NCBI GenBank assembly: GCA_964036665.1
Contig: OZ038526.1
Location: 17,608,001 to 17,672,000 of the forward strand
DNA from: Gordius sp. MW1
Lineage: Eukaryota; Nematomorpha; Gordioida; Gordea; Gordiidae
Reading direction: 5' to 3'
DNA length: 64,000 nucleotides
Part shown: piece after piece, positions 1 through 64,000 of the stretch
How the letters are laid out: the number at the start of each line of letters is the position of its first letter
How positions within the stretch are numbered: position 1 is the first letter of the stretch
Notes under the pieces: model-generated
What the model was told of the DNA's origin: nothing
The model's input: the letters and a program-made list of their open reading frames with translations, nothing else
Database searches by the model: none
Program-made: the position numbers and the translations under genes

Positions 1-243
1 ATTAATTTTTAGGTACAAGCTAGGAGGGTAAAAATGTATGTTTCATTTTTTTCTAACAACAATTGTGTTTGGTCATATCGGAAGAGATAACATTAATTTC
101 AATAAATTATTATATAATAAATGAATATTGCCAAGCGTGTTTTATTAAATTATGTGTTTATAATACCTATTAGTCCTACAGTTTTATTTTCTCTAGTTAA
201 TGCCTCACAGCATTTGATGACAAAATATAACAATTTATCGTTT

Positions 244-254
244 TTAACTAGAAT
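244..254 (-). CDS. Possible last coding exon with stop
   Basis: A strong acceptor (ATACTTCCTTTACAG) is followed in the shared frame by two Ser codons and TAA. An AATAAA polyadenylation signal follows on the same strand at about 141-146. The distance to exon 18 is about 370 nt. It is plausible as the gene end but short and unproven. Confidence 0.3.
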
Positions 255-3200
255 CTGTAAAGGAAGTATAAAAAGGAATTAAACTTTCTTAAGTAGATGA
301 ATTAAGAACTGGACAGATACTTTTAAAGCAGAGGAACGGCCAAAGTATCTAGTTCTTTTTGATGAGGAAAATATGTGTTTTTGTTTCATTAAACATTTAC
401 AATAAGTCAAATACTCATATTTTAACTTTTTATTGCTTCAACTGGTCAATATGACACAAGATATATTTTAATGTATAATAAAGCCACTAAGCGAGAAGAT
501 ATTCGCGAATTTTTGTTTTTTTAAAAGCTAAAGATGGCTTTACAATTTGTGTATTTTAGTGGTAGAAATTCTCTCGAGAAATTTTTATAGATACTTTTTT
601 ATAAGTTATCATGCCTCTTACTAAATATGAGTATCAGAAGTTTGGATTGTACACACACTTATGATTTCGATTAATTAATAAATAAACTTTATAAATTTGG
701 ATGGAGCTAGATTACTCTTATATTAATTTGTATTAATTATTTTTCTTAACATATTAGATTGAAAAAAGTTTGTCAGCATTTCCTTGCTAGTTTTGAAATT
801 TTTAACGTTATTTTATATGAATAAAAAAGTAATTAATAGTATAATCTCATCTTATCACGCACCATTACCACGAATATATTAAAATCGCAGAGAAACAGAT
901 AACTAGCTGAGGCGATAAAATTATGGCCAAAAAGATGTTTAAAGTAAGCATACATGAAATATTAATTAAAAATTTACATACAAATAAAAATTAAAGTTTT
1001 CATAAAGTTATAACCGTCAAATTTAATGATGTTTTTAATATTTTTTTTCGGCCTTAGATTTTTTGTCCTCTAACATATTCATGTGTATTTTTTAATAAAT
1101 AGGGCCTATCTTATTATGTAATATATTATTCATAGCGATTTTATTGATTTAAATATTTAGGCAGATAAAATAATTAACACATAACGTAGAAATTTGTTGC
1201 TTTAACTATCTAATACTAAAAATAGAAACATATAGCCCCAATATAGACTTTAAGGGCTCAAATTTAGCCCAAAAAATTAAAATGTCCCAGTGTAAAGCCA
1301 TACACCATATAGATTAAGATTTTTACCAGTTAAATACTGGGTTATAGTGACCATTAATAACAAGGGAGTTGTAAGGTCCAACGAGAAATCCAACATTTTA
1401 TCACGGTTTTTTGAACCTTCATACAACGAAAATGACCTAGCCAGCATCCTTCCATTAACCGTTATGAGAAGTTGGATGAAGAGAGAAAAAATTTAAAGAT
1501 TTAAAGATATTTGTAGATTTCCCAAATTAAAAAATGTCACAACAAAGTTCCTCATTAGACTTAGAATTTTTTGCTCTAGATATTAAAAAAATTAAATAAA
1601 AATTATAAAACATTGCCAATTCTAACGATAACACCTTTAAGTTAATTCATTATTTAAGATAAATTATTACTGAATATGGAGAGGCTTTGTAGTAGCTAGT
1701 GTTTGATTGAAGATTAAGAACTTGAATATTAGTGAAACATTTTGAATATAATACATTTTAAGTTCAGTATTCATTTGTTTCTAGTGGACTATTATTAAAA
1801 TTTCCACCACTATTGTTAATACTTTTTATTTATACTTGTTCTTGAAAAGAAACTTTTAATAAAGCTTTAAATCAAACCAGTTCCTATTTAAGCATGGAAC
1901 GGTAAACTGAAACTAGTTCCAATTTTAGCAACTTTAAATCTATTTTTTAACACTGCTTTTAGGGGGGGGGGGGGAAGATATGAGAATAAATTAAAAATAT
2001 TATTCACTATAATATTTATTTTGCAAACTCACAGTAATACATATCCAACAATTTAAAACGTCAGACATTATTATTATAATCAGTATAATCGTCATTTTCC
2101 TTTTTCGCTTGACGCTCTAATAATATTTAAACAGCATTTGCTTCATTAAAGAAATAATACTATTTTTACTTAAAAAATAACAAAATGATGTTTGATATCT
2201 TAAAATTAAATTAGAGTTTTAAGTAATCAATTTAAATTAAAAAGTTTATTCATATGGTACTAGGGGAGACCGGGGCTAGTCGTAGCCCGGGGTTACTATT
2301 ATCTTTGTGATTATATTTTAAAATAATAATGATATATAATTAAAATTAAAATCATATGTGTATTTTTACATAAGGTACAAGTAAAAATTTTTTTGTTTAG
2401 AAATAATAAAATTTGAATTTTTATAGAAGAAAAACGATTTTTCAGGGCTATTAGTAGCCTTCACAAAATTTTGTATTTTGCACATGTAATTTTTTGGCTT
2501 TATATTGGACTAATTTACTTTTATCTTATAGAGGGATATTTTTTATATAAAAGCCGTCTAATGATTAAATTTTTATTCGCAATATAACATGTAAAAATAT
2601 TAAATTATTATAATAATAGGGGTCGGGGCTAGTTCTAGCCATTTTTCATTTGGGTCTTACAAATGACAAAATTAAAAAAACAAAAATTTTGTTTATAATC
2701 CAACTTAGTGTAAGTTAGAATAGAAATAGACTATGATTATACATAAAAAAACGACTAAAAGTTTTTTTCCATTGCAGAAGTTTAAGTGTACTTAATTCAG
2801 ATTGTCATCTTGACCCTTTCTTATTTGTATTATATAAATTACAATCATATTAAAATTGCATTTTCTATGTTTTTTATAATTAACAATCTTTTTATTGCTG
2901 AGTTAGCATACTCTATTAAGAAGTGAAAACGTCAGGGATAATCTATCGCCTGAACAGACTATAACTAGCCCCGGGCACTTTTAAAATTTCTAGGATTTTT
3001 GATTTTTTTAAACTCAATTTATAAAAAAACTATAAGCACTTTGTTCTCAATTTTTTTTCTTATAGTAGAAATAGACTATAAAAATGTATTCTAATAAAAA
3101 AAGTATAAAAACTTTATTAGTTTTTTTTAAAGCGTGATTTAATTTTTTTAGGCCATTTAGTCCCCGGTCTCCCCTAATAATCATCTTAATAATAAACTAA

Positions 3201-6200
3201 TACCTGCATTAAGCTTTTCGTAAAATTCTAATATTAAAAAGTTATAAGTTTAAGTTCTTAATATCTTTGTTGTAACTTACTTCCGGCTTTCTCCTTGTAA
3301 AACTCTAATAATTTAATGTATCAAAATTTGTAAAATTTAACTAATAGATTACTTTCGTATTTTTTGTTGTAACCTAATATATTGGAGATGCATCATAAAA
3401 ATATACAAGGAAAAATTAACAATAAATATTATATTACTTTTGGGGTTTCTTTCATAGAGGGCACCTTTGCAAACAGTAATAAATTGCATTATTTTAATGC
3501 GATAATTTTCTCCATAGCAAATTTAATATGATAATAACACTGGTCAACAAATATCGATTTATAAAATCAACCGGCAAGGTGTTTGCAGATTCTGGTTGAG
3601 TTTTTTTTACGGTGAATCCAAATATATTTTTTTGATATATATGCTGTCAAACTTGCTAAAAATAGCGATTTTGGTAAAACGTCAATAACTTGCAAACGAA
3701 TCGGTAAAATTTTAATAAATTTGCTTTTTCTAAAGTTGTTATAGATAAAGGATCTAGTTACCCTGGACTAGATATTTTAAATAAGTTAAAATAGTTTCTT
3801 TTTCTAATAATGAATTAGTAACTGGGACTAGATACTTTTCGGCACAAGAACGGTCCAAGTTTCTAGTCTCAAACAAATTTTTTTATTTTTTGGTTTTATT
3901 TTATGGAAGGTAAAAAATATAATTATTAAGCTTATTATTCTAAAATAAGTCAAATATCTATAAATTTAAATCGAATGAAATATGGGCTGGGCCAGGCATG
4001 CAGATCTATCAGATCTTCCTATCTATAAAAGAAACTCTGCAGCAGACATCGCATTTTGAAGATATATAATGCAGAAAAAAAATGTTTTACTTTAAATTTA
4101 TAATTTAAAAAGAAAAGATTTTTAGTGGCCTTTAATCTAAAGAAAGATTCATAAAATGCTAAATAATCACTTGTAACGTGGGCGTAGCCAGCATTGAAAT
4201 TAGAGGGAGGCAATAATGATTTAGGGAGGGGCAAAATAATCATTTTTTAAATTTAGCCACAATCTTAAAATTTCAACAAATTTTTGGATCTAGAGGTTCC
4301 TTCCTTGGCTACGCCCATGACTTGTTATAGACATTTTTTTTAAACTTTGTTTCAATAATTTAAAATATAAATCAATTGCTTATACAAAGCAATCAAAATT
4401 TAGCATTTTGTTGACAAGTGTTATTGGTCAAAGCAAAGTAAGAAAATAAAAAATATGAATCAGCATAACGTAATTATTAGCTAAAATTTATGCCATAATA
4501 AAATAAACTATATAATTTTAAATCGGTACCGTTTTTCTTCGCAAATTCTTTGAATTAGGAAGAACAAACGTAAATGTATTGATTATAATTCTATGATAAT
4601 TTTATTAAAAAAACAAGTAACTTGATATACTTTTGTTAAGCGGTTCTATGTATTCTAAACGAAAAATTATGCACATTTTATTCGAATATATGAATAAATG
4701 TAATTGCATATCAAATATAAAATTTGAATATAATTACAAATTATGGCTAATATTGGTCATTTAGTAGCATAGCATATTTTTAGCTGGTAGTGTTTTTTTT
4801 TATAATATCATGAGGTTTTTTCCTTTAACAAATTAGTGCTCCAATATCTCAACAACCACAATAAATATATATTAGTGGGTGTGCTAATAATATTAACCAG
4901 GATTGAATCCTTGCTCTAATGACATATCTATTATTTTGACGGGGGAAAGACAGATTAAAAATTGTATGCAAAATGATTAAGAACGACAAGATCTTATTTG
5001 TTTAAATTCTGTATTCAAACATTTTATAATTTGTATTATCTTTTCTTTAAATTTGAAACAAAACAGCGAAAAAATTTTTATAAACCAATTCATAGCAAAT
5101 TTAAATTTACATCTGACTAAATTTGCAAAATGGATAAATTAACCAAAATTTGTAAGATTATAATATAGGGACGTGCTTGGTGTTTAAGGCGTATTGCCTA
5201 AACTATTATTATATTGCAAACAAATAGAAATACACTTTGGTTAATTATGGGGTGCCAGTACCTTGAATTAAAAAATAACACTAACCAGCGCGGCCAGGAT
5301 TTTCTCAAGGGGGAGGAAAAATTCAAAAAAATTTTCGACACTTTTATTTAATATAATGTAACAAAAATAAACTTAGCGTACAATAGGTATATGCGAAACT
5401 TCAAGGCGCTATATAACCAGCTTTGGAAGCTCTTCTCTTCATTAATCAGAGCATTTACTATCGCTTTTATACCTTAAAAATGGACATGAACCTTATGCAA
5501 GTTATTCAACTGGCAGAAAATATTATCATTTAGGTAAAATTAAATAATGGCGGAAACCAAAGCAAAATTTTACGAGTTTGATCTGAAAAAATTCTCAAGT
5601 TGCTAAAAAGCAAAATTTTACACTCACTCAAACTGTTTACTTGACATTTTTTAGTACAGCTAAATGAAGGGTGTTTAGATAAAAAAAACAAGTTTTTCAT
5701 AATTTACAATCAATGGTGGAAATTATATTGGTGGGGTGCAAGCCTTTAGTCGAAAATTAAATTCGAAAAATTGAATAACTTACTTGCAAACTTTTTATCC
5801 GCCACTATAATAAAAATATACGTACATCAAAAGTTTGCAAATACAAACTTTTAGGGCACGAATCGGCCCGTACTGAAAGTGTTATATTTTTTGGCCCAAC
5901 TTGACCCGCCTGCCTATCCTACCCGGCCGTGCCCGTCCAAATTAAAAAATGTTCCAAATTATATAAAACAAATAGTGTACAGATACAGACATACTTTGTA
6001 TTGCCAATATATGCATCATATATAACTTTTCAAGGGAAGATGAAATAAGTCATTCACATCGGGATTCAAACGAACACCCTTTTAAAAAAATCCCGAGCTC
6101 AAATTTAAAATGAAATAGTTTAAGTAGGATGTAAACATGTTTATATCGACTCGGCCTGAATATTTTATTTTTACTTATGTTGTTGGACATTAGCCGCCCC

Positions 6201-9200
6201 TGCAAGTGTCTATATATCAAGTCTATTACATATTTCTTATTATTAAGGCATCAAATTCATAATAAATTTATTATTAAATTCAGGTTGAAATACTTATAAT
6301 CATAGATTAATAAAACCATAGACTGCCGAACAGCTGATTTTACAATTAAAATCATTCAAACACCAAAATAGCTGCCATATTGTAGGATAAACTCAACAAC
6401 AGATATGTTTATACTTCTCCACGATAAAATATTGAAAAAACCAAATAAGACTAAGAGCTTAATTTATAATTAAAAAAAATAAGTAAACTAGAACAATAAA
6501 TTATGTTGAATTCTATTGTTTTTGCAATTTCCCACAAAATGGCGCTTGCTATATTTGCTCAAAATGTATCAGCTGTTCGGCAGTCTATGGTTTTATTAGT
6601 CTATGCTATACTTATAATATAAAGAGAGGTTAAATGGATAAAAGGTGACTTGACATATTATAAGGAGCATATTTGGGCCCAGTCAGGCACATCTAAATTA
6701 AAATATGCGTTTGAGTCGGGAACGCGCCGGAATGCAAACCTCTGTTTATTAAATTATGGATTGTTCTTACCCTTTTGATCTCTTTCTTGCTCCTTTTGTT
6801 GCCCTGGTAAAATATAAGGTTACAATTACAAACTAAGAACGTGTAAGGTATTTGTATTTATAAATTCTTCATTAGAGTTTACTTCTTGCCAGTGCCTTTT
6901 CTCGTTCTTTGTTTTCTTGTTCAATTAGAAAATTTTCATACCGTTCTAATATTAGATATTAGATTTACTATTTGCCTAGAAAAATATTCTGCGATTATGT
7001 CATGGTAAAAGCCCCATTGTTGAAAAAATCTTTATTTCAGCGTTTATTATCACTAATTTCAATAACAATATTCTTTAATATATTCATAGCTCCTATTTTT
7101 CCCGCCCATTAATTTTTAATTCAAATTTGTAGGTTGCAATAAATTTAAGGCCAAAGCTAATATTAAACCATTTGAAACCTTTGATATTTTTTTCGCCAAT
7201 ATCTTTTTTGTTTAGACCTTTATAACTCTTACCACTGATTTTAAGGGAAGTCCAGCCACTATAAACTCACCTTAATTTTTATCCGTAGATCACTTTTGAA
7301 TTTGTCAAAACTTTTAATGCTGACAGGAAGAACATAAATTAAGAATTACATTTTAACTTGAGGGGAAAATGATCTATAATATAATTTTTTGTATCGCAAA
7401 TTAATCAAAAAAGCTAAATGATAATTATTATGTGCAATTATCAGATTTATTCAACATTTAGTATTTCTAGCAACTTCAAAGCTTAAATCTCAATTTTTAT
7501 AAATTAATATATTGTTGTTTAAAAGTGTATTATGAATGAAAATATTAAATTTTAACTCATATCTTAATTTTGTTTGTCAGAGTAAGTTCTTAAACATTGC
7601 ATCAACCCACCGTAAGAGCTATAATTAAATTATGAATAATAATAATGCTAACGAAATCTTAATAATATAATTTATATGAGAGGGATTTTCATTTACATTT
7701 GAGAAATTTATAATATTATTATGCCAAATTAGGGTCTTTTTATTTTATTTCAAAAATCATTTTATTTATTTTAAAAGTCATAAAGAATGAAGTTAACCGG
7801 AATTATTTTAAAACAGCTTCCAAATTAATGTTGTTTAAGCTAATCGACTGATGCGCGTGAAAATTAAACATTATATAATATTCAGTTAAACTTACGTCTT
7901 CTCGAAATGGGTGAAACGGGGGTTGTATTGATATTTGACTCTTTGATTATGCCTTTGATTGTCTCTACTTTGCCATTATTTGATGTGATGTTATTATTTC
8001 CCTCAAAACCGACTAAAACAAAATTAAAATTTGTACATATAAAAATGTTGGTATGACTCCCCAGATTTATAATAAAAAAGCTTATTTGTTATATTTAGCT
8101 TAATATTTTTCATAAGGGTAGCCAGGGGCATAAAGAAAAAAAATAGGAGAAATTTATTCCCCTCCCCAGATTTATTATTGAACCTTTTGTCCCGTCATGG
8201 AGGGGGGGGGCGAGTGAAGAAGAGTAGTTTTATATACAGAAAAAGTTTTATATAAATATTGCAAATATAAGAGATTATTTTTTTGCAATATATATCAGTT
8301 GCTATGCAATATTATATAATTCTCCTATTTGATCGAAATATTATGGAAGCCGTCCTATTTAATTTCCCGGTCCTTTTCCTAAAATAAGATTTCGACCTAT
8401 GTTAAAAAATAGTATATTTGTTTTAGTGGCTAGTAATTATTAAAAACTTTGTTAATATACAACAAGGTGTATAAGTTTAATTTGAAATTAATTAGTAAAT
8501 TGCGGATTTGTTAATATTTTCAAGAAGATAATAATACCCTCTTTTAGGAGTGCCGCAATTAAATTAAAAGTATACTCTAATTAGCGCCATCTATAGGCAA
8601 TTTTAATTAGAGACTAATTTGACTATTTATATCCCAATCTTTTTTAGTTGATTAAGTCGAGAGAAAGAATAGTGTACCAGAACTCAAAGTTGCATTGGTG
8701 CCTTACAATCGTTTAATGAAATTCTGAGAGGTCTGAATTTTTAAGTGTTTTATGAAATCATTAAAGGTTTTTTGTTACTAACCACTAAAGATATGTGAAC
8801 CTTCTGTTATCTAAAAAACACTCGCTTGAAGTAGCAGTAAATATAAAAAATGTCAATGAAATATTTCATTCAGAGACTACTAACACTACCAACGACGGTT
8901 CTAAGTCCGTGTGCAAAACGTTGAGGGTGGCATCAGATCGAAAGCCGGCTTTAAAAATCTACTTCGATAGTTTCAAACAAAACTTTACAGCAGAAAGCTA
9001 GGGCGTCTCAAACGACGCGCACTGCCTACCCCGCCCGTGCAATGTGAAAAATACACTAGGGTTACCGTTTGATTTACAACAAATGCGGTCAGGAAAATAG
9101 TTATGGACAGAATGCAAAACGTGCTGGAATATGGTCACGTTGACGGGAAAGAGCATTAAAGTCGCACAAATGCCTAAAAAACTAAAGGTACACATCGCCT

Positions 9201-12200
9201 GCATACAAGAGACGAGGTGGAACGGAACTTAAGCTAGGGGGAGTCATCAAATCAAAAAAACGGGGTTTTTATAATTCTAAGCGAATCGTTCAAGGACAAG
9301 GAGGTGGAAGTCAAGCCTTCTTCAGACAGTTTAATATAAATGTAATTTGCAGATCAAGGAGGTCTCAAATTGGGTGTGTGGATACACAGAAAGACATGGC
9401 CTTCGATTCACTGGAGAAGGAAATACAAGGAAGAGGACAGGAAGAAAGGCTAATTATCTCGGCGAGCTTCAACGCCCACGAAGGGAAAGATCGCCTCGGG
9501 TATGAACGAAATCATGGATCTATGGGCATGGCCTGAAGAACACAGAAGGGGAAAAATTTCTGCAAGTATCCCAACCATACGACATAACTATCGTTAACAC
9601 GTATTTTCAAAACCGTAAAAATCATGTGGTGACTTATAAAAGTGGGAAGCGTTTAGTCAAAAATTTGCTCATGCGGCGAAAAAGTTAGAGGATTAAGGAT
9701 TGCAAAGTAATACCAGGAGAAGAAATCGCCAGGCGACATCATCCACTTGTTATGGATTTTGAAGGAAAACTATTTCCCGAAAAAGGCAATGTATATGAAC
9801 CTCGAATTCGACACGAAAAGCTGAAGGAAGCCTCAATACTCTTTAGTGCCAGAAACTGGAAAGGGACGTAGACGACGATTGATACGCTATTGCAAAAGTA
9901 AAAAACGATTCAGATACTAGGACAAAAGGAGCCAAAGCTCTAAAAAGAATACTAGTTCGGGATTTCATCTAAAAAACTAAAAATCCCTATAATTTGGTGA
10001 CTAAAATCAAAAAAGTTGGAGGAATCTTAAGAATAGAGAGGCAAAGAGAGCCGCGATGAAGGCCGTTCCAATAACGAAACTGCGTTCACCTAAATGCCAA
10101 ACAAACTCTGTCCTAAAGGAGAAAGGCTTATATACAAATTGGCCAAAATAAGGGAGAAGAAAAGTCCCGTAGGAGTCGTTAAAATAGTCAAAAATGAGAA
10201 GAATCAAACTTTATTCGTGCTAAAGGAGATGATGGAAAGGTGGAATAGATATTTAAAGAGTTTATGAGTATAGAAAATGACTAAGATTCCCTCCAGATAT
10301 TGTGCCAAACATAAGTATGGTCGAACTCTTTTAGGAGGACGATTTAGGATACAAATGAACATGTGGCAAAAAGGAAATGCAAATGGCTCAGATGGAATTC
10401 ATATGGAAGCATAGGTCCAAGGCTGTGAAAATGGGGTCACGGCCATGACAAAACTCTCTAACAAGATATTGGTAAAAGCGCGAATTCCTAATCAACAGTT
10501 AGAAAGCTCGATTATATCCCTAAATAAAGATAAAAGAAACCCTTAGGAGTGTGGCAATTACAGAGGTATCAAACCAACTTGCCACTCCTTGATGCTTATG
10601 GAAAGAATTTTAGTAGGAAGGCTGAAAAACGAGGTGGAAATATCAACTAGCCAATTCGGTTTGTGGCCGACAAATCCACAATTGAACTAAGACAGATGGG
10701 TAAAAATGAAGAGAGAAGAGACTTTCATATGGTCTTTATCTACTTGGACAAAGCTAATTTCCCGCGCGATTTTAAATGGTGGCGCTGAAAATTAAATATT
10801 CCTGACTCATACGTACTGTTTATAATGCGTTCGAACTTACTCTAAACCTTTTCTGGTTGAAATTCAATTCAATCAATGATCTGCTCTAAGTTTCTATTTA
10901 TTCATTATATTTATGGAATGAAAAAGACATTCAAAAGCCATCGCCATAATGTATGCAATATGCCGATGATTAGCTATTTTACGAAGAGACAATAGATAAT
11001 GTATTCGAAGAAGGCTAAAAGTGGTCAATATGGTTCAAAGGTCAGCAATCAAAAAAACTTATACGTGAAGATGTGCATTACAAGTGGCCCATCGTTAAAT
11101 GACCATCTATAGAACTCAAAAACATATCCATCAAGAGGGACGTTGCGCAACTGACAACAATGCCCGGATCCAAAAAGGATGGTTCAAATGGGGAATCATA
11201 TCCGTTGTGCGACAAGAAAATGCCAACATGGTTGAAGAGCAAAGCTTACAAATCCACCGTAAGAGGGTGTTACTCTATAGAAGTGTAACATGGGTAACGT
11301 CACAGGAGAAAAGTTATTGCAGGGCACAGGATAATATGTTGAAGTTTGGGCATTTAAGCTCGATCATATGACGAATGACTTTCTCAGGACAAAATTGCCA
11401 GCCTATGGCCGACTTAAAAAACGAAAATCGGCTAAGGTGTATGGGTATATATATACTAAGGGAGACGAATGATTTAAATCGAAAAATACTGATCATGGAC
11501 GTACCCGGGATCAAAGGGACACGACGATCTCGTATCACCCACGGCAAGTGGACAAAGTATAAAATAAGAAAATTAATCAAGACATGGCCTATACCCGATC
11601 ATAATGGAAGAAGCTCATCAAAACAAACCCCACGACTATGGGGCCAAATACTTAATAAAGAAGAAGAGAAGATAGATTATTTTTTCACTATTCTATTATA
11701 TTTAAGAAGATTTTTTACCTAATTTTGATTATTTATCAAGGATTTTAATCCATATAAAAAATCGTTGTAAAACATTTTGTAATAGTCTACAACTGATAAG
11801 GATGGCGAAACTTTGTCTATTAATCTATAGCTATTTTTTATTTATCAGTGATTTTTGATGTTAGAAAAGTTTTACAAAAAGGGACGAAAAAGACCTGGAT
11901 ACAAAATTTAATTAGCATTGTAATTAGGTCGAATAACATTTATCTTTTATATAAGGGGCTAACCCTGAAGCTAGTACTTTTAATATTATTACTAACGCCT
12001 AAAATATAGTATAATTTATTTGTGTCAATAACAATATTGTATGTTTCTTAAGGGCTTTGTCCTTGTTTTGCAAACAAATATTCTACTGCTCAATTGCGAG
12101 AGAATTTTTAAAATTTAACAGAAAGTTAAAAAGGAATATAATGAGTCCTGAGAATTTTTCATAACAATTAATTGCATGAATTTTTCATATTTATATGCTA

Positions 12201-15200
12201 TTGGCAAATTTATTAAAAACTTTTATAAGTTTTATGTACCACAGATCTTAAAATAACACGTTTCATGGGCTTAGCCAGCTTTGGGATTAGAGGGGGGCAA
12301 TAATGATTTAAGAATGTTTAGGGAGGGGCAAAATGATTTGAAATTTTAGCCATAATTTTAATGAATTTCAACAATTTATTGGATTTAGAGGGGGGCAGCC
12401 GCCCCTCCCTGCCCCTCCCCCCTTGGCTACGCCCATGACACGTTTTACAATTATAAGAGGAAGCGCTTACCTTACATACTTAAACAATATTGGTCCATAC
12501 TAAACTCAGCCAATTATTATCATCTATTGTACAAATATTTTGTTTTATTTTAATTGCTATAGTTGAAAAATAGGGACAACCATTGTTTTCACCGCTTATG
12601 TTATATTTAATTATTAAATTTAAATGGAAAACAACTTACGTCGCAGATAATCAGCCAAAGGCAAGTATTTGTCTAAAGCTAATGAACAGAGTTTACTTTA
12701 AACAAAATCATTATATTACCTTTTTGAAAGCCTGGAAATTTTACAACTAAAAAAAATACAAAGTTTCAATATAACCTTAAATAGTTTAAAACTTATAACA
12801 TTTTATTGTTCAAGTCTTTTAAATTATATATCTAAAACAGAAAGTAATAAAATTGCTTCACAATGCAATGTGAAAAATTCTTTCCTTTTTTGATTTTAGA
12901 AAAATTTTCATATGTAAACAAACATATATTTAGTGATATCTATATTTTTAATTGTGTGAATCTGCATAATATAGCATTTATGTTATAAATAGCGAAACAA
13001 GTTTCAAATATGCATAATGGAAAAAAATATTTGTCATTATTATGAAATGGGGAAAATGTTTGTAGTTTTTATCTAACTTTTGAAATAGTAGTGGCTAAAA
13101 ATTTATATCATTTAAAATTTTTTAGCTTATGTAAACGACTTCACACTAAAACATTACAATGATTTGAATTTTATAGGTCGGTCTTGTAGTGCCGAATATA
13201 TACCGCATCACAGTGCATATCTAGCCCTAGAGTTGTTAAATTGCTAACTTTCTTCAACTCCAGCAACCATCTGCTCGAGTTTCTGCTCGGCCCTCGAGCA
13301 TTTTTATATTCTACTGTTCTGCCTAGTGCACCGAACAGCGAGCACATATTGTGCTAACGCGCATAAGCAACTCAGTGTGCGTGCTCGCGTCTGGAGTTTA
13401 AAGAAAGTTAGCAATTTAACAACTCTAGCTAGCCCAGTGAAAAAATTAAATTGCATACAAATGTAAAAAATAAATTGATTTATTCTTACATGATCGCTTT
13501 GCTGAGTCCCTTATTATATCTTATAATGAAAAAAACATACATTTAAATATATTTATATATTAAGATAAATAGATTTATCAAATCAAATATTTTGTTAACT
13601 GATAAATGTCAAATTTTTTATTTTAACATAGTAGCATTCCTTTATAACAGTGTCATGTTTGTCTTAAGTTAAATTAACTATTGTTGATTTCCCGTTTAAA
13701 TGTAATCAATGGCGTAGGCAGGATTGCTTAAAGGGTGGGTATTCCAATTTATTTAATAAATATTTCAATTAAACATAAAATGCTTATTTACATCGATAGC
13801 GTAGGCAGGATTACTTAAAAATGAGAGGAGGGGGTTTTGTGTCAAAAAATTTCAATTTATATATAATACATTCAAATATCTACGATACGTCTTTGATAAA
13901 AAAATGCAACAATATTGTTGTGGGTTTAATGCTCTGCAACCCAACTTCTTACCCCCCCCCCCCCCCCTTTCCTCTCTCGCTTAAGATGTGCTAGCAAGCG
14001 TAGATTATCATTTTCCCGTATACACTACACACTAACGTTTTATCACGCTGTATTACCAGAAATCATTCATTTTTCATTTATAATTTTTACTTATTTTACT
14101 CGGTTTTATATAATGCATGCTATGGCGTTTATTTTCGCATGAATAAAATCATCTTCATGTTTGGGAATTTTGATCATTATCATTCTTTTAATGTAGTTGT
14201 AAGTACATCTCAGTATTTGCTTGTATGATATTCTCTCTAGTAGGTTTGTACTTAGAAAAAGAATTAACAGATTAAAATTGTGTGAACTAATTCCATTAAT
14301 GGTCTTTCTTCTAAGGAAGCAATTTACAAAGAGTTCCTTTTATTTTTTCTGAATATGCCACCCAGAGCCATTAATTGAACTCGAGATATGCTCGGATCTT
14401 TTAGGCTTAATTGGCTCACCAGTACACAAAAAAATGGGCGCGGCCCGGTCTTGTTAAACATAAATTATAGGGCCGAGCCCGATCCTCTACTTTGTTGCAA
14501 GCCACGGGCCCAGCCCCGACCCTTCCCCAAAAAATTATATCGTGTTGTTTTTTTAATGCAACTTTACTGTCATTATTGAAACAATCATTTCTTTATATGT
14601 TGAAAATGCTCAAAATTATTATGTTAAAAAATCATCCGTCTCTAACTTATTGTAACAGCGACCCGCCGTTTCACTTCCGCTAGTAGCACTGTAACTGCGT
14701 AAAATCATTAAAGTCAAATATGATTCGAAACTTTAAGCAAAATTAATTTTACTTAGTAAAAATTACCTAGTTTTGTTAATTCTTAGCCCTTCCAAAAAAA
14801 ATTGAGATTCACTTATTTTCTAAAAATAAATGACGAGGAAAATTTTAAATTGATTAAATCATTAATGTAAGAATTAAATCTATAAGATTTGATAAACGTT
14901 CTAAAAAATACACCATTTCTAATATATTAAAATACAACTTTTTAAATAATTTTGCTGGCTTGAATCGGGCCTACTCTTAGTCCTCTTGGCTTCCTTAAAG
15001 CCCGGCCAGTAATTTTTTCCAACAAAAAGTGAATCTAAGTCCGACACGTTTATAGGCCATCCGCATGCCAAATTTTATAATTTTAACTTCGCCGATGGCA
15101 AAGATTTGTTAATTTGGCTGCGGAATCATCAGCTAAAAGCAGACTTCAAAACTTAATTTATTAAATTATGAGGATTATTAATTATTAGTTGAATTTGGTC

Positions 15201-16862
15201 ATCACTCTCCTGAAGATTTAACACATTTAGTTTATAAAGAAGAGATTTTAAAGTAAGTGTAGAAATGAGGGGCGTGAATGAAGCGTGCAAGACAGCTTTG
15301 TAAAATTATCATTTATTTTGAGTATTAATACATTATAGCAATTAATATTTTATTATTATGCTCTTCTCTAGTTTAACAATCGCAATATCTAAAAACAAGA
15401 AATCTAAAGTGAATCTAAATTAAAGCAGGTCAAACGTTTAGACAATTAATATTGACTAAAATTTAGCTTGTGTTGGCATCTCCTCTGCTATTTTAGAGAA
15501 AAAGAATTAAAATTCTTTACTTTTTAAAACTCGCCCTAGGTGCCAAATTTTTAATAAATTTTAATATACAATTAAATCGGAAATTAATTAGAGTGATTAA
15601 TTTATTTGTGTAAGTGCATCACTAACAATAGCCCTATGAATATTATTGAGTTTTGCCATATAATTAAGAAAAGGTTTGATTTTCTTTTCAAAAGGGCGAA
15701 GGGCTCTCACTCGAAAACCTGGTCCCCCCTCCCATGCCTACGCCACTGATTGTAAATGAATAACATCTTTTATGATAGCTTAGCTACACGTAAGGAGTCA
15801 TGCAAAAAGCAATACTTACAAGGAATTTGTGCCTCCAGAGAAGCTATAAATAAACAAGATATTGAGTTAATAAATTGATAGTTATATTCTTTAAGCTTAC
15901 CATTGTAGGTATGAATTACATTTTGGCCTTGGACAAACTCTAATTTTGTAAAATTACATTTTGGTTTAGGCTAACAATATAAATAATTATATATTGTATA
16001 TTTAATCCATTATTTATTGTGTATTTCTTTGTATAAAATCGGGGTTTTCCCTGATGATGGTCTATAATTGCCTGAAATATCGCGTTCCATTTCGCTCTAC
16101 TTTATCAATCCAAAATTCCCACCGATTTTATACAAAGAAATAAACAATGTAAATAGCTTACGTATAAATATCGCTTGCGGGACATCTATGATATAAGAAT
16201 TAATTAAAAAATTTTAATTATAATGTCAATTCATCTTACAAAAAAATAATAGCATGATCCTTAAAAAGATAATTTTAGATCTAAATATGTTCTTGGGCAT
16301 AGCTAGGATTTAGATTAGATTAATAAAAAGTTTTGTAATGATTCAGGGAGGCAAAGGAAGATTGTTTAAATTTTGATCAGAACTTTACTAAATATAAAAA
16401 ATGGGTTTAGGAGGGATTTGTTTTTCCTGCATTCCCCTGGCTACGCCCTTAAACGCTCAGATCTTTCTCTATAATTAGGCCTTGCAAATAATTTTTTTAT
16501 AAAATGGAAGTGTACATATTTAAAATTGATTAAAAATAATACGAATAATGCTTCAATGTCGAATATATGTTTGCTTATAATGGAAAACAATACTTTTATC
16601 TTCGTTAATCGCATCTATATTAAAATAATAAACATTACAAGTATAAAATTATTATTTATACCTATTAAGACAGCCTTCAAATCTAAAATCGAATAAAATA
16701 TAGAGATTTTCATATGCAATGTACATTTAATATATACTTTTCAATGCCGCAGCTTTTCGGGTTAAATCTAAATAAAAATATGTTATGATTGTATAATGAA
16801 AAATTAATATATTCCTTTACCTTCATCAATTTGTGGGCTTTGGCAATATACTGCCGCCAAAA
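244..16862 (-). CDS. Host gene of many microexons, all with phase-1 introns (5' end not found)
   Basis: Seen: a chain of very small exons on the minus strand, each with AG upstream and a GT donor downstream (GTAAG in seven). Eighteen candidates are 9-117 nt, total about 657 nt (219 codons), and every length is a multiple of three. Each is open when two leading bases complete the previous codon and one trailing base is left over, so every intron is phase 1. Nine exons fit without any choice of splice site. Junction codons never form a stop. The peptide is mostly hydrophilic, has two Asn-glycosylation sequons (NIT, NTT) in the longest exon and a charged middle part. Known: many phase-1 microexons typify aphid bicycle effector genes and, less closely, schistosome MEGs. 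No clear paired Cys-Tyr-Cys motif was seen, so homology is only inferred from structure. First exon and signal peptide were not located. Confidence 0.6.
622..657 (-). CDS. Candidate microexon 18 (36 nt)
   Basis: Reads CVQSKLLILIF with good donor GTAAGA but a poor acceptor (CGAAATCATAAG). It is hydrophobic and carries the second cysteine of the chain. Confidence 0.35.
658..3280 (-). other. Putative intron, AT-rich, with an inserted palindromic element
   Basis: Apart from the element at 2262-3175 and a G run near 1965, I see no exon with good splice sites. Two short stretches, near 300-350 and 1880-1920, share a degenerate motif (GAACGG...CTAGTTC) with 3770-3870 and 19225-19340, suggesting a further old repeat. 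Confidence 0.3.
2262..3175. mobile_element. Terminal-inverted-repeat element with internal GGGGCTAG palindromes
   Basis: The two ends are inverted copies of AGGGGAGACCGGGG followed by CTA/ACTA. Inside are more copies of the terminal motif: GGGGCTAGTCGTAGCCCGGGG near 2273, GGGGCTAGTTCTAGCC near 2623, and CTAGCCCCGGGC near 2965. No transposase is visible in the 914 bp, so it is non-autonomous. A short TA-type duplication is possible at the ends. Superfamily not determined. Confidence 0.55.
3281..3304 (-). CDS. Microexon 17 (24 nt)
   Basis: Reads FYKEKAG with consensus donor GTAAGT. Of several possible AG acceptors, only the one at TAAATTATTAG gives the shared phase. Confidence 0.48.
3438..3464 (-). 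CDS. Candidate microexon 16 (27 nt)
   Basis: Reads ALYERNPK between acceptor TTACTGTTTGCAAAG and donor GTAATA. Length and phase match the chain. Confidence 0.42.
3611..3655 (-). CDS. Candidate exon 15 (45 nt)
   Basis: Reads SLTAYISKKYIWIH after a good acceptor (CGCTATTTTTAG). The donor CC|GTAAAA is weak. An inner AG would give a 33-nt version in the same frame. Confidence 0.38.
3656..5573 (-). other. Putative intron, AT-rich
   Basis: Besides the hAT MITE at 4177-4319, I see only AT-rich sequence and a degenerate repeat pair near 3770-3870. Confidence 0.25.
4177..4319. mobile_element. hAT-type MITE (143 bp)
   Basis: Ends are C(G/A)TGGGCGTAGCCA and its inverse, CTTGGCTACGCCCATG. The flanks ACTTGTAA and ACTTGTTA make an 8-bp target duplication with one mismatch, as hAT elements create. 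The interior is related to the copy at 12264-12437. Confidence 0.7.
5574..5582 (-). CDS. Candidate microexon 14 (9 nt)
   Basis: Nine bases (Gln-Thr plus split codons) between acceptor GAATTTTTTCAG and donor GTAAAA. It fits length and phase, but so short a match could be chance. Confidence 0.25.
5708..5743 (-). CDS. Candidate microexon 13 (36 nt)
   Basis: Reads LHPTNIISTID after acceptor CGACTAAAG, with donor GTAAAT. Only 40 nt separate it from the preceding exon. Splice sites are moderate. Confidence 0.42.
5784..5804 (-). CDS. Microexon 12 (21 nt)
   Basis: Reads ADKKFA between a strong acceptor (ATATTTTTATTATAG) and consensus donor GTAAGT. Phase agrees without choice of sites. Confidence 0.58.
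6771..6803 (-). CDS. Microexon 11 (33 nt), charged
   Basis: Reads QQKEQERDQK between acceptor TATATTTTACCAG and donor GTAAGA. Together with the preceding exon it makes a charged stretch of about 32 residues. Confidence 0.63.
6883..6945 (-). CDS. Exon 10 (63 nt), charged
   Basis: Reads RYENFLIEQENKEREKALAR, with donor GTAAAC. The acceptor (CTAATATTAG) lacks a good pyrimidine tract. Glu/Lys/Arg density suggests a helical or coiled segment continuing into the next exon. The following intron is 79 nt. Confidence 0.63.
7896..8012 (-). CDS. Exon 9, the longest (117 nt), with two glycosylation sequons
   Basis: Open for 38 codons, starting GFEGNNNITSNNGKV and ending TTPVSPISRR, with acceptor TTTTGTTTTAG and donor GTAAGT. 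The N-I-T and N-T-T sequons would fit a secreted product, but this is inference. It is the anchor for the frame of the whole chain. Confidence 0.68.
8549..8626 (+). repeat. Short dispersed repeat, copy 1
   Basis: About 78 bp starting GGAGTGCCGC and containing TCTAATTAGCG(C/T)CATCTATAGG. It recurs on the opposite strand at 51522-51600. TCTCTAATTA arms flank the centre. No coding capacity. Confidence 0.5.
8870..11690 (+). mobile_element. Decayed RTE-clade LINE, copy 1
   Basis: Broken pieces of an RTE-type non-LTR element in order. The endonuclease shows a CIQETRWNGT-like motif near 9200 and a SESFKDKEVEVK piece near 9270. The reverse transcriptase shows CGNYRGIKPTCHSLM near 10540-10600 and QYADD near 10955-10970. 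The 3' tail domain with GIKGTRRSRITHGKW lies near 11500. Many stops and frameshifts interrupt it. The nearest parts align by eye with the copy at 62745-64000. It sits in the long intron after exon 8 and runs opposite to the gene, so insertion did not add a sense-strand polyadenylation site. Confidence 0.75.
11691..12263. other. AT-rich intron sequence
   Basis: No gene, RNA or clear repeat recognised between the LINE remnant and the hAT MITE. Confidence 0.3.
12264..12437. mobile_element. hAT-type MITE (174 bp) with perfect 8-bp target duplication
   Basis: Ends CATGGGCTTAGCCA and TTGGCTACGCCCATG are inverted. The flanking ACACGTTT is repeated exactly on both sides (12256-12263 and 12438-12445). 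The interior has G-rich then C-rich stretches and no coding capacity. Confidence 0.82.
12640..12678 (-). CDS. Microexon 8 (39 nt)
   Basis: Reads LDKYLPLADYLR, the only open frame of the three. It lies between acceptor CTGTTCATTAG and consensus donor GTAAGT. The next intron is about 4.6 kb and contains a hAT MITE and a decayed RTE LINE. Confidence 0.65.
12720..12746 (-). CDS. Microexon 7 (27 nt)
   Basis: Reads VKFPGFQK after a strong acceptor (GTATTTTTTTTAG) and before donor GTAATA. The intron to the next exon is only 41 nt, near the lower limit for animal introns. Confidence 0.55.
13228..13427. mobile_element. MITE with long terminal inverted repeats (200 bp)
   Basis: The ends are inverted copies of TAGAGTTGTTAAATTGCTAA continuing through CTTTCTT, about 30 bp in all. 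The flanks TCTAGCCC and GCTAGCCC form an 8-bp duplication with one mismatch. The interior is rich in CTCG and carries no open frame of note. hAT-like by duplication size. Confidence 0.7.
13490..13519 (-). CDS. Microexon 6 (30 nt; acceptor uncertain)
   Basis: Reads IIRDSAKRS with donor GTAAGA. I chose the acceptor after the T-rich tract (GTTTTTTTTCATTATAAG). An alternative AG inside would shorten it to a 12-nt exon in the same phase; a third AG would break the phase. The preceding intron holds a 2-kb hAT-like insertion. Confidence 0.48.
13704..15751. mobile_element. 2-kb hAT-like non-autonomous element, possibly a nest of several
   Basis: The ends are AATCAATGGCGTAGGCAGG and the inverse of AATCAGTGGCGTAGGCATGG. 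Flanking 8-mers agree at six of eight places. A second partial end (GCGTAGGCAGGATTACTTAA) lies at 13800, so nesting is likely. GC-rich patches near 14390-14520 and 14990-15010 look like another repeat. No transposase seen. Confidence 0.5.
15820..15843 (-). CDS. Microexon 5 (24 nt)
   Basis: Reads SLEAQIP between a good acceptor (TGTTTATTTATAG) and a consensus donor GTAAGT. Two bases lead and one base trails, as elsewhere in the gene. Confidence 0.62.
15901..15939 (-). CDS. Microexon 4 (39 nt)
   Basis: Reads FVQGQNVIHTYN between acceptor TACAAAATTAG and donor GTAAGC. The intron that follows is only 57 nt. Phase agrees with the other exons. Confidence 0.6.
16022..16142. repeat. Inverted repeat enclosing a hammerhead-like core
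   Basis: Two perfect 21-bp arms (TATTTCTTTGTATAAAATCGG and its inverse) flank about 80 bp. Inside, CTGATGA at 16051 and GAAA at 16074 are spaced as in hammerhead ribozyme cores of Penelope-like elements and retrozymes. Stem II is weak, so if this is a relic it is probably inactive. Confidence 0.4.
16162..16185 (-). CDS. Microexon 3 (24 nt)
   Basis: Reads VPQAIFI, between acceptor TTATATCATAG and donor GTAAGC. The phase fits without choosing among alternative sites. A second frame is also open across these 24 nt, so the assigned frame rests on its neighbours. Confidence 0.55.
16292..16450. mobile_element. Degraded hAT-type MITE
   Basis: CTTGGGCATAGCTAGG at one end and CCTGGCTACGCCC at the other resemble the ends of the clearer MITEs at 4177 and 12264. 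No target duplication could be matched. Confidence 0.45.
16662..16682 (-). CDS. Microexon 2 (21 nt)
   Basis: Reads LKAVLI in the shared frame. The acceptor is GATTTTAG and the donor GTATAA, which is weaker than most donors in this gene. The junction with the preceding exon makes GAT (Asp). Confidence 0.38.
16821..16862 (-). CDS. Microexon 1 of the chain (42 nt)
   Basis: Reads LAAVYCQSPQIDE in the shared frame, flanked by ATTCGTAG and GTAAAG. An AG 14 bases further upstream would bring an in-frame stop, so the nearer acceptor was chosen. It is the most 5' exon I can support; earlier exons must exist. Confidence 0.5.
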
Positions 16863-19350
16863 CTACGAATATCTAGAATTAGAATCATTAATTAGTTTTT
16901 ATCAAAAATATTGTGGATCAAAGATAGCTTGATTTAGTTCATAAGGTTCAGAGTTTAATTAAAGAAATAATGTTTTAATGTAACACAGAATCGAATAGGT
17001 TTAGCTAGAATAATAGTCAGTTAAAAGATTTAATATTTCGATCAGAAGTCAGCGTTTTTTAAATTTTTTGCCAGTACCTTGCACAGTTTTATAGCTTAAT
17101 TTTCTCCCCTTCCCCCCAATGCCTGCCTGAACCCTTCTATATGTCTACCCGGCCATGCACAAATTAAAGCTGCCCAATGTGCTCGGCCGGTATTAATATA
17201 TTTGCACTTCAGCCCTGAATGGCGTCAAATTTTTTGAGACAAATTTTAAAAAATAAACTTTACGTAATTGACATTCTAATTGAAACAAAGCTAATAATCA
17301 AATTTCGGTAATTATTAACTGAATCACCAAATTTATGGTCAGCCTCAGCACTCCATCAGCCAATCAAAATCATTAATGGCTAGGGTTAATAATATTATAT
17401 TATCTGATCAGAGCCCTGCACGGACGGCCCAAAGCCTAACCTATCCAAGCCAGGCCCCAAAAATATTGCGAGTTGGACTCGAGTAAATTTTAAAAAAATT
17501 GGGCCTCGAGCTAGGGAAGTCAGATAGGGCAGGGTGACCCGAGGCCTCAGGCGGGCCCGAATTAATTCCAGGCAAATAATTGTTTATAAAATATAAACAT
17601 GATATAAAAAACATATTTGCGTAAGCTTACATTATACAGCTTTCAAACTCTACTCTCTTCTGTCAATAATAATAATTTTTTATATCCGTATTAGGTATAA
17701 TTTTAAAAAAGACTAAATTAATAATTTACAGAGCTCCTATTTTTTCTTAATTATTCGATTAATATTTATCTTTTTTACGTTTGTTAATTACGTTAGTTTA
17801 TTTTATATTGTATATTTTAAGGATGTGAAAAAGAATCGCATTATTAAAAACGACTTCAAAATATCCAAAACTTCATTAATAGGATCAAATGTTTTAGTGT
17901 ATTAATTTAATTTAAATAAAGTCATAGGCGTAGCCAGGGGGCGGGGCAGCCAATTTACGAAAAAAAAATTTCAATGCAAAAACTTTGAAAATTAAAAAAA
18001 AATTTGTTTTGCCCCCCTCTAATTAAACTTTTAAGCGTTTTGCCCCCCCCCCCCCTTCTAATTCAAAACCTGGCTACGCCCATGTGAAGATAATTTTCCA
18101 CACAAAAAAATCGTATGAAAAAATTTTTTTCCATAATGTTTATACAATATAATTCAACTATAACAATTTATTAAAAAAATATTATCAAACTGATCCACGC
18201 AGGAAAAATATCTAAGCTAAATTTTATATTATAACTTGCTTTTAAGTGTAATTAACTTATTGATAAAATTAAGCATATTTCGTTAATGTAAAAGCGCGTC
18301 TTTAGCTATGAAATTAGAATTTCTATGCAAAATATTTGTTCAAAAACTAATAGCTCGCTATAGATAGGCTTATAAATAATAAAGATGAGATGAATTTATA
18401 AATAAATTATAATGTTGTATTGTCTACAATATATGATTATTAATTGGAACCTATTTAAACCATAAATTGCATAGCAATTAAAACTATTATAAGTTAATGC
18501 ATATATGTTAGAGTAAAAGATAATAAAAAAAAATAAGTATAAAAAGAAGTAATAATTTTATTCATACAAATCCACTCGTTATGAATAAAGAATGCATTTA
18601 AATAGAATCCGATAAAATATATGAAATAACTCAATTTAAAAGAATTCGTCTAGTTCAAAAATTTATTAATGCAATAAATAGCCTCGGGATCTTAATTTTA
18701 CAAAGATGTTTGAGACTTAGTCTAGTCTCCTATACACATAAGCTCCTTATCATCTTTGAGTAATGCTTTGTTAATTTTCTTAACTACAAAATATTCTTTT
18801 ATAAACTGTGTCAATTTTCAGCATTTTGCTTGGTAACTTGCTTTATAAAAAAAGGTTTTTAATTAAATGCATCCATATAAAAAATTAACAAAACACTCAC
18901 ATGAAGAAATCGAAAGCTGATTTCATGGTAAATTCCATCTGTACTAAAATATTAGATGGAAAGAAGCATCATAGTTAGATTAAAACTTATCTTGCTTTTA
19001 CATAAACCCTATAAAATTGCTAAGTAAAGAGGCTAACGCTTTTTGTAAGAAAATACCACTTTTATTTAAAATAAGGGGGGAATCCATTTTAAAAAGGACC
19101 GTGAAAAGAAATCTGGTTTATAGTATTTAAAGCGACATAAACATTATATCGCTTAAACATTTTATCGCTTAAACATTTTAAAAAAATTAAAATTTAAATT
19201 GAAAAAAAAACATAATAAATTTTTTGGTTATGGACTTGGACCGGCTTTGTAATTACCGCTACCTGAGTCTAGTTAAACGGAAAATTATTATAACGAGCGG
19301 GCCGATTAACCTAACGGCCGTTTAAGGTTTCTAGTCCACATATCTCAACT
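16863..19350. other. AT-rich stretch without recognised exons
   Basis: I looked here for the missing 5' exons of the microexon gene. No exon fits the shared phase. It contains a hAT-type MITE at 17923-18084 and GC-rich patches (CCCGGCC, GGGCCTCGAG) at 17140-17200 and 17405-17560 that look like decayed transposon ends. Confidence 0.3.
17923..18084. mobile_element. hAT-type MITE, no clear target duplication
   Basis: CATAGGCGTAGCCAGG and CCTGGCTACGCCCATG form inverted ends. The interior has the usual long G or C runs. Flanking 8-mers do not match. Confidence 0.5.
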
Positions 19351-20895
19351 AAGTATAAAAAAAAAGTAGCATGCAATGCAGAAGCAAACCCTAAATGCAT
19401 CTTGTGGTACCTAGACGATGGTACCATCAAAGGAAATGCCGAAGACGTCAAAGAAGCCCTCTCATATCTAGAAGTTGAAGCTTCAAAAATTGGTCTCCAT
19501 CTAAATCATAGCAAGACCGAGGTTTGCAAAAACAATACTGACCCTATAAGCCTAGACCCATACTTTGACGCTTTCAAACATATTCACCCTAACGAACTAA
19601 CGCACTTAGGATCTCCCATAGGTGGCTCACACCTTTGTAACAAGTTATTAACAGAGACAATACAAAAACTAGTAGAAATCAAACCCCTTTTTTCTTACAT
19701 GCCAGCCCACCAGGCTTTCTTTTTAATTAAAAACTGCTATTCTTTACCTAAGATAAATTATATCTTCAGGTCATCCACCTCATTTTTAAATTCCAGTGCT
19801 CTATCTATATTCGACCAAAAACTCAAAGATGTAGTCGAGGAAATCACAAACCTTTCTTTTACAGGGTCCCAATGGAAACAAGCGTGTCTCCCCACAAAAT
19901 ATGGTGGTTTGGGCCTGAGATCACCCTCTCTAGTAGCATTGTCGGCCTTCATCTCGAGTCGACTTTCAGCCAAACTAATCATCGACAAAATAATCGATCA
20001 ACCAGATCCTTCCACCCAAATCGCTCTCGACATGTGGAGCTCTTTGTCCGACCCTAACACTCCATTCCCTACCATAAACTCTCAAAAAAGTTGGAACACT
20101 TCTCTCTACGACCATGCCCTTAAAACTCTTATTTCGGGCGCATCGTTTGAGGAGTTACTAGCTTTAAGAAGTTTTGCATCAAGGTCAGGCCACGAGTGGT
20201 TGGAGGCCATCCCAAGTCGGACTCATGACCTTCAACTCTCTAACAACGAGTTCAGGATTGCAGCAGGGCTCCGCCTAGGATGTGATATAGTTGCCTCTCA
20301 TCAATGCAACTTATGTGGCTCATCTGTTGGTACAAAAGGCCACCACGGCCTGCATTGCAAATTTAACAAGGCCAGATTTCTACGGCACACATCTGTTAAT
20401 GCTCTTCTACAGAAGACATTCAAAAAGGCGGGCTTTCCCTCCCAATTGGAGCCAAATGGTCTTTGCCTTCGCGACAAGAAGAGACCTGATGGACAGACCT
20501 CCATCCCATGGGCAAAAGGGCTATGCCTAGCTTGGGACTACACCTGTCCGGATGCCTTTGCTCCCTCAAACCATAACAAAGACCCCCTCGTTGATTCTGA
20601 AAGATTAAAGTCCGCTAAATACGCAGAACTTAATTCCTCACTACTTTTCTCCCCCATAGTGACCACCACTCTTACAACAATAGGTCCTAAAACCCAAGCC
20701 CTTATGAAAGAATTGGGACGCCGTATAGCTGCCAATACCCTTGACAATAGGGAAACATTTTTCATTAAACAGAAAATCGGAATCATTATTTGTCATTTCA
20801 ACGCTATCGCAATTTTCGAATGTTTACCTCGCATATAATTTTTATAGTTTTCTATGGTTTCATTTAATAAAAATTGATTAAAAAAAAAATTTTAT
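19350..20895 (+). mobile_element. 5'-truncated LINE with nuclease-like C-terminus, copy 1
   Basis: Only the 3' part of the element is present. It starts shortly before the reverse transcriptase YLDDG and ends with an A-rich tail after the stop (about 20870-20895). The reading frame is intact, so it is fairly young. A homologous, more damaged copy lies at 55050-56300 on the minus strand. Confidence 0.75.
19402..20838 (+). CDS. LINE reverse transcriptase end, CCHC knuckle and endonuclease-like domain (fragment)
   Basis: The open frame of 478 codons starts at the first ATG but is open back to about 19357, so the true N-terminus is lost. WYLDDGT at residues 2-8 is the reverse transcriptase catalytic motif; the thumb region follows (GLHLNHSKTE). 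A C-x2-C-x8-H-x4-C knuckle lies near residues 303-320 and RPD-x15-D (ending WDYT) near 362-380. Known: R2/CRE/NeSL-type LINEs carry a CCHC knuckle of this spacing followed by a restriction-like endonuclease with an R/KPD motif. Those enzymes cut target DNA for integration. Clade assignment here is inference, and the YLDDG box is unusual for them. The protein would act on LINE RNA, not for the host. Confidence 0.72.
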   Translation: MWYLDDGTIKGNAEDVKEALSYLEVEASKIGLHLNHSKTEVCKNNTDPISLDPYFDAFKHIHPNELTHLGSPIGGSHLCNKLLTETIQKLVEIKPLFSYMPAHQAFFLIKNCYSLPKINYIFRSSTSFLNSSALSIFDQKLKDVVEEITNLSFTGSQWKQACLPTKYGGLGLRSPSLVALSAFISSRLSAKLIIDKIIDQPDPSTQIALDMWSSLSDPNTPFPTINSQKSWNTSLYDHALKTLISGASFEELLALRSFASRSGHEWLEAIPSRTHDLQLSNNEFRIAAGLRLGCDIVASHQCNLCGSSVGTKGHHGLHCKFNKARFLRHTSVNALLQKTFKKAGFPSQLEPNGLCLRDKKRPDGQTSIPWAKGLCLAWDYTCPDAFAPSNHNKDPLVDSERLKSAKYAELNSSLLFSPIVTTTLTTIGPKTQALMKELGRRIAANTLDNRETFFIKQKIGIIICHFNAIAIFECLPRI

Positions 20896-21365
20896 AAAAT
20901 GTTTATGTTTAATTTATGTTTATTTAAATTTTCAACTATAACCCTTTACTTTTTATCAATATATAAGAAGCTGTAAACTTAAATATATATTAGCTATATA
21001 TTTTAAGCATCTTTAATGCCAAAAATTCACACAATGTTAGTTATTAAAAATTTTTTTTGCTTTTATTCTCTTGTGCAAATATATTTATATACATTTTAAA
21101 TGCCAGTTAAGTTTATAGGAGGAAGAAGCTGGGTGATTTTTTTGAACAAGAGCGCTCTTAATGATTTGATAATAGAGAAGCGCTCACGGCAACGGTAATG
21201 TTCCAAAATATATCTTTTCTAATAGGTTCTATCCTCGCATTTTACATAAAGGTGAATTAAATAGTTTGATTTTGCATTTTTTCTTTTAGTTAAAATGACG
21301 CATAATATTATTATATAAAATAGATTAAAAAAAATCAACTCCCTTAGCAATTTGGTCCATAAAGA
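20896..21365. other. AT-rich spacer
   Basis: Nothing recognised apart from homopolymer runs. It lies between the LINE tail and the first cap of the composite repeat family. Confidence 0.3.
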
Positions 21366-21854
21366 TAAACTCGGGCCTTCGGCCCTCGTGGGAAGAGGGA
21401 GAAGGGAAGGGGAGGAGGGGAAGGGAAGGGGGGACGACTCATCTATACTCCGTATAAATGTATCATATTTGCTATGCAATTTATGGGCGAGAAAGGTGGG
21501 AAGGGGCGAGAATGCCTATAGGGGGTATTAAATGCAAAAGAATTGGACTGACGGGCATAGGGTAATTATTAATGTTAACCTATTCAAAAACGAAAAAAAA
21601 ATTCCGATTCATAATTTGGCCAATGGTCATTTTTTGCATTGGTCAGTAGTCAGCGGACGGCCAAAAAGTCATATTATCAATGTTATTAACAAGAACAATA
21701 TATTAATTTAATATAAAAAAGAAATTTTTTTGTCCTCTCCTGGATTCGAACTCGGTACCTTCTAATTGCAAGCCGTTCTCTCAACCACTCAACCCTGCTG
21801 GTACTAAAATAGGAGAAGTTTTTATGTTATTTATATAGATAATGAAATAGTATA
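21366..21854 (+). repeat. Composite repeat, 5' part, interrupted by a Helitron
   Basis: It starts with the cap CTCGGGCCTTCGGCCCTCG, then a polypurine G/A tract and TTGCTATGCAATTTATGGGC near 21470. One CCAATGG/CATTGG hairpin unit follows, then a tRNA-like module. The alignment with the copies at 30699 and 59659 stops where Helitron 1 begins, which suggests the Helitron split this copy. Confidence 0.65.
21733..21812 (-). repeat. tRNA-like module, Leu/Ser-type A box
   Basis: On the minus strand the order is an A-box-like GGTTGAGTGGTTGAGAG, an anticodon-like arm, and GAGTTCGAATCC as B box. Acceptor and T stems pair poorly, so it is a tRNA-derived repeat head and not a tRNA gene. Such boxes can drive RNA polymerase III transcription of SINEs. 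Confidence 0.6.
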
Positions 21855-22484
21855 TCTTATATATAAAAATGAAACTATGTATATATGTGTGTGTATATGC
21901 GCCACCAATTTTGAAAAAGTACCAGACCGATTTGGCTCAAAATTTCACAGTTTATTTCTGCCACTCCGGAGCGTGTTTTAAGATATGTTCCAGCCAAATC
22001 GGTCGAGTAGTTTTCGAGATATTTTGTTTTATGCGTTTTGACGTTGTATCGAACGTCAATCAAACGCCCTCATCACGTACTGCCTATCTAATATCTATCG
22101 TGTAGTGTAGGTAGTGTGATAAATGGAGTAGGCATGTATTGCGGAAAATGAAAACTTTTTTACGCACTTTGAAACATATCAAAGCCATCTTTTGCTTATT
22201 TTTCACGTCAAATATTATTAATTTTTAATTGCTATGCAATTTATGGGCTCGTTTTTGGTTGTCCGTCCGTTGTCCGTCCGTTACCCTATCTATTTGCATT
22301 GGGTATATTAGGTTATCGATTTTTTAAATTAATGCATGAGAAAGAGGTGTCCCACCCCTCACCTCTATCTACCTCGCTGTGTTATTTTTTAAATTAATGC
22401 ATAAGAGGTGCCCCACCCCTCATCTCTATCTCCCTCGGTGTGTTATATATAAGATTTGTTAAATTATCTATTATATAATAAACA

Positions 22485-22580
22485 TAGATAAAAGTTGTTT
22501 ACTTTTAATGCTATGCAATTTAACTAGTTATATAATAAACATAAATAAAAGTTGTTTACCTTTTAATTGCTATGCAATTT
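22485..22580 (-). repeat. Tandem 58-bp units with TTGCTATGCAA
   Basis: Two units of roughly 58-60 bp, each containing TTGCTATGCAATTTAACTAG and TATATAATAAACATA. The same unit is repeated about five times at 30203-30440. Confidence 0.6.
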
Positions 22581-22589
22581 AACTAGTTT

Positions 22590-23600
22590 TGGGGTTAGAA
22601 TCCCGGAGTTTTTTTTGACTCTTATGATTGTTCTTGTTACTATCATTGATAATAAGAATTTTTGGCCGTCCGCTGGCTGCTGACCAATGAAAAAAATGAC
22701 CATTGGCCAAAATGTGAATCGAAATTATTTTTTTCGTTTTTTTTTGACTATTATGATTGTTCCTGTTTCTACCATTGCTATTATGACTTTTTGGCCGTCC
22801 GCTGGCTGCTGACCAATGTTATATAATAAACATCAATAAAAGTTGTTTACTTTTAATTGCGATGCAATTTAACTAGTTTTTGGGTTAGAATCCCGGAGTT
22901 TTTTTTACTCTTATGATTGTTCTTGTTACTATCATTGATAATAAGACTTTTTGGCCGTCCGTTGGCTGCTGACCAATGAAAAAAATGACCATTGGCCAAA
23001 ATGTGAATCCGAGTTTATTTTTTCGTTTTTTTTTGACTATTATGATTGTTCCTGTTACTACCATTGCTATTATGACTTTTTGGCCGTCCGCTGGCTCCTG
23101 ACCGATGGAAAAAATGACCATTGGCCAAAATGTGAATCGAAAATATTTTTTTCGTTTTTTTATGACTATTATGATTGTTCCTGTTCCTACCATTGCTATT
23201 ATGACTTTTTGGCCGTCCGCTGGCTGCTGACCAATGGAATAAAATGACCATTGGCCAAAATGTGATTCGAAACTTTTTTTTCGTTTCTTTTTGACTATTA
23301 TGAATTTATATCCACTTTTACCGTGTCCTGGCTGCTGACCAATGGAAAAAAATGACCATTGGCCAAAATGTGATTCGAAATTTTTTTTTTCGTTTTTTTT
23401 ACTCTTATGAATTTATATCCACTTTTACCGTGTGCTGGCTGCTGACCAATGGAAAAAAATGACCTTTGGCCAAAGTGAGCATCAAAATTTTTTTTTCCGT
23501 TTTTTTTGGCTATCATTGACTTATAGAGTATCTGTTGGTACTGACCAATAGAGAAAAAGTGACCATTGGCCAAATTTTTGATTTTTTCAATTAAAAATTG
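22590..23600 (-). repeat. Tandem array of CCAAT-hairpin units
   Basis: Units of about 105 or 128 bp, each with TGACCAATG-A(n)-ATGACCATTGGCC, which can fold on itself. Lengths near a multiple of three create long open frames on both strands; I do not regard these as genes. Confidence 0.75.
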
Positions 23601-24114
23601 TTCAAATTCAACAAAAAATTTCTCCCAACAATTCTGCAAATTCTTAACATTGTGTTGTTTTATAATATAATGTTTGTTAGACCCATAATCACTAAAGGCC
23701 ATAAAAACTAATGTAATACGCAACTAGATGCAAACACTAAATCTAACCCTACCCTTGCCTATATTACATTTTGCCTATAAATGGAAAATTTGTATAAATA
23801 ATTAATTAGTCATAAGGCATTTAATACCCCCCTATAGGCATTCTCGCCCCTTCCCACCTTTCTCGCCCATAAATTGCATAGCAAATATGATACATTTATA
23901 CAAAGTACAGATGAGTCGTCCCCCCTTCCCTTCCCCTCTTCCCTTCCCTTTTCCCCCTTCCCACGAGGGCCGAAGGCCCGAGTTTATTATTATAGGACGG
24001 TCGTGTCCCCCCCCCTCCTGCGTGGCTAAATAAATTAAAAAATCTAATTTTTTCATTTTTTGCACATTAAATAAGGAGAAAAATGAAAATAGTGCCAATA
24101 AATGTTGATATATC

Positions 24115-24978
24115 CAAGGGCGTAGCCAGGTTTTGAATTAAAAGGGGGGGGGGCAGATTAAAAAAAAAGGTCTTGACTCTGAGAGCAAAAATAAAATAAA
24201 AAAAAGGTATCGACTATCCAAAAATTTTCCTGCGACAGTAATTTAAATTTCATTTTACCAAAATAATTTATATTTATGTGTAAATTCGCTAATACGCATC
24301 TGTATTATTTTGAGTTAAGTTCAAATAGGGGGGGGGGGGTAGCCGCGCCCTCTGCCCCCGCCTGGCTAATTAAAGGGGGGGGGGGGTAAAACATAATTTT
24401 TTTAATTTTTAAGGGTTTTTGTATTGAAATCCTTCTTTTTTTAAATTAGGAAGGGGGCAGCCGCGCCCCTTGCTTTCCCCTGGCTAATTAGGGGGGGGGG
24501 GCAGCCTCCCCCCTGGCTACGCCCATGATTATGATATTGTTTCGTAATTACATAAAAATAAAAAAAAATTGCTTGAAGGGCCAGGGGGCCAAAGATTTTT
24601 TCCTTGAGGGGGGAGGCATGGAGCCAGGTTTTCTCTCTTGGGTGGGCCTGGGCCTTGGACCCTCTTTAACTATTTGTTTAAAATTTTTTGCATAATAAAC
24701 ACTTACCAATTATATTTGATATATTCCTAATCTTAAAATTTATCTATATGCCCCCCCCCCCCTAATTGGCCAGGGGGCAGAGGGCGCGGCTGCCCCCCTC
24801 GCTAATTAAAAAAAGGATCAAATTTCAATACAAATACCCTTAAAAATTAAAAAAAATTATATTTTGCCCCCCCCCCCCCTAATTTAAATTACGGTCGCAG
24901 GAAAATTTTTGGATAGTCAAGCAAAAATTTTTAATAATCTGCCCCCCCCCCCTAATTCAAAACCTGGGTACGCCCATG
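24115..24978. mobile_element. hAT-like element inside Helitron 1, itself nested
   Basis: Outer ends GGGCGTAGCCAGGTTTTGAA and TTCAAAACCTGGGTACGCCC are inverted. An inner end CTGGCTACGCCCATG at about 24515-24529 and several GGGGG runs with CTGGCTAATTA show more than one insertion. The same nest is in Helitron 2, so it was there before the Helitron copies separated. Confidence 0.6.
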
Positions 24979-25034
24979 ATATATATTCTGCTAATACACC
25001 CGGGTAAATGGCAAAACAACGTTTGATTTTTCGT

Positions 25035-25420
25035 TAAATAAACTATATGCGTATCCGTATCCGCCTTTTGTTTATATTTTATCATAAAGACCAGGCGAAA
25101 TTTTTTTTTAATTATAGGTAAATATGACTTAAAAAAATTTGCTTCATGAAAATTTAAATTCGAACATTATTGAGGTAAAATTTTGTGTTTTTAACCACCC
25201 TAAATATCAATTATTTGTTATTTTTCGTTAAATAAACTATATGCGTATCCGTATCCGCCTTTTGTTTATATTTTATCATAAAGGCCAGGCGCGATTTTTT
25301 TTTGATTATAGGTAAATTTGACTTAAAAAAATTTGCTTCGTGAAAATTTAAATTGGAACATTATTAAGGTAAAATTTTGTGTTTTTAACCACCTTTAAAA
25401 ATATCAATTATTTGTTATTT
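25035..25420 (+). repeat. Tandem duplication inside Helitron 1
   Basis: Two copies of about 190 bp beginning TTTTTCGTTAAATAAACTAT and containing GCGTATCCGTATCCGCC. Helitron 2 has a single copy, so the duplication is specific to Helitron 1. Confidence 0.7.
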
Positions 25421-25538
25421 TTCGTTTAGTTGAGTTTTTAAAAAAATATTTTGGTAGTTTTAAATTTTCTTATTTAAATTTTTTAATTTTTTTTAAATTT
25501 TTTTAATATGGCAAAACAACGTTTGCCGGGTCAGCTAG

Positions 25539-26914
25539 TTATATAATAAAATGAAACAATAATAGAAAATCAATATATTATAGATAATTTAACAAATATA
25601 AATTATTATGAAAAAATGGAGGGCCGTAAAAAAATTATAAAATATTTGGGGGGGGGGCCACCTGTATAAAAAGGCTACGAACCACTGATTTAAAAACTTC
25701 AGCAATAGGCGTTTTTTGATCATCAATTATTCAAGTATTTGGTTAAGTATTTTATGATTTTGGGAGGTTTAAAAGTTAAAAGATATAAAAATGTACAGGA
25801 AAATTTACGTAAATGAGAACTTTAAAAATCACGAGGAAAAATAAACATAAAATTTAAATACTCAAATAAAAAGATTAAGAAATTTAGAGAAAAGTAAAGG
25901 CAATGGCATAATAAAAAACAGTTAAGATACGTAATTTTGGCTAATTAACTTATAATTCGCAGATTTTGTCACATGCTTAAATGGACTTCTAATTAAGTAG
26001 CCACTATAAAATTACTCTTTAATCCCATTTTATTTATGGGATGTCGTCTATAAAAACCATTAGGATTTTAAAAAATCCCACAATTAAATAGCGACTTTTT
26101 GTCAGGTTAAAATTGAGTTATACATATTGGTAAATTTGGCACGAAGTAATTTATTAAGAATAGCGGTGAAGCGGCGTTGAGAGATGATCTCTCTTTCTTT
26201 CTTCATCTCCTCCACTCCCGCCCCCTAGCGGTGGGTGGATAAGAGAGGAAGATAGGGGGGGGGGGGGGTAGGGGTTTAACCTTGGCATAGCGCCATTGAA
26301 AAAAAAAATCAATATAAAATAACGAAGGAATTATTTCCCCCTCTCCCCTTTTAATTGCTATATAATAATTAATAGGCGCGGTAGAGTAAACCCCAATACG
26401 TATACCGATACCGTTTTGTCGACCCAAATCAGTTTTTAGACATTTTCCTGCCATATAAATAAGGTCTAATTTAAAAGGTCCATTTTTACAGCGTAACTGT
26501 ACATGAATAATTTAGCGTTTAGCTATGATTTTAGATCACCGTGTAATGTGTTCATGCTAAAATAAGCCCAATTAGTGCCTAAAAGGCATACAAATATGGC
26601 TATATGTTCATTTAAAACTAAATGTATGTGTAGTTCCACCTAAATCAAGGGGTATTAAAATTTTATAATCTTCAAAGATAAAATTTTTTTAATACTTGAA
26701 AAGGCAAAAAGATGGAACCAAGAGGTAAAAAAATGATATATTTTTAGATAAATAAGTCAAGAAAATTGTAGCAGGTATGTCTAGTCCAGGTTTACTTATT
26801 CAATAATAATATAAGCTAACTACCTGACAGACTTCGAAGATGGGTTATCTCTAGCATATATTATTTTTATTTTAAAATTGTTATTAAAAATTCTATTATA
26901 CATTTTGACTTATT
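25539..26914. other. AT-rich sequence between Helitron 1 and the next cassette
   Basis: No gene recognised. Homopolymer runs occur near 25650 and 26258. A G/A-rich patch near 26210-26270 weakly resembles the composite repeat cap. Confidence 0.25.
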
Positions 26915-27298
26915 CACGTGCGGTGTAACATCTATGACACGTAGAAAAATTTTACTAGTTATATAAACTTACGCGCGCCATCTAATAAAGTACAATTCGT
27001 GTTTTAATAGTTTAATAGAAGATTGAATTTAATAGAAAGAACGGGCTATGATTATACCTTTGAGGGAGGTTTCAAATTTTGTGTTAGTTTCTATCAATAT
27101 ATTGTATCGTAAATTAGAATTTAATACCTATATTTTTTTAACTATTACTTTATAGGTTTTCTATGAAATCACAATCTAATTAAATGAAATATATTAACCC
27201 AATAAAAAAATATATATGCATTTATAAGGTTAAAAATATATTACATAGTTGGCTGTCTGTTAGACCATCTATAATAAATTTTTAGATTGTATATAAAA
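26915..27298 (+). repeat. Cassette starting CACGTGCGGTG, copy 1
   Basis: About 385 bp from CACGTGCGGTGTAACATC to the first CCAAT-hairpin unit, including ACTTACGCGCGCCATCTAAT. Near-identical copies lie at 31497-31886 and 60451-60838 in the same position ahead of an array. Confidence 0.7.
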
Positions 27299-28616
27299 TT
27301 TGGCCAATGGTCATTTTTTTCCATTGGTCAGGACCAACAGATACTCTAATGATAGCCCAAAAAACGGGGAAAAATTTTTTGACGCTCGCTTTGGCCAATG
27401 GTCATTTTTTTCATTGGTCAGCAGCCAGCGGACGAAAGTCATATTATCAATGGTATTAACAGGAACAATCATAAGAGTCAAAAGAAAACGGAAAAAAAAA
27501 ATTTCGATTCACAATTTGGCCAATGGTCATTTTTTTCCATTGGTCAGTACCAACAGATCCTCTATAAGTCAATAATAGCCAAACGAAAAAAATTTTTTGA
27601 TGCTCACTTTGGCCAATGGCCATTTTTTTCCATTGGTCTGCAGCCAGGACACGTTAAAAGTCGATATAAATACATAAGAGTCAAAAAGAACTGAAAAAAA
27701 ATTGTCGATTCACACTTTGGCCAGTGGTCATTTTTTTTATTGGTCAGTACCAAGAGATAGTCTATTAATATATAAGAGCCAAAAATAACGAAAAATTTTT
27801 TTTGATTATTGGCCAATGGTCATTTTCTTTCATTGGTCAGCAGCCAGTGGAAGGCCAAAAAGCCATATTATCAATGGTAGTAACAATAATTTTTTGGCCT
27901 TTCGGGATTCGAACCACAGATCTGAATGGGCATATTGTAGGGGGGGGCACAGGGACCCATATCAGTAGAGGCATAGGCTTTGTTAGGGGAGGGCATAGGG
28001 TAATTGTCAATGTTAGCCAAAAAAACGAAAAAAATAATTTCGATTCACATTTTGGCCAATGGTCATTTTTACCATCGGTCAGCAGCCAGCGGACGGCCAA
28101 AAAATCATAATAGCAATGGTAGTAACAGGAACAATCATAGTAGTCAAAAAAAACGAAAAAAAAACTTGGATTCACATTTTGGCCAGTGGTCATTTTTTTC
28201 ATTGGTCAGCACCCAACGGACGGCCAAAAAGTCTTATTATCAATGGTAGTAACAAGAACAATCATAAGAGTGAAAAAAAACTCCGGTTTTCGAACCCAAA
28301 AACTAGTTAAATAATTAAATAGGGGCACAGGGACCCATATCAGTAGATGCATAGGCCCTTGTAGTGGAGGGCATAGGGTAATTATCAATGTTAACATATT
28401 CAAAAACGAAAAAAAAATTCGATTTATTTGGTCAATGGTCATTTTTTTTAATGATCAGTAGGTTGCGGACGGTCAAAAAGTCATATTATCAATGGTATTA
28501 ACAAGAACAAAATATTAATTTAATTAAATATATACATTGGAGGGTAAACGGACGGACATCAACGGACAGACATCAACGGACAACCAAAAACGAGCCCATA
28601 AATTGCATAGCAATTA
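27299..28616 (+). repeat. CCAAT-hairpin array ending in the family terminus
   Basis: About eight hairpin units with a B-box module at 27895-28020. The end is GAGCCCATAAATTGCATAGCAA at about 28590-28611. It is a mosaic of the same parts as the full copies, without its own cap. Confidence 0.65.
27895..28020 (-). repeat. B-box module, tRNA 3'-half-like
   Basis: On the minus strand GGTTCGAATCCCG follows a run of CCTATGCC-type repeats. Only the 3' half of a tRNA is imitated. Confidence 0.5.
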
Positions 28617-29221
28617 ATAGTACCTAGCTAACACTATTGAGATAATTTAACGCCTTAAAAGATGTCTCTAACGCATGAATGGATATGCATATATAATATG
28701 AACAATGCATAGTTAAAAAAATTACATATTAAATTTCCATTATCATATACAATTTAACTGATAGCAGTTATATAGTGATAATAAATTAAACTCGGGCCTT
28801 CGGCCCTCGTGGGAAGGGGGAGAAGGGAAGGGAAGAGGGGAAGGGAAGAGGGGAAGGGAAGGGGGGACGACTCATCTGTACTTCGTATAAATGTATCATA
28901 TTTGCTATGCAATTTATGGGCGAGAAAGGTGGGAAGGGGCGAGAATGCCTATAGGGGGGTATTAAATGCCTAATGATTAATAAATTATTTATACAAATTT
29001 TCCATTATAGGCAAAATGTAATAACGGCAAAATGTAATATAGGCAAGGGTTAGATTTAGTGTTTGCATCTAGTTGCGTATTACATTAGTTTTTATGGCCT
29101 TTAGTGATTATGGGTCTAACAAACATTATATTATAAAACAACACAATGTTAAGAATTTGCAGAATTGTTGGGAGAAATTTTTTGTTGAATTTAAACAATT
29201 TTTAATTAAAAAAATCAAAAA

Positions 29222-30200
29222 TTTGGCCAATGGTCACTTTTTCTCTATTGGTCAGTACCCACAGATACTCTATAAGTCAATGATAGCGAAAAAAACGGAA
29301 AAAAAAATTTTGATGCTCACTTCGGCCAATGGTCATTTTTTTCCATTGGTCAACAGCCAGCACACGGTAAAAGTGGATATAAATTCATAAGAGTAAAAAA
29401 AAACGAAAAAAAAATTTCGAATCACATTTTGGCCAATGGTCATTTTTTTCCATTGGTCAGCAGCCAGGACACGGTAAAAGCGGATATAAATTCATAATAG
29501 TCAAAAAAAAGGAAAAAAAAGTTTTCGAATCACATTTTGGCCAATGGTCATTTTATTCCATTGGTCAGCAGCCAGCGGACGGCCAAAAAGTCATAATAGC
29601 AATGGTAGGAACAGGAACAATCATAATAGTAAAAAAAAAACGAAAAAAATAATTTCGATTCACATTTTGGCCAATGGTCATTTTTTCCATCGGTCAGGAG
29701 CCAGCGGACGGCCAGAAAATCATAATAGCAATGGTAGTAACAGGAACAATCATAATAGTCAAAAAAAAACGAAAAAATAAACTCGGATTCACATTTTGGC
29801 CAATGGTCATTTTTTTGATTGGTCAGCAGCCAACGGACGGCCAAAAAGTCTTATTATCAATGATAGTAACAAGAACAATCATAAGAGTCAAAAAAACTCC
29901 GGGATTCTAACCCAAAAACTAGTTAAATTGCATAGCAATTAGAAGTAAACATCTTTTATTTATGTTTATTATATAACATTGGTCAGCAGCCAGCGGACGG
30001 CCAAAAAGTCATAATAGCAATGGTAGAAACAGGAACAATCATAATAGTCAAAAAAAAACGAAAAAAATAATTTCGATTCACATTTTGGCCAATGGTCATT
30101 TTTTTCATTGGTCAGCAGCCAGCGGACGGCCAAAAATTCTTATTATCAATGATAGTAACAAGAACAATCATAAGAGTCAAAAAAAACTCCGGGATTCTAA
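29222..30200 (+). repeat. Tandem array of CCAAT-hairpin units
   Basis: GGCCAATGG starts at about 29225, 29324, 29431, 29539, 29669 and 29798, so spacing is 99-130 bp. Two unit types alternate in blocks, one with ACGGTAAAAGTGGATATAAA and one with GCGGACGGCCAAAAAGTCA. Confidence 0.78.
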
Positions 30201-30202
30201 CC

Positions 30203-30440
30203 CCAAAACTAGTTAAATTGCATAGCAATTAAAAAGTAAACAACTTTTATTTATGTTTATTATATAACTAGTTAAATTGCATAGCATTAAAAGTAAACAA
30301 CTTTTATCTATGTTTATTATATAACAAAAACTAGTTAAATTGCATAGCAATTAAAAGTAAACAACTTTTATTTATGCTTATTATATAACTAGTTAAATTG
30401 CATAGCAATTAAAAGTAAACAACTTTTATTTATGTTTATA
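30203..30440 (+). repeat. Five tandem 58-bp units with TTGCATAGCAA
   Basis: Each unit holds TAGTTAAATTGCATAGCAAT and AACTTTTATTTATGTTTATT. Expansion of the element's own terminal motif seems likely. Confidence 0.7.
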
Positions 30441-31083
30441 TAATAGATAATTTAACAAATCTTATATAACACAGCGAGGGAGATAGAGATGAGGGGTGGG
30501 GCACCTCTTATGCATAGCAATTAAAAATAACACAGCGAGGGAGATAGAGATGAGGGGTGGGGCACCTCTTTCTCATGCATTAATTTAAAAAAGCGATAAC
30601 CTAATATACCAAATGCAAATAGATAGGGAGGGTAACGGACAGACATCGGACAACGGACACCAAAAAACGAGCCCATAAATTGCATAGCAATTAATAAACT
30701 CGGGCCTTCGGCCCTCGTGGGAAGGGGGAGAAGAGAAGGGGAGTAGGGGAAGGGAAGAGGGGAAGGGGGAACTCTTCTATACTCCGTATAAACGTAGCAT
30801 ATTTGCTATGCAATTTATGGGCGAGAAAGGTGGGAAGGGGCGAGAATGCCTATAGGGGTATTAGATGCAAAATAATTAGTTAATTAGTTATAGGCCCTTG
30901 TAGGGGAGGACATAGGGTAATTATCAATGTTAACCAATTCAAAAACTAAAAAAAATTTCGATTTATATGGCCAATGGTCTTTTTTTTTGGTCAGTAGCCA
31001 GCGGACGGTCAAAAATTCATATTATCATTGGTATTAACATGAACAAATATTAATTTAATTTAAAAAAATTAAAAAAAAAAATT

Positions 31084-31153
31084 TGTCTCCTCCCTGACTT
31101 GAACCCCATACCTCCAGTTCACAAGCTGGCGCTATAACCACTATACCATGCTG
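31084..31153 (-). repeat. tRNA-like module, TATAGTGGTT type
   Basis: Minus strand: TGGTATAGTGGTTATAGCG (A box), CCAG-CTTGTGAA-CTGG (anticodon-like stem), GGGGTTCAAGTC (B box). The arms are too irregular for a working tRNA. Twin at 60054-60122. Confidence 0.6.
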
Positions 31154-31496
31154 GCTTTAAAATAGTAGAAGTTATTATGTTATTTATATAGATAATAAAA
31201 TAATAAAGTTGTGTTTTATGTTTAGAAAATCAATATATTTCGGTCAGTAGCCAGCGGACGGTCAAAAAGTCATATTATCAATGGTATTAACAAAAACAAA
31301 ATATTAATTTAATGTAAAAAAAAAATTAAAAAAAAAAAGTTTTTTTTAGTTTTAAAAAAAGGCTAAATTCTTAAACTACCAGCCCGATTCGGTCGAAACT
31401 TTACCCGTAGGTGCCCAGGGCGGCCGGGGGTAAAATAACCTTTTCAGATTCCTAAAATACCTTTTCATTTTAAAAATATCGGACATTTCCCTGCCA

Positions 31497-31886
31497 CACG
31501 TGCGGTGTAATATCTATGACACGTAGAAAAATTTTACTAATTATATAAACTTACGCGCGCCATCTAATAAAGTACAATTCGTGTTTGAGTTTAATAGTAG
31601 ATTCAATTTAATTAGAAATAACGGGCTATGATTATACCTTTGAAGGAGGTTTCGAATTTCGTGTTAGTTTCTATCGATATATTTTATCGTAAATTAGAAT
31701 CTAATACCTATATTATTTTTTTTAAATATTACTTTTTAGGTTTTCTATGAAATCACAATCTAATTAAATGAAATATATTAACCCAATAAAAAAATATATA
31801 TGCATTTATAAGGTTAAAAATATATATTACATAGTTGGCTGTCTGTTAGACCATCTATAATAAATTTTTAGGTTATATATAAAATT
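31497..31886 (+). repeat. Cassette starting CACGTGCGGTG, copy 2
   Basis: Same as 26915-27298 with few differences. Here it lies inside a full composite repeat. Confidence 0.7.
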
Positions 31887-33017
31887 TGGCCAATGGTCAT
31901 TTTTTTTCATTGGTCAGCAGCCAGGACACGGTAAAAGTGGATATAAATTCATAAGAGTAAAAAAAACGAAAAAAAAATTTTCAAATCACATTTTGGCCAA
32001 TAGTCCTTTTTTTCCATTGGTCAGCAGCCAGGACACGGTAAAAGTGGATATAAATTCATAATAGTCAAAAAAAAAAACTAAAAAAAATTTCCGAATCACA
32101 TTTTGGCCAATGGTCATTTTTTTCCATTGGTCAGCAGCCAGGACACGGTAAAAGTGGATATAAATTCATAATAGTCAAAAAAAACTAAAAAAAAATTTTC
32201 GAATTACATTTTGGCCAATGGTCATTTTTTTCCATTGGTCAGCAGCCAGAACACGGTAAAAGTGGATATAAATTCATAATAGTCAAAAAAAACGAAAAAA
32301 AAAATTTCGAATCACATTTTGGCCAATGGTGATTTTTTTCCATTGGTCAGCAGCCAACGGACGGCCAAAAAGTCATAATAGCAATGGTAGTAATAGGAAC
32401 AATCATAATAGTCAAAAAAAAACGAAAAAATAAACTCGGATTCACATTTTGGCCAATGGTCATTTTTTTCATTGGTCAGCAGCCAGCGGACGGCCAAAAA
32501 GTCTTATTATCAATGATAGTAACAAGAACAATCATAAGAGTCAAAAAAAACTCCGGGATTCTAACCCCAAAACTAGTTAAATTGCATAGCAATTACCAAA
32601 ATTTAAATGTAAATATACTTTGCATTAATTTAACGTAGCAATTAAAACCCGACCCCGCCCGAAAGCGAGGGAGATAGAGATGAGGGGTGGGGCACCTCTT
32701 GATAGAGATGAGGGGTGGGGCACCTCTTTCTCATGCATTAATTTAAAAAATCGATAACCTAATATACCCAATGCAAATAGATAGGGAGGGTAACGGACAG
32801 ACAACGGACAACGGACAGACAACGGACAACGGACAACCAAAAACGAGCCCATAAATTGCATAGCAATTAATACTCTGTACTAAAATGTAGGCTCACCAAA
32901 TAGCGAAAATCGCTCTGAATGAACGGGAATATCTATTTAGCCTAAGGCGGCGTTCGTGATGACGCGCGAAAAGTGAATTTTGGGGCTAATTTATCTACTC
33001 TTCATTTTTAATTGCTA

Positions 33018-33037
33018 TGCAATTTATGGGATCACTT
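33018..33037 (+). repeat. Family terminus, isolated
   Basis: AATTGCTATGCAATTTATGG opens a partial copy. It is followed by TTCGGCGTCCGC repeats and a GGGTTCGAATCCCGG B-box-like site at about 33166-33180, then the array at 33180-34575. Confidence 0.5.
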
Positions 33038-33179
33038 TCGATTTTGTTTGTCCGCCTATTCGGCGTCCGCTATTCGGCGTCCGCTATTCGGCGTGCGCAC
33101 CGAATGTCACGCACCGAATGTTTTGTTTTGTTTACTTTTAATTTTTGTTAATTTAACCAGTTTTTGGGTTCGAATCCCG

Positions 33180-34575
33180 GGTTTTTTTTTGACTATTATG
33201 ATTGTTCCTGTTACTACCAATGTTATTATGACTTTTTGGCCGTCCGTTGGGTGCTGACCGATGGAAAAAAATGACCATTGGCCAAAATGTGAATCCAAGT
33301 TTATTTTTTCGTTTTTTTTCGACTATTATGATTGTTCCTGTTACTACCATTGCTATTATGACTTTTTGGCCGTCCGTTGGGTGCTGACCAATGAAAAAAA
33401 TGACCATTGACCAAAATGTGAATCCAAGTTTATTTTTTTCGTTTTTTTTGATTATTATGATTATTCCTGTTACTACCATTGCTATTATGACTTTTTGGCC
33501 GTCCGTTGATTGCTGACCAATGGAAAAAAATGACCATTGGCCAAAATGTGAATCGGAATTATTTTTTTCGTTTTTTTTGATTATTATGATTGTTCCTGTT
33601 ACTACCAATGCTATTATGACTTTTTGGCCGTCCGTTGATTGCTGACCAATGGAAAAAAATGACGATTGGCCAAAATGTGAATCGGAATTATTGTTTTCGT
33701 TTTTTTTTGATTATTATGATTGTTCCTGTTACTACCAATGCTATTTTGACTTTTTGGCCGTCCGTTGATTGCTGACCAATGGAAAAAAATGACCATTTTT
33801 AATTATTATGATTGTTCCTGTTACTACCAATGCTATTATGACTTTTTGGCCGTCCGTTGTTGGGTGCTGACCAATGGAAAAAAATGACCATTGGCCAAAA
33901 TGTGATTCGAAAATTTTTTTTTCGTTTTTTTTGACTCTTATGAATTTATATCCACTTTTACCGTGTCCTGGCTGCTGACCAATGCAAAAAAAATGACCAT
34001 TGGCCAAAGTGTGAATCGAAATTTTTTTTTCATTATTGTTTTGACTCTTATGTATTTATATCGACTTTTAACGTGTACTGGCTGCTGACCAATGGAAAAA
34101 ATGACCATTGGCCAAAATGTGAATCGAAATTAATTATATGTTTCGTTTTTTTTTGATTATTATGATTGTTCCTGTTACTACCAATGCTATTATGACTTTT
34201 TGGCCGTCCGTTGGGCTGTCCAATAGAAAAAAATGACCATTGGCCAAAATGTGATTTGAAATTTTTTTTTTCGTTTTTTTTGACTCTTATGAATTTATAT
34301 CCACTTTTACCGTGTCCTGGCTGCTGACCAATGCAAAAAAATGACCATTGGCCAAAGTGTGAATCGAAATTTTTTCATTATTGTTTTGACTCTTATGTAT
34401 TTATATCGACTTTTAACGTGTACTGGCTGCTGACCGATGGAAAAATGACCATTAGCCAAAATGTGAATCGAAATTATTTTTTTCGTTTTTTTTGACTCTT
34501 ATGAATTTATATCCACTTTTACCGTGCCCTGGCTGCTGACCAATGAAAAAAATGACCATTGGCCAAAATGTGGTT
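33180..34575 (-). repeat. Tandem array of CCAAT-hairpin units, about twelve units
   Basis: Minus-strand version of the same unit. It has the longest uninterrupted run of GTCCGTTG(G/A)(T/G)TGCTGACC units in the window. It ends abruptly at 34575 next to sequence without the repeat. Confidence 0.75.
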
Positions 34576-34631
34576 GAAAAAGTTTTGATATCCTTACAAT
34601 ACCTGTGTCATTTTTAGGTGTACGGTCGTAA

Positions 34632-35010
34632 CAGGCAATAGCGGAGCTATTGCATGTCGCTGCTTGTTACGTCGCAAGTCCATTATTATTTTTCAATTAA
34701 ATTTCATTATTCTTGATTATGTATATTTGTAACTTTTTATGTTTGTTAATAAGTTTTATTTTATTTCCCATTAATTTCTATGTAAAAATTTTTACTTAAT
34801 TGCTATGCAATTTTTTATTATAAGCCACAATAGGAATTATCCCAATTTAATAACATTTTAAATTAACCAAAAGTAAGTTTTTAAATTTTATCATTTTTAG
34901 ATGCGCGGTAGTAACAGGCAATAGCGGAGCTATTGCATATCGCTGCTAATTGTGCCATTTTTAGATGCGCGCTCGTAACAGGCAATAGCGGAGCTATTGC
35001 ATGTCGCTGA
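34632..35010 (+). repeat. Three copies of a GCAATAGC-GGA-GCTATTGC hairpin
   Basis: The same perfect 8-bp stem with GGA loop recurs near 34638, 34918 and 34980. Each follows GTAACAG and precedes AT(G/A)TCGCTG. The flanks CGCGC or GTCGT are shared as well. Function unknown. Confidence 0.6.
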
Positions 35011-35019
35011 TAATTTCGT

Positions 35020-36170
35020 CGTAAGCATTTTAATTGCTGTGCTGTTGGAAAATGCCAAGTCCTACTTCAACAGCCATTTAATTTTTGCAATTAAAATTTT
35101 TTCTAAAGATAAAATTAAAAATAACAATTAAAATAAGAAAAAAATTTTCAAGCCGTGATTGAGCGTAGGTCAATACCTGGGAGGGGCAAAGTGATTTTTT
35201 TAAAATCTTTATTTCCAATTCTCTATTATTATTAAAAAGTTAATTAATTAATTTTATTATTTCTAATTTCCGCCTGTTGTTATTTTAATTGAAACTATTT
35301 TCTAACACTTAAAATTAACCTAATTCCATCCATAATTCTCCTGCGGAAATGTGACTTAACTTCTTATAACCTTAATTATAGTCGATAAAATTGTGGTTTA
35401 TTTATTATTTCTAATTTCCGCCTGTTGTTATTTTAATTGAAACTATTTTCTAACACTTAAAATTAACCTAATTTCCATCCATAATTCTCCTGGGGAAATG
35501 TGACTTAACTTCTAATAACCTTAATTATAGTCGATAAAATTGTGGTTTAGCAATTTCTAATTGAAATTTTGCTCCATACTTACCCCTTCTTAGTTCCCAA
35601 GCGAGCGACTGGCAGGAAATTTGCGGAGAGAAAACAATTTAAGAATTTTCTAGTCGCGAGAGGAGAGATTGAAAACGACACATGTATCTACAACTAGATA
35701 ATCAATATTAGACCCTGCGCAAGGATGACACGCAAAACCGTGAAGCGTTCCCAATGGGGAGGGGTACATATCTATTGCTTAAACCTAAGAAGCATGTATA
35801 TCAGGACGATTTTCTTCTAATTACTGTAAATCTACAAGCTAAAAGCATAAGAAAAATTAATAAAAAATTATGTAAAAAAAATAATTCATTATATATTACT
35901 TGCTATGCAATTTATCCTTAAACGACGTTTAATTTTTTGATTGCCAATCCCTTGTTACATAGCCAGCTTCTGCCAAATTAAAGAAATACTATCTTTTTCT
36001 TCTTCAAATTTTTATCACATGCAAAACATACGTTATAAAACGGCGAGTAAAATTGAGGTTTTGAATTTAAATGAATTTTATTTTTTTTGGACAAAAAAGT
36101 AGATTTTTATGTTGTGTAACTAGCATGGGAGTAGCCAAGGGGGAAACCCTAGCAATTATCCTACCCCCTA
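35020..36170. other. AT-rich sequence with a 143-bp tandem duplication
   Basis: Two copies at about 35258-35400 and 35401-35545 contain TCTAATTTCCGCCTGTTGTT. A family terminus TTGCTATGCAATTTATCC lies near 35900. No gene recognised. Confidence 0.5.
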
Positions 36171-36402
36171 TAGGCATTCTCGCCCCTTCACACCTTTCTA
36201 GCCCATAAATTGCATAGCAAATATGCTACATTTATACGTAGAATAGATGAGTCGTCCCCTCTTCTCTTCCACCCCCCCTTCCCTTCTCCCCCTTCTACGG
36301 GGGTCTGGGGGCGGAGCCCCCAGGAGATGGGGGTTTGGGGGCGAAGCCCCCAAGGGGGTCTGGGGGCGAAGCCCCCAGTTACGCCCGAAGGGCGTATTTT
36401 AA
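36170..36402 (-). repeat. Variant cap of the composite repeat with GC-rich hairpins
   Basis: On the minus strand the usual polypurine tract is preceded by three CTGGGGGC-GAAG/GGAG-CCCCCAG hairpins and one CGCCC-GAA-GGGCG hairpin, in place of CTCGGGCC-TTC-GGCCC. Helitron 2 begins immediately after. Confidence 0.6.
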
Positions 36403-38130
36403 TCTTATATATAAAAATGAAACTATGTATGTATGTGTGTATGTGTGTGTGTGTGTATGCCGCCACCTTTTTTGGAGAACTACCAGACCGATTTGGCTCA
36501 AAATTTCACAGTTTATTCCCGCCACTCCGGAGCGTGTTTTAATATATGTTCCAGCCAAATCGGTCGAGTAGTTTTCGAGATATTGGGTTTTATGCGTTTT
36601 GACGCTGTTTCGAACGTCAATCAAACGCCCTGCCCTCATCACGTACTGCTGCGTATCTTATCTATCTATCGTGTAGTGTAGGTAGTGTGATAAATGCAGT
36701 AGGCATGTGTTGCGGAAAATAAAAACTTTTTACGCACTTTGAAACATATCAAAGCCATTTTTTGCTTATTTTTCACGTCAATTAATTTTATTATTATAGG
36801 ACGGTCGTGTCCCCCCCCCCCTCCTGAGTGGCTAAATAAATTAAAAAATCTAATTTTGTAATTTTTTGCACGTTAAATAAGGAGAAAAATGAAAATACTT
36901 TTAACAAAGTGCCAATAAATGTTGATATATCCATGGGCGTACCCAGGTTTTGAATTAGGGGGGGGGGGGCAGATTAAAAAAAAGGTCTTGACTACCCAAA
37001 AATTTTCCTGAGAGCAAAAAAAAATAAAAAAAAGGTCTCGACTATCCAAAAATTTTCCTGCGACCGTAATTTAAATTTCATTTTACCAAAATAATTTATA
37101 TTTTTGTGTAAATTCGCTAATACGCATCTGTATTAATTTGAGTTAAGTTCAAATAGGGGGAGGGGGAGCCGCGCCCCCTGCCCCCGCCTGGCTAATTAAG
37201 GAGGGGGGGTAAACATAATTTTTTTAATTTTTAAGGGTTTTTGTATTGAAGTCCTTCTTTTTTTAAATTAGGAAGGGGGCAGCCGCGTCCCTTGCTTCCC
37301 CCTGGCTAATTAGGGGGGGGGGAGCAGCCTCCCCACTGGCTACGCCCATGATTATGATATTGTTTCTTAATTACATAAAAATAAAAAAAATTGCTTGAAG
37401 GGCCAGGGGGCCAAAGATTTTTTCCTTGGGGGGGCCATGGAGCCAGGTTTTCTCTCTTGGGTGGGCCTGGGCCTTGGACCCTCTTTAACTATTTGTTTAA
37501 AAATTTTTGCATAATAAACACTTACCAATTATATTTGATATATTCATAATCTATTGAAATTTATCTATATGCCCCCCCCCCCTAATTAGCCAGGGGGCAG
37601 AGGGCGCGGCTGCCCCCCTCCCTAATTAAAAAAAGGATTAAATTTCAATACAAATACCCTTAAAAATTAAAAAAGAATTATATTTTGCCCCCCCCCCCCC
37701 AATTTAAATTACGGTCGCAGGAAATATTTGGGTAGTCAAGCAAAATTTTTTAATTCAAAACCTGGGTACGCCCATGATATATATTCTGCTAATACACCCG
37801 GGTAAATGGCAAAACAACGTTTGATTTTTCGTTAAATAAACTATATGCGTATCCGTATCCGCCTTTTGTTTATATTTTATCATAAAGGCCAGGCGCGATA
37901 TTTTTTTTGATTATAGGTAAATTTGACTTAAAAAAATTTGCTTCGTGAAAATTAAAATTCGAACATTATTGAGGTAAAATTTTGTGTTTTAACCACCTTT
38001 AAAAATATCAATTATTTGTTATTTTTCGTTTAGTTGAGTTTTTTAAAAAATTTTTGGTAGTTTTAAATTTTCTTATTTAAATTTTTTAATTTTTTTAATA
38101 TGGCAAAACAACGTTTGCCGGGTCAGCTAG
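36403..38130 (+). mobile_element. Helitron 2, non-autonomous (1.73 kb)
   Basis: Starts TC after A, ends hairpin GGCAAA/TTTGCC plus GGGTCAGCTAG before T. The 5' part includes ACCAGACCGATTTGGCTCAA, typical of Helitron 5' regions. It has no Rep/helicase. It is the uninterrupted version of Helitron 1 and carries the same nested hAT-like element. Confidence 0.82.
36934..37776. mobile_element. hAT-like element captured in Helitron 2
   Basis: The ends are a perfect 26-bp inverted repeat starting CATGGGCGTACCCAGG. The 8-mers outside match at seven of eight places if the boundary is moved one base. An inner CTGGCTACGCCCATG end near 37335-37350 shows a nested copy. Confidence 0.65.
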
Positions 38131-38139
38131 TATCTTTAT

Positions 38140-38730
38140 ATTCATCGTAAAATTTATCATATATCCTGAAAATAAAAATTGCAAATAGTAGGCGTTCATA
38201 GTGAAACCGCAGACGATTATTTTCGCCGGCGGCAAAAAGCGAATGAAAATAAGATACAAATCATTTTGTACTTTTCGCGCGATGGTTAAAAAAGTGAATG
38301 TATGTATTTTTTATATAATTTTATGTTTATAAAAAAATTACGATGTTATATGCAATACCATTGATATATGATAAATTTCACGATGAATATAAAAATATTA
38401 AGGAAAAAAGATAAGAGTTTGATAAATTATCTCGCGCGTCATCACGAACGCCCCGTAACGCGGCATTCGTGAACGTGATGACGCGCGAAGCTAAAAAGGG
38501 AAGTGAATTTTTGGTCTAATTTATCGTTCATTTTTTTTTATTAATATCTTTATATTCAATCGTGAAATTTATCATATATCACGAAAATAACAATTGTAGA
38601 TAGGAGGCGTTCATAGTGAAACCGCAGACGATTATTTTCGTCCGCGGCAAAAAGCGAACGAAAATAAGATACAAATCATTTTGTACTTTTCGCGCGATGG
38701 TTAAAAAATTGAATTTGGTATGTATGTTTT
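38140..38730. repeat. Two tandem copies of a 410-bp unit with CGCGCG palindrome
   Basis: GTGAAACCGCAGACGATTAT occurs near 38198 and 38613, followed in both by a GGCAAAAAGCGAA box and TTTTCGCGCGATGG. Between them, CGCGCGTCATCACGAACGCC near 38434 and GTGATGACGCGCG near 38476 form an imperfect inverted pair. A related piece is at 32940-32990. Confidence 0.6.
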
Positions 38731-38814
38731 TAATCCCTATGCAATTTATGGGCTCGTTTTTGGTTGTCCGTCGTCCACCAAGTTATTGGCGCCAGCCTTA
38801 TGACCAGGAGGTCT

Positions 38815-39770
38815 TGACCAATGAAAAAAATGACCATTGGCCAAATAAATCGAAATTTTTTTTCGTCTTTGAATTGGGTATATTAGGTTAACATTGATAA
38901 ATACCCTATGCCCTTTCCTACAAGGGCCTACGCCTCTACTAATATGGGTCCCTATGCCCCTACAAAAGCCTATGCCTTTACTAATGTGGGTCCCTGTTCC
39001 CCTACAAAAGCCTATGCCTTTACTAATGTGGGTTCGAATCGCGGAGAGGGCAAAATTTCTATTTTTTTTAAATTAAATTAATATATATTGTTCTTGTGAA
39101 TACCATTGATAATATGACTTTTTTGACAGTGTTCTGGCTACTGACCAATGAAAAAATGACCATTGGCCAAAGTATAAATAGAAATTTTTTTTTTCGTTTT
39201 TGAATTAGTTAACATTGTTAATTACCCTGTGCCCTCCCCTACAAATGCCTATGCCCCTACTGATATGGGTCCCTGTGCCCCTACAAACGCCTATGCCTCT
39301 ACCAATGTGGGTTCGAATCCCGGAGAGGGCAAAATTTTTATTTTTTTTTTAAATTAAATTAATATATTGTTCTTGTTAATACCATTAATTATATGACTTT
39401 TTGACCGTCCGCTGGCTACTGACCAATGAAAAAAATCACCATTGGCCAAAGTGTAAATCAAAATTTTTTTTTCGTTTTTTTAAAATTAATATATTGTTTT
39501 TGTTAATACCATTGATAATGTGACTTTTTGGCCGTCCGTTGGCTGCTGACTAATGGAAAAAATCACCATTGGCCAAAGTGTGACTCAAAATTTTTTTTTC
39601 GTTTTTTTTGACTCGTATGTATTTATAGACCGTCTATTGTTACTGACCAATGGAAAAAAGTGACCATTGGCCAAAATGTGAAGCGAAAATTTTTTTTCCG
39701 TTTTTTTGACTCTTATGAATTTATATCCACTTTTACCGTATCCTGGCTGCTGACCAATGAAAAAATGACC
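38815..39770 (-). repeat. CCAAT-hairpin array with B-box modules
   Basis: Hairpin units alternate with modules at 38930-39057 and 39240-39340 that read CCTATGCC...GGGTTCGAATC(C/G)CGGAGAGGGC on the plus strand. The array is cut short at 39774 by an LTR. Confidence 0.65.
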
Positions 39771-39774
39771 TTAT

Positions 39775-40740
39775 TGTTGTTTTTTGAAAAGAAGAAAGAA
39801 GAGGGTTGTTGTTGGCCCATCAATTTTATTCCATTTAGACAAAAATTTATTGTATCGATATAACAGCGTTTCAGGTAATCTCAATCGGTAATACAATCGA
39901 CAAGAAAGGGTTCAGGGGTTAATATATTATTCAGACGGCGTGGACAAAATATCGAGATAATGTCGTAGGGATTTTAGAAGGGAAGTTCGCAGGGGTTCGT
40001 TGTAATTCCCCCAACGGGGAATTACCTACCAGATAAAATAATTTATTAATTTATTTTCAGTGTATTCATGGGCTTTTATATCGTTAAGGTTTTCTAACCC
40101 CGGCCTGTTCATGTTATTATTATATTTACTTTTCCTTATATGGAAAAACTATTAAATTTTACTTATCTACTTTTACATCTCTTATTATATTGACTACTCC
40201 ACTCCTTATATAGAAAAACTATTAAGTTTAACTTATCTATTTTTACATCTTTCGAACCTTTCCGGTCTTATTTTAATCACCATGAGGATACAATATTCAA
40301 TCTCCTACACAAATATCTCCACTCTTAATACACCTGCTCCCTTAATCTTAACTTTTACTCCTACTAAAACATCATTCCCCTATTCTAATTTTGACAGCTA
40401 TTCCACCTAGAGCATTCCCTTCTTTAAATGTATAGGTAATAAGCAATAAAAAGCCTTAGTAATAAACAATTAGAGTTCGGCCTTATTCTATCTTTGGCAT
40501 TCCTCACCCATTAATTAATACCTAACTTTTCCATCACTACTTAAAGGAATACTAAGGCAGGGGCAAATGGGGGGTTGGGTGAGGTATTTAGGGTTCGTCG
40601 TTACGGATACGACACCTCCCTTTTTTTCTTTTTCTTTTTTTAGACGGGGGTTGCACATGCCAAGTCGCGAGTAAATGAAATCACACAAATTGGGTTTACA
40701 AGATGCGTAAAAATCGTGTTATTAGATAATGCATATCTTC
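39775..40740 (-). repeat. LTR of fossil 1 (3' LTR in element orientation)
   Basis: Direct repeat partner of 42927-43887. It starts TGTTGTTTTTT on the plus strand and contains a long T/C tract followed by AGACGGGGGTTGC. Confidence 0.72.
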
Positions 40741-41166
40741 CGTTTCTGTCCAGTCATTTTATCCTCTGTTAGGGATCCCCTTCGGATCTTCAGAATTGGA
40801 CGGATTGACTAAAACGCACGTTGTGACTCAGTTATCGACCCAATGAACGACTTCCTTTCGATGTGCTTTCTGCAAAAATTTAATGAAAATTTGTCCCACA
40901 TATTATCAACCCTCTTATTAAAAATTATCTCTACTTAACCAAATTAGTACCCTTAATAAATTTAAACAATTTAAATTTATTTTATATTCTCTAGCTAAGT
41001 TCCCGTTTTTGGCCAGATGCACAGTTAAATTTTTACTGGTATTTCTCATGATTAAGCGCGCCTCACATTGCTTTACCAAGCGCACCTTTTCACTATTAAT
41101 ATACGCGTACCTCTAAATTAGATACTGTATGATCCACCAATACCATTTGTAAAATGATAGATTTTG

Positions 41167-42064
41167 CTAATGACTTTTATGCAAAAACTCGTATAACATC
41201 TTAATGTTAAGGGGCCATATCTCAAGGGTACCTAAAATTACATTTATAACGTTTAATTCAGGTTCGCTGTAGGTATTATTTTTTACAATACACTTTTTAT
41301 CATAATTTGGGAATTTTTCTTTCCATTTATTTTTACCCGCCTTTCTAAGCCGCGACATTTTTGGTTACTTATTTTTCTTAAATTAACATCAACCTCCTTA
41401 ATTAAAAGATAATTAAAATTCGTCCATAACCTCCCAATACAACCACACTTGTACCTAATGATCCGATTCTCATCTTCGGCGTAGGCGTTCTCATCGTTTA
41501 CTCGTCGAGCTAAATTTAAGGAGTCTGAAATTATTTCCCATTTTAATCCTTTAATTTTTATTAACATTTTAAACTTTCCCGTTTTAAATATGCTTTCATT
41601 AACGTCCCTAAAAATAGTTAACGATTCAACATACGCATAAGGATCCAAATAGTTATGATCAAAAATTCCGTAACACTAAAATTGGTAATATTACACCAAT
41701 TAATTCGTAATCGCCCCAACATAAGTGGGATCGATTTTATATTATATAATGAAGGACCAGTACAGGAAGTTTGCCAGGGCTTGACATCGATTCCTCGCTC
41801 CTCACGCCTACTAGCCTCACTCCCGCGATTTATAATCATTCGATAAATCATATGGTACTTGTCCTCCCTATATATGACATACCCCATTTTTAGAGTATTT
41901 TTAATAATTAAGCTATCATGTAGCTTGATGTTTTCGGTGTGATCACATAATTTGTATTTTCGTCCTTTACGTAATAAATTTACTTTAAAAGTAATGAATC
42001 GTCTAGAAATGGTTATTATTTTGACAATAATCCCAAAAATCCAAATCAAAAATATTTTCAACAT
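41167..42064 (-). CDS. Interior open stretches of LTR fossil 1, unrecognised
   Basis: Three overlapping open stretches. The longest begins MLKIFLIWIFGIIVKIITI, a hydrophobic start reminiscent of one in LTR fossil 2 near 49480 (MLNKIFCLWKLFIKIWIKF). Product unknown; structural or accessory protein of the element is a guess. Confidence 0.3.
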
Positions 42065-42724
42065 TTTGATGATATTTTAATCCCCAAAGACGTTATCCTC
42101 CCGTAATTTTTTAAGTGGAATTAATTCTTTATAATTATATTATAATATCTTTATTATTACATTTTTTTAGCCCACGAGTATTGATCTAACGCCGCCTTTT
42201 GCTATCGGATTATTAAATATGGGTATATATGAATGGAGATATATATTATGAATTTGTGGTAGTTAGAATTACTATTTTATAATATATTGATTTGTTAACC
42301 TTTATCGGTATTATTAAATGCCTATGTTTCGAACATCTATTATGGCATAAATAAGTAGTTCTAACATCTATTATGGCATAAATAAGTAATTACATTGGCC
42401 TTATTGTTTTTTGGAATTTTGAAAATTCCAAAATTATTTTTACAAAATTTAGCCTTATGCCCAATATAATTCACAGACCATGCATCTAAGACATTAATAA
42501 TTGTTAAAATTATTTCTCTGGGGTGGGGAATTGGGTATTAATGGATTACACTGTTCTATTCATATCAAGTCTTTATTAAAATAAGTTATATTTAAAGTAA
42601 CCTACGTCTTAATTTATCAATTACCATGCAAATAGTTACGTAAACATTTCTCGTTAAAATGATTACGTTTCGCAAAAAAATAAGAATTTTAAACATATCA
42701 TCGTTATTCTGTACCTCGATACTG

Positions 42725-42895
42725 TATCCTTTGCTATAAGTCTCATGTTCGAAAACTGCATTCGCTTGGCATAAGTCTCTTGTTCGAAAACTGCATTCGT
42801 TTGCCATAAGTTTCATGTTTGAAAACTGCATTTGTTTGCCCTAAGTCTCATAATCTAAAACTGCATTTGTTTGCCATAAGTCTCATAATCTTAAG
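42725..42895 (-). repeat. Minisatellite of about 35-bp units in the leader of fossil 1
   Basis: Four to five units containing CATAAGTCTCATGTTCGAAA and ACTGCATTCGTTTG, immediately beside the primer-binding site. Confidence 0.65.
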
Positions 42896-42914
42896 GTTGA
42901 TGGCTCGTCGGAAA

Positions 42915-42926
42915 CCGGGGCACCAT
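42915..42926 (-). promoter_or_regulatory. Primer-binding site of LTR fossil 1
   Basis: Minus strand TGGTGCCCCGG directly next to the LTR. It would pair with the CCA end of a host tRNA. The same bases follow the LTR of fossil 2. Confidence 0.65.
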
Positions 42927-43887
42927 TGTTGTTTTTGAAAAGAAGGAAGAAGAGGGTTGTTGTTGGCCCATGAATTTTATTCCATTTAGACAAAAATTTA
43001 TTGTATCGATATAACAGCGTTTCAGGTAATCTCAATCGGTAATACAATGGACGGGAAAGGGTTCAGGGGTTAATATATTATTCAGACGGCGTGGACAAAA
43101 TATCGAGATAATGTCGTAGGGATTTTAGAAGGGAAGTTCGCAGGGGTTCGTTGTAATTCCCCCAACGGGGAATTACCTACCAGATAAAATAATTTATTAA
43201 TTCATTTTCAGTGTATTCATGGGCTTTTATATCGTTAAGGTTTTCTAACCCCGGCCTGTTCATGTTATTATTATAATTACTTTTCCTTATATGGAAAAAC
43301 TATTAAATTTTACTTATCTACTTTTACATCTCTTATTATATTGACTACTCCTTATATAGAAAAACTATTAAGTTTAACTTATCTATTTTTAAATCTTTCG
43401 AACCTTTCCGGTCTTATTTTAATCACCATGAGGATACAATATTCAATCCCCTACACAAATATCTCCACTCTTAATACACCTGCTCCCTTAATCTTAACTT
43501 TTACTCCTACTAAAACATCATTCCCCTATTCTAATTTTGACAGCTATTCCACCTAGAGCATTCCCTTCTTTAGATGTATAGGTAATAAGCAATAAAAAGC
43601 CTTAGTAATAAACAATTAGAGTTCGGCCTTATTCTATCTTTGGCATTCCTCACCCATTAATTAATACTTAACTTTTCCATCACTACTTAAAGGACTACTA
43701 AGGCAAGGGGCAAATGGGGGGTTGGGTGAGGTATTTAGGGTTCGTCGTTACGGATACGACACCTCCCTTTTTTTCTTTTTCTTTTTTTAGACGGGGGTTG
43801 CACATGCCAAGTCGCGAGTAAATGAAATCACACAAATTGGGTTTACAAGATACGTAAAAATCGTGTTATTAGATAATGCATATCTTC
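42927..43887 (-). repeat. LTR of fossil 1 (5' LTR in element orientation)
   Basis: Partner of 39775-40740. It ends two bases before the LTR of fossil 2. Confidence 0.72.
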
Positions 43888-43889
43888 AA

Positions 43890-44711
43890 TGTCAAGTTCG
43901 GGGGGTTAATTTGTGGGGACGGTTGGTTTCGGGGGCTAAGCCTTGAGAACTGGGGACCAAAATCACTGTACGTTTGAACGGACTAACTAACTGAGAATTC
44001 CTCAACAAATAATCCTGAGCGTAATATAGTAGTAGCCACCAGGATTTTATGACAGAATTTTATTATAAAGAATTACTCCAAATGACGACAATCAGCGTAA
44101 TAATAAATGTGAGAAAGGGGATTTGGGGGACCACTTTCGACAATCTAATATTTGGTTATGCGTAAACTACCATACAATTTAATCCACAGGAAATAATATG
44201 TGCAATACAAACGGTTATTTCAGGCGGGGGAAAAATACAAGTAAGTTATGGGCGCATCGAACGTAAACATGGACAAGAACAGGCGTAAGTAAAAGTACGA
44301 GAGCGAGTAAAAAGTAAAAGTCTTTTTCTGGTCGTTTGTAACTTGCTTATATATTGTATCGTGTCCATGAGGCGTATCCGTTCCGCTCGATCGACTTTAT
44401 CTGCCTTAATCGTCTGGCATTGATTTTGGAGCCATCACTTCCGAGACTTGATTTTATAACCCTTCGTCTGGAATCGATTTCGGAGCTATACTTCCGAGAC
44501 TCGATTTTATAACCCTTTCCTCTCTAGACATCTCTTTGAGTTATCCTGCGCCGCCAAACATGCTTTTATTGTTTTCCCCTCTTCAGAACTTTCACAGTGC
44601 CTTTCTTTGATACGCCGATTAGTAAATTTCCACCACCTGGCATCGATAAAACCCTTGTTTGAACCTTCGAACACCGGAAATTCCAGAAGTAGTAGTCATA
44701 AGTATATGACA
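43890..44711 (-). repeat. LTR of fossil 2 (3' LTR in element orientation)
   Basis: Starts TGTCAAGTTCGG and ends AGTATATGACA on the plus strand. It has an internal pair of about 54-bp repeats containing ACTTCCGAGACT(T/C)GATTTT. Confidence 0.82.
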
Positions 44712-45121
44712 CCTCATTTTTTTTTTTGGATTGGAGCGTGGTCGTAAAAATTGCTAAAAGACGGGTGTGCTGTCTGAAGATGGCCCTTGTCACTTGTGCA
44801 CGGCCGTACCCTCCCAACCTTATCCTTACGCTCTTTTTATCTTAGTTTGTTTTTGGGTTCCTGCTCTTAGGGTTCAGGTTTCTCCACGAACGTTGATGTA
44901 CCATATCTAAATAAAATAAATTAATGCTGCTCGACCCCTTACTCAGGGTCGAGAGTTATGGCGCCACCACCGCTCTAGATTTTTATACTACGCACATACT
45001 CCGAGAAACCATTTCTAGATTACTTTATTGCACGTTTTAAATTCAAATATATATTTTAGAAGACAGCAATTACATGCATATAAGAACATTATTTTTACAA
45101 AAATAAAACAGCCGCTGTAGT

Positions 45122-45560
45122 TTATGTTTTAAGCTCCCAAAAGCCCCACCTCCCAACTTCTTGCTCACGCCCACCAATCTTCCATTCCCGCAATAACTTA
45201 ATCAAATCATCGATTCGACCTTTCGCCGCCTCCGTCTTCATCTCCTTGGGCAGGGTTTCACACCAAATTTGTAGTCTATTGAAGGCTTCGCACACCTCAC
45301 CCTCTGACGCGTCGGTTTGTGTTGCTACCTCTTTACATTTCTGTAGATTCTTTTCCCTGGCCACTTGCGATTTTATCCATAGCTTCCTAACTTTGCGGTT
45401 ACTGGCCCTCTTTCCCCTTATCCTCCGCGGGCATTCCTTTCACTCATGCATGTCTCGTTTATTGCACAGATAGCACACGATCCCCGTTATATAGACGGCC
45501 TCCCAATACGGACATTGTTGGGATTCGTGGTCGTACCTCAAACATAGTCTGCACTTCATC
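45122..45560 (-). CDS. Extra zinc-knuckle stretch downstream of integrase, fossil 2
   Basis: Minus-strand translation near 45440-45560 shows a CRLCLRYDHESQQC knuckle and a second knuckle-like CYLCNKRDMH. The stretch to 45122 is charged and helical-looking (KMKTEAAKGR-like). Gag knuckles normally lie upstream of protease, so a second set here is odd. It could be a captured gag piece or an accessory protein. Confidence 0.45.
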
Positions 45561-45793
45561 TGTATCTTTATATTATCGAATACGCGCACTCCCAAACGAG
45601 ATATTGTCTAAAACTCAATAAGACTTGGGAACCCGCAATGGTTTCTATAAGTTATGATCGATATAAAAGTTCAACATTACATATAAAATTGATATTTATC
45701 TATTAGATCCCGTTAATGGTGTGCAAAAATATGAGATAATTTTATAGAGGAAGAAAAAAAATTGACAAAAGGCACTAAGTAATTATAAAATTT

Positions 45794-46600
45794 TTATCTT
45801 GCTCTTACCTGATCTACATGCTTCCAAAACTCGGCCCCACTCTCAATAGCTACTCGATATCGCCATTCTCCTTCAACGGCTATTATCAGCCCCTTAATCC
45901 ACTTATATGAACCTTGGTATATTCGTACCCAAACCCTATCCCCCAACTTAAACCTCGTGGGATTTACGGTTACCGGTCCCATTTCTTCCCTCCTTAACAG
46001 GTCTAGCCTTACCCTTCCCTGACGCCCCAAGAACTTCATAGAAGGGGACTTCCCGTCCCTACCCCTCGCATTATTATACATCAATTGCATCTGCCACTGT
46101 TCCGACTCACCTTGCTGTTCCTTCATAATCCATCCCTTTACTATCCCGACCATCCTCTCGGCCTGTCCAATGGAGCTCGGGTGATAGGGCACGGTGATTA
46201 TATGCTCAATGCCCTGACTCTCACAGAACTCTTTAAAATTCCTACTCGTAAAGGCCGGTCCTCCATCCGACACTATCACTTTGGGTAATCCATACCGGGC
46301 CAACAACTCCTTTAATATTCTAACCACGATTCTGGTAGAACTTCCACTAACTTTGGCATACTCCACCCACTTGGTACACGCATCCACTATAATGAAATAT
46401 ACCCTTCCCATACACTCACCAAAATCCACGTGGATCCTATCCCAGGGCTGGTGGGCCGTCGACCACTGACTATTTTTTACTTTAGGGGGCATCGCCGCTA
46501 TTTTGTTGCATGCCTCACAGTTTCGGCACATGTCCTCGATATCCCTGCTAATCCCGGGCCACCAGGTATACTCTCGCGCCCATCGTTTCATCTTTACCAT
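45794..46600 (-). CDS. Integrase of fossil 2
   Basis: 268 codons. WWPGISRDIEDMCRNCEACN is the zinc-binding end. The catalytic core shows DRIHVDFGE, VSDGGPAFTSRNFKEFC and SSIGQAERMV. The C-terminal part, with VNPTRFKLGDRVWVR, resembles the SH3-like tail of Gypsy integrases. Confidence 0.8.
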   Translation of the reverse strand: MVKMKRWAREYTWWPGISRDIEDMCRNCEACNKIAAMPPKVKNSQWSTAHQPWDRIHVDFGECMGRVYFIIVDACTKWVEYAKVSGSSTRIVVRILKELLARYGLPKVIVSDGGPAFTSRNFKEFCESQGIEHIITVPYHPSSIGQAERMVGIVKGWIMKEQQGESEQWQMQLMYNNARGRDGKSPSMKFLGRQGRVRLDLLRREEMGPVTVNPTRFKLGDRVWVRIYQGSYKWIKGLIIAVEGEWRYRVAIESGAEFWKHVDQVRAR

Positions 46601-47012
46601 TCCCTGATGTCATCGATGTAATTCCTCCAACACTTGGGGTCTAAGATCTTTGGGTATAACCAATCGGAGACCTTTAACTATACATTCCTCTGCTAGACCC
46701 AACTGCTTTCTTACTTTTTTGTACGCCAACAATCCCAGTGGCCAGTCTGCGTCCCCACGTAAGCATTTCCTGAGCCTTTTTATTTCCGCATCCCTTTGGG
46801 ATGCTTCCCTTACATCATCCCAAGAGACCGGTCCTCCCTTAGAAATTTGTAAGACCCAGGGACTATCCTCTTGATCGTAAGTAGTTCCCCCAACCTGCTA
46901 CCTTCTTCCGGAGCTGGAGATTCTTCTTCTCCATACAGGCGGGACAATGTGCCGGCCAAATAATTGTCTTTACCCTTGCGATGTACGATGTTCATGTCAA
47001 AGGCTCCTACCG

Positions 47013-47816
47013 CTACCAACCATCTCTTAGGCGCGAGGATAGCATCAAAACATGGTTATCTTTTCGAAATAACGACACCAAAGGTTTGTGATCCGTATAT
47101 AGGGTAAAATGCCTTCCTATTATGTATTCCCGGCACTTCGCCAGTCCATAAACCACCGCTAAGGCCTCTTTTTCAATAACAGAGTACCTTAATTCCGGTT
47201 CCCTAAAGTTGCGTGAGAAATAGATCACGGGTAATTCCATCCCATCTTCTACCTGTAATAAAGCTCCTCCGACCGCTTCCTGTGACGCATCTACTACTAT
47301 GTGTATTTCTCGATCTAGCGTAAAACAATTTAGCACGGGGGCCTTTATAACGCATTTTTGGAGTTCTTGGAAACTTGTTTCCGCTTCTTCGCCCCATTGG
47401 TAGACTGTGTTAATCTTTATAAGATTGTAAAGTACTCCTGCGCGGGCTGCGAACCGAGGTATATATTTATTGTAATAATTGACCAACCCAAGAAACGATT
47501 GTAGCTCTTTCTTTGTTTTTGGGGTTCTAATATCCCTTAGCGCTGCCACTTTGTTTTTTAATGGACGTATCGTTCCATCTTGAATGATGTGTCCCAAATA
47601 AGATACTTTACCAACATTAAACACACACTTCCCTTTAGATACCTTTAGTCCGTTATTTTCAATAATCTTCAAGACCTTCGAGAGCCTACCATCATGTTCC
47701 ATTTGATTGCGCCCAGCAATTAGCAAATCATCAATATAGTAAAACACTCCCTCCAACCCTTGAAATAATCCATTCATTGACAATTGAAAAATGGGTGCAG
47801 ATATACTAAGGCCCAA
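47013..47816 (-). CDS. Reverse transcriptase palm/thumb and RNase H, fossil 2
   Basis: YYIDDLLIAG is the catalytic box, followed by YLGHIIQDGTIRP and LQSFLGLVNYYNKYIPRFA of the thumb. RNase H follows, with VVDASQEAVGGALLQ and YTDHKPLV. Family is clear. Confidence 0.8.
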   Translation of the reverse strand: MGLSISAPIFQLSMNGLFQGLEGVFYYIDDLLIAGRNQMEHDGRLSKVLKIIENNGLKVSKGKCVFNVGKVSYLGHIIQDGTIRPLKNKVAALRDIRTPKTKKELQSFLGLVNYYNKYIPRFAARAGVLYNLIKINTVYQWGEEAETSFQELQKCVIKAPVLNCFTLDREIHIVVDASQEAVGGALLQVEDGMELPVIYFSRNFREPELRYSVIEKEALAVVYGLAKCREYIIGRHFTLYTDHKPLVSLFRKDNHVLMLSSRLRDGW

Positions 47817-48304
47817 CGGTAGGCGTAAAAGGTGAAAAGTCCCAAGTGCGTATTAATGGTCAAACTCCGACTCATCTCTTCTGAAACTTTTAGTTGTAAG
47901 TAAGCCGTGGTAAAATCAATTTTGGAAAAAATTTTGCATCCGCTTAACTTCACCAATATTTCTTCCAATCGCGGCAGCGGGAAACGTACTAATTCTATAC
48001 ACGGATTCAACGTTATTCGAAAATCTGCACACAGCCTTAATTTACCATTTGCTTTCCTAACTGGGACTAAAGGGGTGGCCCAATAACTAAATATGACCGG
48101 CTTTGTTATACCCTGGTTTACCCATTTAGTTAACTCCTCCTCTATTTCCCTTCTCCACTCGTAGGGTACCCTCCTAGCTGGACAAAATTTGGGCTTTACC
48201 CCTTCCTTAAACCTCATGGTAGCCTCAAAATTTTTTAAACAACCTAACCCACCCGTGAAAATGGATGGGAACTCGTCCCAAACGTCTTGTCCCTTTTCTT
48301 CCAC
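47774..48304 (-). CDS. Reverse transcriptase, N-terminal part, fossil 2
   Basis: Shows the fingers and palm motifs VRKANGKLRLCADFR and IFSKIDFTTAYLQL of Ty3/Gypsy reverse transcriptase. Confidence 0.75.
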   Translation of the reverse strand: MEEKGQDVWDEFPSIFTGGLGCLKNFEATMRFKEGVKPKFCPARRVPYEWRREIEEELTKWVNQGITKPVIFSYWATPLVPVRKANGKLRLCADFRITLNPCIELVRFPLPRLEEILVKLSGCKIFSKIDFTTAYLQLKVSEEMSRSLTINTHLGLFTFYAYRWALVYLHPFFNCQ

Positions 48305-48368
48305 CCCTTCCCTTCCCAGTATCTCTACTATTATGTTATCGCATTCGCCCAGCCTACCCTTAATTATC

Positions 48369-49118
48369 TTACTTAAACCATTCTACTTCAAAATTATTTA
48401 TCCAATCCCATCCACAAATATTATTTGTCCCTGCCTCGGACACATATAATTTTAACTGTTTACTAATATTATTCATTGTTATCTGAGCCTCGCAATGCCC
48501 TAACAATTTTACCCTAGTATTATTAAATACCCGGGCCTCTACTTTAAATTCTTTAAATAATCGACCCTTTCCTACCGTTATCCAATCTTCCTTATTTATT
48601 ATGGATATAGCAGATCCCGTATCCCATACAAAACTTAACGGCACATTATTACAAGTTATTTTTAGGCGGGGAATTGAGTTATGTATAGTTTCGAGCATAT
48701 TTATAAAATAACCTGGCCTTAAGTTACTATTTTCGGATTTTTTAATTATCACGGTTTCCAAAGGTTTCTTTATTTTTAAGTCGTTCAAACCCTTATCATA
48801 TTTAACTTGGATGGGTTTAATATTAACACTTGTGATTATTACCCGGTTCAAATTTTCATAGATATACCCATATTCATGTGTTTTAAATATGAATTTTTTC
48901 CTCACGTACTTATAAAATTTATTCAAATAAACCTTATTTGATTGATTTAGATCCCCCAAAGTGTGTAAATGATTATTAATTTTATGATAAAATTTATCCC
49001 TTTCCATTATAACCCGATATTGTTTTGGTACTTTGAAAATATTAGGGGGCATGCTTGCTTTTGTGTGTAAACAGCCATAACGGTATTTCACCAAAACACT
49101 TAAATTGGTTTTTCCCAA
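48369..49118 (-). CDS. Protease region of fossil 2
   Basis: Open for 249 codons. DTGSAISIINKEDW near residue 165 is the aspartic protease active site of retroelements. The region before it is unrecognised. Confidence 0.6.
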   Translation of the reverse strand: MGKTNLSVLVKYRYGCLHTKASMPPNIFKVPKQYRVIMERDKFYHKINNHLHTLGDLNQSNKVYLNKFYKYVRKKFIFKTHEYGYIYENLNRVIITSVNIKPIQVKYDKGLNDLKIKKPLETVIIKKSENSNLRPGYFINMLETIHNSIPRLKITCNNVPLSFVWDTGSAISIINKEDWITVGKGRLFKEFKVEARVFNNTRVKLLGHCEAQITMNNISKQLKLYVSEAGTNNICGWDWINNFEVEWFK

Positions 49119-49746
49119 CCAATAAAATTTATCACAAACTCAAAATCGGCCCAACACCCGTGGGTACGATTTAAACATATATTTTGATTGAGCACCTGGA
49201 ATTTCGAATGACTTAACCACGATTCCTCGGATCTTAAATTCATTCGACCCATTCCCGAGACAAACTGTCTCATGACACTCAATCACTATATACGAAAAAT
49301 ACTTTTGCGTATTTTTATTTAAAATGCATTTGTTTTGCATATGAAAGGTGTTGAAAGCTAGGTTACTATAATGGCTTCTTACATTTTCAGGCCTCCTTTT
49401 ATTTTCTAAAATACCAAATTGTATGAACTTGATCCAGATTTTAATAAAAAGTTTCCACAGACAAAATATTTTATTCAACATTTTAAATTTTTTGGTCCTT
49501 AACCCTAATGTTAGTAAATATTTATTTATCCTTTTTTCTAAATAACAGTAATTTTTTTTTTAAAATTCGACCCCCAACTTTTATATTATATATGCACATT
49601 AATTTTAAATATATAAGATCGCACAAATTTACTACATAGTTATATCGGTATATCTACTCAAATTAAACGATGCAAAAATTTTTTTTTTTTTATAACGCGA
49701 GAATATGGGGGGGGGGGGAATAATATTGGGGGTTAGTCCGGGACGT

Positions 49747-49866
49747 GCGATATGCATGTATAAAGAAGCGCCGAAAAATTAGTCTTGCGATATGCATGTA
49801 TAAAGAAGCGCCGAAAAATTAGTTTTGCGATATGCATGTATAACGAAGCGCCGAAAAATTAGTCTT
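49747..49866. repeat. Three tandem 40-bp units
   Basis: GCGATATGCATGTATAAAGA with AGCGCCGAAAAATTAG occurs three times, the last reaching the end of the zinc-knuckle stretch. Confidence 0.75.
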
Positions 49867-50194
49867 TGTACTTCGGGAACACCACCTTATTCTTACAAGC
49901 CTCAGCATAATGCCCCATTATCCCGCAATTAACACACCGCGGGGTAAAAAACTTAGTTTTATTTGGGATTGAATGGTTTAAACCTACTTTATCTGCCATC
50001 TTATTTAGATAGCGACAATTCCTTTGTAAGTGATCACTACTATTACATGTATAACATCTCATTTTATTCCTAAATTTGTGCATCAATCTCCCAATTAAAA
50101 TTCCACATAATAAAAAAAATAAATAATCTATATACTCAAATAAATTGCTCATTACCTGCTTTAAATAAAGTTTAAAATTATTTTTATCAAACAT
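49859..50194 (-). CDS. Gag-like zinc-knuckle stretch of fossil 2
   Basis: 111 codons with two CCHC knuckles, CYTCNSSDHLQRNC and CVNCGIMGHYAEAC, near residues 42-55 and 87-100. The N-terminal third has a hydrophobic segment (LFFLLCGILIGRL). Nucleocapsid knuckles of Gag bind element RNA. Confidence 0.65.
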   Translation of the reverse strand: MFDKNNFKLYLKQVMSNLFEYIDYLFFLLCGILIGRLMHKFRNKMRCYTCNSSDHLQRNCRYLNKMADKVGLNHSIPNKTKFFTPRCVNCGIMGHYAEACKNKVVFPKYKD

Positions 50195-50417
50195 TTAAGG
50201 CTATACGTCTTGAAATTGACAATCAATGATATCAATAAAATCACAAAAAAACTTATGTAATAAAAAATCATGCAAATTTACCTCAAATATACATTTATAA
50301 TAAAATTTTACCAGCCTTTTCCTCCCTTTTTTTTTTGAAGCTGCGAGTTAACGACTTGTTCGAAATTTCTTGCCGCGGGTCGCAATAAGTCTCCTTCTTT
50401 TGTAAGTCCAGTCAATC

Positions 50418-50430
50418 TCCGGGGCACCAA
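50418..50430 (-). promoter_or_regulatory. Primer-binding site of LTR fossil 2
   Basis: Minus strand TGGTGCCCCGG directly inside the 5' LTR, identical in core to that of fossil 1. Confidence 0.68.
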
Positions 50431-51252
50431 TGTCAAGTTCGGGAGGTTAATTTGTGGGGACGGTTGGTTTCGGGGGCTAAGCCTTGAGAACTGGGGACCA
50501 AAATCACTGTACTTTGAACGGACTAACTAACTGAGAATTCCTCAACAAATAATCCTGAGCGTAATATAGTAGTAACCACCAGGATTTTATGACAGAATTT
50601 TATTATAAAGAATTCCTCCAAATGACGACAATCAGCGTAATAATAAATGTGAGAAAGGGGATTTGGGGGACCACTTTCGACAATCTAATATTTGGTTATG
50701 CGTAAACTACCATACAATTTAATCCACAGGAAATAATATGTGCAATACAAACGGTTATTTCAGGCGGGGGAAAAATACAAGTAAGTTATGGACGCATCGA
50801 ACGTAAACATGGACAAGAACAGGCGTAAGTAAAAGTACGAGAGCGAGTAAAAAGTAAAAGTCTTTTTCTGGTCGTTTGTAACTTGCTTATATATTGTATC
50901 GTGTCCATGAGGCGTATCCGTTCCGCTCGATCAACTTTATCTGCCTTAATCGTCTGGCATTGATTTTGGAGCCATCACTTCCGAGACTTGATTTTATAAC
51001 CCTTCGTCTGGAATCGATTTCGGAGCCATCACTTCCGAGACTCGATTTTATAACCCTTTCCTTTCTAGACATCTCTTTGAGTTATCCTGCGCCGCCAAAC
51101 ATGCTTTTATTGTTTTTCCCTCTTCAGAACTTTCACAGTGCCTTTCTTTGATACGCCGATTAGTAAATTTCCACCACCTGGCATCGATAATACCCTTGTT
51201 TAAACCTTCGAACACCGGAAATTCCAGAAGTAGTAGTCATAAGTATATGACA
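50431..51252 (-). repeat. LTR of fossil 2 (5' LTR in element orientation)
   Basis: Partner of 43890-44711, same length. It would supply promoter and transcription start of the element. Confidence 0.82.
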
Positions 51253-53040
51253 GTCACCAAGAAAAACGTAGGTATTGATTTTCTTTAATGGATATAACTG
51301 ATAAATAAATTATAAATTAAAAAATAAACATTTTGATTGACACCGTTAGCTAAATAATCTGACAAATGTCTAATTTTTTGAATATATTAACATAAAATAA
51401 CACTGTATTAAAAACTAGCATTTAAAATTCGCTAGATTAAGTTAGAAATAGTAAGAAAACATTTATAATTATATCGATTTTTAAATTTTGTAATAAGTTA
51501 TATTTTACCAAAAATATACCTATAGTTCAAATTAGTCTCTAATTAATTGCCTATAGATGACGCTAATTAGAGATAACTTTTAATTTAATCGCGGCACTCC
51601 TTCCCCTAAAATAATTAGTTATGAATAATTCAATTGGTTAACACCGATAATTACCCTATGCCCTCCCCTACAAGGTATGCGTGTCGTGACCTTGATAATT
51701 TATAGAAAAAAACAACTAATCATAAAGCTTAACCCTCCACTCCCTCTCTCCCCTTTTATGATATAGGCGCAGTAGAGTAACCTAAAATTAATCGATATTA
51801 TTAATTTTTGCACTAGGGTTATTCACATTAATTGATATTATTAATTTTTGCACTATGGTTATTCACGAAAAGAGTAAGTCACTGTTTCTCACATTAATAT
51901 CACGAAGTAATCTAAGAAGTCGCCATGTCATGTCATAAGTGGAAATTCTTGAAATTAAGGTAAAATTGATATTTTAATCTTTTTTTTAAATAAATTGTTG
52001 GATAAATAGATGAGTTATATGAAAAGATCAGATAAATAAACATACCCTTATTAATGCAAAATTATTCACTCTTTAACTTTTTAATAATCAGAGTTTAATT
52101 TTACATTTGATCTTTGATTCATAATTTGTTTCCAATAATAAAAAATATTTTTAAATGAAATAAAAATAATTAAAAAACAAGCATTAATTATAACAGTAAT
52201 GAATCATTTGAAAATAGTTGCAAGTTTTTTGATGAATCTTGAACAAGTGCTTTTAATTAATATATTAGGCATTAAAATATTATTATTTATGTAATAAAGT
52301 TCCTATATAGGTATCGTTCCAATGCGAAGAAGAAAATTAATTATCCATACATTAAAGATCATGCAGCATGTTTGTGCCATTTGATTTGTACTCATATTTT
52401 ACTATATTGTAATGTATAAAATCATGTAATAAATTTTACAACCTATGCATTTATTTTATAAAATGAAACTAAAGACTAATTTTATTTTAATATAAGTGAT
52501 TTTATATGTGATTTTTTACATTTGGCTGTTTGCTTCTTTTACATTTATGGATTTTCTTTTCAATTAGTCCAATCTTAAAAATATTTAATCCACAACAATG
52601 GAATAATACTTATAAAATTTAGTAAGACCAAAAATAAGAAAAACTAATCCAATTTATTTAAAAATTTAGGCCAAAGAATTATTCTATCTCAAAGCAAATT
52701 TAGGGGAGAAAGCATTTGAAACTTTTTTAATTAATTGTCAACCCTTTTTATCTTTAGGCTTTTTATTAATTCATAACAAGTGTGGGCTAGTGTCCCATCC
52801 ACTAATGCTATAAAGATTTGCAAAAATAATGAAACAATTATGATATTTTATGAAAATATTTTTATAACTTTACATTAAAAATATCAAAATTCACACTAAA
52901 GCCAAAAACTATTTAACATTATAAAGTTGTATTATATTTTTTTAATTAAAAACATGCAATCTTTCAAAAACACTCGATACCAAAACAAAGCTAAATTAAA
53001 ATTTATAGTCCATTTCTTAATTTTACGTTTAAGATCCAAG
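51253..53040. other. AT-rich sequence after the LTR cluster
   Basis: It contains the second copy of the short dispersed repeat at 51522-51600 and duplicated TTAATCGATATTATTAATTTT-like pieces near 51785-51850. No gene or exon recognised. Confidence 0.3.
51522..51600 (-). repeat. Short dispersed repeat, copy 2
   Basis: Inverse of 8549-8626 with a handful of differences. Confidence 0.5.
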
Positions 53041-53755
53041 GTTATTTCATTATCTATATAAATAACATAAAAACTTCTACGATTTTAATACCAGCAGGGT
53101 GTGAGTGGGTATAGCGAACGGCTTGTGTCCTGTAGGCTCGTGTTCAATCCCAGGGGATAACAAATTTTTTTTTATTTTTTTTTAAATTAAATTAGAATTT
53201 TGTTCTTGTTAATACCATTGATAATATGAATTTTTGACCGTCCGCTGGCTACTGACCAATGAAAAAATGACCATTGGCCAAAAAAATCGAAATTTTTTTT
53301 TTCGTTTTTGAATTGGGTATATTAGGTTAACATTGATAATTACCCTTTGCCCTTTCCTACAAGGGCCTACGCCTCTACTGATATGGGTCCCTGTGCCCCT
53401 ACAAAAGCCTATGCCTTTACTGATGTGGGTTCGAATCCCGGCGAGGGCAAATTTTTTATTTTTTAAATTAATATATTGTTCTTGTTAATACCATTTAACT
53501 TTTTAAATATTTGTATAAATTAATAATTAACTAATAGTTTTGCATTTAATACCCCCCTATGGGCATTCTCGCCCCTTCCCACCTTTCTCGCCCCTTCCCA
53601 CCTTTCTCGCCCATAAATTGCATAGCAAATATGCTACGTTTATACTGAGTATAGATAAGTCGTCCCCCCTTCCCTTCCCCTCCTCCCCTTCCCCCCTCCT
53701 CTTCCCCTCCCCTTCTCCCCCTTCCCACGAGGGCCGAAGGCCCGAGTTTTTATAT
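53040..53755 (-). repeat. Partial composite repeat
   Basis: It contains a tRNA-like module (53090-53162), a hairpin unit (53230-53285) and a B-box module (53350-53460). It ends with the inverted repeat and the cap with GGGCC-GAA-GGCCC at about 53727-53745. The CGCCCCTTCCCACCTTTCT block is duplicated. Confidence 0.65.
53090..53162 (+). repeat. tRNA-like module, third type
   Basis: Order: GTGTGAGTGGGTATAGCGAAC (degenerate A box), an anticodon-like arm, GTGTTCAATCCC (B box). It occupies the same place in the repeat as the modules at 21733 and 31084 but is a different sequence. Confidence 0.5.
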
Positions 53756-54106
53756 AATTTTATATGTTTATAGAATAATTACGATCTTATCAATGAATAC
53801 CATTGATATATGATAAATTTCAATATGAATAAATAACGTGTAAAAATTAAATTACACATTGATAATAAATTCCAGCCTCCCCCCTGCGTAGACAGGGCAT
53901 AGGGGGAGGCATAAAGTGGCAGCTGCCCCCCCCCCCTAAACTTAAAAAACATTAATATTTAAAAAAATTATGACTAAAATTTCAAAACATCAATTTGCCC
54001 CTCCCTAAATTATTACTGCCCCCCCCCCCTAAATTTAAATCTTGACTACACCCATGAGTAAAACTATCGAAGTTATAAGAAATTGATTTGATTTACAACG
54101 AATGAG

Positions 54107-54325
54107 ATGGCAAAAAACAAAAATCAATATCGAATTAAAACGATTTCGCACCAACTAAGGGGCAATCATAACAACTGGGGAAGTTGTGTGTTAATAAATG
54201 GTGATGAAAAGTTTGTGGGAGTTGAAAATAAGCTTATTTCTAAAAAAATTAATAAGCACACATTTAATTTAAAAATGTCAGATAAAATCTTGAAGAGCTG
54301 GACAGTATTAACTTGTGTGCCTTAA
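54107..54325 (+). CDS. Small open frame of unknown nature
   Basis: 72 codons from MAKNKNQYRIKTISHQLRG to WTVLTCVP. Composition is protein-like and it is not part of a repeat seen elsewhere in the window. No domain recognised and no splice sites judged. It could be an exon, a retrocopy piece or chance. Confidence 0.25.
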   Translation: MAKNKNQYRIKTISHQLRGNHNNWGSCVLINGDEKFVGVENKLISKKINKHTFNLKMSDKILKSWTVLTCVP

Positions 54326-55049
54326 TCGTAATAATTTTATCACCTTCTTCAAACTGAGTGAGTATAATGGCAATTATAATGATTTTAAATTATCAAAAAA
54401 TTAACATCCTTCATTCTATCATTTTTAAATGCTTTGTGGCGTCTTTCATCCCAACTTTTCCCATCAAAATCACTATTGTTTGCCTTTTCACCCATTTTTT
54501 CTTTAAAGCATTATATTTTTTTTAATTAAATACAAATCGAGTTACATAGAAACAAAGAGAACAAGAAAACTAATATATCTAATAATTTCTATAATTAATA
54601 AAGTTAAAATTTAAAATAAGAATGGGAATTTTAAATAAGTAATGACACTAATTTTTAAACAAAAATTAACTCATCTGATATTTAATTTGTGCGTAGCAAT
54701 TTCTAGAAGAAAATCATCAGAAATATATTAATAAAATATGATTTTTCAAAGAAACACCCCTCCTGCCATAGTTAAAAATACATCAATCACAATTTATTTT
54801 AAGATAATTTTATATCACTTTTTTCAATGACTCAAAATTTTTTTACAGAAAAACGTAATTTAAAAATAACAAATTAACATGTATATTTAACTATATTTAA
54901 CACAAATATAAATTAAAACCGCTATGTTCTTTCATTAATTAATTAAAATTACCTATTATCAAAGTAATGTGTAAACTGAAGCATTTGTTTATTTGATTTA
55001 AAGTATTAAAGTCTAGGGGAAAAGACACGCAAGGGTAAAAACAATATTA
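54326..55049. other. AT-rich spacer
   Basis: No gene or repeat recognised. Confidence 0.3.
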
Positions 55050-56300
55050 TTTTTTTTTTTTTTTTTTGAATTGACATGCTTTATTAAAAAAAAGTATTAA
55101 ATATAAAGTGGATTTAATACAAAGATACAAGAACGAAAATATTTATAAAAAGAATGATTAAAACACATTATCCGTTTCTTCATCTTTAAGAATGGGCATT
55201 GTATCCATCAAAGAATAAAAATTGGATTTAGCAATCGCAATGGCAATTGATTGTCTTAGTAAGAAACTTTTCGATATTTTAGAAGGGGGCGAGCGTTTAT
55301 TGAGTTCTTTAAAAAAATTTAATGCGCTCTTTCCGAACGTCCATGAGCACGACGAGACGATAGGAATAAAAACGGAGGATTCCGATAAAGCTGAGTATTT
55401 TAAGGATTTGCGATGCTCTGCCGATCCTAGGGGGTCGTGAGTATCGTTGGAGGGGGCAAACAGGTCAATACAGGTGTAGTCCCATTTTAAGAAAAGGCCT
55501 TTGTCTCATGGGATAAGTGATGAACCGTCAGGACGCATCCGCCCTTCGAGAGAGGGATCTGACGGTTCAAGGATGGAAGGAACTTTTGCCCGTTTGAGGG
55601 CAGCTTGAAGCAGTGTATTTATTTTTTGGTGCCTACTATACCGGCTTTTGTTAAATTTACAATGCAGAGGGTGACGCGCTTCATCATCTACAAGTGAATT
55701 ACAAAGCCGGCAGGGGTATGGGGACGTGTATTTACAGCCCAAGCGGAGGGCTATGTTGAAGGACAGGGTAGGATTCTCTAAAAACATTCCCGAAAACTTA
55801 CTAGGGTAAGCTTCAAGCCATTCATGACCAGATTGGTCGAAAGCCAATGACCTAAGATTGCAATGCTGTTTGGCGTCGCATGTCGAGAGAAGGTAAGCAA
55901 CGGACCGCGACACCAAACTTGCATCCAAATCTTTTTGGGCATATGATTGTGGAATGTCAACTCCTAAATTGACATCTCATTCCATAGAGATAAGGCTTGA
56001 TTGATAGAGGGGTTGAGTGAGAAAGGGACATGGTCGTTAATAGATTGTTTAAAAGAAAGGGAGGAGGAAATAAAGGCGGCTAAGGAAATCGCGGTTGGGG
56101 AACGAATACCTAGAGTATACCGCCAGATTTTGTGGGAAGAGTGGCTTGAAGCCAAGTATTCGTGTTAAAAGAAATATTTAAAATTAATTCAAGTGTGGAT
56201 TTAAAAAAGTGTTCATAATTGTGTAAGACATCTTTAAATAAAAAAGCTTGCGTGGAGCGGAAGCAGAATATAAGTTACTTACTTAACTTCTTTAGAATTG
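55050..56300 (-). mobile_element. 5'-truncated LINE with nuclease-like C-terminus, copy 2
   Basis: Same family as 19350-20895. A T run at about 55052-55068 is its poly(A) tail in minus orientation. The 5' truncation lies near 56300, within the reverse transcriptase thumb. It is older than copy 1. Confidence 0.72.
55163..56290 (-). pseudogene. LINE reverse transcriptase end and nuclease-like domain, broken
   Basis: Aligns by eye with the second half of the 19402-20838 protein. It has a C-x2-C-x8-H-x4-C knuckle (CRLCNSLVDDEARHPLHC) and RPDGSS, then WDYTCIDLFAPSND. It is interrupted by a stop where the other copy has the Trp of PWAKG (near 55510) and by a frameshift near 55950. The frame resumes and runs to a natural stop near 55163. 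Confidence 0.65.
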
Positions 56301-57040
56301 CGCAAAAAATTTGAGAATTTCTAAAACAGCCAACAATTTTATTCATTTTAAATTCACGGAAATTATAAAATTAAGAAAAAATAGTGAGCATATTCCTAAG
56401 GAGAGGGTATAATTTAAATTATGACATCTGGGGTTATAAAAATTTTAAGACTAATCGTGCTTGTTGTTTTACGACGTATATCTAGGATGAGACAGCAACA
56501 CAGTGATCGGTCGAAATAGATGGATGGAAGGAAAAGTGCTTTTATAGCTTCTTATTCTTAAAAATTAATTTTATATTTCTTTATTTTTATCACATAATAA
56601 TTATTAAGGCGGGATGAACTTAAAAGAATTTGACAAGATAATTTTCTTGTTGGTTTTAAGGGTGGCCCAAAGGGTGACCCATGCCATATTTCAAAAAATT
56701 ATTAAAGTTAATAGGTATAGTGTGAAAATATGAATTTTTCAATAACTTACCAAAAATATCTTATAGTATTTGTCCAAATTTCGAATATTTGCCTTAGACT
56801 TGAGTTTAGGTGATATATTTTCTTTCTTTAGAGTTTAGACTATGGTTATATTCAGCCGGTAAAATTATAGATGAAATAAATTTTATTTTTTTTGCCGCGA
56901 ATCAAGCTTCCTACTAATCATAGGGCTATTTAAATTGCTTGTTATAATAATTAATACTTAAGCATTTTGAAAGTTTAGCCTTTCTTGTAACAAAACAATA
57001 TATTAATTTTGTATGCATTTAGTTAGTAACCATCTAAAAA
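56301..57040. other. AT-rich spacer
   Basis: No gene recognised. Confidence 0.3.
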
Positions 57041-57044
57041 TATG

Positions 57045-57190
57045 ATTTGCCCTCGTAGGGATTCGAACCCACATCAGTAGAGGCATAGGCTTTTGTAGGG
57101 GGGGGGCACAGGGACCCATATCAGTAGAGGCATAGGCCCTTCTAGAAGAGAGCATAGGGTAATTATCAATGTTAACTTAATATACCAATT
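57045..57190 (-). repeat. B-box module followed by family terminus
   Basis: The minus strand has GGGTTCGAATCCCTACGAGG after two CCTATGCC blocks. A TTGCATAGCAA terminus lies near 57207. Confidence 0.55.
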
Positions 57191-57593
57191 CAAAAACGAA
57201 AATAAATTGCATAGCAATTAAAAATTTCGATTCACAATTTCTTCTTTAATATAATAAAATAATTAATTGAAGGATGGATCATTTAAAAATATGCTTCTAT
57301 GATCGACCACGTGATAATAATAATTGCCCTCCTGTTTTTCGATTACAATTAAAATGCTTAAAATTTTATCGTTAAGTTACATCAAAGACTTTAAAGCAGT
57401 TATAAAAAGTTTATATATACATGTAATTTTTTTGATTAAAATTTTGACAAAATGCGAATTTTAATTTTTCTAAACAAAATTAATTGCTTTTTTAAATTTA
57501 ATTATGCCTTATGGAAAAATAAACATATGGTTTAAATTTTGATTTAGTATCATTATTATTTTAAAAAATAATTAGAAAGATACTTAAAAACAA

Positions 57594-59527
57594 TTTGGCC
57601 AATGGTCATTTTTTTTATTGGTCAGTAGCCAGGACACGGTCAAAAAGGATATAAATACATAAGAGACGATTAAAACGAAAAAAAAATTTCAAATCACAAT
57701 TTGGCCAATGGTCATTTTTTTTCCATTGGTCAGTAACAATAGACGGTCTATAAATACATACGAGTCAAAAAAAACGAAAAAAAAATTTTGATTCACACTT
57801 TGGCCAATGGTGATTTTTTCCATTGGTCAGCAGCCAACAGACGGCCAAAAAGTCACATTATCAATGGTATTAACAAAAACAATATATTAATTTGAAAAAA
57901 AGCGAAAAATTTTTTTTGATTCACACTTTGGCCAATGGTGATTTTTTTCAATGGTCAGCAGCCAACGGACGGTCAAAAAGTCACATAATCAATAGTATTA
58001 ACAAAAACAATATATTAATTTGAAAAAAACGAAAAAGAATTTTGAATCACAATTTGGCCAATTGTCATTTTTCATTGGTCAGTAGCCAGCGGACGACCAA
58101 AAAGCCATATTATCAAAGGTATTAACAAGAACAATATATTAATTTAATTTAAAAAATAGATAAAAATTTTGCCCTCTCCTGGATTCGAACCCGCATCAGT
58201 AGAGGCATAAGCCTTTGTAGGGGCACAGGGACCCGTATCCGTATAAGCATAGGCCCTTGTAGGAGAGGCCATGGGGTAATTATCAATGTTAACCAATTCA
58301 AAAACGAAAAAAAAATTTCGATTCACATTTTGGCCAATGGTCATTTTTTTCATTGGTCAGTAGCCAGCGGACGACCAAAAAGCCATATTATCAATGGTAT
58401 TAACAAGAACTATATATTAATTTAATCTAAAAAATAAATAAAAATTTTGCCCTCTCCGGGATTCGAATCGAACCCACATTAGTAAAGGCATAGGGTTTGG
58501 TAAGGGGCACAGGGACCCATATCAGTAAAAGCATAGGCTTTGGTAAGGGGCACAGGGACCCATATCAGTAGAGGCGTAGGCCCTTGTAGGAAAGGGCATA
58601 GGGTAATTATCAATGTTAACCTATTCAAAACGAAAAAATACCATAAATTGCATAGCAATTAAAAATTTCGATTTATTTGGCCAATGGTCATTTTTTTCAT
58701 TGGTCAGTAGCCAGCGGACGGTCAAAAATTCATATTTCAATGGTATTAACTAGAACAATTTATTAATTTAATTTAAAATATTCAAAAAAAATTCGTCCTC
58801 TCCCTGTCTTGAACCCGACACCTCCAGGTAACAAAGCTGGCGCCAATAACTTGGTGGACGACGGACAACCAAAAACGAGCCCATAAATTGCATAGCAATT
58901 AATAAAGACAGTAGCCAGGACACGGTCAAAAAGGATATAAATACATAAGAGACGATAAAAACGGGAAAAAAAATTTCGATTTATACTTTGGCCAATGGTC
59001 ATTTTTTTCATTTTAAAGTAGCCAAGACACGGTCAAAAAGTCATATTATCATTGGTATTAACAAGAACAATATATTAATTTAATTTAAAAAATTTTTTGC
59101 CCTCTCCGGGTATCGAACCAGCAATTAAGAATTTGCCCTCGCCGGGATGCGAACCCACATCAGTAAAGGCATAGGCTTTTGTAGGGGGGGGGGGGGGTGG
59201 CACAGGTACCCATATCAGTAGAGGCATAGGCTCTTCTAGGGGAGGGCATATGGTAATTATCTATGTTAACCTAATATACCAATTCAAAAACGAAAAAAAA
59301 AATTCGATTTATACTTTGGCCAATGGTCATTTTTTCATTGGTCAGTAGCCAGGACACGGTCAAAAAGTTATATTATCAATGGTATTAACAAGAACAATAT
59401 AATAACTTAATTTCAAAAAAAAATTTTGCCCTCTCAGAGTATCGAACCAGCAATTAAGAACGTTGGACGGACAATGGACAACGGACGGGCAACAAAAAGC
59501 GAGCCCATAAATTGCATAGCAATTAAT
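57594..59527 (+). repeat. Mosaic of hairpin units, B-box modules and family termini
   Basis: Hairpin units occur near 57596, 57700, 57800, 57920, 58055, 58330, 58678, 58990 and 59318. B-box modules lie at 58170-58290, 58450-58620 and 59130-59270. A tRNA-like module lies at 58797-58855. GCCCATAAATTGCATAGCAA ends occur near 58880 and 59505. Several partial copies are joined. Confidence 0.65.
58797..58855 (-). repeat. Truncated tRNA-like module
   Basis: Minus strand GGAGGTGTCGGGTTCAAGAC resembles the 3' half of the module at 31084 and breaks off in the A-box region. Confidence 0.45.
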
Positions 59528-60053
59528 ATTAAGAAAAAGAGTGAAGAGTTTGATAAATTAGCCCAAGCATGACTGCATAATATCAACTCTAAATTTACTT
59601 AACAATATTTTAACTAAAATTTATGCCGAATTACACATTATTCAATGAATTATAATTACTCGGGCCTTCGGCCCTCGTGGGAAGGGGGAGAAGGGAAGGG
59701 GAGTAGGGGAAGGGAAGAGGGGAAGGGGGAACTCTTCTATACTCCGTATAAACGTAGCATATTTGCTATGCAATTTATGGGCGAGAAAGGTGGGAAGGGG
59801 CGAGAATGCCTATAGGGGGTATTAGATGCAAAATAATTAGTTAATTAGTTATAGGCCCTTGTAGGGGAGGACATAGGGTAATTATCAATGTTAACCAATT
59901 CAAAAACGAAAAAAAATTTCGATTTATTTGGCCAATGGTCATTTTTTTATTGGTCAGTAGCCAGCGGACGGTCAAAAATTCATATTATCATTGGTATTAA
60001 CATGAACAAATATTAATTTAATTTAAAAAAATTAAAAAAAAAAGATTTGTCCC

Positions 60054-60122
60054 CTCCCAGACTTGAACCCCACACCTCCAGTTCACAAGCCGGCGCTACA
60101 ACCACTATACCACGCTGGCTTT
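60054..60122 (-). repeat. tRNA-like module, TATAGTGGTT type, twin
   Basis: Minus strand: TGGTATAGTGGTTGTAGCG, CCGG-CTTGTGAA-CTGG stem, GGGGTTCAAGTC. Differs little from 31084-31153. Confidence 0.6.
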
Positions 60123-60450
60123 AAAATAGTAGAAGTTATTATGTTATTTATATAGATAATGAAATAATAAAGTTGTGTTTTATGTTTAGAAAATCAATAT
60201 ATTTCGTCGGTCAGTAGCCAGCGGACGGTCAAAAAGTCATATTATCAATGGTATTAACAAAAACAAAATATTAATTTAATGTAAAAAAAAAGTTTTTTTT
60301 TAGTTTTAAAAAAGGGCTAAATTCTTAAACTACCAGCCCGATTCGCTCGAAACTTTACCCGTAGGTGCCCAGGGCGGCCGGGGGTAAAATAACCTTTTCA
60401 GATTCCTAAAATACCTTTTCATTTTAAAAATATCGGACATTTCCCTGCCA

Positions 60451-60838
60451 CACGTGCGGTGTAATATCTATGACACGTAGAAAAATTTTACTAATTATAT
60501 AAACTTACGCGCGCCATCTAATAAAGTACAATTCGTGTTTGAGTTTAATAGTAGATTCAATTTAATTAGAAATAACGGGCTATGATTATACCTTTGAAGG
60601 AGGTTTCGAATTTTGTGTTAGTTTCTATCGATATATTTTATCGTAAATTAGAATCTAATACCTATATTATTTTTTTAAATATTACTTTTTAGGTTTTCTA
60701 TGAAATCACAATCTAATTAAATGAAATATATTAACCCAATAAAAAAATATATAAGCATTTATAAGGTTAAAAATATATATTACATAGTTGGCTGGCTGTT
60801 AGACCATCTATAATAAATTTTTAGGTTATATATAAAAT
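60451..60838 (+). repeat. Cassette starting CACGTGCGGTG, copy 3
   Basis: Near-identical to 31497-31886. Confidence 0.7.
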
Positions 60839-61794
60839 TTGGCCAATGGTCATTTTTTTTCATTGGTAAGCAGCCAGGACACGGTAAAAGTGGATATAAA
60901 TTCATAAGTCAAAAAAAAAACGAAAAAAAAAAATTTTCGAATCACATTTTGGCCAATGGTCATTTTTTTCCATTGGTCAGCAGCCAGGACACGGTAAAAG
61001 TGGATATAAACTTATAATAGTCAAAAAAAAACTAAAAAAAAATTTCGAATCACATTTTGGCCAATGGTCATTTTTTTCCATTGGTCAGCAGCCAGGACAC
61101 GGTAAAAGTGGATATAAATTCATAATAGTCAAAAAAAAATTTTCGAATTACATTTTGGCCAATGGTCATTTTTTCCCATTGGTCAGCAGCCAGGACACGG
61201 TAAAAGTGGATATAAATTCATAATAGTCAAAAAAAACGAAAAAAAAAATTTCGAATCACATTTTGGCCAATGGTGATTTTTTTCCATTGGTCAGCAGCCA
61301 ACGGACGGCCAAAAAGTCATAATAGCAATGGTAGTAACAGGAACAATCATAATAGTCAAAAAAAAACGAAAAAATAAACTCGGATTCACATTTTGGCCAA
61401 TGGTCATTTTTTCATTGGTCAGCAGCCAGCGGACGGCCAAAAAGTCTTATTATCAATGATAGTAACAAGAACAATCATAAGAGTCGAAAAAAACTCCGGG
61501 ATTCTAACCCCAAAACTAGTTAAATTGCATAGCAATTACCAAAATTTAAATATAGATATACTTATGCATTAATTTAACGTAGCAATTAAAACCCGACCCC
61601 GCCCGAAAGCGAGGGAGATAGAGATGAGGGGTGGGGCACCTCTTGATAGAGATGAGGGGTGGGGCAACTCTTTCTCATGCATTAATTTAAAAAAGCGATA
61701 ACCTAATATACCCAATGCAAATAGATAGGGAGGGTAACGGACGACGGACGACGGACGGACACCAAAAAACGATCCCATAAATTGCATAGCAATT

Positions 61795-62744
61795 AATTGT
61801 TGCCATGTTTAACTCGTTTTTTACCTAAATCATTCCCTAATTTTGTTGTTAAATTTGTTTATGTCTACTAATATCTTACGATAGAAAAATAGTGAACGAT
61901 TTTTAAAAATCTCGAATTTTTCAAATGGCTTCACCTAAAAAATTCCTATTATTAAAATATTGATTTTTTCCGATTAGTAGAGCCATCCCACAAAACCTGA
62001 TAACTATGCTGCAAAATTAATCCTGGGTCACATTCGATTTTTTAATTTGGTTTTCTAATAATTTTTTTTAGGTTATAATTATAAAGTATCTGGAATCAAT
62101 GGTAGTGGATAATGGATTGCTGTATAAACTTTAAACCATTTTCAAAGTTGTCTATTTGAAAAATCTACATCTAAAAATGAAATAACTATTATGGTCTACA
62201 ATTAAATAATTTTGCTATTTAGATTATGAATTCTAAAATATATTATAGAAATATTTGTTCCAACGGTGTTCTTTATGACTAATTGCTCAAAAAAATCATG
62301 CCTTATCTTGCATGACTTTGTATTTTCTTCATAATATAAAAAAGTTAAAATAATTTTGATTTATTTGATTAAGAGTTCAAAGGTCAAAAAACTATCGTTA
62401 AGCCATCTCCATTTTGACATAAACAAATGAATTGCATATATTATTTATACAAGTAATTAGAATATTTGGGCCGGTGTAGAATATAAAAATGTTAATTAAT
62501 GAACAAGATCCGCATCATTTAGAAAATCGTTAAATTTCCATTTTCAGTGCAAAAATGAGCCATTAAAAACGGTCCCATCCCATGGAAAAACATTTACCAC
62601 AAAGGAGTCTGCCATTCGAAACAAAAAAGCCAATGCATTAATTTTATTAAAATTATTTATATTTTTGATTCTATGCACAAATTTGAAATATTGAAAATTG
62701 ACTCCGAAAACAACGCTTTAAAGCTTCTCGCAAGGTTTACAATT
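61795..62744. other. AT-rich spacer
   Basis: No gene or repeat recognised between the composite repeat and the RTE copy. Confidence 0.3.
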
Positions 62745-64000
62745 TAAATTATTAAAATTATTTTTGTTTTTTGCTACGGCCCCAAGTCAATGTGTACAAA
62801 GTGGAGGGTTGGTGTTGGATTGAAAACCGGTTGTAAAAACCCCTTTAAAATCAAGATAGTTTCAGTAAAGTTTTCCAAAAGAAAGTTAAGGCGTCCTCTA
62901 CAAACGACGTACACTGCATCTCCCGTCCTTGCAATGTGAAAAACACACTAGGGTTACAGCATGATTCACATTGAAGGCGGTTAAGGAATTTGGTTTTGTA
63001 TAGAAAGCGAGTAGCACTTTGAAGAAAAGAGGCCGAGGTGGCACAAATGCTAAAAAGAAGAAACACACATTGCCTGCCTACAAGATGGGAGATGGAATGG
63101 AACTAATGCTCGGGAGTTAGTAAAGGAAAACAAATTAATTTACAATAAGTCACCCAATCTAAACGAGGTTTGTTTCGATCTAAGCGAATCGTCCAAGGAC
63201 AAGTTGGTGGAAGTCAAGAGTTATTCAGACAGGTGGGTATAGATTTCAGATCAAAGAGGCCCCTTAGTTGTTATGTGCGCCTATGCTCCTAAATTTGGTA
63301 TATATGGAATTAGACAAGGACATATTATGATTTATTGGAAAAGAGGAAAGAAAAGGCAATTTTTAGGCGAGCTTAACGCCCACGTAGGAAATGATCTCGG
63401 ATATTGATGAAAATATGGAGGCTATGGGCATAGGCGGAATAATAAAGAAGGGGGAAACTTGTCCAAGTATCCCATGCCGTATGCATTGCATACGACATGT
63501 CAATCGCTAACACGTATTTTAAAAAACGCGAACATAAAATTGTGGCCTATAGAAGGTGAAAGCAATTTAACGTCGAAAAATGTATGAAAGATTCAAGATT
63601 ACGAAGCAATACAGTGGGAATGAATCTCCAGACAACATCGTTCACTTGTAATGGATCTTTAAAGAAAGGCATTTCCGGAAAGAAGAAACGTTTATGAACT
63701 TTGAATTAGATACTAAATACTAAAGAATATGTCAACGAAATAAAAATACCATAAGAAACCTTCCACACTCTAGGGTCCCAGGAAGTTAGAACAAAGCTTA
63801 GATGACAATTGGGAGACGCTAACCGTGTACATTAAGGGAACGGCAATTCAGTTTAGGATAGATCAAAACAGGCAAAGTTTTGAATGGGGAACTATAGTGG
63901 CGGGATCAATTCGTTAGTGGTAACGAAAGAAAGGGTTTTGGCATCAATGATCTAAAAAGTCGGAGGTTTATCAAGAGTATAAAGAGGCAAAGTGAGCCGC
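62745..64000 (+). mobile_element. RTE-clade LINE, copy 2, cut by the window end
   Basis: It matches 8870-10050 along its length: AATGTGAAAAACACACTAGG near 62932, the endonuclease ETRW-like region near 63080, VVMCAYAPKFG near 63255-63290, and the GELNAHVG motif near 63365. Stops and frameshifts are frequent. The reverse transcriptase part would lie beyond the window. Confidence 0.7.

Follow-up and report, generated by a model that had tools for sequence, protein, structure and literature searches.

The minus strand of the window (the whole 64,000-nucleotide stretch that was analysed, positions 17608001–17672000 of contig C8 in a genome of 211.8 Mb and 12 contigs) contains, between about 2.0 and 18.6 kb, a chain of exons of 21–117 nucleotides that are compatible with each other via phase-1 introns. 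This chain exceeds chance expectation. It probably represents a lineage-specific, secreted microexon gene of a gordiid horsehair worm, with frame-neutral exons and a small, mostly hydrophilic product. In the predicted gene, a signal peptide split across the first two exons would lead the product into the secretory pathway, and the remainder of the protein would be spelled by at least ten, probably 14 to 17, internal exons of 21–117 nucleotides. The internal exons are predicted to be multiples of three placed between phase-1 introns, an arrangement that would allow skipping, duplication and addition without a frame shift and would offer a ready means of producing protein variants. We infer transcription, splicing, secretion and isoforms from the sequence. 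The exons are listed below in window coordinates and in the order of the gene; C5 is the contig that carries a second copy of the gene's 5' and middle portions.

18576–18597, minus strand: candidate 22-nt first exon (MHSLFIT and one further base); ATG-donor search, low to moderate confidence
16821–16862, minus strand: 42-nt exon closing the presumed signal peptide (LAAVYCQSPQIDE); splice sites retained and full codons unchanged in C5
16738–16767, minus strand: microexon, 30 nt; splice sites and C5 copy
16662–16682, minus strand: microexon, 21 nt; splice sites and C5 copy
16594–16614, minus strand: microexon, 21 nt; splice sites and C5 copy
16162–16185, minus strand: microexon, 24 nt; scan and C5 copy
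15901–15939, minus strand: possible 39-nt exon with a weak acceptor; splice sites and frame retained in C5, outside the core set
15820–15843, minus strand: microexon, 24 nt; scan and C5 copy
13490–13519, minus strand: probable microexon, 30 nt, unusual AAG acceptor; identical in C5, outside the core set of the classifier test
12720–12746, minus strand: microexon, 27 nt; scan and C5 copy
12640–12672, minus strand: microexon, 33 nt; scan and C5 copy
7896–8012, minus strand: largest exon, 117 nt, 38 full codons; phase 1 the sole open phase, scan and C5 copy
6883–6945, minus strand: exon, 63 nt, Lys/Glu-rich; phase 1 the sole open phase, recognised with C5 in view
6771–6803, minus strand: microexon, 33 nt; scan and C5 copy
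5784–5804, minus strand: microexon, 21 nt, outside the duplicated segment and without second copy; strong sites only
3353–3373, minus strand: possible microexon, 21 nt, without second copy; weak sites
3281–3304, minus strand: microexon, 24 nt, FYKEKAG, by eye resembling the exon at 3227–3204; sites only
3204–3227, minus strand: microexon, 24 nt, FYEKLNA; sites only
2061–2116, minus strand: probable terminal exon, 56 nt, stop codon TGA, with AATAAA 40 nt past the stop; from sequence
244–254, minus strand: alternative terminal exon, from the end coordinate of the preliminary description; from sequence, AATAAA also downstream

Acceptor-donor pairs were sought on the minus strand, with a length divisible by three as a precondition of the scan; in 17 kb, 11 candidates exceed the splice-site thresholds and are open in some phase. 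Ten of them are open in phase 1, six in phase 0 and six in phase 2; the single candidate closed in phase 1 coincides in part with the probable terminal exon. The chain-finding scan covered 2.0–18.6 kb minus the transposon-like stretch (13.0 kb) at three thresholds, and gave 12, 10 and 8 phase-1 exons. The corresponding counts in 200 dinucleotide shuffles average 3.3, 1.9 and 1.0 and peak at 9, 6 and 5. At the strict threshold, 8 exons are thus to be compared with a shuffle mean of 1.0 (standard deviation 1.0, maximum 5). The opposite strand of the gene region yields 2, 1 and 0. On the gene strand the counts for phase 0 (10, 7 and 5) and phase 2 (7, 7 and 5) are raised as well, since more than one frame is commonly open in so short an exon. 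Expressed as a rate, strict phase-1 exons number 0.62 per kb in the gene region versus 0.10 per kb in the genome background (340.6 strand-kb). The best control stretch of 13 kb contains seven strict exons and has a score of 48, versus 56 for the gene region; it is located in the window itself, at about 39–52 kb on the plus strand. Three of its candidates duplicate three others, and one of the identical pairs sits in the repeats flanking a gypsy-type element; because of these three pairs of identical candidates, the control stretch was not taken as a gene. The splice-site weights represent a general metazoan consensus, not trained on this species, and single-site scores are modest. A rough look at myosin exon edges of the genome showed a few acceptors that are T-rich and end in TAG.

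The preliminary description had the gene running from 16862 down to 244. A minus-strand chain is indeed present in this span, but the 3' end at 244 is doubtful, the terminal exon at 2116–2061 being the likelier one, and the gene probably starts upstream of 16862, with 18597 as one candidate. The first exon at 18597–18576 is one of nine listed by a search for an ATG, hydrophobic codons and a GT. In C5 its ATG, frame and GT are kept, with one silent change, and its donor is weak (GTGGAT). Four other listed candidates likewise keep the ATG, frame and GT in C5, so that the choice is based on the hydrophobic run formed with the next exon. A start of that next exon at 16872 was rejected, the acceptor before 16872 being lost in C5. 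The terminal exon is one of 29 terminal candidates listed, and an AATAAA after a candidate end is commonplace in DNA this AT-rich. For the exons below 5838 (5804, 3304, 3227 and 2116), which lie outside the duplication, the support consists of the splice sites. The microexons might instead be the rapidly changing portion of an ordinary, larger gene with conserved exons beyond the predicted span. Both ends are drawn from sequence and each is one of several candidates, which leaves room for such a gene; it is nonetheless quite unlikely, given that the window itself includes a candidate start with a signal peptide as well as a terminal exon followed by AATAAA, and that the 20 kb downstream contain only two strict phase-1 candidates on the gene strand.

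The predicted introns measure 47–4,627 nucleotides. Five of the 15 are 47–55 nucleotides long, and four of these five lie within the duplicated part and are 47–55 nucleotides long in C5 also; this looks like a real minimal intron size. Within predicted introns, the following elements and stretches were recognised:

2261–3177, no strand assigned: repeat element with terminal inverted repeats (18-nt arms), AGGGGAGACCGGGG inside; in a predicted intron
6301–6607, no strand assigned: repeat element of about 307 bp with inverted ends; in an intron, not present at the corresponding C5 position
8200–11800 (approximate), plus strand: decayed LINE-like element; intronic, shared by the two copies
13689–15463, no strand assigned: stretch of 1,775 bp without counterpart in the C5 copy; two of its parts are matched elsewhere on C5 at about 70%

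The element at 2261–3177 (about 920 bp) has about 40 scored copies in the genome at 81–89% identity, and the one at 6301–6607 has about 40 at 86–93%, in both cases the best of a longer list. The element at 8200–11800 is presumably LINE-like, the name being given from motifs typical of such elements. Two candidate exons fall inside it: 9173–9066, open in phase 1 and broken in C5, is false, and 11588–11505, lost in C5, was rejected. An exon seen by eye at 15132–15088 was also rejected, since its stretch is missing from the C5 copy and matches elsewhere on C5. The candidate at 3803–3762 passes the scan and was left out, as by eye it looks part of a sequence that recurs near 270–360.

Elsewhere in the window, a gypsy-type element is located on the minus strand at 44190–51060, with reverse transcriptase, RNase H and integrase pieces, a zinc knuckle, a weak protease match and a 54-bp tandem repeat that occurs near each end; one of its reverse-transcriptase pieces has 139 scored matches in the genome. 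Arrays of 107- and 129-bp units with long repetitive frames (FGQWSFFSIGQQP...) occupy 22500–34600 and 57650–61500; repeats of a similar kind are found on C5 and past the downstream end of the window. By eye, frames resembling non-LTR retrotransposons are present at 19315–20838 (plus strand), with a reverse-transcriptase match too weak for the Pfam cut-off, and at 55158–55976 (minus strand), of which 55506–55976 is without Pfam match.

Window positions 5838–19405 are duplicated at C5:20051891–20065714, with 92% identity over aligned bases. This is the one other place in the genome matched by a DNA search with the gene, the matches being on C8 and C5 only. A further DNA search returned, beyond C8 and C5, only a repeat element (best 40 of 827 candidates scored), and a search of the genome with the 38-residue exon peptide found at E <= 1 only the C8 and C5 copies. 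All 12 tested exons keep in C5 their AG, their GT and an open frame, with no indels. Control pairs of the same lengths from the same DNA, a small set with few long pairs, are intact in 17 of 52 cases (5 of 25 on the plus strand, 12 of 27 on the minus strand; Fisher P 1.6e-5 versus 12 of 12). The choice of two of the 12 exons was guided in part by C5 (16862 rather than 16872, and 6945–6883); without them ten of ten are intact (P 8e-5). Phase 1 is open in all 12 exons in both copies, phase 0 in six and phase 2 in seven, some of the 12 having been selected as open in phase 1. As C5 retains all open frames of the window copy, be it phase 1 or another, it supports the exons more than it supports their phase. 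Indels between the copies are absent from 465 nucleotides of exon versus 98 events in 5,364 nucleotides of intron (8.5 expected in the exons, P 2e-4), and four stretches of the window copy that are missing from C5, one of them a many-copy element, all fall within predicted introns.

These results bear on the possibility that the chain is a product of chance, with pairs resembling splice sites having been picked out by eye in AT-rich DNA. A simpler count of the best non-overlapping pairs is in keeping with it, showing neither an excess of multiples of three (9 of 25; length classes 9, 9 and 7) nor a phase preference (7 open in phase 0, 7 in phase 1 and 6 in phase 2), as are the modest single-site scores and the raised counts for phases 0 and 2 in the gene region. 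The enrichment of the chain, its strand bias and the conservation of sites and frames in C5 make chance very unlikely all the same, and the proposal of the preliminary description, very small minus-strand exons fitting phase 1 on entry and exit, is borne out in its core.

Below window position 5838 a DNA search found no match of the gene on C5; a search with window 2000–5900 likewise returned C8 and repeats only, with no C5 match (best 40 of 5,124 scored). The C5 copy is therefore predicted to be either cut short or furnished with other 3' exons. Just below the duplication, C5 has three strict phase-1 candidates in 16.8 kb, and diverged 3' exons may be present there. With everything below 5838 missing, the C5 copy may also be a decaying gene.

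Exons and introns diverge at similar rates between the two copies: 38 of 402 exon bases differ in 11 exons (9.5%), versus 442 of 5,474 intron bases (8.1%; P 0.34). The exon changes amount to Nd 24.5 and Sd 9.5, a dN/dS of 0.71 (the same 11 exons and 402 nucleotides). This value is near that of an unconstrained gene; it does not indicate strong constraint and does not prove positive selection. When 12 exons are taken (465 nucleotides, 45 differences), 9 of the 31 altered codons differ at two or more positions, versus 116 of 1,155 changed intron triplets in three registers (P 0.004), which is the pattern that repeated replacement of the same residues would give. Exon bases thus change at an intron-like rate, with the changes clustered within codons. 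In the 42-nucleotide signal-peptide exon, no full codon differs between the copies. The dN/dS, the numerous transposon insertions in the introns and the lack of the 3' exons in C5 would also suit a microexon gene that once worked and is now decaying, its frames being intact in both copies owing to the short time elapsed. Such decay is distinctly improbable, as the introns have accumulated the 98 indel events and 8% changes against 12 exons free of indels and stops.

MHSLFIT and the residues of the next exon (LAAVYCQSPQIDE) complete a hydrophobic start that is a plausible candidate signal peptide over two exons. After the signal region, none of the 158 full codons counted encodes cysteine, in line with the lack of an evident paired Cys-Tyr-Cys motif noted in the preliminary description, and 48% encode Lys, Arg, Asp, Glu, Asn or Gln. 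The predicted product is probably charged and disordered. Tryptophan is absent from the 17 exon peptides, in which no elastin-, silk- or collagen-like repeats were seen by eye. A Pfam search of the predicted peptide gave no match. A search for relatives among 5.8 billion proteins, with an X in the query at each junction, which reduces sensitivity, gave 54 candidates, none with E <= 1. The plausible signal peptide, the exon architecture, the lack of relatives in these searches and the replacement-rich change support the view, close to that put forward in the preliminary description, of a secreted, fast-evolving new gene with an architecture like that of bicycle genes or MEGs.

The setting of a sap-feeding insect or aphid suggested there is wrong. 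The COX1 of contig C12 reads through in the invertebrate mitochondrial code, and the encoded protein shares 96% identity with COX1 of Gordius sp. VVA-2019, 91% with Gordionus alpestris, 84% with Parachordodes pustulosus and 82% with Gordionus wolterstorffii; other matches among the 120 listed (best of 8,000 scored) are at 67–70%. With 96% identity to a Gordius species, the animal is a gordiid horsehair worm, probably Gordius, and no aphid. Gordiid horsehair worms are parasitoids of arthropods. A 4.3-kb mitochondrial locus contains perfect inverted repeats with arms of up to 108 nucleotides; on the mitochondrial contig they are found at L021:656–891 and 4092–4281, with perfect arms of 108 and 95 nucleotides. 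Comparable inverted repeats are reported in hairworm mitochondria (PMC6649704), and an assembly of Gordius aquaticus exists (PMC11603191). Nuclear copies of mitochondrial COX1 pieces are numerous (on C1, C3, C4, C5 and C8), one on C8 being nearly full length.

In PMC9168663, bicycle genes are described as fast-evolving, with numerous small internal exons whose first base falls at codon position 2, and the gene described here has all three traits in common with them: its 14 predicted core internal exons have a mean length of 36 nucleotides and all start at codon position 2. The preliminary description had proposed a check with a gene-structure classifier. With coefficients as printed in PMC9168663, the bicycle classifier gives the core set a z of 8.2, read without the cut-off of that paper and leaning towards bicycle-like because the exon set was picked for phase. 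When only the 11 internal exons above 6700 plus the first and last are used, z is 5.8; for the same exon sizes with evenly mixed phases the score would be about -24. Membership of the family does not follow from this bicycle-like structure: with no cysteine in 158 codons after the signal region, the Cys-Tyr-Cys motif is lacking, and by COX1 the animal belongs to Nematomorpha, outside the aphids, phylloxerids and coccids from which bicycle genes are reported. According to PMC9168663, putative bicycle homologues in phylloxera and coccids are also without obvious motifs, and a saposin-like fold is given as a feature of bicycle proteins in PMC13041983. Salivary-gland expression is another trait of the family. 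The bicycle genes of Hormaphis cornu and relatives have to do with a plant host, whereas the host of the hairworm, in another phylum, would be an arthropod. A classifier based on structure can thus yield a bicycle-like score in another phylum, and structure alone cannot prove homology across phyla. The classifier score notwithstanding, a true homologue of the aphid bicycle genes is exceedingly improbable, considering the different phylum, the missing cysteines and the failure to find a sequence relative.

Microexon genes (MEGs) of Schistosoma mansoni are described in PMC10526429 as encoding a signal peptide and having many very short exons, mostly multiples of three, with introns of up to several kb. 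The likeness to the hairworm gene lies in the parasitic worm and the very short multiple-of-three exons; the hairworm signal peptide is a candidate, recognised as a plausible hydrophobic start split over two predicted exons. Alternative splicing of the central exons is a further trait of MEGs. Where MEGs have 10–20 very short exons among long introns, 14 core internal exons and introns of 47–4,627 nucleotides are predicted here, an agreement that is partly built in with regard to exon length, multiples of three having been a precondition of the scan. The hydrophobic or aromatic motif with Trp that follows the signal peptide of MEGs, according to PMC10526429, has no counterpart in the Trp-free exon peptides, and the lineage is nematomorph, not trematode. 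There are 35 MEGs with exons of 6–81 nucleotides, whereas one hairworm gene and one partial copy were found, with exons of 21–117 nucleotides. In its architecture, the predicted hairworm gene appears convergent with bicycle genes and MEGs, and we do not file it with either family. No paper on microexon genes in hairworms was found among the top-ranked open-licence papers of the literature searches, one of them a weak search whose ranking favoured papers rich in hairworm words.

Vertebrate elastin and other matrix genes also have small, symmetrical phase-1 exons and secreted products. Symmetrical exons of the 1-1 phase class and secretion, the latter presumed here, are common to these and the hairworm gene, but elastin-type proteins have hydrophobic and cross-linking repeats, of which none were seen by eye in the hairworm exon peptides. 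A real secreted microexon gene could accordingly serve a structural or glandular purpose of the worm (cuticle, egg-string glue or matrix) without any interaction with the host. The charged exons, the lack of cysteine in 158 codons and the symmetrical phase-1 exons would be as apt for a disordered extracellular protein as for an effector. We regard this role as somewhat unlikely, as repeats of the elastin, silk or collagen type were not seen and the clustered replacements fit an arms race somewhat better.

For the secreted microexon gene that we favour, a product released by the parasite and acting at the interface with its arthropod host is a tentative reading, a guess made from the lifestyle, the presumed signal peptide and the tempo of change. 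If the gene is transcribed, gordiid horsehair worms would be a third animal lineage with a secreted gene built of frame-neutral microexons, and it would become testable whether parasitism repeatedly favours the microexon design. Outside insects, we know of no other lineage of Ecdysozoa with such a gene. A bolder version, and an unlikely one, is that horsehair worms have evolved microexon effector genes of their own, independently of flukes and aphids and seen here for the first time, and that these would form an exon kit for ever-changing secreted proteins used on the host, perhaps behind the change in its behaviour. The mechanism by which hairworms induce such behaviour change is described as largely unknown in PMC12456768, and homology searches are poorly suited to detecting such genes; for these reasons a candidate gene would be useful.
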